The notes under the pieces were generated by a model, which was given only the letters and a program-made list of their open reading frames with translations, did no database searches and was not told where the DNA came from. A stretch of 64,000 nucleotides of DNA from Actinostola sp. cb2023 (lineage: Eukaryota > Cnidaria > Anthozoa > Actiniaria > Actinostolidae), in contig JAUJYZ010001458.1 of assembly GCA_033675265.1 (NCBI GenBank), forward strand, positions 1 through 64,000, given 5' to 3'. Positions 1-64,000 of this stretch are shown piece after piece; positions within the stretch are counted from its first letter, which is position 1; every line of letters starts with the position of its first letter. Position numbers and translations under genes: made by a program.

Positions 1-2253
1 GATCCACATCGCCAGAAGCGTGAGTTTTCGTTTAAAAGAAGAGAAACATCTTCCGCCATCTAAGAATAGTGCTACGTCTGTAGCGAACATTTCGAGAGGA
101 ATGTTTCGAAGTGGATCTCGTGGAGCAGCTAAACTGGCGAAAAAAGAAAGAAAAAAATTAAAGGCCGATGCTCTTCCCTAGTATTTTTAACTTCTCGACG
201 TCTACAGTGTCTGTGAAAAGGAGAGCAACACGGAAAACCGCATCAAACGACAACGACACAAAGAAACATTGGATCACCTACTGGCCCCAAGTAAAGTGGG
301 ATTGTTGACAGTGATTCTGCGGTGGTTGATGATGAGTGGGAGGGACAATAGAAGTTCCTCATGTGCATGTAGTACCCTCAAACACAAGGGGACTTTGGAA
401 CACAGTGCTGTATTGATGCAAGGTATTTCATCACCAAAGGCAAAACTGCCTTGACTCGGTCAGATATTGTACATGTAGATGTTTCCCCTGTAAATACTAC
501 TGATGCTTGTGTTCAAGTAGGACGAAGATCGGACATTAGACAAATTGAACATTCTTCATGACCATCCATACTGCATTACTGACTCTAATCCCACAACAGT
601 CTCACCTCAAAAATCTGTCACAAGTATCTCTCCACAAAAAATCTGTCAAGAGTGTTCTCTCATATGGCTCGGGATCTTCATGGTTATCTGATAAAGATGG
701 GAGTGATGATGATGATGGTGATTATACTAATATCAGTTGCATCACAAGAAACTGAATCCTCGACAGACACTGAATCTGAACCAGAGAGCTTTGACACATA
801 TATCCAAGAGCCAAAATATTTGGTGTTTGCCTCCTGTTTGAAACAATTGTTCAAGTTTTGCATTAACTGTGGTGCAAGTGTCACTGCTGTTGACTTTGCA
901 TTACTGGAAGCCTACTTACTGTGAAGACAACATGTATGAAAGATCATGATGCATTGTGGAACTCTCAGCCAACCATCAACCACACACCTGTTGGAAATCT
1001 TTTACTTTTGTTCTTCTATTTTATTTACTGGAAACACTTTCACAAGGATTCAGAACTTTGCTTCATGTCTGGGACTGCAATTTCTTAGTGAGAGAGTATT
1101 TTACAGAAACCAAGATAGATACTTATTTCCTGTCATTAATGATGCTTGGGAAAGGGAAAGAAGAAGTGTTGTCCATGAACTGTGCAGCAAAGAACTTGTG
1201 AAGTTAAATGGTGATGGGAGGTGTGATAGCCCTGGCCATAATGCTAAGTATGGCACATACACATTTATGGACAGTGACTCTGAGAAAGTTGTTTCCTTCA
1301 GTGTGGTTCAGGTCACTGAAGTAACCTCCTCTAATGCTATGGAGAAAGAAGGGTTTGTGAGGTGCGTCGACAGCCTGGAGGATGATGATGTCAGCATCTC
1401 ATGCATAACAACAGACAGGCACATCTCCATAGCAAGTACCATGGGGAAGGATTACAGTCACATTGATCAGCAATTTGACGTGTGGCATTTATCAAAGTCA
1501 GTTGTCAAGATATTGAACAAGAAGGCCAGTTTGAAACAATGCCCAAGATCTGTCCCATTGGATACAATCAGTGTCCAATCATCTCTGGTGGAGTGCAGCA
1601 ACTTGTAATGGTGATGTGCAGTTGTTGAGAGAGAAATGGGTTTCTGTCTTGCATCATGTAAGGAACAAACATTCCTGGAATGATGCCGAGATCTTCCTAC
1701 AGTGTGCACATCCCCGTCTGAATCGCAGAGAGGTCCGCAGAAAGTGCTGGCTTGAGCCAGGGTCAGCAGCATATGTTGCCTTAGAAGAAGTGGTCCTCAA
1801 ACCAAAGCTACTGAAAGACTTGGCAAAGCTCACCAACTTCTGCCACACCGGGGGTCTTGAAGTGTACCACTCAATGATGTTGAAGTACTGCCCAAAGAGA
1901 CAGCATTTCTCATACAAGGGCATGGTAGCCAGAACACAGCTGGCTGCCATTGACAACAACCACAACACAGGCAGAAATCAAGCAGTGATTCAGAAGGGGA
2001 AAGAAGTGGAGAAGCAAGATATCGTCAGTGCTTCCCAAAAATGCACAAACGTTGGGTTGTCAAGCCTGTACTGGAGAATAAGAATTATGCTTTCCTTCCC
2101 GAGTTACAGCAGAAAGTACTGGAAATGTGTGATGGTACAGAAGACCCTATCCTTGAACCAATTGAAGTTGACTTGCCAGCCAACATTGCAAGTGAACCTG
2201 CACCTGATAAGCAAGAATTGATTCAAAGACACAGATCCAGGTTTTCTAGGTAA
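1..2253 (+). pseudogene. Decayed THAP/DDE-type transposase-like gene
   Basis: Open segments in changing frames read as one protein. They lie at about 1-180 (ending 'LKADALP', like the end of a THAP domain), 390-545, 558-740, 745-924, 946-1608, 1571-2030 and 2041-2253. The middle contains 'DGRCDSPGHNAKYGTYTF', 'CITTDRHISI' and 'FDVWHLSKS', then 'NFCHTGGLEVYHSM' and 'LAAIDNN'. This is the pattern of a multi-copy invertebrate protein family that I take to be a DDE transposase relative with a THAP DNA-binding domain. At least four frame changes plus in-frame stops show that it is dead. The upstream end is cut by the window edge. Family assignment rests on recalled motifs, so the exact superfamily is uncertain. 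Confidence 0.55.
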
Positions 2254-2536
2254 TATACAATGTACATTATAGAAATAGAGACAATTATTAGAGAATGTAT
2301 TTATTAGATTTCAATTCCATTGTTTTGTATTTTGTTTTACCAGCAGTCACTAGAGTGCAGACAATGCACCATTTTGTGCTATTTACAGTACAGTTAGTGA
2401 AATCTTTCACGGTTTTTGAGTGCGGACAATATCACAATGATAAACACCGACTTTATGTTTGGTTTGGACTTTGTTCGACAGCTGGAAGAAAACAAACTGC
2501 TTTCTTTTGGTCTTTCTTTGTGTCCTGTGATTATTA

Positions 2537-2605
2537 ATAATAATAATAATAATAAATTTATATAGCGCTATTTCTAATTTACCCAATAGCGCTTTACAAT
2601 AAAAA
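2537..2605. repeat. AAT microsatellite plus 'TATAGCGCTATT' dispersed repeat
   Basis: (AAT)n is followed by 'tttatatagcgctatttc' and, after a short spacer, 'atagcgctttacaataaaa'. The two GCGCT cores near an AT tract are typical of the 3' end of a dispersed repeat common in invertebrate genomes. It has no coding content. Confidence 0.5.
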
Positions 2606-3409
2606 GTATACATAATTTTTCCACATTTTTATATATTTATTCAGAATTTTGGGAACAATGGAGTTGTCACTGAAATCTACAAGTCTGGAATTTCACTTCC
2701 GCTAATTTTTATTCGGGAGCGACCTCCAGGGTAAAGGAGCAAAAACAATGACTTATGGAATCAGTCTATAAATGGTGCAAACTCCTTTGTTTTCTATTTT
2801 TTTAATAAATTATAGTGTCCTATTTATCATTAATTACAATGTAGCTACTAGTTTTTCATGGTTAGAGTGATGGCACTTAACCCGTGAAACACAATCTAAT
2901 AGTTAGTGAACAGTCAAATCAAAAGAAAGCAATATATTAGTATCTAGTAATATCTACTTCCAAGGGTAATATCTGTTTCACTAAAGTGCCATCTCTATAC
3001 CAATTCAAGGATTTTTAAATATTTAAATCATGTTGAAGACAACTACATGTACATAAATGTAATATTTCAATTTTTGGACTCGACATGCCTATTCACCCCT
3101 AGATTAAGCCCATAGGGCCTGGTTCCTGAAAGGCCAATTACTCTTAATCCAGGTTAAAATGAAATACTTGAAATAAGTATTTGAAAAAAATATAAATAAT
3201 GCATCTGAATGTATGTATATATTTATATTTATATATTATTTATACTTATATATTTGTAAGGATCAAAATTTCTGCATATTGTTACATGTATGTACTGTGT
3301 ATCTTTAGATACAATAGTTATAGTAGTTATAGTTATAGTAGTTTTTAGCATTTTTATAGTTTTACATATTTTGTATATTATAGATCATATATATATATAT
3401 TTTTTTTTT

Positions 3410-3491
3410 GTTTGAGTTTTTGTTAGGGCCACAAGTTTATCAATTACTTCTATACTGTCACGTGTAAATAAAGTCTTACTTACTTACTTAC
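3410..3491 (+). repeat. Possible non-LTR retrotransposon 3' tail
   Basis: 'agggccacaagtttatcaat' is followed by 'aaataaagt' and (CTTA)n. Short simple-sequence tails after a conserved 3' UTR are usual for CR1/L2-type elements. No coding part is attached, so the assignment is weak. Confidence 0.3.
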
Positions 3492-3577
3492 ATACAATAA
3501 GATATTAGATACATGTACAATATTCGTGTCCGTGTTAAGATCTACAATCACGAGCCAAAATTTATCATATCCACAGA

Positions 3578-3771
3578 CAGGCCCGTAGCCAGTATGAGGC
3601 GAGCTGAGGCAGTTGCCTCTGTAAAACATCGCTGATTATATTAGATAAATTTATCTTTTTACTGAATTGACAAAAAGGCTGACTGTCCACTATGTGCAGC
3701 TACTTGTATACAAATTTTGTCTGCACTGATAGAAGTGCCTCGGGAGAGATTTTGGTCTGGCTACGGGCCTG
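3578..3771. mobile_element. MITE with 15-bp terminal inverted repeats
   Basis: The left end 'caggcccgtagccag' is the exact reverse complement of the right end 'ctggctacgggcctg', 194 bp apart. There is no ORF. The CAGGCC terminus resembles hAT-type non-autonomous elements, but I see no clear 8-bp target duplication. Confidence 0.6.
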
Positions 3772-4406
3772 ACATGTATAATTTTCAAGATAGGACTAAG
3801 TTTGGCAGAGAAAATCAAAGTTAAAGTCTATGCAAATCAATATGATTTTGTATCAGAAATACAAGATCTGCCACGGTTGTGATTTCTATTGTGTTTTCCT
3901 CATGAATTATTAATGAATATGATAACTCTATATACAGTGTAGTTCTTGATCAATATATAGCTAATTGCATAATCGTTGTCGGGTTGAAAATCATAATTCA
4001 TAGAAGCTGAGACCGCAAGGATGGATGGGAAATCAGTTCATGAGCTACATTGCATGCAGATATATTCAATGTTCTCGTAGTTTTGAAGGTATATATGAGC
4101 TATTTAACTAAGATCCTACAAGTCTGGATATAAAGGTCGATCATTTGATGGTGTTATTTGAGAGTTTTAATTTCCCAGTTTTAATTAGCTTTCATGATTT
4201 TCAACCTGACAACGATTATGCAATTAGCTATATATGTCAATACACCATTTATCTACAAAGTAAAAGATGCATTGCAAATGAAAACATTTGCACTTCAAGA
4301 AAAATAAACATTTTAAAAAAGAGAATTTAGTGTTTGTTTTCTTTGTAAATACAATTCAAGTTTTGTAGTAACTAATGTATCTTAAAGTGGATAATTGCCA
4401 TGCAAA

Positions 4407-5579
4407 CTATTCATCTGCATAATGAAAACCCTCAAAGACAAAGTCTTCTTCTAATCCAGGGGGAGGGAAGTGTTGTCTTATGCACATTACCACACATGAT
4501 GGAAGAACCACTCTAACGTCCTTTCCAAGCACTCCCCAGCACCATCTTGCAAATTGACGATATGCAATATGGCGATATTGCTTGTGCTCTGGTCCTTCAT
4601 ATGCATCCTTGTACTGCTGTTTATATTGTAACCATGCTGTGCGGAGGACATATTTATTCGTACAGACAGGTAAAAAACCAGGATGTTGAGTAATACATGG
4701 TGGTGGTTGAATAGCATCCCCATCTGTAACAACTGACTGGCATGTTGCTGCAACTTCATCTATCTCTTGGCAGCAAACACACTCGTTCACTCGGTCCATT
4801 ATCTGGCAGCTTTCACAGGTACACCTGGTAAAAACCCATAATAGTAAAATTATTTCACAAGTTAATGGGTAAACTGGTTAGTCAGAGACCTAGAGTTAAT
4901 AATAATAAGTTCAGACAATATAACCATCAAAAAGTAGTAACTACTAAATAGCACTAATAAACGAGAAAACAAAGGGTTTTGCACCATTTAGTGCTATTTA
5001 GTTAGTCAAATATTTCATGGTTATATTGTCTGTGATATAAGCTTAGGTATTATTAGAGTGATTCCAATAAACCTGGGCACTACTAATTAGTTGTCAGTGT
5101 TTATTAGATGCAAAGGAACAAAAGAAAACAAAAAATTTACAAATATAAAAATATAAAACTTTAAAATAAGGGAAGCGAGGACTGGATAGAACATGATATA
5201 GACCACTATCTATTGCTCAGTATTCCATGTACTATGATGGAATCATGTGAAAAAGCAAGTTGACACTTCTTACTGTACAGTGTATAAAGTCTTATATAGA
5301 ATTATAAACATTTAGTAGTTCAAACTAAGATTTCAACCCACACAAACAGTAAAACATCATTTCAGTGGAGTTTAAAACATACCAATTAGAATTTCTAAGT
5401 CGGTTGTGGTCTTCTTCGTCTTCTTCATCTTCGCTATCTTCGCTTTCCCCTGAATCAGATATCTCGATTTCAGGCTCGAACTGATATGGCTGTAATCCAA
5501 AGTCTTCGCTGTCCAAAAAGTCTTGAGAAAGGTCTGTGGAGCTGTCAGAATCTTCGCATTGTGAACTACTATCTGACAT
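4407..5579 (-). CDS. P2X7 C-terminal-domain-like protein, two exons
   Basis: Exon 1 is 5579-5383 and exon 2 is 4824-4407. The intron (5382-4825) has donor GTATGT and acceptor TTTTTACCAG. The split W codon (TG|G) restores the frame exactly. The roughly 204-residue product starts with a Ser/Asp/Glu-rich segment containing 'GLQPYQFEPE' and an acidic run, then a Cys-rich domain with 'ECVCCQEI', 'CITQHPGF', 'YRQFARWCWGVLGK' and 'VVLPSCVVMCIRQHFP'. These match the zinc-binding cytosolic 'ballast' domain of P2X7 receptors. In many invertebrates this domain occurs alone, without the channel, and I see no membrane helix here. The function of the free-standing form is unknown. A small MITE lies in the intron. 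Confidence 0.82.
4912..5032. mobile_element. Short hairpin MITE in the P2X7-like intron
   Basis: A 16-bp perfect terminal inverted repeat 'cagacaatataaccat' / 'atggttatattgtctg' bounds 121 bp. A further imperfect arm ('actaaatagcacta') extends the hairpin. It is non-coding and in the intron, so it need not disturb the gene. Confidence 0.65.
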
Positions 5580-5689
5580 GGCTTTTTAGTAGTGGTATAG
5601 GAATATTTTTGTCCCAATAAAATGAGAAAAAGCTTCGAAAACACACGTGAACTCGCCAAAACTTGTAAACAATGTAAGCGTGGTTCAGT

Positions 5690-5716
5690 GTATCCAATGA
5701 CGTTGTGACGTCACAA
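5690..5716 (-). promoter_or_regulatory. CCAAT box and palindromic CRE-like site upstream of the P2X7-like gene
   Basis: 'ccaatgacg' is followed by 'tgacgtcac' about 110-140 bp upstream of the start codon at 5579. TGACGTCA is the palindromic CREB/ATF site. Position and palindromy suggest a promoter element. Use is inferred only. Confidence 0.4.
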
Positions 5717-5865
5717 CCTAACTTTTCTGAGCCCGCGATAAAAGTGCAAGATGGCGGCTCGCTGAGCGATCGATGTGAGTTTTCGAAAATATTTTCCAAG
5801 AACACGGATGCTCGATGAGCTCTAAAAAACTGATTTTTGAGTTTCCCATTTGATGTACTTTTTTC

Positions 5866-6129
5866 TCAAAATGGTTCATTTTGGGGGTTCAGTTGTCCTT
5901 TAACTCTTTCCAATTTCACCGACACAGAGAGGGTGTTGTCTTTCATCAATTGGTCGAGGTCGTCTTTCATCTGTATCAACTGGTTGGTGTAGGGGGTTTT
6001 GGATTCTTCCTCACGCATGGCCATCGTTTTCATCAACCGGTTCATGTCCACACCGGTGCTACCCCCCACTTGTGTAACGGTGGTGGGGGGTTGGGTCATG
6101 GTCAAATACGCTTTCTGTGTGTACTTCAT
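5866..6129 (-). CDS. Small helical viral protein, unknown (87 aa)
   Basis: Leftmost viral ORF. The N-terminal half is Thr/Gln/Gly-rich ('TMTQPPTTVTQVGGSTG') and the second half is heptad-like and hydrophilic ('MKDDLDQLMKDN'), which suggests a short coiled coil. It lies 33 nt downstream of the 70-aa ORF on the same strand. I recognise no family. It may be a minor virion or late accessory protein. Confidence 0.5.
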   Translation of the reverse strand: MKYTQKAYLTMTQPPTTVTQVGGSTGVDMNRLMKTMAMREEESKTPYTNQLIQMKDDLDQLMKDNTLSVSVKLERVKGQLNPQNEPF

Positions 6130-6162
6130 GAGTAGGTTTTTGAGAGGGGTGAGAGAGGAACC

Positions 6163-6375
6163 TTAAATAGTTTTGAGCGTCGATTCCATCCTTTGAATAT
6201 CCCGTTCCAGTTCTTGAATTCGGTCTTGTCGAGTGGATTCGGGTGGTGGTGATGGTGGTGGTGGTCTTGATTGAGGGGTGCGTGACCTCTGACGGTAGTT
6301 GTGTTGAACACGACGGGCCCCCTGTTTCACTCCACGACTTATCCCTTGTTTTAAATCACGGAGCAAGAAGTTCAT
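6163..6375 (-). CDS. Small basic/proline-rich viral protein with C-terminal coiled coil (70 aa)
   Basis: The start codon overlaps the stop of the preceding 104-aa ORF as ATGA, which supports both boundaries. The order is a basic N-terminus ('DLKQGISRGVKQGARR'), a proline tract ('PPPPSPPPE') and a short coiled coil ('DRIQELERDIQRMESTL'). Size and basic charge fit a minor capsid or core protein. No homologue is recalled. Confidence 0.55.
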   Translation of the reverse strand: MNFLLRDLKQGISRGVKQGARRVQHNYRQRSRTPQSRPPPPSPPPESTRQDRIQELERDIQRMESTLKTI

Positions 6376-6686
6376 ATTTTAACCACCCCCTTTTTGAATC
6401 CCTTTACGACGTTCGGTCTGACTGCGTCGGGGGTCTCCAATTTTCCGCCACAAGTTTTTCTGACTGCCAATGTTTTAAGTTGAGCTCGAGGCAACGGTAA
6501 ACGTCCTTGGAGAAAATTGTACGTGATTTCGCTCATAGCATCCACTTGATCTGGAGTGGCGTACTTGAGTAATTGACGTTGTTGGGTCGACGTACCGCGT
6601 CGCATGGCGTCAAAATAACGCCCTTGCCGACGTACACGTCCACCTCTCATCTTCTGCGATCCCGTCTCTTCTTCTTCTGATTCCAT
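6372..6686 (-). CDS. Small Maverick-associated basic protein (104 aa)
   Basis: The core 'LLKYATPDQVDAMSEITYNF' followed by 'LQGRLPLPRAQLKTLAVRK' matches a pattern I recall from small proteins next to Maverick capsid genes (a helical 'sEi..N.l.g.ipl...q...L' motif). The function is unknown, possibly virion DNA binding. The first 14 or so residues ('MESEEEETGSQKM') are encoded by a copy of the 3' end of the neighbouring 90-aa gene read in another frame, so the N-terminus looks newly acquired. The stop overlaps the next start as ATGA. Confidence 0.6.
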   Translation of the reverse strand: MESEEEETGSQKMRGGRVRRQGRYFDAMRRGTSTQQRQLLKYATPDQVDAMSEITYNFLQGRLPLPRAQLKTLAVRKTCGGKLETPDAVRPNVVKGFKKGVVKI

Positions 6687-6806
6687 TTAGTTTACCGGCG
6701 TAGCGGAGTCGTGCACGTTTCTTTTTATATCAACACAACCTCTCATCTTCTGCGACCCCGTCTCTTCTTCTTCTTCTGATTCCATTCCCGTAATAGTTTA
6801 CCGGCC
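6640..6806. repeat. Partial tandem duplication at the 90-aa/104-aa gene boundary
   Basis: A block at about 6735-6806 recurs at about 6643-6698. It runs from 'cctctcatcttctgcga' through 'gtctcttcttcttc' and 'tgattccat' to 'agtttaccgg', with a few indels. An 'agaaacgtgcacga'-type stretch between the copies also repeats sequence inside the 90-aa gene (near 6880). The second copy supplies the start region of the 104-aa ORF in a different frame. Confidence 0.65.
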
Positions 6807-7015
6807 ACTGTGGGTAACCGCTGACCTCCACTTTGAAAATGGGGAAATGCTTTCTGCAATCCGTCGTAACGAACTCGTGCACGTTTCTTTTTGTACCACA
6901 TTTTCCCCCCACCATGCTGAAGCCTCTTTCGACGCATATCCTCCAGTTTTTTAAACTTTTCAAAAGCCATAACAAAAGGCTTTCTAAATAATTTTCCAAT
7001 ATCGAAAAGAGGCAT
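6743..7015 (-). CDS. Small Lys/Arg-rich viral protein (90 aa)
   Basis: The ORF starts 'MPLFDIGKLFRKPF', has central basic patches ('DMRRKRLQHGGGKMW', 'YKKKRARVRYDG') and ends in a nearly pure basic tail ('KKKKRRGRRR'). The composition suggests a nucleic-acid-condensing core protein. It sits within a run of small basic ORFs on the minus strand. Its 3' end is the source of the local duplication described at 6640-6806. Confidence 0.55.
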   Translation of the reverse strand: MPLFDIGKLFRKPFVMAFEKFKKLEDMRRKRLQHGGGKMWYKKKRARVRYDGLQKAFPHFQSGGQRLPTVAGKLLREWNQKKKKRRGRRR

Positions 7016-7083
7016 CCTTGATCACTTGTCACGTTGCTCTGTCGTGTGTGGTGTTTTTTTTCTTGACTCACGTTGTTTGGTAT

Positions 7084-7359
7084 TTATGCATTTTTATTTT
7101 TTTGCACCTTGTTCATGATGGCATCTCCAGCAAACCCCACCCCCGTACTGATGGCCCCTGACACAATGCTGGGTACAACTTTCTTGAGAGCTTTCTTGGC
7201 CATAGTTTTTACTATCGTTTTGGTGAGTCGTCGTTTGAGTGCTCTTCTTACACTTCCTTTAACCGCACACCGTGCCCCCGCACGGGCCAACCATCCCCAA
7301 AACCCACCACGTTGGTTTGAAGCACGTTGTAGGCGTCGTTTTCGTCGACGTCTCACCAT
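7084..7359 (-). CDS. Adenovirus pX/core-like basic protein (91 aa)
   Basis: The Arg-rich N-terminus ('MVRRRRKRRLQRASNQRGGF') is followed by a basic helical part ('RRALKRRLTKTIVKTMAKK') and a hydrophobic glycine-containing C-terminus ('SIVSGAISTGVGFAGDAIM'). An Arg-rich head with a membrane-active-looking tail is what small core or pVI-type proteins of adeno/adintoviruses show. It lies 6 nt downstream of the 96-aa ORF on the same strand. The role is inferred from composition and place only. Confidence 0.55.
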   Translation of the reverse strand: MVRRRRKRRLQRASNQRGGFWGWLARAGARCAVKGSVRRALKRRLTKTIVKTMAKKALKKVVPSIVSGAISTGVGFAGDAIMNKVQKNKNA

Positions 7360-7365
7360 TTTTTT

Positions 7366-7656
7366 TTATGGAGGAGGAACACCCTTGAATGGTGTTGGAG
7401 CGGCACCAAAAGTAACTGTCTCCACTATACCGTTAGCCAACCGTTTCCCAAAGTTATCCAATCCGTGCACGAAAGATTTCCAACTTCCACCACGTTGCTG
7501 TCTTCGACGTCGTTTTCCACTTCCTTTATAGATGGGAAGAAAAGGTCTTCTCCCTCCTTTATAGACGGGCAGAAGAGCGCGACCACCCATTTGACGACGA
7601 CGACGACGTCGACGGCGTCGACCTCCTATTAGACGAGTACTCATTCTAGTTCTCAT
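7366..7656 (-). CDS. Arginine/glycine-rich core-like protein (96 aa)
   Basis: It contains a run of nine arginines and two near-repeats, 'GGRALLPVYKGG' and 'GRRPFLPIYKGS', then 'RRRQQRGGSWKSFVHGLDNF' and 'GKRLANGIVETVTFGA'. The 'GG-basic-GGSWKSF...' module resembles adenoviral pX/pVI-type precursors, in which GG-containing sites are cut by the viral protease. A matching protease is encoded at 9874-10425. The role is inferred. Confidence 0.55.
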   Translation of the reverse strand: MRTRMSTRLIGGRRRRRRRRRQMGGRALLPVYKGGRRPFLPIYKGSGKRRRRQQRGGSWKSFVHGLDNFGKRLANGIVETVTFGAAPTPFKGVPPP

Positions 7657-7775
7657 GACTGTCTATAGCGATGTCTTTTCCACCACACTGTTTTATACTC
7701 TCTGTGTCGGATCTTCCGACCGGGTTTCACCCTTCGCAAACGACGTTGCTTCAAACGACGGCGTTTAGTCGACAT

Positions 7776-7961
7776 TTACCATGGGACATTTCGACGACCA
7801 TAACGTCGAATCTTGACGAGAGAAGAACCTCCACCCATATATGCTTTCGTGCGACTTCTTCTTCTTCTCCCACCTGTCATTTTCCCACTCCCCTTTTTCA
7901 ACCTCAATCCATCCTTTTGGCCCTTCTTAAAGGCTTGCTTCAGATACCCCCCCAAATCCAT
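7776..7961 (-). CDS. Small basic viral protein (61 aa)
   Basis: The sequence starts 'MDLGGYLKQAFKKGQKDGLR' and continues through 'GSGKMTGGRRRRSRTKAYMG'. It shares the GG/R-rich cassette layout of the neighbouring 96-aa protein. It is likely one of several core-type proteins. No enzymatic motif is present. Confidence 0.45.
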   Translation of the reverse strand: MDLGGYLKQAFKKGQKDGLRLKKGSGKMTGGRRRRSRTKAYMGGGSSLVKIRRYGRRNVPW

Positions 7962-7973
7962 GGCTTTTTTTTT

Positions 7974-8081
7974 TTAATCCATGATCCTTTTCACCTGTTT
8001 TGCAGTTGTTTTAACGCCACGGTAAAAGGATTTCACACCGCTTCCACGTTGAGTTCTTCGCATAATTCTTCCGCCTTTCAT
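7974..8081 (-). CDS. Tiny basic viral peptide (35 aa)
   Basis: The ORF begins 'MKGGRIMRRTQRGSGVKSFY' and ends with a Lys/Arg-rich helix and TAA. 'RGSGVKSFYRG' parallels 'RGGSWKSFVHG' in the 96-aa protein, which suggests a paralogous miniature core peptide. It lies between the 350-aa gene (stop at 8123) and the 61-aa gene on the same strand. Its shortness makes the call tentative, but the shared motif supports it. Confidence 0.45.
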   Translation of the reverse strand: MKGGRIMRRTQRGSGVKSFYRGVKTTAKQVKRIMD

Positions 8082-8122
8082 CTTTCCACGTGTGTCTTCT
8101 CCTCCTCCAAAACAGTCGGTTC

Positions 8123-9175
8123 TTATTTATGCTTTTTTTTCAGATGTTCAATCAATTGGTTGATGTTCCCTTGACCCCGTTGAGGGGTGGAAGAAGCCGA
8201 AGAAGATAAGGGGGACGACACGCTGCGTGAATTCCGTCGAGTGATCGGACGGCGGCCCTTACGCACAGTGGTAGTCGTGCGGGTGGTAGTGGTGGTCCTG
8301 TGGTCACCCCGCCCCAACGACTCTCGACTGGTGGCCGAAGTGACATTTTGTTCACTCCCTCTTCGTCGGACAGTTTCACGACGGCGTTGTGCGGGGCTAC
8401 TCCGGCTGTTATTCATCTCGGCCAACCGTTCTTCCATTTCAGTCAGTTTCTGCTGCAACCGTTGCACCCGAGCATAGGATAAAGAAGTATCGAACAATTC
8501 CCGTTCCACACGTTGGATGGTGGTCTCCAATTGTCGACGTTGTTGTGTGAAGGACATCTGGGAAGAAGAAGGAGAAGAAGAAGAAGAAGAAGAAGAAGGT
8601 CTTTGGAGTGGACGGGCGCGTGGGGTTTTTCGACCAACCACAGAACGATGTTGAGGTGTCGATGCCGTGGTGGTGGTCTGCACTCGGGGTGTAGACGGTG
8701 GTGAATCCTGTATTGACCCCGGGGATGAATCCGGGGGTGAACCCGGAGGTGTCGGTGGGATTGGGGATAAGGCGGGGATAGGTGTGGAGGTACCGTCGGG
8801 AAGATCGGTCATGCTGTCCAAAAGTGCATCCACAGCCGCCACCTGTTCTTTTCTTTCTCTTTCTCTTGCCACCTGCCACTCGTTTTCCAACACACTCAAA
8901 CGGTTGGTTAAATCAACGAACTCTGCTTCCTCTTCAAGTGTACGTTGTTGCATACCACTCAATTGGTGAAAACGTCTCCACATTACCAAAAACGTCTCTT
9001 CGTTGGGGATAAGACCCAACCGTACTAGATCTTGTTGAAACTCTGTAGTTGAGGGTGGTTGTGGAGAGGAAGTAGGTGTGTTGCCCACCATTCCGTCGAT
9101 GGGGGGTGTGTCCAGCGGGGAATAGGTTTCCTCGTCCCAACCGTCATCGGCCCCAGATAAGATCATTTCACCCAT
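8123..9175 (-). CDS. Large Ser/Pro/Thr-rich viral protein with coiled coils (350 aa)
   Basis: An acidic N-terminus is followed by a heptad region ('LEEEAEFVDLTNRLSVLENE' to 'ARERERKEQ'), a Pro/Ser/Thr linker with a serine run, a second coiled coil ('QRRQLETTIQRVERELFDTS', 'LQQKLTEMEERLAEM') and a basic Ser/Thr-rich tail. It resembles the coiled-coil virion or scaffold-like proteins of this virus group in layout only; no family is recognised. The start at 9175 overlaps the ATPase 3' end by 13 nt. The internal Met codon at 9166 overlaps the ATPase stop as ATGA and may be the true start. Confidence 0.6.
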   Translation of the reverse strand: MGEMILSGADDGWDEETYSPLDTPPIDGMVGNTPTSSPQPPSTTEFQQDLVRLGLIPNEETFLVMWRRFHQLSGMQQRTLEEEAEFVDLTNRLSVLENEWQVARERERKEQVAAVDALLDSMTDLPDGTSTPIPALSPIPPTPPGSPPDSSPGSIQDSPPSTPRVQTTTTASTPQHRSVVGRKTPRARPLQRPSSSSSSSSPSSSQMSFTQQRRQLETTIQRVERELFDTSLSYARVQRLQQKLTEMEERLAEMNNSRSSPAQRRRETVRRRGSEQNVTSATSRESLGRGDHRTTTTTRTTTTVRKGRRPITRRNSRSVSSPLSSSASSTPQRGQGNINQLIEHLKKKHK

Positions 9176-9816
9176 TCTTTGTTCACGTAGACTTCTTGAG
9201 CCCCGGTGTCCGTGGGGAAAATATTGGTGCGTAACCGCAACGTCTCGGGTGTGTCCGTTTCAAAGTCGAACAACAAGTAACCGTACGGTTGGTCGGTGGC
9301 GTCTGTAAATGCTTCTTCGGGATGTTTTTGTTTGGGAAACGCCTGACGGAACAAAAAAGCCATTTGCGATCGATCGCGGGGGTTTTTAAACGCCACCACG
9401 TAATGGGCATTCAAACTCTGCGTGCGTTGACCTTTGCGGAACAAATTCTGTGTCAACAACACCGTGGTCAATTGACGATGATGCGATCCACGGGTGAAAA
9501 GTTTTTCCACAGCATCGTTGTTCGAACACTCGGCCATCAAATCGTCCAACACCAACAGACCCGGCTGTCCTTCAAACTTCTCGTAAAAGTCTTCAGGCAT
9601 GCCTTTCACCCACTCCACTTCTTTGGGGAAGGTGTCGAACATCGGTTGCCATTCTCCATAACAGTACACTACCCGGGCAAGCGGTTGTCGAAACATTTCT
9701 TGACGTTCTTGGATCAACCGTCGCACCCAATGGGTTTTGCCCGATTTGCTGGGGCCCACCACCTGTAGGTTGGAGGGGGTCTTGAGACGGGGATCAAACC
9801 CTTCCTCTTCCTTCAT
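9163..9816 (-). CDS. DNA-packaging ATPase (HerA/FtsK, A32-like)
   Basis: The Walker A motif 'VVGPSKSGKTHW' lies near the N-terminus, the Walker B motif 'GLLVLDDLM' in the middle, and a sensor-like 'TTVLLTQNLF' after it, as in virion-packaging ATPases of Maverick, adinto- and related viruses. At about 217 residues it is family length. I choose the Met at 9816 ('MKEEEGFDPRL'), because the open frame further upstream is a CA-repeat translation ('CVCVF'). The product would power genome loading into capsids made of the hexon and penton-like proteins encoded alongside. No disabling change is seen. Confidence 0.85.
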   Translation of the reverse strand: MKEEEGFDPRLKTPSNLQVVGPSKSGKTHWVRRLIQERQEMFRQPLARVVYCYGEWQPMFDTFPKEVEWVKGMPEDFYEKFEGQPGLLVLDDLMAECSNNDAVEKLFTRGSHHRQLTTVLLTQNLFRKGQRTQSLNAHYVVAFKNPRDRSQMAFLFRQAFPKQKHPEEAFTDATDQPYGYLLFDFETDTPETLRLRTNIFPTDTGAQEVYVNKEWVK

Positions 9817-9832
9817 GACGATACAAATTAAA

Positions 9833-9852
9833 AACACACACACACACACACA
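9833..9852. repeat. (CA)n microsatellite upstream of the ATPase gene
   Basis: An uninterrupted CA run of about 19-20 nt lies between the protease stop (9874) and the ATPase start (9816). Confidence 0.85.
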
Positions 9853-9873
9853 GAGGTAAGGACAAGTATTTAT

Positions 9874-10425
9874 TTAAAAAAAATAACAACAGCGTTGTCG
9901 TTGAGCGTCGCGGCGGCACACAGAACTCTGGCAAAACCGACGACTTTTCTGACTTTTCAACAAACGCGGTGATCGACACAACCAATGACACACCCGACGG
10001 TCGTTGACTCGAGGGGGGCCTGGAAATGTCACCACAATTTCTTTCAACGTCCGACCGCGTACCCGATGGGTTAAGTAGTACAGACAGTAGTGACCGCACA
10101 CGGTTGTCCGGGGACTTTGAAGACTCCGTGTACTGTAACGGCACCCGCGTCCCAAATAGTCCCCCCACGACGGGTGGTACGATTGAGGCGTCTGTCCATA
10201 ACTGTCAACAAATTCGGCGCGACCCTCGTTGTCCCAATACATGGCCACCCAATGCGTGCCTGGTCGGTCCGATGGATCTGTGTTAACGATCAGTCCTGTA
10301 CCAGAACGGTGTGTGGTGGGAAGACGGTCGGCGGGGAACACTCCTAGGAAGGCGGGGCGTAACAGACGATCGGTCCGCACCATCCAACGCAGTTGTTGAG
10401 AATCCAATCCACCTTCAGCGGGCAT
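9874..10425 (-). CDS. Adenain-like cysteine protease
   Basis: The C5-type order is visible: 'GTHWVAMYW' (catalytic His), 'EFVDSYG' (acidic residue), and 'SPRTTVCGHYCLYYL' with the nucleophilic Cys in a CG-H-Y context. The 183-residue length is close to adenoviral proteases. It probably matures virion precursors, for example the GG-rich basic proteins at 7.0-8.1 kb. The C-terminus is Arg/Cys-rich. The start at 10425 follows an A/T homopolymer just downstream of the former hexon end. The reading frame is intact. Confidence 0.85.
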   Translation of the reverse strand: MPAEGGLDSQQLRWMVRTDRLLRPAFLGVFPADRLPTTHRSGTGLIVNTDPSDRPGTHWVAMYWDNEGRAEFVDSYGQTPQSYHPSWGDYLGRGCRYSTRSLQSPRTTVCGHYCLYYLTHRVRGRTLKEIVVTFPGPPRVNDRRVCHWLCRSPRLLKSQKSRRFCQSSVCRRDAQRQRCCYFF

Positions 10426-10463
10426 TTTTTTTTTTAATAATTCTTGGACATCAACACCACCTT

Positions 10464-11143
10464 CTCAAGGTACTTAAGGCCTGGTTCAAAAAGGCAATTT
10501 GGAAAATCACATTTCTTGTAATAACTCGCTGCTCTAATTTACTTAGGCACTCATATTTAGGCATAAGGTTATATACAAGATTTGAGACAATTTGGGTCTA
10601 ACAATTGTGACGTCATGTGGTCACGTGACCTTATGGAGGAAAATATAGTTTTTCTTAAATGCGGTCGCGAATTCAATTCACAATGAAATACCTTTTACGT
10701 AATAGCGTTAAGGATAACCAGTTAAACAAGATAGCGTCGAGAAAACCTCGGAATTATATCTAGTTTACGAGAAAACTACAGAAATATAATCTGATGAAAT
10801 GGTCACGTGACCTCTTTTCCGAAATATTCTCCTTGCAAAAAGCGGGAGACAGGTTTTCTAAACGAGGGTTAATAGATGATCATAAACATGATTATACACA
10901 ACTATTTGCTTTCACTTTCCTCTTAAACTGGCGACCGCATTTTATATTTTGTTTTCAAAATTCTTTGTCACGTGGTTAACCACGTGATACGCTGTTTTGG
11001 ATTTCATTCACTTAAATGAGTAGAGGATATAAAAATCTCAAGCTGTGCCAAGGTTTGTGATGTTTAGTCAAAATGATGAGACATTATAATTTTTTTCGTT
11101 TTTCTGCTATTTAAGGCTTGAACCAGGCCTTAAGTACCTTGAG
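10464..11143. mobile_element. 680-bp inverted-repeat element inserted in the hexon 3' end
   Basis: The left end (10464-10489, starting 'ctcaaggtacttaaggcctg') is the perfect 26-bp reverse complement of the right end (11118-11143). 'TT' flanks both sides (10462-63, 11144-45), consistent with a 2-bp target duplication. The interior is AT-rich, contains several CACGTG/GTCACGTGAC motifs and has no gene. The insertion cuts the hexon coding end. A short stretch at about 10439-10461 continues the hexon frame beyond it. The superfamily is not determined. Confidence 0.85.
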
Positions 11144-12555
11144 TTGTTGGGGTCCACCAAGATTTCGTTTTCAAATTCAGGTAAAAACAAGACCGTCACG
11201 TTGTGGGTGAGAGGTGGGTTGAAATTCAGGAACAGGTCCAACGTACCGTCGTTCTTCTTGTACGTGTAGTTCTTGGCGTCTTTTCCGTCAGGGGTCAAAT
11301 TGATACACAGCAACGCATTTCCATGCGCATAATCTTTTCTTTTTATAACGTTGGAAAATCCCCGATGCATGTTCCCGGTCGATGAAAACATCATCTCGTA
11401 CCCTTCCACCGCATCGTGCGACTTGAATTCAAATCGGCTCTTGGGACGTTCCACCCCATTGACCACCATCCGAAAATCTTTCAATCCAAACAATTTGAAG
11501 TTGTAGGGGTTTTCGTTGTACGTCCCATTGAAGGCAGTCGATTTGACAAACCCAATCGTCAGATAATCGGGGACCAATTGTTGAAACAGGTCGGTGAACG
11601 ACACAAACGATTTCCCCGCTTCAATGGTGCGACGGATGGGTTTGCTGGTACGGATGGGGTACACCACCGTCTGCTGTTGCTTGTACTGTTTGTCTTCGAC
11701 TTCCAAGTGAGCTTCCGCCTGCACTTTAACATGACGGACGCGAAACACCGCTCGCGTGATTTTGAAGCGGGCCGTGCAACCGGCTGCAGCCATCAACACA
11801 AATTGGGGGTCGTTGAAATCGATCTGAATGACGATCGAGACCCCCGGCACCACATAACGCCCCGACTGAAACACGTCCACGGCCGGTTGGATGGTGAAGT
11901 GCACTTCGCGACCAGCCTGTACGACGTTGTAAGGGGCAACTCCAGTTCCGTCACTGGTGTAGTGGCTGTAGAACAGACGGGTGCGTTCGTCGTACCCCTT
12001 GTTGTAGGCGGCGGCGGTCGCCAGGATGGGGGTGTTGGTGGTCCCCGTGGTGTAATTGTTCATCTTGGCGTCGGTGCTCTCGTCCGTGTACCATCCTTCG
12101 ATCTGAAGGTAATTGTCTTTTTGATCCTGGCTGAAATTTCTCAAGTTGGAATCGTACGCCTTGTAATGGTACAGGTCGGTGGGTTCGCCGACCGACGTGT
12201 CGTTCAATTTCACGTCAAACCGTTTGATCAACGAATGGCCCACGTTGTTCACCACTCCAATGTTCAACGTTTCCCCCATGTCCGAGCCATCGGTTTTGAC
12301 GATTTTCACTCCCAAAACCAACTCGCACATCCCCATGTCGATGAAATCGCTGGACTGGGGGATGTAGAATTGACACGGGGTCATGGTGGCCTGGGTGGGG
12401 TAGTAATCTTGCCAGAACCCATCTCTCACCGAGACTTCCGTCGGCAACGGATGAAACAAATCCCCCAATTGGGCTTTCTTGACGGGGATGGATTGTCCTT
12501 CGCTGTTTCCTGTGGCTGAGCGTTTGCGTCCGGCCCCTCCAATCATCATCATCAT
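11107..12555 (-). CDS. Major capsid protein (hexon), C-terminus altered by insertion
   Basis: This double-jelly-roll hexon of Maverick/adintovirus type (related to worm F54H12.2-like proteins) has 482 codons. Diagnostic stretches are 'LGDLFHPLPTEVSVRDGFWQ', 'DFIDMGMCELVLGVKI', 'NVGHSLIKRFDVKLND' and the end region 'NPPLTHNVTVLFLPEFENEI'. The start is one of a run of ATG codons that overlaps the stop of the upstream 96-aa gene as ATGA. The last 10 or so codons ('SRYLRPGSSLK') are encoded by the terminal repeat of the inserted element and replace the natural tail. The protein would form the trimeric shell capsomer. Confidence 0.85.
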   Translation of the reverse strand: MMMMIGGAGRKRSATGNSEGQSIPVKKAQLGDLFHPLPTEVSVRDGFWQDYYPTQATMTPCQFYIPQSSDFIDMGMCELVLGVKIVKTDGSDMGETLNIGVVNNVGHSLIKRFDVKLNDTSVGEPTDLYHYKAYDSNLRNFSQDQKDNYLQIEGWYTDESTDAKMNNYTTGTTNTPILATAAAYNKGYDERTRLFYSHYTSDGTGVAPYNVVQAGREVHFTIQPAVDVFQSGRYVVPGVSIVIQIDFNDPQFVLMAAAGCTARFKITRAVFRVRHVKVQAEAHLEVEDKQYKQQQTVVYPIRTSKPIRRTIEAGKSFVSFTDLFQQLVPDYLTIGFVKSTAFNGTYNENPYNFKLFGLKDFRMVVNGVERPKSRFEFKSHDAVEGYEMMFSSTGNMHRGFSNVIKRKDYAHGNALLCINLTPDGKDAKNYTYKKNDGTLDLFLNFNPPLTHNVTVLFLPEFENEILVDPNNSRYLRPGSSLK

Positions 12556-12842
12556 GAATCAAACACGTCAAAGCTAGGTGGGTTTTTCCTGCGTCGAGGT
12601 TTCTTCTTCTGCTGCTTCTTGACAACGGATGCAGTGGGAGCCCGTCTCTTGCGACGGGGTCTTTTATGGGAAACCGATGGGGTGCCCTCCGAGTAGCGTT
12701 CTAGAACCTGTTTCTGTAACACGTCTCGAGCCACTTGGGCACCCACCTCGCCCACGCTTTGTTTTCCCACTTCCACGGCTTTTTTGGTGGCGTCCACCAC
12801 CTTGTTTTGAATGGAGCGCATCATACCTCCGAACCCGACCAT
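12552..12842 (-). CDS. Basic viral protein upstream of hexon (96 aa)
   Basis: An amphipathic N-terminal half ('MVGFGGMMRSIQNKVVDATK' to 'GEVGAQVARDVLQKQVL') is followed by a strongly basic tail with nuclear-localisation-like clusters ('HKRPRRKRRAPT', 'KKQQKKKPRRRKN'). An amphipathic helix plus basic tail, directly before the hexon, resembles pVI-type hexon-associated membrane-lytic proteins. This is inference from layout. It overlaps the hexon start by ATGA. Confidence 0.6.
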   Translation of the reverse strand: MVGFGGMMRSIQNKVVDATKKAVEVGKQSVGEVGAQVARDVLQKQVLERYSEGTPSVSHKRPRRKRRAPTASVVKKQQKKKPRRRKNPPSFDVFDS

Positions 12843-12887
12843 CGTGACTGTGTGTGTTCGAGAGACGGCTTTCGACGCGGCCTTTTA

Positions 12888-14741
12888 TTAACGTTCGGGT
12901 TGACGAGGACGGATGTGCAACGTGACCACCACCAACCCGTCTCCAAAATCCACCGACTGGCCCCGCGAGTCGCGAAGGTACACGTCCACCTCTTGAAAGG
13001 TGGAGAGGCGCAACGTGTTGTAGTGCGGGTGTCTGAATTCGTACGTCTTGCGTCCCCCGTGTTCGCCTCCCACCGGTACGATGTCCAACAGCGGCGCGTT
13101 GAAATTCCCCACGATGGAATAATCCACGATGTTGGTGTAGACGTAGATACCGCTGGCCAACGTTCGACCCAACACGAGATCCGCCCACCGGAGAGGGCTC
13201 CGCAACACAGTCACGGGAGGCAGACAGTTTTTGTCTGCATGAGACGTGGCGTGTGTCCCAATTGGGTGTGTCCAGGTGGGGCCGGTCACCACCATTGGGG
13301 GTTGTCCCACCCATTCAGACCCCATCCAGGGTGGAGGTTTGGGGGTTGTGCGGAAGCCCAGCTTGACGTCTGTCGTACTTTTGGGGAAGCCGAAGTAATC
13401 GACCATCTCGAGGGACAACACCAGGTGAAGGGTGGGATCGATCACCCACCGCTTCAACACGACGGTATTCAGATCCACTTCCATCCAAATCTTGACCCAT
13501 TCGGTCCCGTCGATGGCCTTATCCACGGTAGTAGTGACCGGCTGGACGACGCCGTCCTTCTCCAATGTGTTGAAAGCCTGGTAAAACGCATCACGGCTAG
13601 CGTCATGACTGCCATTGGGCCAGCCCAACCGTCTCAAAACGGAATCGAAAGTGACGGTGAACGCTTGCGTATGGCCTTTCCCGTCGACGCCGATTTGGAA
13701 CTCGTGCGTGCATGACATGTGGATCTGAATCTGGTACATTACCGTATCAAACTTGATCATGGTGAATTGGTTGTTGAGTCCGTCTACGAGTTCCATCATG
13801 GTGTACAGACCAGTCCGAAAGAAGACTTTCCTCGGGGTCCCTAGTTCGACGCCCGACCCCTTCAAATACGTCAAATCGTAGATCGTGAGTACGTTCTGGC
13901 CTGATCTCACCCAACGCCCTTTGGTGACGTTCGGAACGTTTGTTTGAATCATGTCAGTCATCTGGACGTTGAATTCACGGATCAAATCTTCAGCAGAATG
14001 GTATTTTTTGGCCGGCAGATTACCCCACCGCGCACCTTTGATGGTCCACTGGTGGTGGTCATTCAACCAGCCCACCCCTACCTGACGCATCGGCGACAGT
14101 GCTTCGAGCCGTCCGTGGGGAACGGGGATCGTCAGGTACACCATCGCCACTTCCCAGTCGTCGGGTACGTAATTGAGCGCGGCGGGGAGGTGAACGGTGA
14201 ACGTGTCGCCTTTGTTGTCCGGGTAGAGGTCTTTGGAAGCGTTGCTGGGCAGTACCAACCGTCGATCGCCCATGGCCAAGCGTCTCTTGAGAAAATGCAA
14301 TGCCACCACCGTCTGCCCTCGATCCAACGCCACCAGATTCTTTCCAAACTCGTCGCGCAGCATGAGACGGATCGACTCTATATACCCCACCCGCAAGGGG
14401 CAATGCATCAACTGTTCCGGTTCTCGAACCACACACCCTACAACCCCATCCAACGTTTCGGCTTTCACGTCCACAGTGCACAAGAGCGGCGCTTCTATGT
14501 CCCCTACCAATGTTCCGGTCACCAGATCCGAATAGATGAACACGTTGTCAAACGAGGTCTGTTTTCCCAGAGGCGGTAAAAACACCGACGTCACCGCCAC
14601 CGTCCACTCGTCGAACTCGGGGAAATTCAAGGGGTGGGGTAACGGCACCACAAAATCCCACGCGGTGTTCGTTTGGTCTGGAGTCACCACATTGCTGGGC
14701 AAACGCACGTAGAAGGAATCGGGGTGCGGTAAACTGCTCAT
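12888..14741 (-). CDS. Penton-like minor capsid protein with duplicated domain
   Basis: The product is about 617 residues, longer than the usual single-domain penton. The signature 'FYVRLPSN ... WTVAV' recurs as 'LVLPSNAS ... WEVAMVYL', and 'VFIYSDLVTGTLVGDIEAPL' recurs near the C-terminus as 'IYVYTNIVDYSIVGNFNAPL'. Each is followed by a 'LR..DEFGK/LRDSRGQ ... LHF/LHI' strand pattern. So an N-terminal partial copy (roughly residues 1-160) precedes a full copy (about 160-617). I choose the Met at 14741, which overlaps the integrase stop as ATGA, rather than the one at 14765. The protein would occupy capsid vertices. The frame is intact. Confidence 0.8.
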   Translation of the reverse strand: MSSLPHPDSFYVRLPSNVVTPDQTNTAWDFVVPLPHPLNFPEFDEWTVAVTSVFLPPLGKQTSFDNVFIYSDLVTGTLVGDIEAPLLCTVDVKAETLDGVVGCVVREPEQLMHCPLRVGYIESIRLMLRDEFGKNLVALDRGQTVVALHFLKRRLAMGDRRLVLPSNASKDLYPDNKGDTFTVHLPAALNYVPDDWEVAMVYLTIPVPHGRLEALSPMRQVGVGWLNDHHQWTIKGARWGNLPAKKYHSAEDLIREFNVQMTDMIQTNVPNVTKGRWVRSGQNVLTIYDLTYLKGSGVELGTPRKVFFRTGLYTMMELVDGLNNQFTMIKFDTVMYQIQIHMSCTHEFQIGVDGKGHTQAFTVTFDSVLRRLGWPNGSHDASRDAFYQAFNTLEKDGVVQPVTTTVDKAIDGTEWVKIWMEVDLNTVVLKRWVIDPTLHLVLSLEMVDYFGFPKSTTDVKLGFRTTPKPPPWMGSEWVGQPPMVVTGPTWTHPIGTHATSHADKNCLPPVTVLRSPLRWADLVLGRTLASGIYVYTNIVDYSIVGNFNAPLLDIVPVGGEHGGRKTYEFRHPHYNTLRLSTFQEVDVYLRDSRGQSVDFGDGLVVVTLHIRPRQPER

Positions 14742-15595
14742 TCCAACTGCGAGGCGGGGATCCAACTGTTGTACTTTTTAGGCCAACCTTTCCACTGTAC
14801 CAACACTTCCTTTTGTCCTGCACGTCGACGACGTTTCACAATGGCTTCCACACGAAACGAATCTTCAAGACGCACCGTCACCCGTTGCAACTCCTGTTCG
14901 TAAAAGGAACCTTCGATCGGATCCCCGTCCCATTCGTTCAATTTATATCGTGGCGGGGTGCCTTGCATCTGCGACGCGATCACAAACACTTCTTCCGTCC
15001 AGTTGGGCAAGTACCCTTTTTTAAACGCTCGAGCCAATTTACTCATGCGGACTTGATCCCCCACACGAAAGCGGAATCGACGACGGGAAGTGGATTTTAC
15101 GTCGTCGTCGTACAACGTGTGCCATACTTCTTGGGCGTTTTCAAACGTGACGGAATCGGGGCTGCGACGAATCGATCGGAAAATACTTTGAAAGGCTTGA
15201 ATGATTTGAGGGGCAGTTTTATTTTTGATCGGACGGATCCAGGCGTAGCGTGACAACACGTCTATACACGTCAACCAATGCTTGTAGCCTTGGTTGTCGT
15301 CAGACATCCGTTGTACGTCCACCAGATCACTTTGTCATTGTTCGTCCAACCCATCCACTATCACACGACTGCGACGAAACCGACGTTGTACGGGTTTGTG
15401 GAGCGTGTACCCCGGTTGTTTTTCCAACCACTCTTTCACTTGTCGACGTCGAATCCCATGTTTTTGAACTTGACGGCTCAATTGGTCGTACCCCGCGTAC
15501 ACTTCAGCTTTCTTTGGGTTGTAGTACGACCGATGCAACAGTTGTTGAATTTGAACTTTCGTTTTCTTCCGACGACGACGACGACGAGGGGGCAT
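14738..15595 (-). pseudogene. Retroviral-type (DDE) integrase with chromodomain, defective
   Basis: The frame runs from a basic N-terminus ('MPPRRRRRRKKTKVQ') through an HTH-like region ('YNPKKAEVYAGYDQLSRQVQ') to an in-frame TGA at 15335-15337, then continues with 'LVDVQRMSDDNQGYKHWLTC' and 'IDVLSRYAWIRPIKNKT'. The catalytic core is then cut short: after 'FRSIRRSPD' the reading jumps to the post-core 'EVWHTLYDDD', so the region for the second Asp and the Glu is missing. 'FKKGYLPNWTEEVFVI' and a C-terminal chromodomain ('VLVQWKGWPKKYNSWIP') remain. One nonsense codon plus an internal deletion makes the enzyme inactive. It would have integrated the viral genome. Confidence 0.85.
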
Positions 15596-15654
15596 CTTCT
15601 TCCGTTACCACCACTACGGTTCCACCACAACAGGCGATCCAACAGCGAAACCGT

Positions 15655-16122
15655 TTACACCAATCCGACACACTGGGAGGGAGCATGCTCATTCATCTGC
15701 TCAGGTTCGGGTGAAGGTGTTTTTATGGTCTTCTTCTTTCTATTTCTAACCCTTTCTTCTCTTCTCTCTTTTCTCTTCTTCCATATTTGTGCATTTCTCG
15801 AACGCCACCGTCGCTCTAGGCGGAGCTTACGCGCTAAAGTTTGGTACTCGTTTTTAAGGTCTGTCAACTTCACACGGTTGTACAAAATTTCCCCCAAATT
15901 TTCTTGATCTCTCCCATTCAGACGGATGGTCCAATGGTAAAACTTTTGGGCATCTTCGTTCAGACGTATCGAACGTACCTCTCCTTCACGACTCATCGGT
16001 AACATTATGCACCGGTACCTTTCTTCCATCATTATCAAGAACGCCTCCGTGTGGACGTTCAACCACGCACGTGTCTCGGCGGCTGTCCACTTGATCGCCC
16101 GGTATGTTTTCTCGTCGGTCAT
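15655..16122 (-). CDS. Basic helical viral protein between PolB and integrase (about 155 aa)
   Basis: I take the ATG at 16122 ('MTDEKTYRAIKW'). The frame is open up to the PolB stop, but the codon at 16140 is GTG. The N-terminal two-thirds looks globular ('WLNVHTEAFLIMMEERYRC'). The C-terminus is a long charged helix ('KLRLERRWRSRNAQIWKKRK') followed by a Pro/Glu tail. Position and charge suggest DNA binding. No family is recognised. Confidence 0.55.
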   Translation of the reverse strand: MTDEKTYRAIKWTAAETRAWLNVHTEAFLIMMEERYRCIMLPMSREGEVRSIRLNEDAQKFYHWTIRLNGRDQENLGEILYNRVKLTDLKNEYQTLARKLRLERRWRSRNAQIWKKRKERREERVRNRKKKTIKTPSPEPEQMNEHAPSQCVGLV

Positions 16123-16136
16123 GATAGAGGTACTGG

Positions 16137-19100
16137 TCACCGCTCGCTCTCTCTCCTATCTAAATACCCGTAGGGGACCGTGTCCACTCCACGACGTACT
16201 CGATTGTCGTAGACCACACGAAAGTCCTTGGACATCTGTACGGTCTTCAGCTGACGGCGTTTGGCGTCACGTTGAATGCGGTACGGTTCCGTCACCACAT
16301 ACTTTTCTTGCATGCCTTCCACCAACCGCAGCATGGATTTAAAATTCACCACAGCGCTCGACGTCACGTTGAGAGGGATGCCTTTGCACTTGACCTCCTT
16401 GTCACCTTGATCGGTCACGTAGGCGTAACTCTTGGGTCCGGTCGAGACAAATTCACGAATAAAATCCCCCGGCCGTTTCAATTCTGACGTCAAATCCCCC
16501 AAATAATCCCCCAACGGTAGCGAAGTTTGTCCTGGATGGGTGACGTAGAAGACCGAATCGGTGTCAAAGTACAAGACACGTTCTTGAAGCTCTTCCAGAC
16601 AGCTGTACAATTTCAAACGAGCAAACGCCGTCACAAATGCCGCATGCACCACACTAGCAAACCCACTTTCGCGTGTGAAGTCGTCGATCCGGTCGTATTG
16701 CAGTTGGACCAGATTTTCGTTGATCAACAACAGGTGTTTGACCTCGGTTTTGGGACCAAACATCAGCTCGGTAAACCGTTTCGGTTGGTCCACGTATTCG
16801 GTGACGGGTAAGTGGGGGTTTTGACCAAATATTCCCCACAAACTGTTCAGCATCAATTTGACCAGATTGCGCAATCCGGGGTTGTGTGCCACTTCTTCCA
16901 GACGGATCCCTTCATGTTTAAAGTATTCGTCCACATACCGTTGACGGTCCTCTTCCGTGTGGCACCACGACGGCCAACCGGAAGCTTCCTGTTTCAAACG
17001 CAGGTAGGTGTTCACGTACTTACCAAACAATTCCGTCGACGTGTCAGGGTAGTGCCACACTTCGTACACGTCAAGAATGACATACCCAAGAGCGATGGCT
17101 TTCTTCAATTACGGGGTGGTCCACGTCCCCACTAAAGCACGTTCTTCGGCATTGTGACAACATTGCCCACTCGTTTGATTGAGTTGTTCGGCACACGTTC
17201 GACACAACACAAACATCAGCTTCTTTTGGATGTGAGCCGGCAAGACGGGGATGTACAGGTGACGTGGAGGAAGCACTTTGACTTTGTTCAACCCGTAATA
17301 CTGATCCGTCAAGGGTGTTTGAAAGTCCCGACGGATCAACGTCGGGTGCCCGACAGTATACGCACCACCCGATAACATCACGGAGGGGTACAATGAGGTG
17401 AAATCCACGTAATCGACGCGACTTCCTTCGGGGCACTTGAAGTACAATTTGAGAGCATTAGTACGTCCACCAAATAGACCCTCTCGGGGATTCAACGGTT
17501 CTCGGTGTTTCATCCATTCGGGGAATGTGTCATCGTTGTCGGCACTTTGCATCCCATCCCATTCGTGTTCCCACATTTCCACCACCTTAAACCCCCATTC
17601 CCGCATCCGTTGCGTGCGGTGGGCCGTCTCGTTGCGTATATCCCCCATCTTCTGTCGTAGTTTGGGGTGAAACATCTGAGCGTTGGGGAAACAGATGTTA
17701 CAAGCGTGCCAGAAACAACCATGGAATTGATACACCGTGCGGGTCTTGGGGTCGTATCCGTCCACTTTGGCACCCAAAATCGCCGTCTCTCCCTCTACAC
17801 TGTAACAGGTGTGAAGACGAAGACCCCGCGTCTGTTGTTCCAACCCCCACAACCATTTCTTGGCTTTCAACGATTGTATGTCTCGTGGTGTGTACCCACC
17901 TTGGGGGATGATCCCAATACTGTTGGGGGGCATAAAACGGTAACGGTAGGACCACATGCAGGCCGAGGCCAACGTGATGCATTTCACAAAGGGGTCAAAC
18001 CCAGTCACGTCGAGAAAAATACGTCGCGCTTCCATGACCCCCCGTTTCAACAGAATCACATCTTGTTGGCAGTAATGCTTCAATTCTGCTTGCAGATCAA
18101 ACGTTTTACCGAGTTGTTCGGTGTGCCATTGTCGGAGCGTTTCCACGTCCGATTCTTTCATCGACTCGATCCCATAGTATTCCAACGCCGGGTAGGGTCC
18201 CACGTAGTTTTGATTTTCGGGACGGTTAAAAAAATGAGGGAAATAACCTTTCTCTTCGGGTAAATTAAAGGTCTTGGAACATTTCCGCAAGGCCATCGGG
18301 AAAAAACATAACGAATTTTTAAACTTCAAGTTGAGAGCCTTCACATACATGTACATGCATTTGGCACCACGCATCACTACCTCGGGACGTTGTCCTCGCG
18401 CACACAACCATTCCAACAAAAAGTAAGAATCGTACCCCATGAAATTGTGAGCAAACACAATGGAATTTTGGTGTTCGGGACGAAACAACCAAGTGCAAAA
18501 GGCGTCAATAGTAGAGAAGACCACTTGATGTTCTTCACACCGTTCACACCACCCATCTTGGTTCGCCCATCCGGCACACAGAGTGCACACTTTCATAGCT
18601 ACTACCAGATTAACACGATGAACCGCTTCCAAGGGCATGGTTTCAATGTCGAAAAAAATGAAACGGTCCATAGCGTTTCCATCGTTCTCGTCGGTCACCA
18701 GCGGTTGTACATGACACAGGTGATCTGACAACACCCACTGACGACAATGATAACATTGTTGTTCTCCACATCGATGGGAAGTTATGTCGCGCACACCTCG
18801 GTATTGTTTCTTGTACAAATCCACTACTTTCTGACAGTCGACACAGCGACGGTACCGTTGACACACACTCCACTGTTCTTGACGGCCTTGCACCCGATGG
18901 GTGGTGACCCGGATGTGGTTTGAATAACACACGTCGGATTTGAAATGACGGTGGCACGTGGGGCAAGGAATCGATCGCACCACTTCTCGGCTGCAGTTGG
19001 TGGTTGATTCAAAACAGCATTCGCAAAACACTTGACATTTGTGTTTGCTCTTTTCCGAGTACCCCACGTCACACTCGGGGCAGTAATAATTCTTCTTTAA

Positions 19101-20063
19101 AAACCCCGTCATAGCGGTGATCACATCGTAATGTTCGTCGTGGTGAAACAAATACACATCGATATCGGGTTTTTGACCGGGGAATTCACTCAAAGCCCCG
19201 GCAAACCCAATACAGTTCAAATCATGGTAATAGACGTGCAATCGCACTCCATCGTCCTTCAGAACTTCCTGCAAACGGGTCAGTTCGGCACGGCCGCACG
19301 CTCCCCAACGGAGACCCGCCCGTGTGCACAATGCTTTGGCTTGTTCTTCTTCTTGACGTACTGTAAGATCTTGACGTGTGTAACCCAACGCCGTCCACTT
19401 CCCCACCACCACAGCCCGGAAAGCGCACGAACCGTCTTCTGTTTTCTTAATCCGTATCATGGATTTCTTTACCGTCACCAAATCTTCAGGGTCTATAGCC
19501 TCACATCGTACGCTTCGGTTAGCTCGCGGACCACACACTTGAGAGAGACGTTCACTCCGTCCGGACTCTCCACACACATGGACAAAACTGCGTCGAGCGT
19601 CGTTCCCGTAGAAAAAAAAAAAACTTCGACAAAACGCTTGGTGCTTTTGAGAGTGTTGGATCTTTTCCGGTTGCAACAACAAATGCAAGTCTTGGTTTAT
19701 TTTATACAAGTAGACGACAGTTTCTGTGTCACCCGCACCCACGAACATCGGGCGGTCGTCGTCCCCCCAATCTAGAACCACCACACGGACTCCATAATCT
19801 CTCATCAGGTATTCATTGAGCTTGGCGAGCAGCGTCATCAAATTTTCTGCGCTTTCACTTCCGTCGCAATCCCCCCTCACTCTCGTCGTGAAATCACAGA
19901 GAGCCGGTGAACGTTTTTTCATTAAAGTTTCATGTTGACGCCAATGCAAGAACTGAGCCACCGCTTCGTACATCGACGAACACACAACAACAGTCGTGCG
20001 GACGGCTAAGGTTTTCATCCAGAGGAGAGGTTCTTCACGTTTACGGATTAAAAACCGTTGCAA
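16137..20063 (-). pseudogene. DNA polymerase B (exonuclease and palm), interrupted
   Basis: This protein-primed-type family B polymerase is the replicase of Maverick/adintoviruses. Zinc-finger-like Cys pairs ('YYCPECDVGY', 'CQVFCECCFE', 'IPCPTCHRHF') precede ExoI 'FIFFDIET' (near 18650), an ExoII-like 'FAHNFMGYDSYF' and ExoIII 'HYCQQDVILL'. Palm motifs follow: 'DFTSLYPSVM' (near 17400), 'KLMLNSLWGIFG' (near 16840) and 'LYFDTDSVFYV' (near 16560). All catalytic motifs are present, but an in-frame TAA at 17109-17111 separates the first palm motif from the other two. The N-terminal part at 20069-21141 is in another frame. The gene is therefore broken at least twice. Confidence 0.88.
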
Positions 20064-20068
20064 ATTGC

Positions 20069-21141
20069 TTACACCACGTTGGCCACGTGGTACACCACCA
20101 CAGTCATCTCTCCATCGAGTAAAAATCCCCGTTTCGATTGTTGAACGGCTTCCAAGTGACGTAGTACACGTAGAGGGGTCAATTCTACCACCGGCATAAA
20201 AGGTAACTCAATCGGGTACACCAAATCCGAACCATCAATCACCAACCGTGCATAATCGGTGTTCCCCGCCTGCAATTCTTGTAGCACATGTTGGAGGAGA
20301 CGGCGAATAGTGGTGTTGGCCGCCGCCACCGCTTCTTCGATATTTTCTCGCGGTCGGTTGCGGATGGTGGTTTTAAAGACCATCTGTTTGGTGTGGAATT
20401 TAGGACAGTTTCTCGTTTCTACATTTTCAATGACAAAATAATCATCATCAGCATCATCATCATCATCATCACCACCACCGCCACCACCACCGCCAGTTTG
20501 TGGGGTTTGATCTCCGTCTAATAATTTGTCGAACAAATCTTGATAGATTTTACTCGAAACAACCGCATCTTCTTGTTCTTGTTCTTGTTCTTGTTCTTCT
20601 TCTTCTTCTTCTTCTTCTGCCAGCGGTATAGGGGGTAGCGTAGGTGTGGGTTCATCCACCATACAAGCCCACAAATCATCCATGTATTGTTCATCATAAT
20701 CATTCATGAGTTCTTGCGCTTGTGGAAAACCTGGAGAGGGTGGTTCTGGTGTATTCCCCGAATGCAGCGGAAACCCTAAAATGTTCAAAAGCGGGGAGGG
20801 TGGTCGGATTCGTTTTCTTTTCGAGGGTGGTGATTGGGTGTCACACCAAAATAATACTTCCGACGCATAGGGGTTTACTTCCTCGACTGTTTCATATTCT
20901 TCCACCGCCCGCACTAATTGACTGTCTCTTAATTCCTCTTCGGCTGTTGGGTTTTCTACTTTTGCCTCATATTCGATTGCTACACACAGTAGTTGACTGT
21001 CTCTTAGTTCATCATCATCATCATCATCATCGAGTAACGGTGCTTCAATCTGTTCACCCGCACGCCATAATTGACTGTCGCTTACTTCCTCCGCTCCAAG
21101 CATTGTCATTAACTGAGCTTTTAAACACTGATCCACTCTAT
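20069..21141 (-). pseudogene. N-terminal region of DNA polymerase B, frame-shifted from the rest
   Basis: The 355-codon frame starts after a candidate 3' splice site (TTTTTTTGTTATAG, exon start 21141; first Met at 21136). It carries three copies of a motif: 'SDSQLWRAGEQIE', 'RDSQLLCVAIEYE' and 'RDSQLVRAVEEYE'. These are followed by a Pro-rich linker, Glu/Gln, Gly and Asp runs, and a globular end ('CPKFHTKQMVFKTTIRNR' to 'LRHLEAVQQSKRGFLLDG') typical of the start of Maverick PolB. It stops at 20069, while the main PolB frame opens at 20063 in a different phase, so a frameshift near 20070 splits one gene. The acidic low-complexity linkers may be disordered. Confidence 0.65.
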
Positions 21142-21169
21142 CTATAACAAAAAAAGGACACTCATCAGG

Positions 21170-21439
21170 TTACTTCATGGCTTTTATTTCTTTTCTCAAT
21201 GTCAAATACATCTTTACATATTCTTTATGAGTGACATACAACCCACACCACTCCCGTTGGAAATAGATATACATTGCAAGGCCTTTGGGTGGATTGGCTT
21301 TTTGTGGATATACATCTTCAAATGGAACTGGTGCTTGTTCATTGGGTTTTCCTTGAAATAAACGCAAAGTCAGTTTTCTTTTTCCATCTCTAAATACAAT
21401 TTTCCATATTCCTCGTAAGGGAGATATACACCGCACCAA
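21170..21439 (-). CDS. Small viral 'WCG.Y' family protein, copy 1 (possible spliced exon)
   Basis: The C-terminal domain 'GLAMYIYFQREWCGLYVTHK' followed by 'EYVKMYLTLRKE' matches copy 2 at 21370-21594 ('LLYVHYKHHWCGVYLPYEEY', 'GKLYLEMEKE'). It may start at a 3' splice site (TTTATTTCAAG, exon start 21351) instead of an ORF Met; that site has the same phase as the two other candidate acceptors on this strand. I do not recognise the domain. It sits between PolB and the divergent early-type region, so an early accessory role is possible. Confidence 0.45.
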   Translation of the reverse strand: MVRCISPLRGIWKIVFRDGKRKLTLRLFQGKPNEQAPVPFEDVYPQKANPPKGLAMYIYFQREWCGLYVTHKEYVKMYLTLRKEIKAMK

Positions 21440-21594
21440 TGGTGCTTGTAATGGACATACAGCAAGAAACGCTCGGTAATTGGAAAACCTTTGAATTGAC
21501 TTTTCAATTCAACACGGAGGCAGGAGAGCTCATTCTTGAATAGCCGCTCCGATTTATCTGTAACAAAAAAACCATCAGATTTTCTTTTTTCCAT
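21370..21594 (-). CDS. Small viral 'WCG.Y' family protein, copy 2 (likely spliced exon)
   Basis: A strong 3' splice site (TTTTTTTGTTACAG) places an exon start at 21557, giving 'KSERLFKNELSCLRVELKSQ' onward to 'HHWCGVYLPYEEYGKLYLEM'. The ORF Met at 21594 lies inside the pyrimidine tract and is less likely to be used. It is homologous to copies at 21170 and, weakly, 21575. The upstream coding exon is not settled. A GTAAAG donor in the 21575-21763 ORF or just upstream is possible. Confidence 0.5.
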   Translation of the reverse strand: MEKRKSDGFFVTDKSERLFKNELSCLRVELKSQFKGFPITERFLLYVHYKHHWCGVYLPYEEYGKLYLEMEKEN

Positions 21595-21763
21595 TCATTC
21601 TTTTTTTCAGGGCAAAATACCATTTCTGATAATTATCATAGGGTTCGTAATAAGCTTGGGTGAACTTTAAACGGTTGGCGGTAATATAATCCATTAAATT
21701 GTAGCCTTTACTAATTTCAAAACCCTTGAACTCCGCAGGCATGGGTGGTGAGTGTTCTTTCAT
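21575..21763 (-). CDS. Small viral protein, divergent third copy (62 aa)
   Basis: 'EFKGFEISKGYNLMDYI' parallels 'QFKGFPITERFLLYVHY' of copy 2, and 'YYEPYDNYQKWYFALKKRM' parallels its 'VYLPYEEYGKLYLEMEKE'. The WCG core is lost. An in-frame GTAAAG within 'EISKG' could serve as a donor joining this N-terminus to downstream exons. The function is unknown. Confidence 0.45.
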   Translation of the reverse strand: MKEHSPPMPAEFKGFEISKGYNLMDYITANRLKFTQAYYEPYDNYQKWYFALKKRMNGKKKI

Positions 21764-21960
21764 AAGTTTTCCTTTATTTAAAAAAAGGCAAAATCAGTCC
21801 CCATCATGAAAACAAATGGGTTCTTTACAATAGGTGGGACTTTGGAGACAATATTGTGATTCCATAAACAGCGATTAAACCTTTAAACTGTCCTTTAAAA
21901 GTCCTTTAAACTTAAAACTTTAAACTGTCCTCTATCATTTCTTTATTACAGCTGTAAGTA
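21764..21960. promoter_or_regulatory. Divergent promoter region of the early-type viral genes
   Basis: Genes diverge from this 200-bp AT-rich gap. It contains repeated 'ctttaaactgtcc' units at 21884-21900 and 21921-21934 and further 'tcctttaaa' units between, TATA-like AT stretches and, at its right edge, 'ttattacag|ctgtaagta' (a 3' splice-site-like sequence directly followed by a 5' splice-site-like one). A shared bidirectional control region is inferred from layout and repeats. Confidence 0.4.
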
Positions 21961-21965
21961 TGAAG

Positions 21966-22072
21966 AAAAACATGATGAAAAATTACCCAAATACAATTTG
22001 GCTCTGCATTTCTTTCATTTCTTTACCGAAAAACATGAGAAAAATTACCAAATACAATTTGGCTCTGCATTT
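21966..22072 (+). repeat. Two direct repeats at the start of the zinc-protein gene
   Basis: A stretch at 21966-22011 ('aaaattacc', 'aaatacaatttggctctgca', 'tttc') recurs at about 22029-22072 with small indels. The two copies lie in different frames around the proposed start of the 185-aa ORF. Confidence 0.7.
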
Positions 22073-22555
22073 CCGAAGAAACTGCTCAATATCAAAAGGA
22101 TGGTTTTGGTTCGTCGTCGATCCACTTGTATCAACAATGATTCATCTAGAGCAATCGTCATAAAGGAATGTAACCGCTGTTACGATTGTGTTGAGGGTGT
22201 TCGCTGTATAATCTGCGGAAAATACGAGACCCAAGAGACGAAACGTTTATATGAATTGGGACGGATGGACGTGGTTGGGAATGGTTTGGTGGAGACTACG
22301 TACCACCATAAATACAGACCATTCTGTTCGTCATGCATCAGGAACAAAGTTGCTATCCACCCCAACCACGTCCCTGGGACCTATCAAGATATGGTGTTGG
22401 CCCTAAACAATGTCTCACTGCCCCCGGCCTGGGCCAAAAAACAATTTCCAAATTCGATTGTCTTTGACCGTAAAGACGGAAAGAAGGGTGAAACATTTAA
22501 TTTATGGAATCATATTTTAGAAGAAGGGCACAAAGAAGCCATTGTTATTAATTAA
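21998..22555 (+). CDS. Viral Cys-rich zinc-binding protein (up to 185 aa)
   Basis: The cysteine pattern 'CNRCYDCVEGVRCIICGKY', followed about 45 residues later by 'FCSSCIRNK', suggests a RING/treble-clef-like metal site. The C-terminal half is 'WAKKQFPNSIVFDRKDGKKG'-like and ends in TAA, followed by an A-rich 3' end. The N-terminus is unclear: the long ORF starts in duplicated sequence, while the Met at 22100 ('MVLVRRRSTCINND') is a cleaner start. It could be an early regulatory or ubiquitin-related protein. No specific family is recognised. Confidence 0.6.
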   Translation: MALHFFHFFTEKHEKNYQIQFGSAFPKKLLNIKRMVLVRRRSTCINNDSSRAIVIKECNRCYDCVEGVRCIICGKYETQETKRLYELGRMDVVGNGLVETTYHHKYRPFCSSCIRNKVAIHPNHVPGTYQDMVLALNNVSLPPAWAKKQFPNSIVFDRKDGKKGETFNLWNHILEEGHKEAIVIN

Positions 22556-22618
22556 AAAACTTCATTTAACTAATATGATTGTCTTGTCTTTTTTTATTCC
22601 AACAGACTTTATGACAAT

Positions 22619-23223
22619 ATGAACACCGGGACTGAAAAAATGGGAGAAAACTTTACCTGTAAGTTATTGACTATGGGTACAACATTTTGAGGGGGGTGTG
22701 TGACTTATCGAATGATTACTTTTTTACAGCGGACCCTTATCAAGGATTAAAGAAATATATAGCCACCCGAGATCATATCCATCTTTTTAACTCCAGCTTT
22801 TATTACATCCATCAATTTTTGCTTGGGCAATTGGCTGGTCCTATAGAAAGGCGGAGGTTTCTTCAAGCCATCATGAAATGGGGGCTAAACACCAATAATG
22901 AATGGTGCGGTTGGCAACCTTTAAGAGTGGCACATTATTGTGTGTCACACCAAACTCTAGCACCCATACTGCCGTACCCAATTGCACCCGACAAACCCAC
23001 CAGCACCAGCACTTGGACCACCGCTACAACCACAGGGAGACCTAAAACTTTAGAGGAGGTGACCGCCAATATTTTCATACCTCCAACACCACCACCACCA
23101 CCGTTGGTAGATCTTTCTAAAAAGACGAGAGACAAGAGACCAAAGAATGTAATAAATAATAGACGCCGTTTAGAGCTAATTAAAAACAGGATAAAAATGG
23201 CAAACAAAAAATGTACATTTTGA
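22619..23223 (+). CDS. Viral early-type protein, leader exon plus first alternative 3' exon
   Basis: Exon 1 (22619-22658, 'MNTGTEKMGENFT' plus one base) ends at a consensus donor TGTAAGTTAT. Exon 2 begins at 22730 after TTTTTTACAG. The joined frame is 177 codons plus stop. The intron is only 71 bp. The product has a globular domain ('DPYQGLKKYIATRDHIHLFN', 'RRFLQAIMKWGLNTNNEW', 'LRVAHYCVSHQTL'), a Thr/Pro linker and a basic C-terminus ('NRRRLELIKNRIKMANKK'). A 3' splice site before exon 1 (TTTATTCCAACAG at 22605) suggests another upstream exon. The function is unknown. Confidence 0.65.
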
Positions 23224-23257
23224 AAATTAAATACAATCTTTTTTTCTATTCTTGTAG

Positions 23258-23775
23258 CTGATATGGACAAATTGGGGAAATATGCCAGCACAGGGGATCC
23301 CATTCATCTGCTGAACAACCATTGCTTCTACCCCCTCTACCAGTTCCTTAATGGTGGTCTCTTTTTTTCTGCGGAGGCACGACATGACCTTATACGCGCT
23401 CTAATATACTGGGACCTCCACACCACCCTTTTCTGGACTTCATGGGGACCACGGAATCTTGCTCAATATTGTCTGGCTAGAAAAATTTTAAAAGAACTCT
23501 ATGAGTTTGATTCGATGTTCATGAACCCGTGCCCACCAGAGGAATCAGCAGAGGAACCAGCAGAGGGACATTCAAATATACCCGTTCCCAAGATTGACCT
23601 GGTTCCAAGATACCTTGAAGATCTGTGTGCTTATGTTCAAGAAATGGAACTACCCCCACCACTATTAGCCTGTCAATCTCCAATTGAAACAAGTTTCAAG
23701 GAGAAGGTACCGACCAGACGAGGAAGACCGAGAAAACAGAACATTACCGTTACAGAAGACGAGATACCTTTGTAA
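23258..23775 (+). CDS. Paralogous second 3' exon of the same viral gene
   Basis: The exon starts after TTCTATTCTTGTAG at 23257 in the same phase as the 22730 exon. Joined to the 22619-22658 leader it gives 185 codons plus stop. The domain matches the first exon: 'DMDKLGKYASTGDPIHLLNN' against 'DPYQGLKKYIATRDHIHLFN', and 'LAQYCLARKIL' against 'VAHYCVSHQTL'. The tail is acidic/Pro-rich, then basic ('KEKVPTRRGRPRKQN', AT-hook-like GRP). It could also be used as a separate ORF from the Met at 23263. AATAAA follows near 23807. Confidence 0.65.
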
Positions 23776-23830
23776 AACAAAAAATCATTTAATAACAACA
23801 ATAGTAATAAAAAAGCATTACAACAGTGTT

Positions 23831-24292
23831 TTAGTCTTCTTTCTTTGTCATTTTGCGACGTCTCCTGACTACACTCTCGGCTCTCTTGTTCACCCATTGA
23901 ATATAATCACAACGCATGTCAGGGTCTTCACACGTTAATCGGCAAGCAAAGTAACACCCTGTCTTGGCTTTAGTTGCACTCACACGACACTTTAAGGAAT
24001 GGCCACACTCAGGAAAGTCCTCAGCAAAGTTTACACCACCTTTGTAGCGTGTCTTTAACGCCTGAAATATTAAAGGCCAATCTTCGTCTTCTTCACAAAA
24101 TAACGTGCAGGGTGGTGACCCCTCTTTCATCATCTTGCGCGTTCGTCCACACTTGATGAATGTCTTCCCATTTGTCTTGGAATCAAACGTCAAGTAAGGT
24201 ATGTGGCAAAAACATTCACCCAACTTTAATGCTTGACGTTCCACCACCGCGGTCTCTTCAGCTTCACGTTTCACACTTGTTTCTCCACTCAT
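23831..24292 (-). CDS. Viral protein with tandem GRF-like zinc motifs (153 aa)
   Basis: I use the ATG at 24292, which overlaps the upstream stop as ATGA ('MSGETSVKREAEE'). Two similar Cys-rich modules follow: 'GECFCHIPYLTFDSKTNGKT' to 'PPCTLFCEEDEDW', and 'ECGHSLKCRVSATKAKTGCY' to 'MRCDYIQWVNK'. Spacing and the final aromatic-rich C..Y..W segment resemble GRF-type zinc fingers, which bind single-stranded nucleic acid in topoisomerase 3 and NEIL3. The C-terminus is basic. GRF identity is a by-eye proposal. Confidence 0.55.
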   Translation of the reverse strand: MSGETSVKREAEETAVVERQALKLGECFCHIPYLTFDSKTNGKTFIKCGRTRKMMKEGSPPCTLFCEEDEDWPLIFQALKTRYKGGVNFAEDFPECGHSLKCRVSATKAKTGCYFACRLTCEDPDMRCDYIQWVNKRAESVVRRRRKMTKKED

Positions 24293-25149
24293 CGTTCTTC
24301 GCAACTGATCCCCTCATCCTCGTCGCTCTCACATTTATCCATGTTGAGAAACCATTGCAAGGTTCCGTTGTCTCGTTCCCGACTCCGATACAATTTCTGT
24401 TGGTGTGCCATGTCTCCAATCGAAAACACTCCCAACAACATTTTACTGGGACGGTAACGACATCCCAATGCGTAACATTGCTTTCGGTCCAAGACACGCT
24501 CCTTCATTGCCTCACACGACCAACGACCTTCCCCGGTCAACATCAACGTTGAGCTCTCCAAACAGGGGACCGTCTCTCCTTTGGTGTCGAACCATTCAAT
24601 ATTGTCGATGCTAACCTCTGTACGCAAATGCACCATCAACTTCATCTGTTTTACCGAAGTTCCCTCTTGCACCACCATGCACCACCGGTCGTCCCCCACG
24701 AAGTATTTTCTAGAAGTCCAACATTCAGGTGGTGGAATCTCCATCAATAAATATATCACCCACAAGTACAAAGAAGGCTCTTGGTACACTAGCAAGCGTT
24801 GTGGTACTTTCCAATCACCATAAATTACAAAGAAGGGGCGCACATTAAACACACTGTGGTTGATCGGTTTCCCCTCTTTTGTCCACACTGCCACCACCTC
24901 TTCGCCGAACTATTTTCGACTGGATCCGTCAATCTTTTCACCACGACCAGCTAACACCCGACTCGGTTTCCCCTCCAACACCGAACTTTGAAGGAAATGG
25001 TCTACGGTATCACCTTCTTTCATCAACCAGGCAAAATCGTCCAAAATACACTTCAGTTCGTCGTATAATAAACCAGAACGAATCGGGATCACATACCATG
25101 GACACCCACCAAACTTTTCAAACACGAGCATCAACTCGTAGCGGCTCAT
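24289..25149 (-). pseudogene. Viral protein of unknown function, one in-frame stop
   Basis: A single frame of 287 codons is interrupted only by a TAG at 24910-24912. The first part begins 'MSRYELMLVFEKFGGCPWYV'. The second part includes 'RPFFVIYGDWKVPQRLLVYQ', 'ECWTSRKYFVGDDRWCMVV' and 'CYALGCRYRPSKMLLGVF'. No known domain is recognised. It reads as a globular, mildly acidic protein. The 3' end overlaps the next gene by ATGA. The stop could be a fossil mutation or, less likely, a read-through site. Confidence 0.55.
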
Positions 25150-25478
25150 GATGTCGACTGATCGTTCTCAACCTCCTCATTCTTTTTTGTCGACTTTTTT
25201 TCCTTTCGACGGTGCCCAACATAAATAATACAATACCAACAACTAATGGTGAAACAAATCCAACAACAATTCAACCGCTCCTTCAACATAGAGCCGGTGG
25301 TTCTTGCAAGGCTTTAACTTCTTTCTCAACGCGTCTCAACACACATAACACACACCCACACAAAAAAAGAAAGGAAAAACAACAGCAACACACAACAACA
25401 CATACAACAAAACCAAATCATTCACTGCAGTAGTGAATGGTTTGCAATCACTAGCTTCTTGACATCTCTTCACTGTCT
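25150..25478. other. Non-coding viral spacer with a small palindrome
   Basis: No gene is seen. It is strongly A/C-rich on the plus strand (CAACAACA-type runs around 25225-25420). A perfect hairpin 'cattcactgcagtagtgaatg' lies at about 25419-25439. It could be a transcription or processing signal for the convergent side, but there is no proof. Confidence 0.5.
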
Positions 25479-25727
25479 CTATATTTCTTTTGTCATTTCT
25501 AACCAGCCGTCCAACTGTTTAAGCTGCTCTTTCAATTTTCTGTTTAGATTCATAAGCTCGTAAAACTCGGTCTTTGACTTCTGGAATCTTTCTTCTACTT
25601 CTTCCATTTCCCCCACACACTTTTCCTTTATCTTCACCAACATAACATTCAAGGGAAGGTTGGGAATTTCAATCAGCTCATTCAAAGCTTCACCGATATG
25701 TTCCTCCATGAACGACATTGTGTTCAC
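25479..25727 (-). CDS. Small coiled-coil viral protein (82 aa)
   Basis: It is predicted almost wholly helical: 'MNTMSFMEEHIGEALNELIE', then 'KIKEKCVGEMEEVEERFQKS' and 'LNRKLKEQLKQLDGWLEM'. Leu/Met heptads suggest a coiled-coil dimer. It is the outermost viral-looking ORF on the right. No family is recognised. Confidence 0.5.
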   Translation of the reverse strand: MNTMSFMEEHIGEALNELIEIPNLPLNVMLVKIKEKCVGEMEEVEERFQKSKTEFYELMNLNRKLKEQLKQLDGWLEMTKEI

Positions 25728-26097
25728 GACTGATCACCTGACCACCATACTGACCCCTTTGTAGCACCCACCCCTCACGCGGTCAACCGCTGACTCCAAG
25801 TTATTTTGTCTGGAGGCTCACTTTGTGGAATAATCGCTGACCAGTAGGTCCCCTTCCTTTTTACAGGACCGTGGGCTCAATTTAGTTGGTGACCTGAACT
25901 AACCTCTATTACTACTCAGGGTTTTCGTGTCCGGCTTTGATGTCTAGTTACTTTGTTTCATTAGCTGTATCTTATTTACTGTTAACTTGAAATAAATTTG
26001 CTGGACCTGGCTGACCCACATGCCCATGTATCAAACCTGTGTATGCGTGGCGTGTTTCCTAGGTGTCGTAGTGTAGTCAAAATAGGGTATATGTTAT
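25728..26097. other. Right margin of the viral block, no gene seen
   Basis: I looked here for the viral terminal inverted repeat, comparing it with 5.6-5.9 kb, and for a 6-bp target duplication, and found neither. The sequence returns to AT-rich host composition. Confidence 0.5.
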
Positions 26098-26500
26098 TTA
26101 AACGACAATAATCAGATGATTTAATAGTAAAAACTGTTCATCTATTTCGTATAACCCAAATAGGATATGTTGTGCTTCTTTTATATTGAAGACTATATCA
26201 CATCTTTCTAACCATTCGCTCACTCTTGACCAAACGTTTCGGCGTACATAAATACAATAGCAAAAAAGATGTTCTATAGTCTCTTCTTCCTCCAGAGAAA
26301 AGGAACAGGTAGAAGAGTCACAATAGCCAAACATTTTTAACCGAACATTGGTACTAACAATTCTGTGAAGAATTTTATATTGGAATTCTCTAGTACTAGT
26401 GACTAAAGCAACTTTGAAAGGCAAGGCGTAAATTTTCTTCCAATTAAGGGTAAGATTTGAAAATAGAACGTTGTATCTATCTTGTGCAGTGTAGGTTTTT
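26098..26500 (-). pseudogene. Non-LTR retrotransposon ORF2 C-terminal remnant
   Basis: The translation 'STREFQYKILHRIVSTNVRL' to 'CSFSLEEEETIEHLFCYC' and 'WSRVSEWLERCDIVF' is the zinc-knuckle-like end of non-LTR reverse transcriptases (zf-RVT type). The frame extends upstream of the listed Met to about 26500 ('YNVLFSNLTLNWKKIYALPF'). Only this fragment is present. Confidence 0.7.
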
Positions 26501-29090
26501 GGTGAAGACTAGATGTCAAGATTTTATGTCAAAGTTTTATGGATAATAAGAAACTTTTATGGATAATTTTAAAATACGCGATGAGCTGAGATAGCCTCTG
26601 GTCCCTCCTACTGTAATACAATTCGACTGTAAATGTGAGGGGTAATAAAATAAAGTATTTGTGTCAACATTTGCATGTCTTGCCTTGCCTTCGGGAGCTT
26701 GTTTTAAAAAACAATATATTTTATATAAGGGAGTAGTCATTATTTATCTGTAGGGGGGCTGGCATAAAAAGTTTAAGCCACCACTTTGGGGGGGGGGGAG
26801 GAAAAAAGTTTTTGTCTCAAGGGGGAGGGCGGTCAACAAAGTTTTTGGTCAAAATTTAATTGTCTCAGCCATTGTCAATAAGAGTACAGACACATAGAAT
26901 GACGAATCGCTCGCGCATGGAGCCAGCGCGCGCTCTTGAGTTTTGAACATTTTGTGACGTCAATAAGAGTACAGACAATGGAAAACCGCTTGCGATTTGT
27001 TAACTAGCATCAGATTAAAAAATCTGCTTATGAATATTACAATATGTAAGTAGAAAGAGATTCCAATTCTTGATTCTAATTGGTTATATTTTCCACGTGT
27101 ACAAAGAGTTGTACGCGATGCTGATTGGACGTATCACTTTATTTGACGTGAAATAAAGGCATACGGAATTTCATTTGAGAAGTTTATGACATAAAAATTA
27201 TGTAAATTAAATATGTAATAATTAATAATAATAAACTTACATGAAGTATTGTTCTTACATGTGTAGGTCCTTCATATATGGTACAATTTATGTCTTGTTC
27301 TAGTATATGGTACATTTAGTTATTATTTATTTATCTACATCTATAGATGTCCAACACTCGGCAAAGTCCATTGGATTACTAGCTGTTTAGTCAGCATATG
27401 TTAGTACGAGGTCTCATTCACTCGTGCTTGTTTGCATATCATACTTCGTTCCATGGAAAATAGGTCTGATTTGAATAATTTGCCAACACAAAACCAGCAT
27501 TCATTTCGGTCTTGGCTTGACGCTTGTTGCTTTGAACGCGACAACGTTATTTGAAATAGTATATTATTCTGTCCTGGGTATTGTTATTCATGAGATGGTA
27601 ATGAGATATGGACAATCAATCTGGCCTTCCCCAAGCTGTCACGCCATACACCATTATATGAGATCTCACATACTCCCAAAGTGTCCCTGAAACCACGCGA
27701 TGCAGTTAGGCCACACATAACCTTGTTTTATAGACTTGTTTTATTTCCGTTCTACTCTATACCCTTCCAAACCTTACAAAATAGGCGTCGTTATTGCCGT
27801 CAGAACGAAGCGTAGATGGCCCCATATGCTATAGCAATAGATTTCTAAATGTTCAGGTGGTTATGCACACGCGCCGGCAATAACGTATGACAGCAGACAT
27901 CACATCACGTATACATCACATCTCTGTCACATTAAACCCATATCAACAAATGAGAATGGCCTGTTCCCCCGCCTGAAATGGACAAGAAACGCTCGCGAAA
28001 TCAAAACATGTCAAAACACTGAGTGAATAAAATTCAAGAACTGAATCAGAATCTCTATCACGTGTTTATCTCAAAAGCTATGAAAAGGAAGCTCAAGTGT
28101 AGCAGTTCAATAGGAAGAGAAACACATGACATCATATATGGTACATTTCATATACTCGTACCATGACAGATGACAGCGGATATCACGTGTACATTCATAT
28201 CGTTAAAGTTAAAATAAATAAATAAATGTGTAAGAGTGCATACCATATATCCACGAAAAAGTACTAACTAAATATTACAGAATAGCACTAATTGGCCGAA
28301 GGGCCCCGAGCTGAGGAATACAGTTCATGGTCACAAAATTGCATCATTCGCACTGCGCAGTCTCGTGCAGCCCACATCGCACAAACGAGCACACCCGAAC
28401 TCCCTACGATCACTTATCGGAATATCTTCGTATGCCTAACTCCTTACGGCCACCTATCGGGATATGTTCGTATGCTTCTAGATATTTCGGACCGCAGTCA
28501 TGCTAAACGTCTGCAACAATGAATCATGCATCAGCTGATCAGAATCTTCTGTTCTCACGCTCATTTAGAATAAGTCCACGTGCCTTTCCATGACAACATG
28601 GTTTTAGTGTTTGCACTCTATATATAATAGTTTGACTCTACACCACGTTTTCGTTAAACTCACCATGCAAAAATATACGACGGCGCTTCACTTGGTTGAA
28701 CCAATTTACTACTAGTATATTATTTAGAGCCTGGTTATCGATACAGACCCAAAATCATGGTCATGTGAACATCCTTTATTCAACCTATCACAGCGCCTGA
28801 CACGGTAGTGACATATGCACATAAACCATGACATTAGCACAACTTCCGGCTCATACTCCACGTTTTCGAACGAACGGTCTTAAAGTGCTGTATAAAATCC
28901 TACATATCCATCTTGTTGGTAATCCACTCTATAATTGTATCCCCCAAACGGGTGATCGACAAGAATCTTTCACCATGCTTTGGTATGCAAGCCATCCGCT
29001 ACCGAGTGGTCTGTATCCCGAAATATAACAGGCAGAATACTCAGGAGAACACTGTGCTACCATGACGCCTTCTATAGTAGGCAAAACTGA
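26501..29090. other. Gene-free AT-rich intergenic DNA
   Basis: ORFs here are short and featureless. Small repeats noted: a G-run region at 26745-26835 with 'aaaagttt' motifs, 'caataagagtacagaca' twice (26876, 26960), and 'atatggtaca' several times around 27275-27315 and 28135. I see no gene. Confidence 0.55.
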
Positions 29091-29291
29091 TGCTCCCCCC
29101 AGAACGGGGACCCCATCTATATTCACCCAATTTTAATTGTCGCTGACCTCACAGAGCTGAATAGATGAATATCAAATTCTGCAGCATCTAGGAACAGCGA
29201 AAAGTTTGATTCCAAACTCGCGATCCATGCTATACTATGCGTAGGCAAAAAAAAACGAAATACAACGGGGTCCCCGATCAGGAGGGAGCAA
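29091..29291. mobile_element. Small inverted-repeat element
   Basis: 'tgctccccccagaacgggga' at the left is matched, with a few mismatches, by the reverse complement at the right ('tcggggaccccgtt' type, ending 'gagggagca'), about 200 bp apart. It is non-coding and MITE-like. Confidence 0.45.
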
Positions 29292-29600
29292 CTACAACAC
29301 GTCCGTGAACGAAGCGTACACAAGCAGCTTAGTGAGTAACTGAGTGAGTTACTCGCCCCAACCTGAGATAATAACCTACATTACATTGACATTACCCTGG
29401 AACGGCTAGAGTACGTAAATTGGAGTAGCCAATACCAAATCTGTATGTATGTAACACCTTGTAAAAAACTCGCAAATCCTATACACCTCCATTCATAAAT
29501 TTTCAATCGTACCCAGAGTGTTTGCAACCCACGAAGTTTATTGTTTATCTTATTTTCATCCAATACTATCATGCAGCCTCCTTCCGATTACACAAGCGCC

Positions 29601-31733
29601 ATTTTCTACATTTCCTGTCACAGCGTGCCTCGAACACGAGCAAATACACGAATTTCTACATTTCCAGTCAGAGAGTGCCTCGATCACAGGCAAGTACACG
29701 AATTTCTACATTTCCAGTCAGAGAGTGCCTCGATCACGGGCAAATACACGAATTTCTACATTTCCAGTCAGAGAGTGCCTCGATCACAGGCAAGTACACG
29801 AATTTCTACATTTCCAGTCAGAGAGTGCCTCGATCACAGGCAAGTACACGAATTTCTACATTTCCAGTCAGAGAGTGCCTCGATCACAGGCAAGTACACG
29901 AATTTCTACATTTCCAGTCAGAGAGTGCCTCAATCACAGGCAAATACACGAATTTCTACATTTCCAGTCAGATAGTGCCTCAATCACAGGCAAATACACG
30001 AATTTCTACATTTCCAGTCAGATAGTGCCTCGATCACGGGCAAGTACACGAATTTCTACATTTCCAGTCAGAGAGTGCCTCGATCACGGGCAAATACAGG
30101 AATTTCTACATTTCCAGTCAGAGAGTGCCTCGATCACAGGCAAGTACACGAATTTCTACATTTCCAGTCAGAGAGTGCCTCGATCACAGGCAAGTACACG
30201 AATTTCTACATTTCCAGTCAGAGAGTGCCTCGATCACAGGCAAGTACACGAATTTCTACATTTCCAGTCAGAGAGTGCCTCGATCACGGGCAAGTACACG
30301 AATTTCTACATTTCCAGTCAGAGAGTGCCTCGATCACGGGCAAATACAGGAATTTCTACATTTCCAGTCAGAGAGTGCCTCGATCACAGGCAAGTACACG
30401 AATTTCTACATTTCCAGTCAGAGAGTGCCTCGATCACAGGCAAGTACACGAATTTCTACATTTCCAGTCAGAGAGTGCCTCGATCACAGGCAAGTACACG
30501 AATTTCTACATTTCCAGTCAGAGAGTGCCTCGATCACAGGCAAGTACACGAATTTCTACATTTCCAGTCAGAGAGTGCCTCGATCACAGGCAAGTACACG
30601 AATTTCTACATTTCCAGTCAGAGAGTGCCTCAATCACAGGCAAATACACGAATTTCTACATTTCCAGTCAGATAGTGCCTCAATCACAGGCAAATACACG
30701 AATTTCTACATTTCCAGTCAGATAGTGCCTCGATCACGGGCAAGTACACGAATTTCTACATTTCCAGTCAGAGAGTGCCTCGATCACGGGCAAATACAGG
30801 AATTTCTACATTTCCAGTCAGAGAGTGCCTCGATCACAGGCAAGTACACGAATTTCTACATTTCCAGTCAGAGAGTGCCTCGATCACAGGCAAGTACACG
30901 AATTTCTACATTTCCAGTCAGAGAGTGCCTCAATCACAGGCAAATACACGAATTTCTACATTTCCAGTCAGATAGTGCCTCAATCACAGGCAAATACACG
31001 AATTTCTACATTTCCAGTCAGATAGTGCCTCGATCACGGGCAAGTACACGAATTTCTACATTTCCAGTCAGAGAGTGCCTCAATCACAGGCAAATACACG
31101 AATTTCTACATTTCCAGTCAGATAGTGCCTCGATCACGGCAAGAACACGAATTTCTACATTTCCAGTCAGAGAGTGCCTCGATCACGGACAAGTACACGA
31201 ATTTCTACATTTCCAGTCAGAGAGTGCCTCGATCACGGGCAATTGCACGACTTTCTACATTTCCAGTCAGAGAGTGCCTCAATCACAGGCAAGAACACGA
31301 ATTTCTACATTTCCAGTCAGATCGTGCCTCGATCACGGGCAAATACACGACTTTCTACATTTCCAGTCAGAGAGTGCCTCGATCACGGCAAGAACACGAA
31401 TTTCTACATTTCCAGTCAGAGAGTGCCTCGATCACGGGCCAGTTACACGACTGTTTACATTTCCAGTCACAGCGTGCCTTGATCACGGGCCAGTTACACG
31501 ACTTTTTACATTTCCAGTCACAGCGTGCCTCGATCACGGGCCAGTTACACGACTTTTTACATTTCCAGTCATAGTGTGCCTCGATCACGGGCCAGTTACA
31601 CGACTTTTTACATTTCCAGTCATAGTGTGCCTCGATCACGGGCTAGTACATGACTTTCTACATTTCCAGTCACAGTGTGCCTCGATTATGGGCCAGTACA
31701 ACATATCGATCTGGTCATAGCGTGCCTCCATCA
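29601..31733. repeat. 50-bp satellite array, about 43 units
   Basis: The unit is 50 bp ('cgaatttctacatttccagt', then 'cagagagtgcctcgatcaca' and 'ggcaagtaca'). It repeats without a length change from about 29600 to 31130, then with 49-51-bp units that diverge toward the right edge. A variant block carrying 'caatcacaggcaaatacacg' recurs at 29931/29981, 30631/30681 and 30931/30981, giving 700-bp and 300-bp higher-order spacing. Because 50 is not a multiple of 3 and the unit has no stop in any forward frame, long ORFs arise in all three frames. They are by-products, not genes. Confidence 0.95.
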
Positions 31734-32741
31734 CAGGTCAGATCACAAACCATGCATACCATACATTCCAGCTTAGTTAGTACCACGTGCTCCGAGGCCG
31801 ATCACGGGCCTCTTTCACTGTTCCTCTACGGACTAGATTAAGCGGATTCTGGAAATGATCAATACAATTATCGATACATACATTGCCTGTAAATAATAAA
31901 CTGCATGTTTACTGTCCAACAAGCATAAATTTCTAAACTACCAACACCCGACCTGGCAAACATACTACAGCCCCACAGGCAAAAAGAATGAGAGAGATAT
32001 ATAAAACGGGAATACCGTCGCCGATGCACATTTCTAAACTTATCACAAAAACGAACTTCGCCCTCGGTTTGCTGCCACAAGCACCAAATTTCCCGCTAAA
32101 GTTTTACACAATCTGCAACAACCACGCTCGAGTAGCACGAGTCCCTTACAAGCTCTTTCACTGCCGGCCATTTACATATTACACGTGGCGAACTAAACTT
32201 TACCCGACTAAGCTTTGAAAGCAACCAACCCGGCACTAAAGAAACGGTAGAAACCCTACTAAATCAGTTACATGACTGAAAATTGCACGACACTGAGAAA
32301 TAGGTCATACAGAAACCAATATGCGATACCACATTAGCCGGAGCGTTGGCCGCTTCAACTAGTCAACTCGTTCGTCAACCTCGGCTACTGAATTTGCTGG
32401 ACCAGCGCTTGACCTTCGGGTGACTATCAGCGTTCGCTACAGTTGTACTACTTGTCCTGCCGCCGGTGGACGAGGAGATTGCTCGTCCTCAACCATACTT
32501 TACCCTTGAGTAGCGAGTAAGTCGGGTTCTACTGAGCTAGCAGCCAAAACATCCTTCGTCTCGGACCAAGTGACTTGAAAGAGGGAGAGCGTGCTTTGTG
32601 TTTTCCTTTATATACTAACTAATCCCCAGGGATCATATTTACAATTCAAATGGAGTGTGAATAGGTGTATATAGATATCACCGCCAAGCTGACCTCAATG
32701 CTGGGACTTAGTACTTATGCCTCGTTCTATCATATTTATAT
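31734..32741. other. Gene-free spacer between satellite and transposon B
   Basis: There are remnant single satellite-like motifs ('cgatcacgggcc', 31799) at the left. No coding region or strong repeat is seen in the rest. Confidence 0.5.
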
Positions 32742-32759
32742 CACGGGCAACAGGTCACG

Positions 32760-32845
32760 TAGCCTGATTTTCAGACGGCAGGGGGTCATCCGCTTCCTCC
32801 TTCTCCCCTCTCCCGTCTGATTACCTTCACCAGAGAACGTGTTCT
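32760..32845 (+). repeat. Left 86-bp terminal inverted repeat of element A
   Basis: It is identical base for base to the reverse complement of 43397-43482. Identity over 86 bp implies recent activity or gene conversion, in contrast to the decayed coding parts. Partial copies of its first 14-17 bases occur in the interior at 41614 and 42571. Confidence 0.92.
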
Positions 32846-34739
32846 GGGTATTGTTCGATTCGACCAATCACAGAGAGGCTTTCATTTTTGAAGAAGTGAG
32901 GAATGCAAGGAATGCTGGTATTTCAATCCAACATGGCGGACACCGGCGAAACTGAAGCGCTCACTGCAGCGATAAAACTAGCCTGTAAAAAAATTAAAGT
33001 ACCAGATCTGTTCCCAGAACAAAGAAATGCACTCTCTGCATTCATTACGGGTAAAGATGTGCTGTTAAATCTGCCGACAGGGTATGGAAAGTCATTGGTG
33101 TTCCAGATTGCACCTGAAGTTCGTGCTGAACTTGAGAATTTCAAGGGAAACAACAATTCACGGCCGATTGTGGTCGTAATCTGTCCGTTGATAAGTCTAA
33201 TGGAAGATCAGGAGGCTTATTTAAAGAACATTGGAATCCGTTCGGGTTCAATTGGCGAAGATGAAGCAAGAAACAAGCAGATTGAGCAGGGACAGTGTAG
33301 TATTGTGTTCACATCTCCAGAATCACTTCTCGGAAACCAAAGATGGCGGAACATGTTGGCTTCTCCAGTATACCAGCAAAACTTAATTGGCATTGCTGTC
33401 GACGAGGCTCATTGTATCAGTCATTGGTAAGTGTAATCCTGCAGTGTAAGACAATATCAAACCGTTGAATTACATCCTTTTTATAGAATTAGACGTTAAC
33501 TGTTTCATTTGCCAAAGGATTTAAGCTTAAGTTATTCACTTAAGCTTATTGTCATATAAATCACGCTTTCGTGAAACTCCCAAATACAGTGAGCTTTATA
33601 CAAACACGTATATCAGAACCTGAACCTCTCTTATCACAGGGGCACTTCAAAGAATCGGCAAAAAGCTGTAGCATTCCGAAAGTGGTTTTATAATCTTGGT
33701 GAACTGAGATCACTGGCCGGTATCCAGAGATGTGTCATTCATGGCGATAACAGCAACAGCCACCAAAATGACAAAGAAAACTATCATCTCGGTGCTTAGA
33801 TTTGCCAAAGAATATGTGGAGATTGCAAATTCCCCCAACAAGGAAAACATATCTTATTCTGTTCAATACATGGATAAGCAAGCTCCTATTGAGGACTACT
33901 TTATTTGGTTGGTAAAAGAGTTGCAAGATAAAAAAGAAGAGACAGAGAGAACCATTATATATTGCCAGACTATTAAGCAATGCTCCAACTTGTATTCTAT
34001 ATTTATCAAAGAACTTGGAGCAGATGTGTTTGTTAACAATACTGTGAATCCAAGAGATCGCAAAGTAGAAATGCTTCATGCCCTCTCCTCAAAGGAAAAC
34101 AAGAAGGTTATTTTGGAAGATATGAGCAATGGCAATGGTTCCATCAAAATATTGATATGCACAATAGCTTTTGGAATGGGAGTAAATTGCCGAGCTGTTC
34201 GTAGGATAATTCATTTCGGGCCATCAAAGTCAATAGAGTCATATGTTCAGGAAAGTGGACGAGCTGGCAGAGATGGGCAACCTAGTAAGGCACTGTTGTT
34301 GTACCAGTCTCTCCTCTTGCTACATGTTGACAATGAAATGAAAGACTATGTTCGTGGAAAATATACATGTAGGCGGAAGTTCTTAATGAGTTATTTTGAT
34401 GATGAGTGTGCCTCTGTTGACAAGGAACAGATTTGCTGTGATCAATGCTGTCCTGATGTATATCCAGATTACACAACAAGCTACCACTCAATCAATACGA
34501 TTTGTTTCTAATGATGACAGGAAGATATTAAAGAGCAAAATGGTCACGTTCAGAAAGAATGCAGTTATGCTGCTTATAAGCAAGGCTCCTAAAGGAAATG
34601 TTCCTGTCTTATCACCTCCTGATTTACTGATTGGTTTCTCTGACACTCAGATTAACCAAGTGTTGGATAATTCAGACAAAATATCAAGTATTGCAGATGT
34701 AAAGAAGTACGTCGAAATATGGAAAAAATGTCATGCATG

Positions 34740-36088
34740 TGTAACCGGGGGAAATGGTTACTACAATAGACTATAATGAAACGATGAAGAATCACTATAG
34801 AAACTAACGCAGGGAATTCTGACACCATATTGTAAGGAAGCGCTGAGCGGTAAGCGCGAGGAAATCTTTTAAATGAAGAAAATGAATTCTTTCTGAATGC
34901 AAGGTGTGGACTTATATCATGTTTATTGAATACAAGAGAAAGATAAACTACAATTTAATTGTGAGACTAACTGAAAATATACAACAACTGGATACGAACT
35001 GATAACTACATGTACGATTGCTTAAATCCCTTAGCAAACGCATCGTAAACTATATTCTCGAGTTCACTAAACAGATATTGAAAACTACAATATATCAAAA
35101 CTAGACGAAATACTGAAACGAATACTAAACGGCATAGTAAACGAATCATATACTAAACAACGGGTACATACTAAAACGTGTATACAAAACTTGTATACAA
35201 AACGTGTATACAAAACAAAACGGTTCTATAAAAAACGGGAATGAGCTAGCATTCTGTAAATAAAACAGTAATAAACTAAAGTTAATACAATTGTAATCGT
35301 AAGCTAAATTACAATGTAACAGCTGAATCAAGATACTTAAGGATAATTACAATCAAACGATTCACTGTCTTTAAGATATGGAACATATAACAATTTGAAC
35401 TAAAAACGATCAAACAGACCAGTTTAAACGTCTTTTAACACAGTCGATTAACTCCAAACTAAAGGTCAAACAATTATCTTACAAGTTAAAGTTATTATTG
35501 CAAACTAACCTGAGAACATGGCACAACACTCGCTGACCAGAGATTACAACTCCTCTGGGGAGCAACCCCAATGTTAACTCGGAAAACTAATGCATTAGAA
35601 CGCTGTATTTACTGATAGCTAGTGTCGTAACAACGTGCAACTATCCGGTATGTTGACACCGGAAATGCGTCATGCATCCCACATAAAGAGTAACTAGCTT
35701 GTGTCCTAAACGTGGATAAACCAATTAATAGTTGATCCCAACTCAAACTAAACTAGTTCAAAGTAATCCTAAAACTACTGTAGAAATTACTATATCTAAC
35801 TTAACAGAATACATATGCCTAGTGGCAAGGTTGTGAAATAATGTTAGGTAATAAACGTGACAACACGCGTTAATCCGTTATCAGTAAATCAGATTAATGT
35901 GTAACGCAATGTACTAAAACACGTCTAAGGAAGTCGTTACGCAAAACGTTGCTAAATACTTACTAGATGACGTTGAATTAAACCCAAATTTCGTGGAAGT
36001 AAAATCTACATTACTTCTAACATAAAGAATTATACTTAAACTACTTAAAAACGATTTTCAAAGATGTGAACGAAGTGACACTGTCACA
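34740..36088 (+). mobile_element. Solo LTR inserted in the RecQ coding sequence
   Basis: It begins 'tgtaaccgggg' and ends 'gacactgtcaca', and is flanked by CATG at 34736-34739 and 36089-36092. Removing it and one CATG leaves the helicase frame continuous. TG...CA ends with a 4-bp duplication fit a retrovirus-like (Ty3/Gypsy-type) LTR. No internal genes remain, so it is an LTR-LTR recombination product. Confidence 0.78.
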
Positions 36089-36303
36089 CATGTACTGTAC
36101 TTGACATCTTGAATGATGTATTTAATGATATTGATGATGAAGAGCTTGCATCTATTGATCAAGAAGACCATGAAGAAGATCTAGATGATACCTGGAATGT
36201 TGTAACTGACGAGGAACTTTTGTCGGTAGACTGGGAGGATTTATCCTCTAGTCATGTCATTCCTGAGGATTCAAGTTATTTTGAATATGAAAGCATGGAC
36301 TTA

Positions 36304-36570
36304 AGGCGCGATCAAACGGTGCATGATAGCCGATGATAGTCGATGATAGTTGAAACGCGCGATCACGTTTGATCGCAAACTATCATCGACTATCATCAAC
36401 TATCATCGACTATCATGCACTTTGAACATGTTCAAAAAGTTCATGATAGTCGATGATAGTTGATGATAGTTTTTCTTCGTTTGATCGGGTGCGTGATAGT
36501 TGATGATAGTCGATGATAGTTGGTGATAGTTCAACTATCATCGACTATCATGCACCGTTTGATCTCGCCT
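36304..36570. mobile_element. PIF/Harbinger-type foldback MITE
   Basis: The termini 'aggcgcgatcaaacggtgca' and 'tgcaccgtttgatctcgcct' are inverted repeats, with TTA duplicated at 36301-36303 and 36571-36573. The 267-bp interior is made almost wholly of tandem and inverted 'gatgatagty' units that can fold into nested hairpins. TTA duplication is the PIF/Harbinger signature. It interrupts the acidic tail of the RecQ gene in frame. Confidence 0.82.
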
Positions 36571-36699
36571 TTAGATAGTAGCATAGTTGGGACTATTCCT
36601 GAGGTTGTTTGCTCTCTAATTGATAAAGTGCACATTGAGTGAGAATAATGCAAAGTACATTATATCTTTTAAATTAAAGATATACTTTTCTCTGACTTT

Positions 36700-38320
36700 A
36701 GCTTTTTTATTCAGACGTTTCGACTGTAAATCAACAGTCTTCATCAGTTGGATAGTGAGAAACTGCGCGCGGATATATTTCAAAAAATACTACGCGAGCG
36801 CGTGCTCGTGCCAGTGTTCAGTTCTATCGCGCGGTAAACATCTGGAATGCTAATGTAGTCATTTCCAGCGTTGCGTTCGTGCGCCGAGTACCACGCTTCC
36901 AAGAAAAGCCTCCTGTGATAATTACTTTCGCTCGCCACGATTTCAGTGTTGTTAAAGTCAAAAGTGTGGCCTGTGTTGTTAGCATGTTGTGCGATCTTTG
37001 AATTGCTGTAATTATGAGAAATGGCTCTCTTGTGTTCTGTTGTTCTCGTCTTCAGAGATCGTTCAGTCTGACCATAGTATACAAAATCACAATCGTCACA
37101 TTTGATCTTGTATACTATGCCAGTTCTTGAACTCTTGTCGTGTGGGTCTTTTGGACGTGGGAACACATTGGCAAGCTTTTTCATGGGACGATGAGCAACC
37201 CGGATGTTATGTTGCTTCAAGACCCGTTGCACTCTTTCGGAGATTCCTTTGACATACGGAAGGACCACTGTTGCTGTTTCATTGTCCCTGTTATCACTTG
37301 AATTGTGATCTTGTCCATCTCTTAGATGATCTAGTGTTCTTTCACATGTCCTTATGATTCCAGGAGGATAGTTATTCTCAGATAACACACTTCTCACGTG
37401 TTCCCTCTCCTTCTTCTTTTGGTCTTCTGTTGATGGAATACTTTTTGCACGTGTAAGTAAGGTGTTAACTACAGACATCTTGTGAGTCATTGGATGGTGT
37501 GAATTGAAGTCGAGGTATCTATCTGTGTGTGTTTGTTTTCGATAAACATTGACTTGAATGTTTCCTTCTTCAGTGCGGGAGGTGATGGTATCAAGGAAAG
37601 ATAGCCCAGCGTCATTCTCTTGTTCTATAGTGAATTTGATGTTGGTATTCATGGAGTTTAAGTGTAGATGAAATGACTCGACGTTGTTTTTCTTCAAACA
37701 ACAGTGGCTATCGTCTACATATCTGAACCACCATTTAGGTGGGTTCGTTGCGGTAGAGATGGCTTGATGTTCTATTTCCTCCATAACAAGGTTAGCCAAA
37801 AGCGCACTTACAGGTGACCCCATAGGACATCCAAAGACTTGTTGGTAGTAATAGCCATCACATAAAAAGAAACAGTGATTCAGAACAAAGTCCAATAGCT
37901 TTAAGATGTTTGCTATCGATAAATTCGTACGCGTGAGTAACATGCGATCGTTGTTTAGCCGTACATTGGCGACTTTAAGGGCTAAATCTATAGGTATTGA
38001 TGTAAATAACGACACAACATCAAAGGATACCATTACTTCATCATCATCAATGCTGTAGCTCTTTATCTGTTCAGCAAATATTGAACTGTTCTTGACTGTA
38101 TATGTGTTAGTCAGTAGTGGTGACAATATCCTGACTAGATGTTTTGAGAGATTATAAGTTGGTGATCCTAGTGCAGCTTGTTATTGGGCGAAGAGGAATG
38201 GTCGGCTTATGAATCTTGGGTAGTCCATAGAACGTGGCAGGAGTTGCATCTGTTGAATGCAAATAGCGGTATATAGTAGAATCGATCTGTGACTTCTCAG
38301 GGTCATGCGTGGTCGGTGTT
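36700..38320 (-). mobile_element. Penelope-like retroelement (RT plus GIY-YIG), 5'-truncated
   Basis: The main ORF (36780-38126, 448 aa) has RT motifs 'DDDEVMVSFDVVSLFTSIP', 'QQVFGCPMGSPVSALLANLV' and 'WWFRYVDDSH', then a GIY-YIG endonuclease domain ('GIVYKIKCDDCDFVYYGQTE', 'LEAWYSAHERNAGND'). The upstream part ('ATFYGLPKIHKPTIPLRPIT') is in another frame (shift near 38160). The RT and the endonuclease are fused as in canonical Penelope elements. The 3' flank has the 'tgttgatttacagtcgaaac' signature. It lies between the two element-A genes. Confidence 0.85.
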
Positions 38321-38380
38321 CTTGTTCTTGTTCTTGTTCTTGTTCTTGTGTTCTTGTTCTTGTTCTTGTGTTCTTGGTGT
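38317..38380. repeat. (GTTCTT)n-type microsatellite at the Penelope 5' edge
   Basis: Repeated 'gttcttgttcttg' units with 'tgttcttg' interruptions abut the truncated 5' end of the Penelope-like element. Confidence 0.8.
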
Positions 38381-38683
38381 TCTAGTTGTCTTTATATTTA
38401 TAGAGTCATTGTTTTAGACTCATCAATAATATTGTTAAAGTCTTCACTGGTGAAATGTCTGAATTTAAACCTAAAACTACAATTTAGCATGAAGACGTCC
38501 TATAATATAGGAATAGTTCATTAATTTATTTGCTGTATATCCACACACGTTTTAACTCAACAGTGAGAAACTGATACCAAATGCAAATACATGTACATTA
38601 AAGTTCTGCAATTTTCTCATTTGGGACCGAAAACAATTCTAATCAAGGTCACCAAATATTATATATACTGTTACCAGCCTTGA

Positions 38684-41600
38684 CTAAAAAAGAGATAAAC
38701 AATATGGTACATATAATATTATTTTTACAATGTAGATGCATTGGAAACTATCTAGCCTTTCTTGCAAGATCAATGTTTGCCTTGTGTTTGTTTTTATCCA
38801 TTTGAATAATCCTGATACATCCAGGCTAGTCAGTTGATCTCTCTGAAAGTCATTAAAACATGTGTATCTCCGACCAGGTGTTTTGACGAGTACTGACTCC
38901 TCCATTAGAGTATTGACTACAGTCTTTAAGTCTTTACTGTAGTCAGCTGAGATATGTTTGCCAGATTTGCTTCTAACAAAGCAGTCCTTGTCTAAGTTAG
39001 TTAGTATTTGTTTGGTGACTTTCTGAGCTCTGGAAATTCTTGTTACTGCTTGAGGTGTTACATTGGCACCCAAGGTTTTGATAGATTGCTTCAAGTAATT
39101 GTTATCATGTTTTAAGTCAAGATCCAGGGCAACATTTGTTCCAAGACCACCTTTATTATTTACGGTTCGGTTCCACACTAGTTTATGTGCTTGATCAGGA
39201 GGGAGTAAGGATTTTACCTGGAAAAGTAAATATAGAGCTTCCAAAGCATATTTGGTTGTTGACTTGTTTGCTTTGAAATGTAGTAATAGAAGTTTCCAAC
39301 ACCTCAAAGTCCTTTCCCCATCACCTTCTGAAGTAGCATCAATAAAGTTCATGAATAGCAGTCCTTGATTGAGTAAAGAACAATTATAATTAAATACATC
39401 ATCATCTTTGCTATCACTAGTGCATGATGTCTTGGGGGGCTTTGTTGACACAGACACTGTGGGTTCTGGAACAACTGGTGGGGGATCATGAGTCATCTCA
39501 TGGTCTCTGCGCCTCTTACCATCAAATGCAAAGTTTTTTTTCACACCCCTGACTTCTGCAATTAAATCTACCATCAGCAGTTAAATTTTGACTAGTTGTC
39601 ATGTCTTCTTGTTCCTGTGCAGTTAAAATACTATTCACAAGGTCTTGCATTGGCCCATTATCAATAACAAACTGATCAATCACTTGGGTTGCGATTTTCA
39701 ACAGAAAGATTCCTTTAACTAAGTTTGTAGCATTCCTCAATGTGTGTATGCTGAGTAACTTTGTTGGCTCGTCCTCAAGTTTAGTCATCCCCAATATCTC
39801 CATTGCACCTGTCATTATGCGTGCCTTTATTTCTAGGAGGGCAAAGGCTTTGCAGTTGGCCCAGTTTGCATGTACATCTCCTGTCACGTTTCTTCGGTTT
39901 ATTAGGTTCCTATCAGCATAAAGAGTCCCCTTGTCAAAATCAGAAGATGCAGAGAAGTGCCTCCTGAAAATCACCTGTGATTAAAAAAGTGATTAAAAAA
40001 GCAATGTTACTCACTGAAATGAGGCTGCTGAATATATAATTAAAGGAAAAATGAGGCTGCTGAATATATAATTATAGGAAAAATGAGGCTGCTGAATACA
40101 ATGTATATTAATTATATTGGTAATTTTAGGGGTAAGGGATAACTGTCTTCGAAATAAAAGAGAGAAGGGATCGATAAAACACACCCACCCTCCCCCTTTA
40201 AACAAGCTATTGGCATAGCAAAAGAATGGAGGTTAATAAATTATGGCGATGGACTATGAGGGTCCTATAGCTAAGTGTACAATACCGGTATTATTTATTG
40301 AAACAGTTAGTAGCTATATAGACTTAGATCATACATTGAGAAATGTCACTGCAGCATGCCAGTCAGCTATTTCCATATGTATACCATCTAGTCTCTCCTC
40401 TGTTGTAAATGAGTTTTGGACTGCTTCGATGACATTGATACCACGTTCAACTGTTAACTGATCACCAACAACAGGAATACTTTGAACATATTTATTGCCA
40501 TTGTCATCTTCAACACTTGCAGCATAACCTTGTATTTGCTTTAGAATATCAAGCATCTCATCCGACTTATTTTCACTTTTCAGTATTACTCCCAAGTGCA
40601 CCTGGATTTCAAAATAAAATTAGCAAATAGTAATATTAAACAATGCGCTTAAAAATGCCTCATAAATGTATAACTACTGTACATACATATGTATAAATGT
40701 AAGGTGTACATGCATATAATTATTATTGATTCATTTATTAATTCCTTTGTTCTTTGTTCCATTCACAATACAATAATTCATCCAATTATTCATGTATAGT
40801 TTTGTCCTGAGCATGCACCTTCTGATCTCTATATGCCCCCTTTAACTTAGTGGTACCTTTTCTGACTTGCATGACATTTCTTTGCTGAATTGATGGGGTA
40901 TGTGTTGTATACAAACTTCTTTAAGAAACTGCAAGCATGGTACATGTTCCACGAGAACCCTAGCAACAAGATGAATATAGTCTTTTTTCAGCTTAACATA
41001 ATCAGCAGCAGCAGGTAATAGTTCACTGTTGTCTAATTCCAGTAGGTCAGTCTGACGGTAGCTTTCACACTGTGTTATTACTCTGTTCTTTATGGCCGTG
41101 TGATTAACCCAGTGAATGTCTTTATTTTGTCTATCACTTGTTATGTCCCGTGTAACTTTTCTCAAGTCAATGTTATCAAGAATGACTTTAAAGCTTCCAT
41201 CTTTGCCTGAGGCCTGATTGTCATTGCTGCTTCGTGACGACACCTGAAGTTCCTTCATTTCTTCAATTTCCTTGTCAAATTGTATGCCATATGAATCAAA
41301 CTTCTGCAGGGAAGTCTTGTTAGAAGTTGATAGTTTCATAACATTTAAACGTTGCATCAGTGTCTAAAACACAAAATAATACAGAAAAGTTAGTTTAAAA
41401 AATACATTACCATACTTGATTATAATTCTCTGACAGACCAGTCATGAACTAAACTGGCACAAACATTACAATATCATCCAATCATGCAATTAATTAATTC
41501 AGCCAGGCCAGAAATAATTTCAGTAATTAAAGTTTCTCCTCTTAGGGACTGGTCATTAATTTACATGGGGTGCAATAAATGGGAATGCCATATATAGTAA

Positions 41601-43267
41601 GACATAATTTACCTAGCCTGATTTTCAGACCAGGGGGTATTTTTTGGCTACCATGCATGAAAATATCTGCCCCCCCCCCCTATATGCACCAGGTCCCCTT
41701 CCTGTAAGTAATGACAGGTCCCTTATTACAGAAAGCAATGCATTATTTGAAATATATTTCAATATAAAATTAACCAAGCAGCTGATTCATTCAGTTCATG
41801 TTTTGAAATATGATACATAATTTTCAATCAAGGAATAAATCACTTACCCAGATCCAGCAATAGCAGCTGCAGGGGACCAATCACTATCTTTATCATGAGT
41901 TGACTAGTGTGCGGATGAAGCGTTGCTCGAACGAAAGTCGCGATGAAGATTCGTATATTTCACAAGTTCAAGACTCGGCCGGCCCTGCCAAACCAGTGCT
42001 TGGTAAAAGCAAAAAGTCAGCTAAAAAATCTTTATTTAATCCAGTGAGCATTGAACCATACCCTGTGAACAGAGGTTTCTTTAAACCATCGCTTGCACCC
42101 TTGCTTGTTACTGCTTTGCCAATTTGTGGAAATCCAACATTATTACAAAGGAATAAAGTCCTACCTTGCAAAGATACTCGAGACGACAATAATACACAAT
42201 GCCCAAGTGTACAGGTAAATAAGATATTATTTATTACTAGATAGATCCCTTCACAATCATTACTGATAGTAGAGCTATTTATATGCACGCAGATCACGTT
42301 TGGTTACTTAGGTGTTCGTATTTATGATCGAGACATGCAAGTGTGAATTGTTTTCTCGCAGCTGTGTGAATTTCTCACGGTCTAGAGTTAATTGTGAATT
42401 TTGGACTCTACAAAACTCTACTTGGCGAACTCTAGTATAATGTTCTAAATGTCGTTAAAAAAAAAATCAAATCTAATCGAGTCATTATCAATATGAAATA
42501 GGCGAATTTTATAAATTTATATAAATGTTGGCATTTTTAGCATGCACAATTAACTGCATGTGCATTTATTTAGCCTGATTTTCACTGATGATTTCTCACA
42601 CAATATTAATTACCTTTTCAGGTAATCCTTCACTATCCTACTTGTGAAAAGACATACAAGGCTTCTCTAGAGAAAGACCTCGAGCCCCTGGGAAAGGCAT
42701 TAGCCAGAAAGGGAACTTACAAACAAATAGCAAAAGCAGCATTCAACAGTGTTCCTTTGAAAAACTGTCTTATTGAGAAAACCTTGGATGTGCTATGGAA
42801 TGAATGCAATCAGCTGTGCTCAAAGAAGAAGCCTACCTTACTGAGACAAAGCACAACAGAAGATATGATTACTTTTTCACTTTCAAAGCTGTGTCACGAA
42901 TGGAAGGAAAGTAGTAGCCCCACTATTTTATTCATTTCTACTTACATGCACCAGTGTTGTGGCCTGAATTCGATATCATACATGCTCTTAGTTCACTTTC
43001 CAATGTATTCAGCTTACAAGCTAAATTGTCAACCTTTTTCACGTTATAGTAGCACTTTTTACAGATATAGGGGCTTTGACAAGAAGATTCAGAAGTTTGC
43101 AACTCTCCACCAACTATCCGTGAAATTATCCCTTTGATGTCGCACTCTGATTTTCCAAACACAGCAATCCGTTCTTTGGCATGTTCTATAGATATTCCAC
43201 AAACGATACACGATGGAAACGAATTTGATTGCGAGAAAATTGCTTTCTTTGGAGTAGAAGTTATCAT
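38684..43267 (-). CDS. DUF6589 protein of element A (probable transposase), rearranged
   Basis: Exon 1 (43267-42946, donor GTAAGT) encodes a ZAD-like N-terminus ('SFPSCIVCGISIEHAKERI', 'SPYICKKCYYNVKKVDNL'). Later exons on the same strand are 41363-40857, 40601-40335 and 39975-38684; all have GT-AG borders and phase-0 joins. They carry 'YVQSIPVVGDQLTVERG', 'MEIADWHAAVTFLN', a C2H2 finger ('GRFNCRSQGCEK', 'FDGKRRRDHEMTH') and 'LLFMNFIDATSEGDGERTLR', the pattern I know as DUF6589. One base shift in an A8 run (about 39535) splits the finger. The exons expected between exon 1 and 41363 lie on the opposite strand (41900-42930). Confidence 0.72.
41900..42930 (+). pseudogene. Inverted N-terminal exons of a DUF6589 protein
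   Basis: Two plus-strand exons (to 42214, donor CAG|GTAAAT; from 42622 after TTTTCAG; phase 0) read 'KKSAKKSLFNPVSIEPY' and 'VILHYPTCEKTYKASLEKDL', 'RKGTYKQIAKAAFNS', 'NECNQLCSKKKPTLL', 'DMITFSLSKLCHEWKES'. In DUF6589 proteins this segment lies between the N-terminal Cys domain and the part encoded here at 41363. Its orientation is opposite to the rest, so an inversion of roughly 1 kb, or an inverted second copy, is implied. Confidence 0.6.
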
Positions 43268-43396
43268 AGTGTTGCCATATTATTAACGGCTCAAAGTAAA
43301 TCCCGCATGGAATTTGATCTCTGTTTACCTTTTCGCGGTTCATTTCTTACGGCTGTTTCTATTGGCCCGCTCTATACAATGGTCATGATGACGTCA

Positions 43397-43482
43397 AGAA
43401 CACGTTCTCTGGTGAAGGTAATCAGACGGGAGAGGGGAGAAGGAGGAAGCGGATGACCCCCTGCCGTCTGAAAATCAGGCTA
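43397..43482 (-). repeat. Right 86-bp terminal inverted repeat of element A
   Basis: It is the exact reverse complement of 32760-32845 and is followed at once by the second CAGGTCACG target copy (43483-43491). Confidence 0.92.
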
Positions 43483-43491
43483 CAGGTCACG

Positions 43492-45035
43492 TAGAGTCAG
43501 TATTTTGGGTAGAATCCCATAGCTCATATGAAACTCGCGCGCTGATTGGCTGAGAAGCAAACCGGATGAGAGGGTATTCAGCGTGGAATTGGGTGCTTTG
43601 CAAACCGGATGCAATGGGTATTTAGCGTGGAATTGCGAGATGAAAGCGAGGCTGTGGCTAAGATACGATATACGCGTACAAAGGATGGATTGAGAGTTGA
43701 GGTCAAATCAATATTTTAGCTTCGTTTGCTCTCATTTTTCATTTGTAAAATTCATTTTCATCGAAGTGAAATTAATGTCACAAACACAGAGTACAGAAAA
43801 ATCTTCAGTACGCTTTTTCAGTTGTACTTCAAGTGTCTTCTCAACTTAAGCTTAAATATAAACTGAACACGAAAGCAAAGCAAATCGTTTTGAATCTGGC
43901 TTTAGCATCTCTAGCACTAAATATAATCGATGTAAAGAAATCTATTAAAGCGAGATAAGAATCGATGTTTGAAAGAGAGACCACGAAGTACAACGACAGC
44001 AAATCATGGCGACTGGAACGACATTTTCAGACCGGCATAGCAACCACAATCTAATAGATTAAGCCAACAGATAAACAACAAAATCAGTCCAATTTAATTC
44101 AGCATTTACACCTAGCAAAATCTGTACCTGTAATCATACAAAACTGCAAATTTATCCCGTGTTCTCTTTGCTTGTCAGTCGATCGGCTGCCTTTTACTTT
44201 GAGCCTTGTGTACTTGTTTTGTACAAGTCATGTAGCTTCACCGTCACTGAATCAGAGCTATCGCCTCTGCATCTTTATCAATAAATATGGCTTTGAAAGA
44301 ACTATTTTGCCTGAGAATCTTCAGCATTCAGTAAGGTAGTTAACAAATCCATCAATGTCCTGTGAAATGTTGAAGTTCACTAGATTCAACTTCTCATGCA
44401 AGCGGCACTCAGTTCTCTGATCGGATTGAAAGCAACAAGAAACGGTCAGTTGAGAAAATTTGAACGATTTGTTTAAGCTCTTAAGTCTCATGAGGATAGA
44501 ATAAGTCCGTATTTTCGTGTATTTCCAATTGACTTCTTTGTTAACTGAATAACATCAGAAAAGCATACTTACAGGTTTGACAAGACTGATTCATTGATTG
44601 TGAAAACTTGAACTGAACTTCGAGCCGCTGTCACTGATCACTTTTAGTCTTTTTGGTTGTAAGTTTTCGTTAACTATGAACTGGTTATCCATATCTAAAT
44701 CTATGGCTGTGTTTCTGTTGTAGATTGACCCTAAATCTAGACGTTAAAACGACTGAAGAAAACTTTTGTCTTCAAGTTCATGCAGATAAACTGATTTTAG
44801 TATTCAATTTTGCTTGATTCCTATTGGCTGGCGTAGCGAAAGACTGAACACTACACTGGCTTTCTTAGCGACGCGCGATATAGCGACTCAAGATTGTCTA
44901 AAAACTATATATTTTTCAAAACAAAGAGAACGCTATGGGATTCAAGGAAAATTCATTGGCTCGACTTGTGCGATATCGCCTTTTCTCGTGAATTCAACGT
45001 GGAATTCCCTCGTCAGCCAATGAATTTACCTATAT
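43492..45035. other. Interior of element B, no gene seen
   Basis: ORFs are short and featureless (longest 69 codons at 44814). A short inverted pair 'attcattggctcg' / 'cagccaatgaatt' lies at about 44950 and 45013. Confidence 0.5.
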
Positions 45036-45310
45036 AATATTTGTATTTTCCGTATTGGTTATAAGCTCTCCGAAGCTGTATTTGTCTGTCTGTATTTGTT
45101 TCTGGTGACCTTTAGATATCCGAACCCCCAACAGTAATCCGAACCCCGACAACTGGTTTTATTTATGACGTCAGGGAAAGACCCGACTACGTCATAAATA
45201 AAACCAGATGTCGGAGTTCGGATTACTGTTGGGGGTTCGGATATCTAAAGGTCACCAGAAACAAATACAGCTTCTGAGAGCTTATAACCAATACGGAAAA
45301 TACAAATATT
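45036..45310. repeat. 275-bp foldback hairpin at the right end of element B
   Basis: 'aatatttgtattttccgtat' at the left is exactly mirrored at the right. The arms continue through 'ttggttataagctctc', 'caaatacagctt'-type and 'ggtgacctttagatatccga' segments to a centre near 45180 with GACGTCA/TACGTCA motifs. It may be a separate foldback MITE or part of element B's terminal structure. Confidence 0.8.
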
Positions 45311-45635
45311 ACCCAAAATACTAACTCTACGTGACCTGTTGCCCGTGTTTATATCGTATTGTAACATCTTATATTAAGCAAAGCATTTACATGTACCTAA
45401 AAATCTAGATTATTGTACATGTATATGGACTACATCAAGTTCCTACTCATTTCCATTTTGAAAATAACATACCGCTGGGCAAAATGATCGCACACTTAGA
45501 AATCGTTTGTTGTCAAAATGGCGGACGCTTGACGACAAAACGAGTTCTTGTAAATTTACTCTTGAATTTTATGTCCTGGCTCCCTAAGTCACTATAACAA
45601 CATGGACGAACATTAATCCTGTGATACAAGTAGTA

Positions 45636-48600
45636 ATGAGTGGGACAATGAAAGAAGGTAAATCAAGTTTTTAAATAATAAATTATAATATTGTCTTCAA
45701 CATGACTAAAATCATGACATGAGTCATGACTCATGAGTCAACTGTTTTGATGTTTGTGACAGGAGTTACAGCTCATTTCCTTAAACTCAAGTCGGGGGAG
45801 TTTGACCTGGAAAGTATATATAACTTGGACTTAAATGATATGGGTAAGTTGGCGATTACTTGAAGATAACAACTTGTAGTAAGCTTAAGTAAGTAATATT
45901 TACATTTTTGGTAATTAATTCTTGCCTCATTCAAACTCAAAGTGCATGTACAAGCTGTCTGAATGTACGTTTTTTATTGGATATCAAGACATATTTTTCT
46001 ATGCATGACAACCATTACTATTGAAGGGGCCTTCAAAACTGGTCTGGTTGCAAAATAGTTGGATGACTTTTGATCAAGAGGAATGTCTGTTTTAATGAAA
46101 ATTTTCAACAAATTGTGCGGGATTTTGCAGATTTTGAGGAATTGTGCGGAATTGTGCGGGATTGTGCGGGTTTGACCTAATTGTGCGGATCCGCAACTAG
46201 AGCATTATTCACTTATTGGGTTACCTGTGTAATCCCCTCATCATTCATTGGGGGACTGGGACCCACTGTTTTCTCACGTTATTTCTCCTGGTCATTCTTG
46301 TACCTTAACACTCATTAAAATGGCTAGACGAAATGGATGAACTCCTATTTATGACCAGGAGAAATAAAAAAACGTAAGAACTAACATTCAAGATTGATTC
46401 ACAACGAAACACAAGAGATTAACCTCGAACTTACGTAGAAGAAACGACACGGCGGCCATCTTGGATTTTTACGAAACCTGGAAAATACGGTAGTCGCACC
46501 TCAAACCAAGGCAGAAAGCGACTCTCACCTAGCACAACGATGCCCAAATACCAATGCCCATTCCCTGACTGCACATACGAGACAGAAGACGTTGCAGATT
46601 CCTTAGCAGCCGTGCTGATATCCGTGCACTCTTCAGGGACACACACGGCCAACGCTACATCAACGAGTGGCAACGGCGCCGCCAAAATCGAAAGGGTCCG
46701 CCGCCCTACTATCTCTACGGCAGGTTCCAGTGAGGACTGGTCATATTTTCACACCAGATGGCAAGATTACATCGATGCAACGAAAATAACCGGAAAAGAA
46801 AAGGTCGTCCAACTGCTCGAATGTTGTGATGAACAACTCAGGAAAGATCTCACAAGGAACACAGGGGGATCACTAACAAACAAACCAATCGAAGATGTGA
46901 TGTCAGCCATCAGAAAACTTGCTGTTCGAGAAGAAAGTACAATGGTCGCACGAGTCCAACTTCACAATATGCATCAGGACAGAGATGAGACAGTGCGAAG
47001 TTTTGGCGCTCGACTGCGAGGCCAGGCCGGAGTATGCAAGTTTACCACACAATGCCTGGAATGCAATGCCAGTGTCAACTACACAGAACACATCCTTCGT
47101 GACGTCCTAACACGTGGCCTCTCAGACAGCGAGATCCAACTTGACCTACTCGGAGACAAAAACCAGGATATGACCCTCGAGGAAGTACTCCAATTTGTGG
47201 AGGCCAAAGAGTCTGGAAAACGGTCAGCCGGCCGCCTCCTCCAAACTCAGGGAGCCGAAGCAGCTCGCAGCCAATACCGGAGCACAAAACAGATGGAACT
47301 TAAAAACCGTAGGCCTGACCACAGGCAGCCCAAGCAGGGCATTTGTGGAGTGAAAAATATCGTAAAATTGGTTTGTAATAAACTTGACTAACCTTTGTCT
47401 GTAGTTGTTTTTGATATTATGTAGATCCTTTCTAGCTGGTTTTTAGCCGTTTTAAGGGTTGTTTTAGATTTTTCTCCCCACCTAGTAGTAAGAGAGGACA
47501 AGGCTGGAGACTCCAGTCGCCAACCACTCCAACTCGATCGACAATTTATCCCCGATAAATCCCTCCATCGACCCCAAAATGACCACAGGGTGGAAGGCCA
47601 ATGATCCTTCTATCCAGAAATCATACTAGAATCCAGAAATACCAAATTAAACCCAAACATTTGCTCCGTATTCTTGCTCTATTCGCTCGACTTTTCGCTT
47701 GGGAAAAGCCGTTAGCCTTCCTTTCAAGACATCTGAGCTTTGTGACCTGGCCTGATTTTGAAAAAATCATTCTGATTGGTCGTTGGTCGTCATGGTGTCA
47801 TGCAATCTTGTCCCCTCGACCAGAGGGAAAGTAGTGACAAAACCGATACTGCTGCAGGACACACACAGTCAAAACGTAAACTCAAATGAAAAGGCATGTT
47901 TACGTTTTGACTGTGTGTGTCCTGCAGCGTATCGGTTTTGTCACTACTTTCCCTCTGGTCGAGGGGACAAGATGGCATGACACCATGACGACCAACGACC
48001 AATCAGAATGATTTTTTCAAAATCAGGCCAGGTCACAAAGCTCAGATGTCTTGAAAGGAAGGCTAACGGCTTTTCCCAAGCGAAAAGTCGAGCGAATAGA
48101 GCAAGAATACGGAGCAAATGTTTGGGTTTAATTTGGTATTTCTGGATTCTAGTATGATTTCTGGATAGAAGGATCATTGGCCTTCCACCCTGTGGTCATT
48201 TTGGGGTCGATGGAGGGATTTATCGGGGATAAATTGTCGATCGAGTTGGAGTGGTTGGCGACTGGAGTCTCCAGCCTTGTCCTCTCTTACTACTAGGTGG
48301 GGAGAAAAATCTAAAACAACCCTTAAAACGGCTAAAAACCAGCTAGAAAGGATCTACATAATATCAAAAACAACTACAGACAAAGGTTAGTCAAGTTTAT
48401 TACAAACCAATTTTACGATATTTTTCACTCCACAAATGCCCTGCTTGGGCTGCCTGTGGCCTGACAACCACAAACCTGACCCATGCCATTACTGCGGCAA
48501 GCATGGACATGGCAATAATTCTCCTACCAGGATTAGATTCTAATATTGCTATCTCCATAAAAGATATGTGTATTCTTCGATCCAGACTATTCAATGGAAA

Positions 48601-51600
48601 CCGAACTGAAATTATATTACATACCTTCATGTATGTGTATTGTAATTGCTATCTCCATAAATACATTCGATCCGATCCAGACTATTCAATGGAAACAATT
48701 ATAGTGAAATTATATTACATACATTCCTTGACTGTTCAATTTCAATTTGCTGGCTATTCTTGGTTGTTTTGATCGGCTCAGTATCAGTTTGTTTTTAGGG
48801 GTGGATCATTAGAAATCTTGGGAGGGGGGGCACAATTTTTTTTTAGCACGAATATTTTTTCTACCTGTATTTCTCTGCAGGATTTTTTTTGGGAGTTGGG
48901 TAGCTCTGCAGGATTTTTTTTTCTCTCGACTCTCACTGCTTTTCAAATTGATAATTGTTGTCATTCCCGGGCTTGCTCACATTTCCAGTCACATTTTCAC
49001 TACAGTGCTTTTCAACATTCTATATGCCGACTCAGGCTCAACTCAGTACAGTCCCAGCTAGAAACATTCAGAATATCACTACAACTAACTGTCATTAAGC
49101 TTTATAAATGTTTTATGATCAACACGCCATAAAATAAGTACAAGGATTTCTTTCCTTAACCTTTATTTACTCGAAGAAGAGGCTTCAAATTAGGGAGATT
49201 TCAGCTGAACTAGTCATTTCCGATCGACTGAATCAGAGCTCAGTAGGTCACATTTTGCAATTTTTTTCGTGAACGTTTACGCATTAGATTCTCTCGAAAA
49301 GCCGAGCTGAGAGATTTCAGTGCCGTCTTCTGAATACATACCATAGCAAGCTCGTAAAAGAACGGTATTTATATAGGGAGCACAATTTGGGTCGCGAGTT
49401 CCTTGAGGGGTGCGGGGGCATGCTCCCCCGAATTTTTTTGAAGTATAGGGTCTCTGAAATAGCATTTCCTGCCTTCTGAGAGTATAGTTTCCAATAAGTT
49501 TAAACTGACAGAAAATTGAACTTCTGGCCGAATCATGGGAGTCTTACAGTGACTGTGTGTGTGATGACTGAAGCACTGTCAATGAACTCTGATGAGTAGC
49601 AGACCTGATGGACCTTTTATTGCGAAAATCCTTGTATCGCGACCTTTCGTTTTGTATAAACTTCAGCTGGATTTTGGATTTTTCTGTTCCGCCAATATTT
49701 TTTTGCACTAATTAGTACTAAATACAATACAAAACAATAGAAATGTCACTATTTAGTACTTTAAATAATGCTGTTTATGCTTGTACTCAAGAAATGGACA
49801 TATATAGTGATTGTTGGACAGAAAAACCCAAAATCCAACTGAAGTTTTCAAAACGAAAGGTCGCGATACAAGGATTTTCGCAGTAAACATCGTCTGAAGA
49901 AAATGACAACTATACAATGGCTCTAAAATTTTAAAAATAAAACATTATCTTAATATTATTGTCATTCTTCATGAATTCTGATGTTTAATTAAATATGTTT
50001 TCAGATTTTAACAGGTGTCGAGAAAAGTGTTTGTATCGGCCGCGACTGAAATTATATTACATACCTTCATATTGCTTCATGTCTTAGGCCCCTAACAGCC
50101 TGCAAAGGAGGCTACAGTCGGCCATGTTGAATATACTCTGCGCATTAACGCATAGACACGTATCTTTGTAGCACCGTAGTAGATAAACAACACGTGATAT
50201 CAAAATACAGCTTTGCTTTCAAAAAATGACAGTAAAAACAATGTTTTCCTTATTTATCGGAAGGTTTCGTGCCCCACTTCAACCTTGAAAAAGATACTGA
50301 AACTGACAATAAGAATAGCATAAGAACATTCAGTTCAATGATTTTTAATGTATCTCCAAAGAGAAGTTATTTTAAAATTTACTCAACAATCCCTGCAATA
50401 TGTTTACTTACTGGCTAAGCTGTCATTTTGGACCACATTTATATTTTAGTCGGGATGTCTTTTCCAGACGATAAGGCTACATTTTGACAGGTTCGTAACA
50501 CATCATTATCGAACCCCGTTGTCACAGTTTAAAAATACATGTGTCTGCTGCTTTCTCGTTTATGTGTGTTGGTCAAAGAAGGACTGGACTGGATAAAGGA
50601 CTAGAAACTGACATAATTTATCTCGACTTTGCAAAGGCCTTCGATTCTGTATGCCATATAAAGCTTTTAACTAAATTAAAGTTTTTTGGCATAGAAGATC
50701 AACTCTTGAAATGGTTCGAAGGCTACCTAACTGGCAGGAAGCAAAGAGTCGTCATAAATGTAGCTTCTCCATATGGTCTGATGTTAAATCTGGAGTTCCT
50801 CAAGGATCAATCTTGGGCCCAATCCTATTTCTGATGTATGTAAATAACATGCCGTCTGTCGCAAGATCTTCTAAAATTGCAATGTTTGCTGATGACTCGA
50901 AGTGTTATAATACTATCTACACGATTGGAGCGATTGAGGACTGCAAATAGACCTGAACTCCCTTTGTGATTGGTCTTTGATCAATGAACTGTAGTTTCAA
51001 CCGCCGAAATGTGTAAATTTACTCATTAGCCGGAAACATGTCAGTGCAGAGAGAGTAATAATAATTATTATTATTACATAATAATTAGTATATAATAATT
51101 AGTACACAACCTACAGGGGAGTCCACTTCACATTGTAAAGAAAGAACGTGATCTCATAATTGCTAAAGCAGTTAACATGGAATGACCACATCATGACAAT
51201 AACTGCCAAATGCAATAAAATATTAGGCTTCATTAAACGTAACTGCGCGAGAGATCTTAAACGCGATGCTTTGAAGTATTGTACGTTTCTCTAGTGCGCT
51301 CAAACATGTGTTTTTGCTCTCAAGTCTGGGCACCGCAGTCTTCTATTTACAACTTATTTTTAATAGAAAAAATCCAGAGAAAAGCTACTAGATTTATTTG
51401 TAAAAAGTCCGACCTAAACTATTCTGAACGCCTAAACACATTGAACGTATTACCAATTAATTACTGGCTCGGCCTTGACCTTAAAATGTAAATATGGCGA
51501 TAATAAGTTAGATGTATCCAGTTATGTAACAGTCGTACTCGTAACTCGAAATCAGGCCTTTACCTTAATTTACTTAGCTCAAAAACTTCTCTTTTCAAGG

Positions 51601-54600
51601 ATTCTTTTTTTGTTAGAATGCACCAGTCATTTCGCGGTAGGCCCACACCAAAAGATGTCGAGCGATTTATGAAGGGGTCGGTCCGCGAACTCAAAGAGAA
51701 ATCAAATGAGAAGCTATAAACTAGCACAGCTATTGAGCAAACTATGACTAGAAATGACAAGACTATCAACTCTTCACGCGTGCAAGCGTAAAACATGTAA
51801 AATATCGTTAAGAAGCATCAGGAAATCTCCTAACCCTGAGTTCAAATTGGTTCATTCTCATTTGCGTGCCCATAGTTACATTCCTCCATTTAAAAATGCT
51901 GAAATTCAGTGGAAATTTGTACAGGGATAATATAGTAAATAATAAAAACCGCAAGACACTACCACAGTTTCAAGTTTTTTATAACTGCGGATTGACAGGA
52001 AAAAATATGTTGACGATGTTATCCAGAAAACCACAGCTTGGGCTTCCTGTGATACTAAATAGTGTTATCGGCTATTGTTTTCTATTGTTTCATCAGTCCT
52101 ATTCAGTATTAATTAGTTAGTGAGAGAGATCTTAAACGCGATGCTTTGAAGTATTGTACGTTTCTCTAGTGCGCTCAAACATGTGTTTTTGCTCTCAAGT
52201 CTGGGCACCGCAGTCTTCTATTTACAACTTATTTTTAATAGAAAAAATCCAGAGAAAAGCTACTAGATTTATTTGTAAAAAGTCCGACCTAAACTATTCT
52301 GAACGCCTAAACACATTGAACGTATTACCAATTAATTACTGGCTCGGCCTTGACCTTAAAATGTAAATATGGCGATAATAAGTTAGATGTATCCAGTTAT
52401 GTAACAGTCGTACTCGTAACTCGAAATCAGGCCTTTACCTTAATTTACTTAGCTCAAAAACTTCTCTTTTCAAGGATTCTTTTTTTGTTAGAATGCACCA
52501 GTCATTTCGCGGTAGGCCCACACCAAAAGATGTCGAGCGATTTATGAAGGGGTCGGTCCGCGAACTCAAAGAGAAATCAAATGAGAAGCTATAAACTAGC
52601 ACAGCTATTGAGCAAACTATGACTAGAAATGACAAGACTATCAACTCTTCACGCGTGCAAGCGTAAAACATGTAAAATATCGTTAAGAAGCATCAGGAAA
52701 TCTCCTAACCCTGAGTTCAAATTGGTTCATTCTCATTTGCGTGCCCATAGTTACATTCCTCCATTTAAAAATGCTGAAATTCAGTGGAAATTTGTACAGG
52801 GATAATATAGTAAATAATAAAAACCGCAAGACACTACCACAGTTTCAAGTTTTTTATAACTGCGGATTGACAGGAAAAAATATGTTGACGATGTTATCCA
52901 GAAAACCACAGCTTGGGCTTCCTGTGATACTAAATAGTGTTATCGGCTATTGTTTTCTATTGTTTCATCAGTCCTATTCAGTATTAATTAGTTAGTGCAA
53001 TTTCATGGTTATATCGTGATTTCAAATGGAAACGTTTTTATTTTCTCTCGCCAAACTTGGAATATGTGAAGTGCTACTGTAGGCCGAAGTGGTTGAAAAT
53101 TATAAAATAGTTTTGACTGCTGGCTAGTCTTTGTTATTTTGATCGGCTATTATTTATGTTAACGTTCTTTTGTGTTCGGATATGAGCCGACATTTGAGAA
53201 ATGTCTGTGGTGTATGATTAAGGTTAATCAGAACTCATTCTATATTGCAAGCTAAAACACTTTCATAATAACTGTCCCCTTCCTAATTCGCGAGAGAAAT
53301 ATTGGAATTCAATTTTTGTATATGTGCACACAGTATGGCTGTGTTCAAACTCACTCTTCAAACTAGGAGTTTTAATTGCTGTGAATGATAGTGCCATTGT
53401 CAAAGTCAATTGAGTGGATGCTTCGATCAGTTACATCGTTGCATTCCTCAGTCTGGAAGCCGAAAGCTGCTGCGTTAAAAACCTTTAACCAGAGAACGTC
53501 TACATTGATTAGTCTACTGATCGAGTTTCTCCCTAAACACATGAAAAAAGTCAGAATATTGAGAAGTTGATTCCTTTGCCTCGGATCCTTCTGGGATAAA
53601 TGGTGGAGATACCTCCCAGGGGATATGGATATGCCTACTGGATAAACTTTTCAATAATAATATGTTTCGATGCCCTTCACTTAAAGTGCCTATGAAACGA
53701 AAATGTCGATCCTTGTTTTATTGAACATTATTGTTGTTTGGTCTTTATCCGAACATTTGCTATATTTAAACATCGACTTTGAGCGTGCGAACAAATTTTT
53801 TTCGCGGTTCGAAATCACTTTCAATCAAAATGTGCGATAAGAGATTGGGCCCTTGACAATGGCTCGGTGACGTCATAAGTTGTGTATGCCTTTGTTTGCA
53901 CAACTTATGACGTCACATTTCTATAGTTTGACCGAGCGGGAATTTTCGCACTTTGAAACCCAAAATGCCCAATTTCGGAGTTTCGTGCGCGAAATAAGAA
54001 ATGTTCCTGAAGCTCTTGTTATTAACGCCATGTGAAGAAGCAAATAGTGAACTTTCGTAGTAGCAAATAAAAACGTGGTCTGTTTTGTCATTTCATAGGC
54101 ACTTTAAAAGCCAGGAATGTTATCCAAGGTTATTGAAACATTATCCAAACGCCGGCAGAGTTGTTATTGATGGGAATTAAATATTTTTTCTGTTTTGCAC
54201 AGAAGTCACGTGAAGTGATAATAGACATCATGACATCATGCGAGTTGGGGGTAATTCGGCTGTGTTCATACCGACATTTTCTTATTTTATGCACTCGCTC
54301 ATTTCAATAATGTTATTCACCCTAATCGAAGCTTCGAAAATGAGAATCCGTTGTTGGTTTAAATATATATGATTAGTATTCCTTTTTATTCGTACTGTTT
54401 CGAAGGTTTCGCGTGAATAACTTTATCGAAATGATCGAGTGTATATTTTTTTATTAATTCAAATAGTTAAATGCAATGAATGTGCTATTCAATTGAATTT
54501 CTAAGAAATTGTACAATAAAGTGATATATCTATATCAAAACATCAGAAGCTTCGTAATTTTCATGTTAAAAGAAACTGTTTAATAATAGTATTGTCTAAT

Positions 54601-57600
54601 TAACGTTTAGAACGAACTATTCCTTTTTTGGAAGTGTTTCTTCCCCACTTTTTAGCAATTGATGAAAAAATTATCTCAAGTCATAGAAGAAACTCCCGTG
54701 GTAAATGGTAGATTGCAACTAATTAAATAAAAAGGAAAGCATCAATATTAACTTAGAGATTTTAAAAATAGATTATGTTATAACTTTAACCAGATGCCAG
54801 ATCACTAATTTCTCTCTGATTATTATTGCATTATATTTAGTAATTGCACTAGATCCTAATACAGTGATGGTTTATTTTCTTATTATTATTTCAGCTATAT
54901 CTCTTATTTTTAGTGTTCTTTCGATTGCAATAATCAAATTAGTGTATTTTTGAATTTGTTGGCATGTTCGTCACGTCATTTTCCCGCCAAATAGCAAAGA
55001 AAGACAGAAGAAAAGATAGAAGATATTTGTTGTCTTGACATGTACTGTCATGTTGCCAAGTTTCATATCGATTGGATTAAAACAATTGAAGTTGTACAAA
55101 CCCCGCTCTTCTTTGGGGCACTTATGTTTCCACCGTGTTTTGTTTAATCATGTTTCCAATGGAAGTTATGACATTTGAAATGAAAGTTGCGTGAAGAGTC
55201 TTTGCACAATAACACATACCATATTCATGTAGGAGGATCATGTAAATAGGCTAGTAGAAAGAGCAGGAACGGTATTAGGGGGCACAATATTACGGGCGGC
55301 GATTTCGCGAAGTTTGACGAGCGGCAAGGTGCTAGGAGTTGCCCCCCCTGTAAATTTGTCAAGTGTAGGTTCTCTTCATGATTTGACCAATCACCTCCTA
55401 AATGTGTCATCAGATCTCAATTTGCAATAACTCTCTATGGCATCTGTATATTTCGGTCAAAGTTTATCAGTGGGGTCACTCGATTCTGAAACATTTTTTT
55501 ATTATTTTGGCGGGGGGAAATAGTTGATATTGTGAAGTCATAATGAATGTTGCAATATTTTATCGATGTTTGGTATTTGGAATTATAAACTTTAATATTA
55601 GGAAATTGATGGAGAGAGTACTAGTGGAGTTTAAAGCTAAAACCCGTTTCTTGATAGCATCAATAGTTGTCGAGTAATAGGAAGTTAAGTAATGGATCCA
55701 CCCATTCCTCCCATCAACTTCATTTTATTAGGAAGAGATAGGGGAAATAAACTCCTTGATTTGGGCCATTTTTTTATCAAGGGCTAAAATCCATTGGAAA
55801 TGACCAATTTTGAGTAAATTTTAAGCTCTATAGCTCACCAATGACCGTGTTAATAGAATTTTGAGCATTTTGTATATATATATTCTATTTTTGACAATTC
55901 CCTTAATATTGAAATATGTTATTGTGTGCCTAACGGGTCTACTACGATCAATGTGTTTGTATGTGAGATGAGGGTATTTACCTCATTCGACTGATCTTGA
56001 AACTGGATACGAACAAATAGTTCGGATGTTGGCCTTAAACTCGATAAGAAGAAAATAATTATAGATAAATAAAGAAAGCGTATTTTATAGCTCGAGCCTC
56101 CGTCGGAAGTGCCCGAGTAAAAAGTAGTTTGAAGGGAAACAAATGAGTAAAGTGATTTTATTTATATTTATTATTGTTATAGAGGTATTTTATTTTACAC
56201 AATCCAGCATTTTGAAGTTTATTAATTCTATTAGAAATGTTTTGAAATATGTGTGACATCATAATGACGTTTTCAATTTTTTATTAGTTTTTAAAATATT
56301 GTTTGAACTCAGTTACAATTCAAATAGCAAAATTACAAAATAAACTAATCTACCGCATTTCATATAGTTCTTCCAATACGATAAGTTTAGCGCTAAAATG
56401 TTTTCAAACAACGATTTTCCAAAAAAAATATTTTTGATTAGTATTGACCGATGGTTTTTTGGGAATTATTCAAAAAGGTTTACGATGTTAGGTTAGTTTT
56501 CAAGAGAAAAACGAAGTAGTGTGAATTTTGCGATGTTCGAAAGATTTAAAATGATCGATTTCGGAGCCAGTATGCTCGCCGTGTTTGGGAAATGCATGGA
56601 ACAGGAAAAACACATCCAAAATTCACGGTATGGTATTCCGAATGCAGAATTTATTAATTCAGGTTTTACAATATGCAATACAAATTTATTATGCCACCCT
56701 AACGATTATAGCGATTATATGATAATAGTGTTAAAGCTCTTGAACATAATGGATAGCTTTTTAATTCATACTGTTAATCAATCGTTTCAGGAAAGGAATG
56801 AAATCAGAGTGCGCGCCCATTAAAGGCTTATCATATGATAGTGAGTGCCAGACTTCATGACAGAATGTCGTTCGTAAATACTTCACTCTTTTGAATAGCT
56901 TAACATTTTGATAACGTTTTGAGTTATCCATTTAGGACTGAAAAACTAGTTAAAGAATATTGGGGAAACAATATTTAAGCTTTGTATTCATGTAATATAC
57001 TCAACAATTGAAAACTGTTGATGATAAGCAATTACACTTGGATTAATGTGATTATCTCTTCTTATGAAGAACACCCACTTCGTTATTAATGTCAGCTGTT
57101 TAACATACTAATGTTACAACGATCTTTCCAAATGACGATGCATAATCGTGGATTTGGATTGCTATAGATATATTTTTTCACTTATCTGGAGTAAGCGAAA
57201 GTAGTAAATTTATAACGGCGAGAATGGGGTTTAATTAGGTGTTTCGAGCTTGTCACAATGGCGCTACTTCTTATCTGGAAAGGACATCCGATCTCGAAGG
57301 ACAGATATCGATAGATGAAAGGATAGCCACCAAAACTCGTTTTTTTTAAGCTTGAAATGTTCCCTAATTGTCACTTTATGTCCAAACATCAAATTCATGG
57401 GTAGAAACTGGAAGGAGATATTTGATAAACGTCGTTTTTATGAATCTGGAAAAAAAAAAGCTTTAACATGCTCGAGTTTATTGATGCCACGTAGATTGTT
57501 GAAGTATAAATCGCTTTTTTTACCGGCAATAAAAATATTGATAGACTTACGTAATTAAAGTGAATAAAGATGAAAATATTGAAATTAATTTCTACGACTG

Positions 57601-60600
57601 CCTATCTTCTTCAAAAAAAAGGGAATGGGGAAAGAAGGAGGAGGAGGAACGGGAGAAGGAGGAAGGAGGAAGGAGGAAGGGGAAGCTGGAGAGGAGAGGG
57701 GGGAGGGGAGGGAAGAATTGGGATGGGGTAGGGAGCAGGCAGAAGAAGTGCACAATGAGTTTGAGAGGTGCACTACAGTCAAAGCCAGGCTATTGAAACT
57801 GCTATAAACTACAGATCGTTTAACGCATGCTCTTGAAAATAACGAAAGCGCATAAATTAAAAATAAGGTACACTAACAAAATCAACAATTTACATCGAAC
57901 CCACCCCTCCCCTCCACATTCTCCCATCCATATAACCAAGACAGAAAATGAGAAAAGATAGGAATATAAATCATAATCGCTAACTGTCTATACCACATAA
58001 AAGCAATTCATGTTTTAGAATAATGTTCAAAATTTTGTACATTTGAAAATCAAAGGAATATATAAGTGCCTTCTTCTTTAACGATAATAGTTTTTTCACT
58101 TTTCACGCTTAATGAAATAATGGTTTGACGTTTCGACTGCATTGGTGGCAGCCTTCACGTGAAAACCGTGAAAACTATTATCGCTATTTCTAACTCACGC
58201 GAAACTGGCCTAAAAAGTACCAATTTGTTTTTTCTCGACAACTAAGTTATTGAATAGCAGATTTAAAATCTCACTTGATTCATGTTTAGGAATGGGTTCC
58301 CCTGAGGGTTTGAAACCCTGTTCCTGTTTATATACTAAAATATCCACCCTGTCTAGGAAAACACCCTCTATTTATGACCCTATTTAGGACAAAGGACACA
58401 ATACTGTCTTCTGTTTGGCAGGTCTAAAATATAGTACACAAAAATTCTTCACCGACGACAATCGTGAATTACCATACCCTCTTTAGGACAGACTATTATT
58501 GACTTAATTAGTATGTGTGAACTTAACGAAGCTATTTACCTTTTATCATGTTCTCGTAAGATTTTAAGTTTTTTTAAAGCAATAAACAGTGGTTTGCGGT
58601 TAAAAAGACAGTATAAGAAGAACCAAGTCCGACTTACTGATAATTTTTTTCACCATTCGAACCATTAGACAACTAGACAACACCATTCACCATTAGACAT
58701 TTCGTTTTACCATTGGTACCATCGTTCCATTGGAACCATTTTCTAAGGGCCCTCTCTATCCTCTATTCATCATCATACATATTACACAGGGTTCCCAAAA
58801 ACATTACACAGGGTTCCCAAAAACATTTTTTCACCATTCGAACCATTAGACAACACAATTCACCATTAGACATTTCGTTTTACCATTGGTACCATTGGAA
58901 CCATTGGTAACATTTTCTAAGGGCCCTCTCTATCCTCGATTCATCATCATACATATTACACAGGGTTCCCAAAACATTTTTTCACCATTCGAACCATTAG
59001 ACAACACCATTCACCATTAGAGATTTCGTTTTACCATTGGTACCATCCACTTTCTAAGGGCCCTCTGCATCCTCTATTCATCATCATACATATTACACAG
59101 GTCCCCCCCCCCCCAAAAAAAAAAATCACCATTCGAACCATTAAACAGCACCATTCACCATTGAACTTTCAGTTTTACCATTAGCACCATTCATCATTAA
59201 ACAGGATATATGTAGTCTTAAAAAAAAATTTCGAACATTAATATGCTAAGTCTTTTGGTGGGGGGCACAAAATCTCGTACCATTGGTACGAATGGTTCGA
59301 ATGGTTCTAATGGTGAATATCCGAACCAAATTTTTTTTACACAAATAACACTAAGTCTAATCTTTTGCTTCGCGCGTGCGCTTATCAACACAGAAGCGAA
59401 TAGCAAAATAGAATTGGGATACCTGTGGTAAATTCACCATTCGTACGAATGGTAAATTGTATTTCTCCATTCGTATCTGGTGGGGTGTATTGGACAACCC
59501 TCATGGCAGATACAGGATGCCAGAGCTGCCTCACAAGCATGACAGTCGTTCGTCGTCTTGGTCTTAGCAAGAAGGACCTCATCCCGGTCTCAACACGCAT
59601 GCATGCAGCAAACAACAATGGCATTGAGATCCTGGGCGCCATCATCCTAAGATTCTCTGGCAAATCCAAATCTAATCAGATACGTGAAACGAGACAAATC
59701 GTTTACGTGACAGACGATGCTGACAAGCTATTCCTGAGCCGAGAGACCTGCACAGCACTAGGACTGATCCCTGGCAACTTCCCAACGGTGGATGAAACCC
59801 CTCAACCCAGCAACTCTTCCGATGCAGCAGGACAAACCCACCAACCCACCCAACTGAATATACCAGAGAGTGCACAGCACCCACCATGTGACTGCCCACG
59901 CCGTGTGACACCCCCACCTAAGCCAACTCAACCACTATTCCCCACAATCGTGGCTAACAGACAGCGTCTACAACAGTGGTTGCTGGATTACTACAAATCC
60001 AGTACCTTTAATACATGCGAACACCAGCTGTTGCCTCTAATGGATGCTGTCCCCATGCGGCTCATGGTCGACCCTGATGCAGAGCCAGTTGCTCATCATA
60101 CACCAGTACCTGTCCCACTACACTGGCAAGCAGATGTGAAGGCTGGCATTGACCATGACATATCACTAGGCGTCCTAGAGCCAGTACCAGTAGGAGAGCC
60201 AGTGACATGGTGCCACCGCATGGTAGTTTGCGCTAAGAAAAATGGTAAACCCCGCCGCACAGTGGACTTCCAGGCATTAAACCATCATGCAACACGCGAA
60301 ACCCATCACACGCAAAGCCCATTCCACCAAGCACGTACTGTGCCTAATAACAAAAATAAGACAGTGACTGACTGCTGGAATGGTTATCACAGCATCCCGC
60401 TACACAAAGACGACTACCACCTCACCACCTTCATAACCCCATGGGGGCGGTACCGCTACAAAACAGCCCCACAAGGCTACATTGCATCAGGCGATGGCTA
60501 CTCAAGAAGATTTGACGAGATTGTCTCTCACGTCCCTAACAAAACCAAATGTGTCGACGACACCCTGCTTTGGGCAGACAACCTCAGTGAAAGCTTCACC

Positions 60601-63600
60601 CAGGCAATTGACTGGTTAGACCTCTGTGGACATCACGGCATCACCCTCAATCCAGACAAGTTTGTATTTGGAGCCGACAGTGTCGAGTTTGCAGGATTCG
60701 AGATCACTCCAGACAGCGTACGCCCCTGCAAAAAGTACCTCGATGCAATACGCAACTTCCCGACACCAGCCAACATAACTGACATGCGCTCCTGGTTCGG
60801 ACTCATCAATCAAGTGTCATACGCCTTCGCAGCAACCAACCGAATGTTACCATTCCGCCAGTCACTCAAACCTGGAGAATCATTCAACTGGAACAACACA
60901 CTCAATCAGCTCTTCGAGGAATCCAAAGCAGCAATTGTAAGTGAGATTGAAGAAGGTGTCCGCATCTTCGACAAATCCAAACCAACCTGTTTGGCAACAG
61001 ACTGGTCAAAGAATGGCATCGGGTACTGGCTTTTCCAAAAACACTGCCAGTGTGCATCCACTGAACCCTTCTGCTGTCCAACAGGCTGGAAAGTAGCACT
61101 AGTTGGAAGTCGTTTCACCCATGCTGCCGAGTCACGTTATGCCCCAGTTGAAGGAGAAGCCCTTGCAGTGACCGACGCCCTAGATAAAGCACGATTTTTC
61201 GTCCTGGGCTGCAGCAACCTCATCATCGCCGTGGATCACAAACCACTCCTGAAGATATTTGGGGACCGGTCCCTTGAGGACATCTCCAATGGCAGGCTCC
61301 GCAACCTAAAGGAGAAGACACTAAGATACCGATTTAGAATGATACACATCCCTGGCGTGCAACATAAAGCTGCTGATGCCGTCTCACGCCACCCCACTGG
61401 CTCAACTAATCCAGACCTGCTAAAACTAACTGACGACATAGCAGCCATAGACCTCACTCTGTATTCAATCATGGCTGGCACACGCTGCAACGAACCCCAA
61501 CTAGAATCATGCTCCCATGAAATCGACAACCAACTGACATCATCAGCTGTGTCTGCCTTAAGCACTTTGGCAATAACATGGGACAGAGTTAAACTAGCCA
61601 CCACCAGTGACGAAGATCTGAGCCAGCTGGCCTCCATCATAGAATCTGGTTTCCCCAGGTCCCGACACGAACTACCAGCCACTCTACACGAGTATTTCCA
61701 GTTCCACGAACACCTCTATACAGTCGATGGAGTCATCCTTTACAAGGACCGTATCGTCATACCAACCGCACTACGACAGCAGATACTGGCCATACTCCAC
61801 TCAGCACACCAGGGTGTGACCTCAATGACTGCTCGAGCTGAATCAACTGTCTTCTGGCCAGGTATCATCCCTGCCATCACAGCCCTACGAGTAAACTGCA
61901 GTCACTGCAACAGCATGGCACCCTCACAGCCCAGTGCTCCACCATTCCCATCCACGACACCAGCATACCCATTCCAATGTATCTGTGCTGACTACTTCCA
62001 ATACAAGGGCTTCAACTACCTTGTTGTAGTAGATCGATACTCCAACTGGCCAGTCATCGAAAGAGCACAAGACGGTTCAAAGGGACTAATCGACTGCCTG
62101 CGACGCATATTTGTGACATTCGGTATCCCAGATGAGTGCGCAACAGATTGTGGCCCTGAATTTAAAGCGGCAGCCAGCCACACAACAATTCCTTAAGGAA
62201 TGGGGAGTACATCATCGGCTATCCTCCGTGGCATTCCCACATTCAAATTGTCGAGCAGAAATTGGGGTGAAAACTGCCAAACGGCTAATTACCAACAATA
62301 CCGACTCACACGGGAGCCTCAACACAAATACACTACAACAAGCAATACTCCAATATCGGAACACTCCCGACCCAAATACCAAGCTCTCCCCAGCTCAGTG
62401 CGTATTCGGCAGACCTATCAAGGACTTCATTCCAATATTGCCAGGACGCTACAAGCCTCACCCTACCTGGAGTGACACATTAGCTGCTAGAGAAGAGGCA
62501 CTAAGAAACAGGCATATAAAAGCAGCAGAAAGATGGTCAGAACACACCAAAAGACTACCACCCCTAGCAGTTGGCAATTATGTGCGCATCCAAAACCAAA
62601 CCGGTCCACATCCAACAAAATGGGACAAAACAGGTACCATTATCGAAGTTCGCCAGTTTGACCAATATGTGGTACGAGTCGATGGATCAGGCAGAGTCAC
62701 AATCCGTAACCGGAGGTTCCTGAGGAAATATATTCCAGTATACCCACAACCACCCCGCCATACTATCAACGATGACCTGCATCTAGCTTACAGACTGACA
62801 GGCAGATCACCAGCCCCTCAGCCACTTGGACAACCACCAATCACTGTAACAACGGAACCACAGGAGCCCGAACCAAGTTCAAGCCTTCCAACACCCATAC
62901 CGACCACCACACAAGCTCCAACTTTACAAGACACAAGCTCTTCACAACCTCTTGATCTTCCCAAGGCCACCTCACAAGAGCATACAGAAAAGAAGCTGCC
63001 CCTAGCCCTGCGGAGGCTCATGGACCACAACAAAAAAGGCCTCCTCGAACAATGAACTCTTGACATTTAAGCATGTTTAGTTTTGTTCCATGCATTTAAG
63101 TCTTTACCGTCCCAATCAGTTTAGGCCCACCTACTATGAAACATTAAAGACTTGGGGGGAGGTAGAGCATTATTCACTTATTGGGTTACCTGTGTAATCC
63201 CCTCATCATTCATTGGGGGACTGGGACCCACTGTTTTCTCACGTTATTTCTCCTGGTCATTCTTGTACCTTAACACTCATTAAAATGGCTAGACGAAATG
63301 GATGAACTCCTATTTAGCAACCGTGCAACCTGTCAGATGCCCTGACTTTAGTGCTCTGAAATTAAAACGACCATTTCTGACAAAGTTGATTTCAAATCAT
63401 CATCATGACATCAGCAGCAGCAGCAGACTGGACGGTCTGGAGTTTGTCTGAAAGCATTGTTGTTTTCATCATTGCAATTTACTGGTTGGAACAAGAAGTA
63501 GTAAAACTATAGACTCAGCACTAGCAAAATTAGACCGAATGCAATAAATAATGGCATCCAATTTCAATTGTCATTGTTCTGGACTGACTAGCAATACAAT

Positions 63601-63947
63601 ACAATACAATAACTTTATTTATACACGATTAAAATTAAAGCTGAAAAGCTTGTGGGGTCGTGTACAAAACAAAACATGTTCATGTGGAAACACAAAAGCA
63701 TTTTCACCTGTATGAGAGGCTAGTCAGTACGTCCAGAACAATGGCAATTGAAATCGGATGCCATTATTGCATTTGGTCTATACATGAACAATTTTTCAAA
63801 GATAGAAGTGTAATAATACATACATGTACATTGTGGACATTTCCCCTAATTATTAGGCATACAAGACCTTAGCATCATTGGCAGATGTACAGGAATTGTG
63901 TACCTAAACCTATCCAATAACAGGATAAAGAATCTCAGGCCATTAGG
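45636..63947 (+). CDS. LRRC61-like leucine-rich-repeat gene, first three exons
   Basis: Exon 1 is 45636-45657 ('MSGTMKE'), exon 2 is 45763-45843 ('VTAHFLKLKSGEFDLESIYN' to 'LDLNDM') and exon 3 is 63867-63947 ('LSIIGRCTGIVYLNLSNNRI' to 'KNLRPL'). Donors are GTAAAT, GTAAGT and GTATGC; acceptors are GTGACAG and CATACAAG. All joins are phase 1, and exons 2 and 3 are both 81 nt, as in exons coding single LRR units. The order (a short N-terminus, 'LK.KSGEF.LESI', then LRRs) resembles LRRC61. The gene continues beyond the window. Intron 2 (45844-63866) holds the complete Gypsy element on the same strand. The cellular role of LRRC61 is poorly known. Confidence 0.72.
46198..46351 (+). repeat. Left LTR (154 bp)
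   Basis: It is identical to 63163-63316. It is short for an LTR and starts 'tagagcattattcac', ending 'actcctattta'. The segment 46279-46294 is the exact complement of the primer-binding site next to it. Confidence 0.9.
46352..46367 (+). promoter_or_regulatory. Self-complementary primer-binding site
   Basis: 'tgaccaggagaaataa' starts directly after the LTR and is the perfect reverse complement of 'ttatttctcctggtca' (46279-46294) within the LTR. Such pairing of the transcript with its own 5' part primes minus-strand synthesis in Tf1/sushi-type Ty3/Gypsy elements, instead of a tRNA. Use here is inferred. Confidence 0.65.
46540..48537 (+). pseudogene. Gypsy gag, split by a foldback element
   Basis: Starts 'MPKYQCPFPDCTYETEDVAD' (a C2H2-like N-terminus), then a gag-capsid-like region ('WSYFHTRWQDYIDATKITGK', 'TRNTGGSLTNKPIEDVMSAI', 'VRSFGARLRGQAGVCKF'). 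At codons 'NRRPD' (47318) a 1.14-kb palindrome interrupts the frame. Beyond it (from 48465) the frame resumes with 'NHKPDPCHYCGKHGHGN', a CCHC-type zinc knuckle, and is lost near 48537, where another insertion begins. The product would package element RNA. Confidence 0.75.
47319..48459. mobile_element. 1.14-kb palindromic foldback element in gag
   Basis: Two inverted arms of more than 500 bp, nearly identical, run from 'ccacaggcagcccaagcagg' to its mirror and meet around 47890 with a roughly 16-nt spacer. CCTGA flanks both ends (47314-47318, 48460-48464) as a 5-bp target duplication, and excision would rejoin the gag frame. The same 77-codon ORF appears on each arm (47601 plus, 47944 minus). 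It has no known domain and is a mirror product. Confidence 0.88.
49617..49893. mobile_element. Hairpin MITE
   Basis: 'ttgcgaaaatccttgtatcg' at the left is mirrored by 'cgatacaaggattttcgcag' at the right, and the arms continue through 'cgacctttcgtttt'. TTA/TAA-like flanks are present. It is non-coding. Confidence 0.7.
50541..51500 (+). pseudogene. Non-LTR retrotransposon reverse transcriptase remnant
   Basis: Split frames give 'TDIIYLDFAKAFDSVCHIKL', 'LKWFEGYLTGRKQRVVINV', 'SGVPQGSILGPILFLMYVNN' and 'AMFADDSKCYNTI' (FADD catalytic motif), then 'SNMCFCSQVWAPQSSIYN' and 'LIEKIQRKATRFI'. These are CR1/L2/jockey-like RT motifs in order. Frame changes and stops show that it is dead. Confidence 0.8.
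51249..52998. repeat. Perfect-looking 875-bp tandem duplication
   Basis: 51249-52123 and 52124-52998 appear identical by eye, each starting 'gagagatcttaaacgcgatg'. It includes the RT C-terminal remnant. 'gagagat' sits at the junction, and the lack of divergence implies a recent event or an assembly artefact. Confidence 0.88.
53685..54103. mobile_element. TTAA-flanked MITE (Kolobok/piggyBac-like)
   Basis: TTAA at 53681-53684 and 54104-54107 flanks termini 'agtgcctatgaaa' / 'tttcataggcact'. An internal hairpin 'gtgacgtcataagttgtg' / 'cacaacttatgacgtcac' lies at about 53869-53917. It is 419 bp and non-coding. TTAA duplication suits Kolobok or piggyBac. Confidence 0.8.
57610..57765. repeat. Purine-rich (GGA/GAA) low-complexity tract
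   Basis: Almost uninterrupted A/G on the plus strand ('aaagaaggaggaggaggaac' onward). The ORFs across it on both strands are compositional artefacts. Confidence 0.85.
58081..58187. repeat. Imperfect hairpin with Penelope-like 'tttcgactg' motif
   Basis: 'cgataatagttttttcact' and its near mirror 'gtgaaaactattatcg' enclose 'gacgtttcgactgcattggt'. The inner motif resembles the 3' flank of the Penelope-like element at 36.7 kb. It may be a small fragment or MITE. Confidence 0.45.
58647..59470. repeat. ACCATT-rich minisatellite / tandem repeat
   Basis: About four 140-180-bp units start 'tcaccattcgaaccattaga' at about 58649, 58828, 58979 and 59128 and contain 'ctaagggccctct' and 'catcatacatattacacagg'. 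Shorter 'accattcg/cgaatggt' pieces, including palindromic 'accattcgtacgaatggt', continue to 59470, directly against the Gypsy pol region. Confidence 0.8.
59425..63055 (+). pseudogene. Gypsy pol: protease, RT, RNase H, integrase (frameshifted)
   Basis: The first about 15 codons come from minisatellite sequence. The true pol begins near 'GGVYWTTLMADTGCQSCL' (aspartic protease DTG). Then RT ('MVVCAKKNGKPRRTVDF', 'WNGYHSIPLHKDDYHLTTFI', 'TKCVDDTLLWAD'), RNase H ('CLATDWSKNGIGYWLF', 'YAPVEGEALAVTDAL', 'AVDHKPLL') and integrase: zinc-binding 'HSAHQGVTSM ... CSHCNSM', catalytic Asp in 'CICADYFQYKG', Asp in 'ECATDCGPEF', then a one-base shift near 62175 to the second frame with 'PHSNCRAEIGVKTAKRLI' (Glu). 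The C-terminal part is Pro/Thr-rich. Only the frameshift in the integrase core breaks it. Confidence 0.88.
63151..63162 (+). promoter_or_regulatory. Polypurine tract
   Basis: 'cttggggggagg' directly precedes the right LTR, as expected for plus-strand priming. Confidence 0.75.
63163..63316 (+). repeat. Right LTR (154 bp)
   Basis: It is identical to the left LTR at 46198-46351 and is followed by the GCAAC target duplicate. Confidence 0.9.
63591..63660. repeat. (AATAC)n plus 'ataactttatttatacacg' repeat end
   Basis: A short ATACA array is followed by 'ataactttatttatacacga' and 'gtggggtcgtgtac'. This form is common at the ends of dispersed invertebrate retroposons. It is non-coding and lies in intron 2 of the LRRC61-like gene. 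Confidence 0.5.
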
Positions 63948-64000
63948 TATGCCAGCAACTGGTTACAATTTTCACACACACAAATATTGCAGGACTGGGA

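Follow-up and report, generated by a model that had tools for sequence, protein, structure and literature searches.

A damaged DNA transposon, most probably an AcademH element, pairs a RecQ helicase gene with a gene for a predicted DUF6589 transposase

Introduction

Which kind of mobile unit, if any, holds a RecQ helicase gene next to a gene for a DUF6589 protein? The question is raised by a locus in Actinostola sp. cb2023, at positions 32760-43482 of the window, i.e., the whole stretch of 64,000 nt that was analysed. The original prediction, made from these letters alone, was that of a 10.7-kb transposon. We read the locus as a defective DNA transposon copy, most likely an AcademH element, with 86-bp terminal inverted repeats (TIRs) and a 9-bp duplication, in which the DUF6589 protein is the predicted DDE transposase and the RecQ protein likely aids transposition. 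We assign this reading a probability of about 0.9.

Ends and flanks of the element

End-to-end comparison gives perfect TIRs of 86 bp each (32760-32845 and 43397-43482), with a mismatch first appearing at position 87; an automated repeat search reports 87 instead of 86 since one flanking base pairs by coincidence. When the first 28 bases of the TIR are searched for with up to 3 mismatches, the matches in the 64-kb window are the two ends only, while 100 shuffles yield 0. Both flanks carry the 9-mer CAGGTCACG. The RecQ gene starts at 32933 (forward strand, 88 bases inward of the left TIR) and the gene of the DUF6589 protein at 43267 (reverse strand, 130 bases inward of the right TIR), i.e., the two are convergent. 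Coordinates, perfect TIRs, duplication and gene layout had all been predicted in this form, and each was confirmed by comparison. The ends are as follows.

32751-32759, no strand: left target-site duplication CAGGTCACG (flank comparison; single copy at the related uninterrupted site C1054)
32760-32845, forward: left TIR, 86 bp, begins TAGCCTGATTTTCAGACGG (repeat search, shuffles, genome search)
43397-43482, reverse: right TIR, 86 bp (repeat search and end comparison)
43483-43491, no strand: right target-site duplication CAGGTCACG (flank comparison)

Gene parts and damage of the window copy

In the 424-Mb genome there is a sister copy (C1087:69734-76388, 6,655 bp) that contains both genes and has the same TIRs, flanked by a 9-bp duplication of its own. 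Its aligned blocks are 93.6-98.9% identical to the window copy (95.8-98.9% for the four longest), which carries in addition three extra segments and one inverted block of about 1 kb. The parts between the TIRs are listed below.

32933-33427, forward: RecQ first exon with the motifs GYGKS and DEAH, which we take to be Walker A and the DEAH box (Pfam, translation)
33641-33721, forward: RecQ piece, frame break directly after (exon mapping)
33741-34448, forward: RecQ Helicase_C part, ESGRAGRDG (Pfam, exon mapping, genome matches)
34498-34737, forward: RecQ C-terminal part (exon mapping)
about 34741-36082, no strand: insertion splitting the RecQ gene, absent from C1087 (alignment to C1087)
36083-36303, forward: RecQ coding end, in C1087 continuous with the preceding part (alignment to C1087)
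36304-36570, no strand: inserted palindromic array of 10-bp units (repeat search, alignment to C1087)
36668-38380, reverse: inserted element, presumably Penelope-like, with reverse transcriptase and GIY-YIG matches both under the Pfam cut-off (Pfam, alignment to C1087)
38751-39550, reverse: C-terminal exon of DUF6589, the predicted transposase; E of SEGDG at about 39328 (Pfam, exon mapping, alignment to C1087)
39537-39980, reverse: DUF6589 exon reaching the C2H2 finger, frame break at the finger (Pfam, exon mapping)
40332-40619, reverse: DUF6589 exon with the second D (GDQLT, about 40463) (Pfam, exon mapping, alignment to C1087)
40845-41363, reverse: predicted transposase exon with the first D (LDNID, about 41177), absent from C1087 (exon mapping, alignment to C1087)
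41908-42952, forward: inverted block, with the N-terminal transposase exon 42619-42921 inside on the wrong strand (exon mapping, alignment to C1087)
42971-43267, reverse: predicted transposase first exon, weak ZAD-like zinc-binding domain (Pfam, exon mapping)

Both Pfam domains of the window RecQ, DEAD and Helicase_C, score over the cut-off. For DUF6589 the main exon does so with 83 bits at a cut-off of 27, and two smaller exons stay under it (26 bits and 19.6 bits). As to the ZAD-like N-terminus of the original prediction, it is present as a zf-AD match, but a weak one below the Pfam cut-off (E 0.0028, 18.3 vs 28 bits). The nuclease of AcademX is of the XPG type; no XPG-type nuclease is among the Pfam matches of ten scanned reading frames of the rearranged window copy.

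Each gene of the window copy shows one frame break, and these could partly be assembly errors. It is the inversion of the block 41908-42952 that places the N-terminal DUF6589 exon on the wrong strand. C1087 is free of this inversion and yet defective, i.e., the exon that encodes the first catalytic D is missing and its RecQ matches fall into two frames. Given the insertions seen against C1087, the predicted 10.7 kb exceed the native size, which we would put at about 7.4 kb from the two copies. Since RecQ is interrupted and the transposase gene rearranged, the window copy would need another copy's proteins to move now.

Other copies of the repeat and the target site

A left-end search of the 424-Mb genome gave 47 matches among the best candidates scored. 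We counted eight two-ended insertions including the window; the duplication is 9/9 in five, 8/9 in two and not adjacent in one. Six of the eight span only 71-594 bp. Repeat copies without the genes had been named in advance as evidence against the prediction. Such copies do exist, yet both ends are retained in them and most show 9-bp duplications, as expected of derivatives of internal deletion, which is how they are read here.

The related uninterrupted site C1054 reads CACGGGCAA-CAGGTCACG-TAGAGTC, i.e., it holds the 9-mer once, as a target duplication predicts. Its right side is 89.5% identical to the right flank of the window over about 1.6 kb. To the left of the 9-mer the shared sequence is just 9 bases long, apparently because the surrounding repeat begins there; C1054 is a paralogous site, not an empty allele of the window locus. 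C329 has the same left junction as the window with a flank of 97.5% identity, a later block within the element reaching just 85.9%, and is probably the other haplotype of this locus.

Recurrence of the gene pair

The genome contains at least 105 DUF6589 matches (102 after merging) and at least 150 matches to the window RecQ (147 after merging), the latter 28-100% identical to it. The pair counts, approximate since haplotype duplicates are included and the matches listed are what is counted, are 71/102 DUF6589 loci with a RecQ match within 3 kb, 81/102 within 5 kb and 87/102 within 12 kb, where about 0.9 pairs are expected by chance for the last distance. Among the matches listed, the orientation is tail-to-tail for 81/81 pairs within 5 kb and 85/87 within 12 kb. 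The unit seen in one locus by the original prediction thus recurs genome-wide; that intact copies always hold both genes does not follow, since 21 of the 102 listed DUF6589 loci show no RecQ match within 5 kb. Also among the matches listed, 62/147 RecQ loci are without a DUF6589 match inside 12 kb.

Seven further pairs were inspected, one of which (C1137) extends to the contig end. Long inverted repeats with a 9/9 duplication are found in three, i.e., C1138 (perfect 88-bp TIRs, AGTAAGAAC on both sides), C118 (TIRs of at least 79 bp, AGAAGTCAT on both sides) and C1386 (perfect 76-bp TIRs, GTTGCACTG on both sides). C504 has 90-bp inverted repeats of 93% identity without a duplication, and C275 and C1457 show no inverted repeats within the sequence retrieved. 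The TIRs start with TAG in the window, C1087, C1138, C118, C1386 and C504. Recurring flanking duplications, as had been anticipated, are therefore observed with 9 bp at five of eight repeat insertions (8/9 in two more) and at three of seven other pairs.

DUF6589 as predicted transposase

For AlphaFold models of two DUF6589 proteins, the best structural alignments are DDE transposases (P element, Hermes) at 7-10% sequence identity. Residues D, D and E are conserved among DUF6589 proteins and correspond to D248, D404 and E654 in the numbering of P0003. The structural comparison predicts an RNase H-like DDE transposase fold, which together with the conserved D/D/E speaks for the transposase role suggested beforehand.

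The RecQ helicase

According to precomputed domains, the closest 32 RecQ relatives (P0042-P0073, E ≤2.4e-64, from the best 120 of 7,988) have neither HRDC (PF00570) nor PF09382, which we take to be RQC; the named members among them are animals. They are followed, within the same best 120 of 7,988, by an algal protein that has HRDC (1.4e-56) and, from 6e-40 to weaker values, by ordinary RecQ proteins. In the PDB, the homologue P0065 has WRN, RecQ5, RecQ and BLM helicases as relatives.

We also compared six other loci with the window RecQ. Replacement differences (0.18-0.37) are far smaller than silent ones (0.69-0.87) in 20/21 comparisons; silent sites are saturated in 19/20 between-family comparisons, and the single usable pair shows a dN/dS of 0.11. 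Among the matches listed, 122/150 have no internal stop. Given the excess of silent differences and the few internal stops, RecQ appears to be under selection, which fits a role in the life cycle of the element. The mobile-element helicase of the original prediction gains from this constraint as well as from the genome-wide pairing.

It might be argued that RecQ is a passenger and that the DUF6589 protein moves the element unaided, given that DDE transposases in many superfamilies work without a helicase and that short copies without room for either gene have moved, presumably in trans. We consider this unlikely, since among the matches listed one arrangement is kept in 81/81 close pairs despite RecQ matches of just 28-100% identity to that of the window, and both the scarcity of internal stops and the low replacement differences argue against a dispensable gene.

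Relation to known transposons

The window element is most likely an AcademH element. AcademH was reportedly named by Kojima in 2020 (Mobile DNA 11:15), in a paper whose title places it in animals and fungi. Within the excerpts of PMC10045372 (2023, citing Kojima 2020), AcademH encodes a helicase and has 9 or 10-bp duplications, and AcademX encodes a nuclease and has 3 or 4-bp duplications. An excerpt of PMC3627910 (2013, citing Kapitonov et al.) lists a RecQ helicase in Academ. Our assignment is based on these two accounts, which also supersede the earlier remark that no published superfamily with this pair was known.

The likeness covers a helicase and a transposase gene in one element (RecQ-type DEAD and Helicase_C in the window), duplications of 9 or 10 bp there and 9 bp here, and a DDE transposase, for DUF6589 by predicted fold and conserved D/D/E. 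It extends to the hosts, by that title animals and fungi for AcademH, with animals as the named relatives in this analysis. No difference was found from the description of AcademH, beside which the transposase was set by description, not sequence. AcademX, of the same superfamily if the AcademH label is right, differs by its nuclease and 3/4 bp vs helicase and 9 bp in the window.

Other identities were weighed against AcademH. One locus alone can look alike if two adjacent host genes lie within a chance or segmental inverted repeat. This is already contradicted by the sister copy elsewhere, the related uninterrupted site, the recurring duplications and the many more pairs, such that its probability is practically negligible and the mobile unit of the original prediction is upheld. 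A KolobokH-type transposon, i.e., Kolobok transposase plus RecQ helicase, would likewise join a DDE transposase to RecQ, and in one rhodophyte Kolobok RecQ lies on the complementary strand as in the window (excerpts of PMC9587614). According to the same excerpts, however, Kolobok duplications are 4-bp TTAA and KolobokH is reported from fungi only, with RecQ downstream of the transposase domain; the duplications of the window element and its relatives have 9 bp and are not TTAA, which already contradicts KolobokH and makes it very improbable. Somewhat less remote, albeit still quite improbable, is an undescribed superfamily apart from Academ that likewise has RecQ and 9-bp duplications. It would suit P element and Hermes as best structural matches, Academ being known here by description alone, as well as the absence of the DUF6589 name from the 5.39 million open papers searched. 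Against it, AcademH is already described with helicase and 9/10-bp duplications (excerpts of PMC10045372) and RecQ is already reported in Academ (excerpts of PMC3627910).

Membership in the P element or hAT (Hermes) groups was rejected. The duplication of P elements is 8 bp, and to our knowledge neither P elements nor hAT have a helicase gene. For hAT, duplications are usually 8 bp (excerpt of PMC12730594). The window element shows 9 bp, not 8, and Pfam finds DUF6589 as the only domain at E 0.001 in P0003, P0013, P0015 and P0017. The excerpts of PMC10799480, PMC8290104, PMC9970103, PMC12210899, PMC10294476 and PMC12730594 added nothing decisive.

Proposed mechanism and implications

For an AcademH element of this layout, the zinc-binding N-terminus and finger of the transposase would recognise the TIRs. 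The transposase would pair both ends, and its DDE core would free them and join them to target DNA. Target cuts staggered by 9 bp, as read from the duplications, would give the 9-bp duplication upon fill-in. RecQ family helicases work in 3'-to-5' direction, and RecQ may unwind either the ends or the branched product of strand transfer such that gaps open to repair synthesis. A further-reaching proposal is that DUF6589 is the AcademH transposase family-wide and RecQ an obligatory second transposition enzyme that resolves or copies the strand-transfer intermediate. We hold it tentatively and with considerable doubt, and we know of no eukaryotic DDE transposon that uses such a helicase-coupled route. 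With many divergent pair copies in one genome, it is directly testable why a transposon keeps RecQ.

The likely main value of the analysis is that PF20231 (DUF6589), a family without an assigned function, is linked to a predicted DDE transposase that is partnered by a helicase. Animal proteins called 'uncharacterized' or 'DUF6589', and relatives of the window RecQ that bear a WRN-like or mediator subunit 34-like label, may thus be transposon genes. As the name DUF6589 is absent from the 5.39 million open papers, a set that leaves most subscription journals outside, naming it as the transposase of this element appears to be new within the open literature searched. Outside the Actinostola genome, EukProt lists a DUF6589 protein and a RecQ under consecutive gene numbers, by which the two would be neighbours.

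Insertions within the transposon and the repeat on its right flank

The repeat on the right flank of the transposon was found again in the same genome on contig C424 (positions 166740-171627), where it recurs in steps of about 1.6 kb. This spacing suggests that the repeat which received the transposon forms a tandem array. Within the transposon, the RecQ helicase gene is interrupted by a 1.3-kb insertion (window 34741-36082), and to judge from the overlap of the alignments, roughly 10 bp may be duplicated where it begins and ends. At the 3' end of the gene, 10-bp units form a palindromic array whose inverted arms are long (window 36304-36570). The sister copy, i.e., the 6,655-bp copy on contig C1087, does not carry this array.

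Neighboring features in the window

8123-20207, (-) strand: Polinton/Maverick-like gene set
29603-31700: minisatellite with a 50-bp unit
59404-62193, (+) strand: retrotransposon polyprotein

The minisatellite lies a short way to the left of the transposon and comprises 41.9 copies of its unit (94% match); the long open frames within it are probably nothing more than tandem repeat. In the gene set on the (-) strand, which we take to be Polinton/Maverick-like, the type B DNA polymerase is split over two frames and an adenovirus-type protease scores 21.5 bits (cut-off 21.3). One ORF holds a chromodomain and looks like an integrase; three more resemble genes for capsid proteins and a packaging ATPase, although Pfam gave no match for them. 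The retrotransposon polyprotein combines a reverse transcriptase with an RNase H and an integrase domain.

Desmophyllum matches to the DUF6589 profile

The DUF6589 profile also matched two Desmophyllum proteins (P0034, P0035), both named 'Translation initiation factor', which are likely mis-annotated or chimeric gene models.
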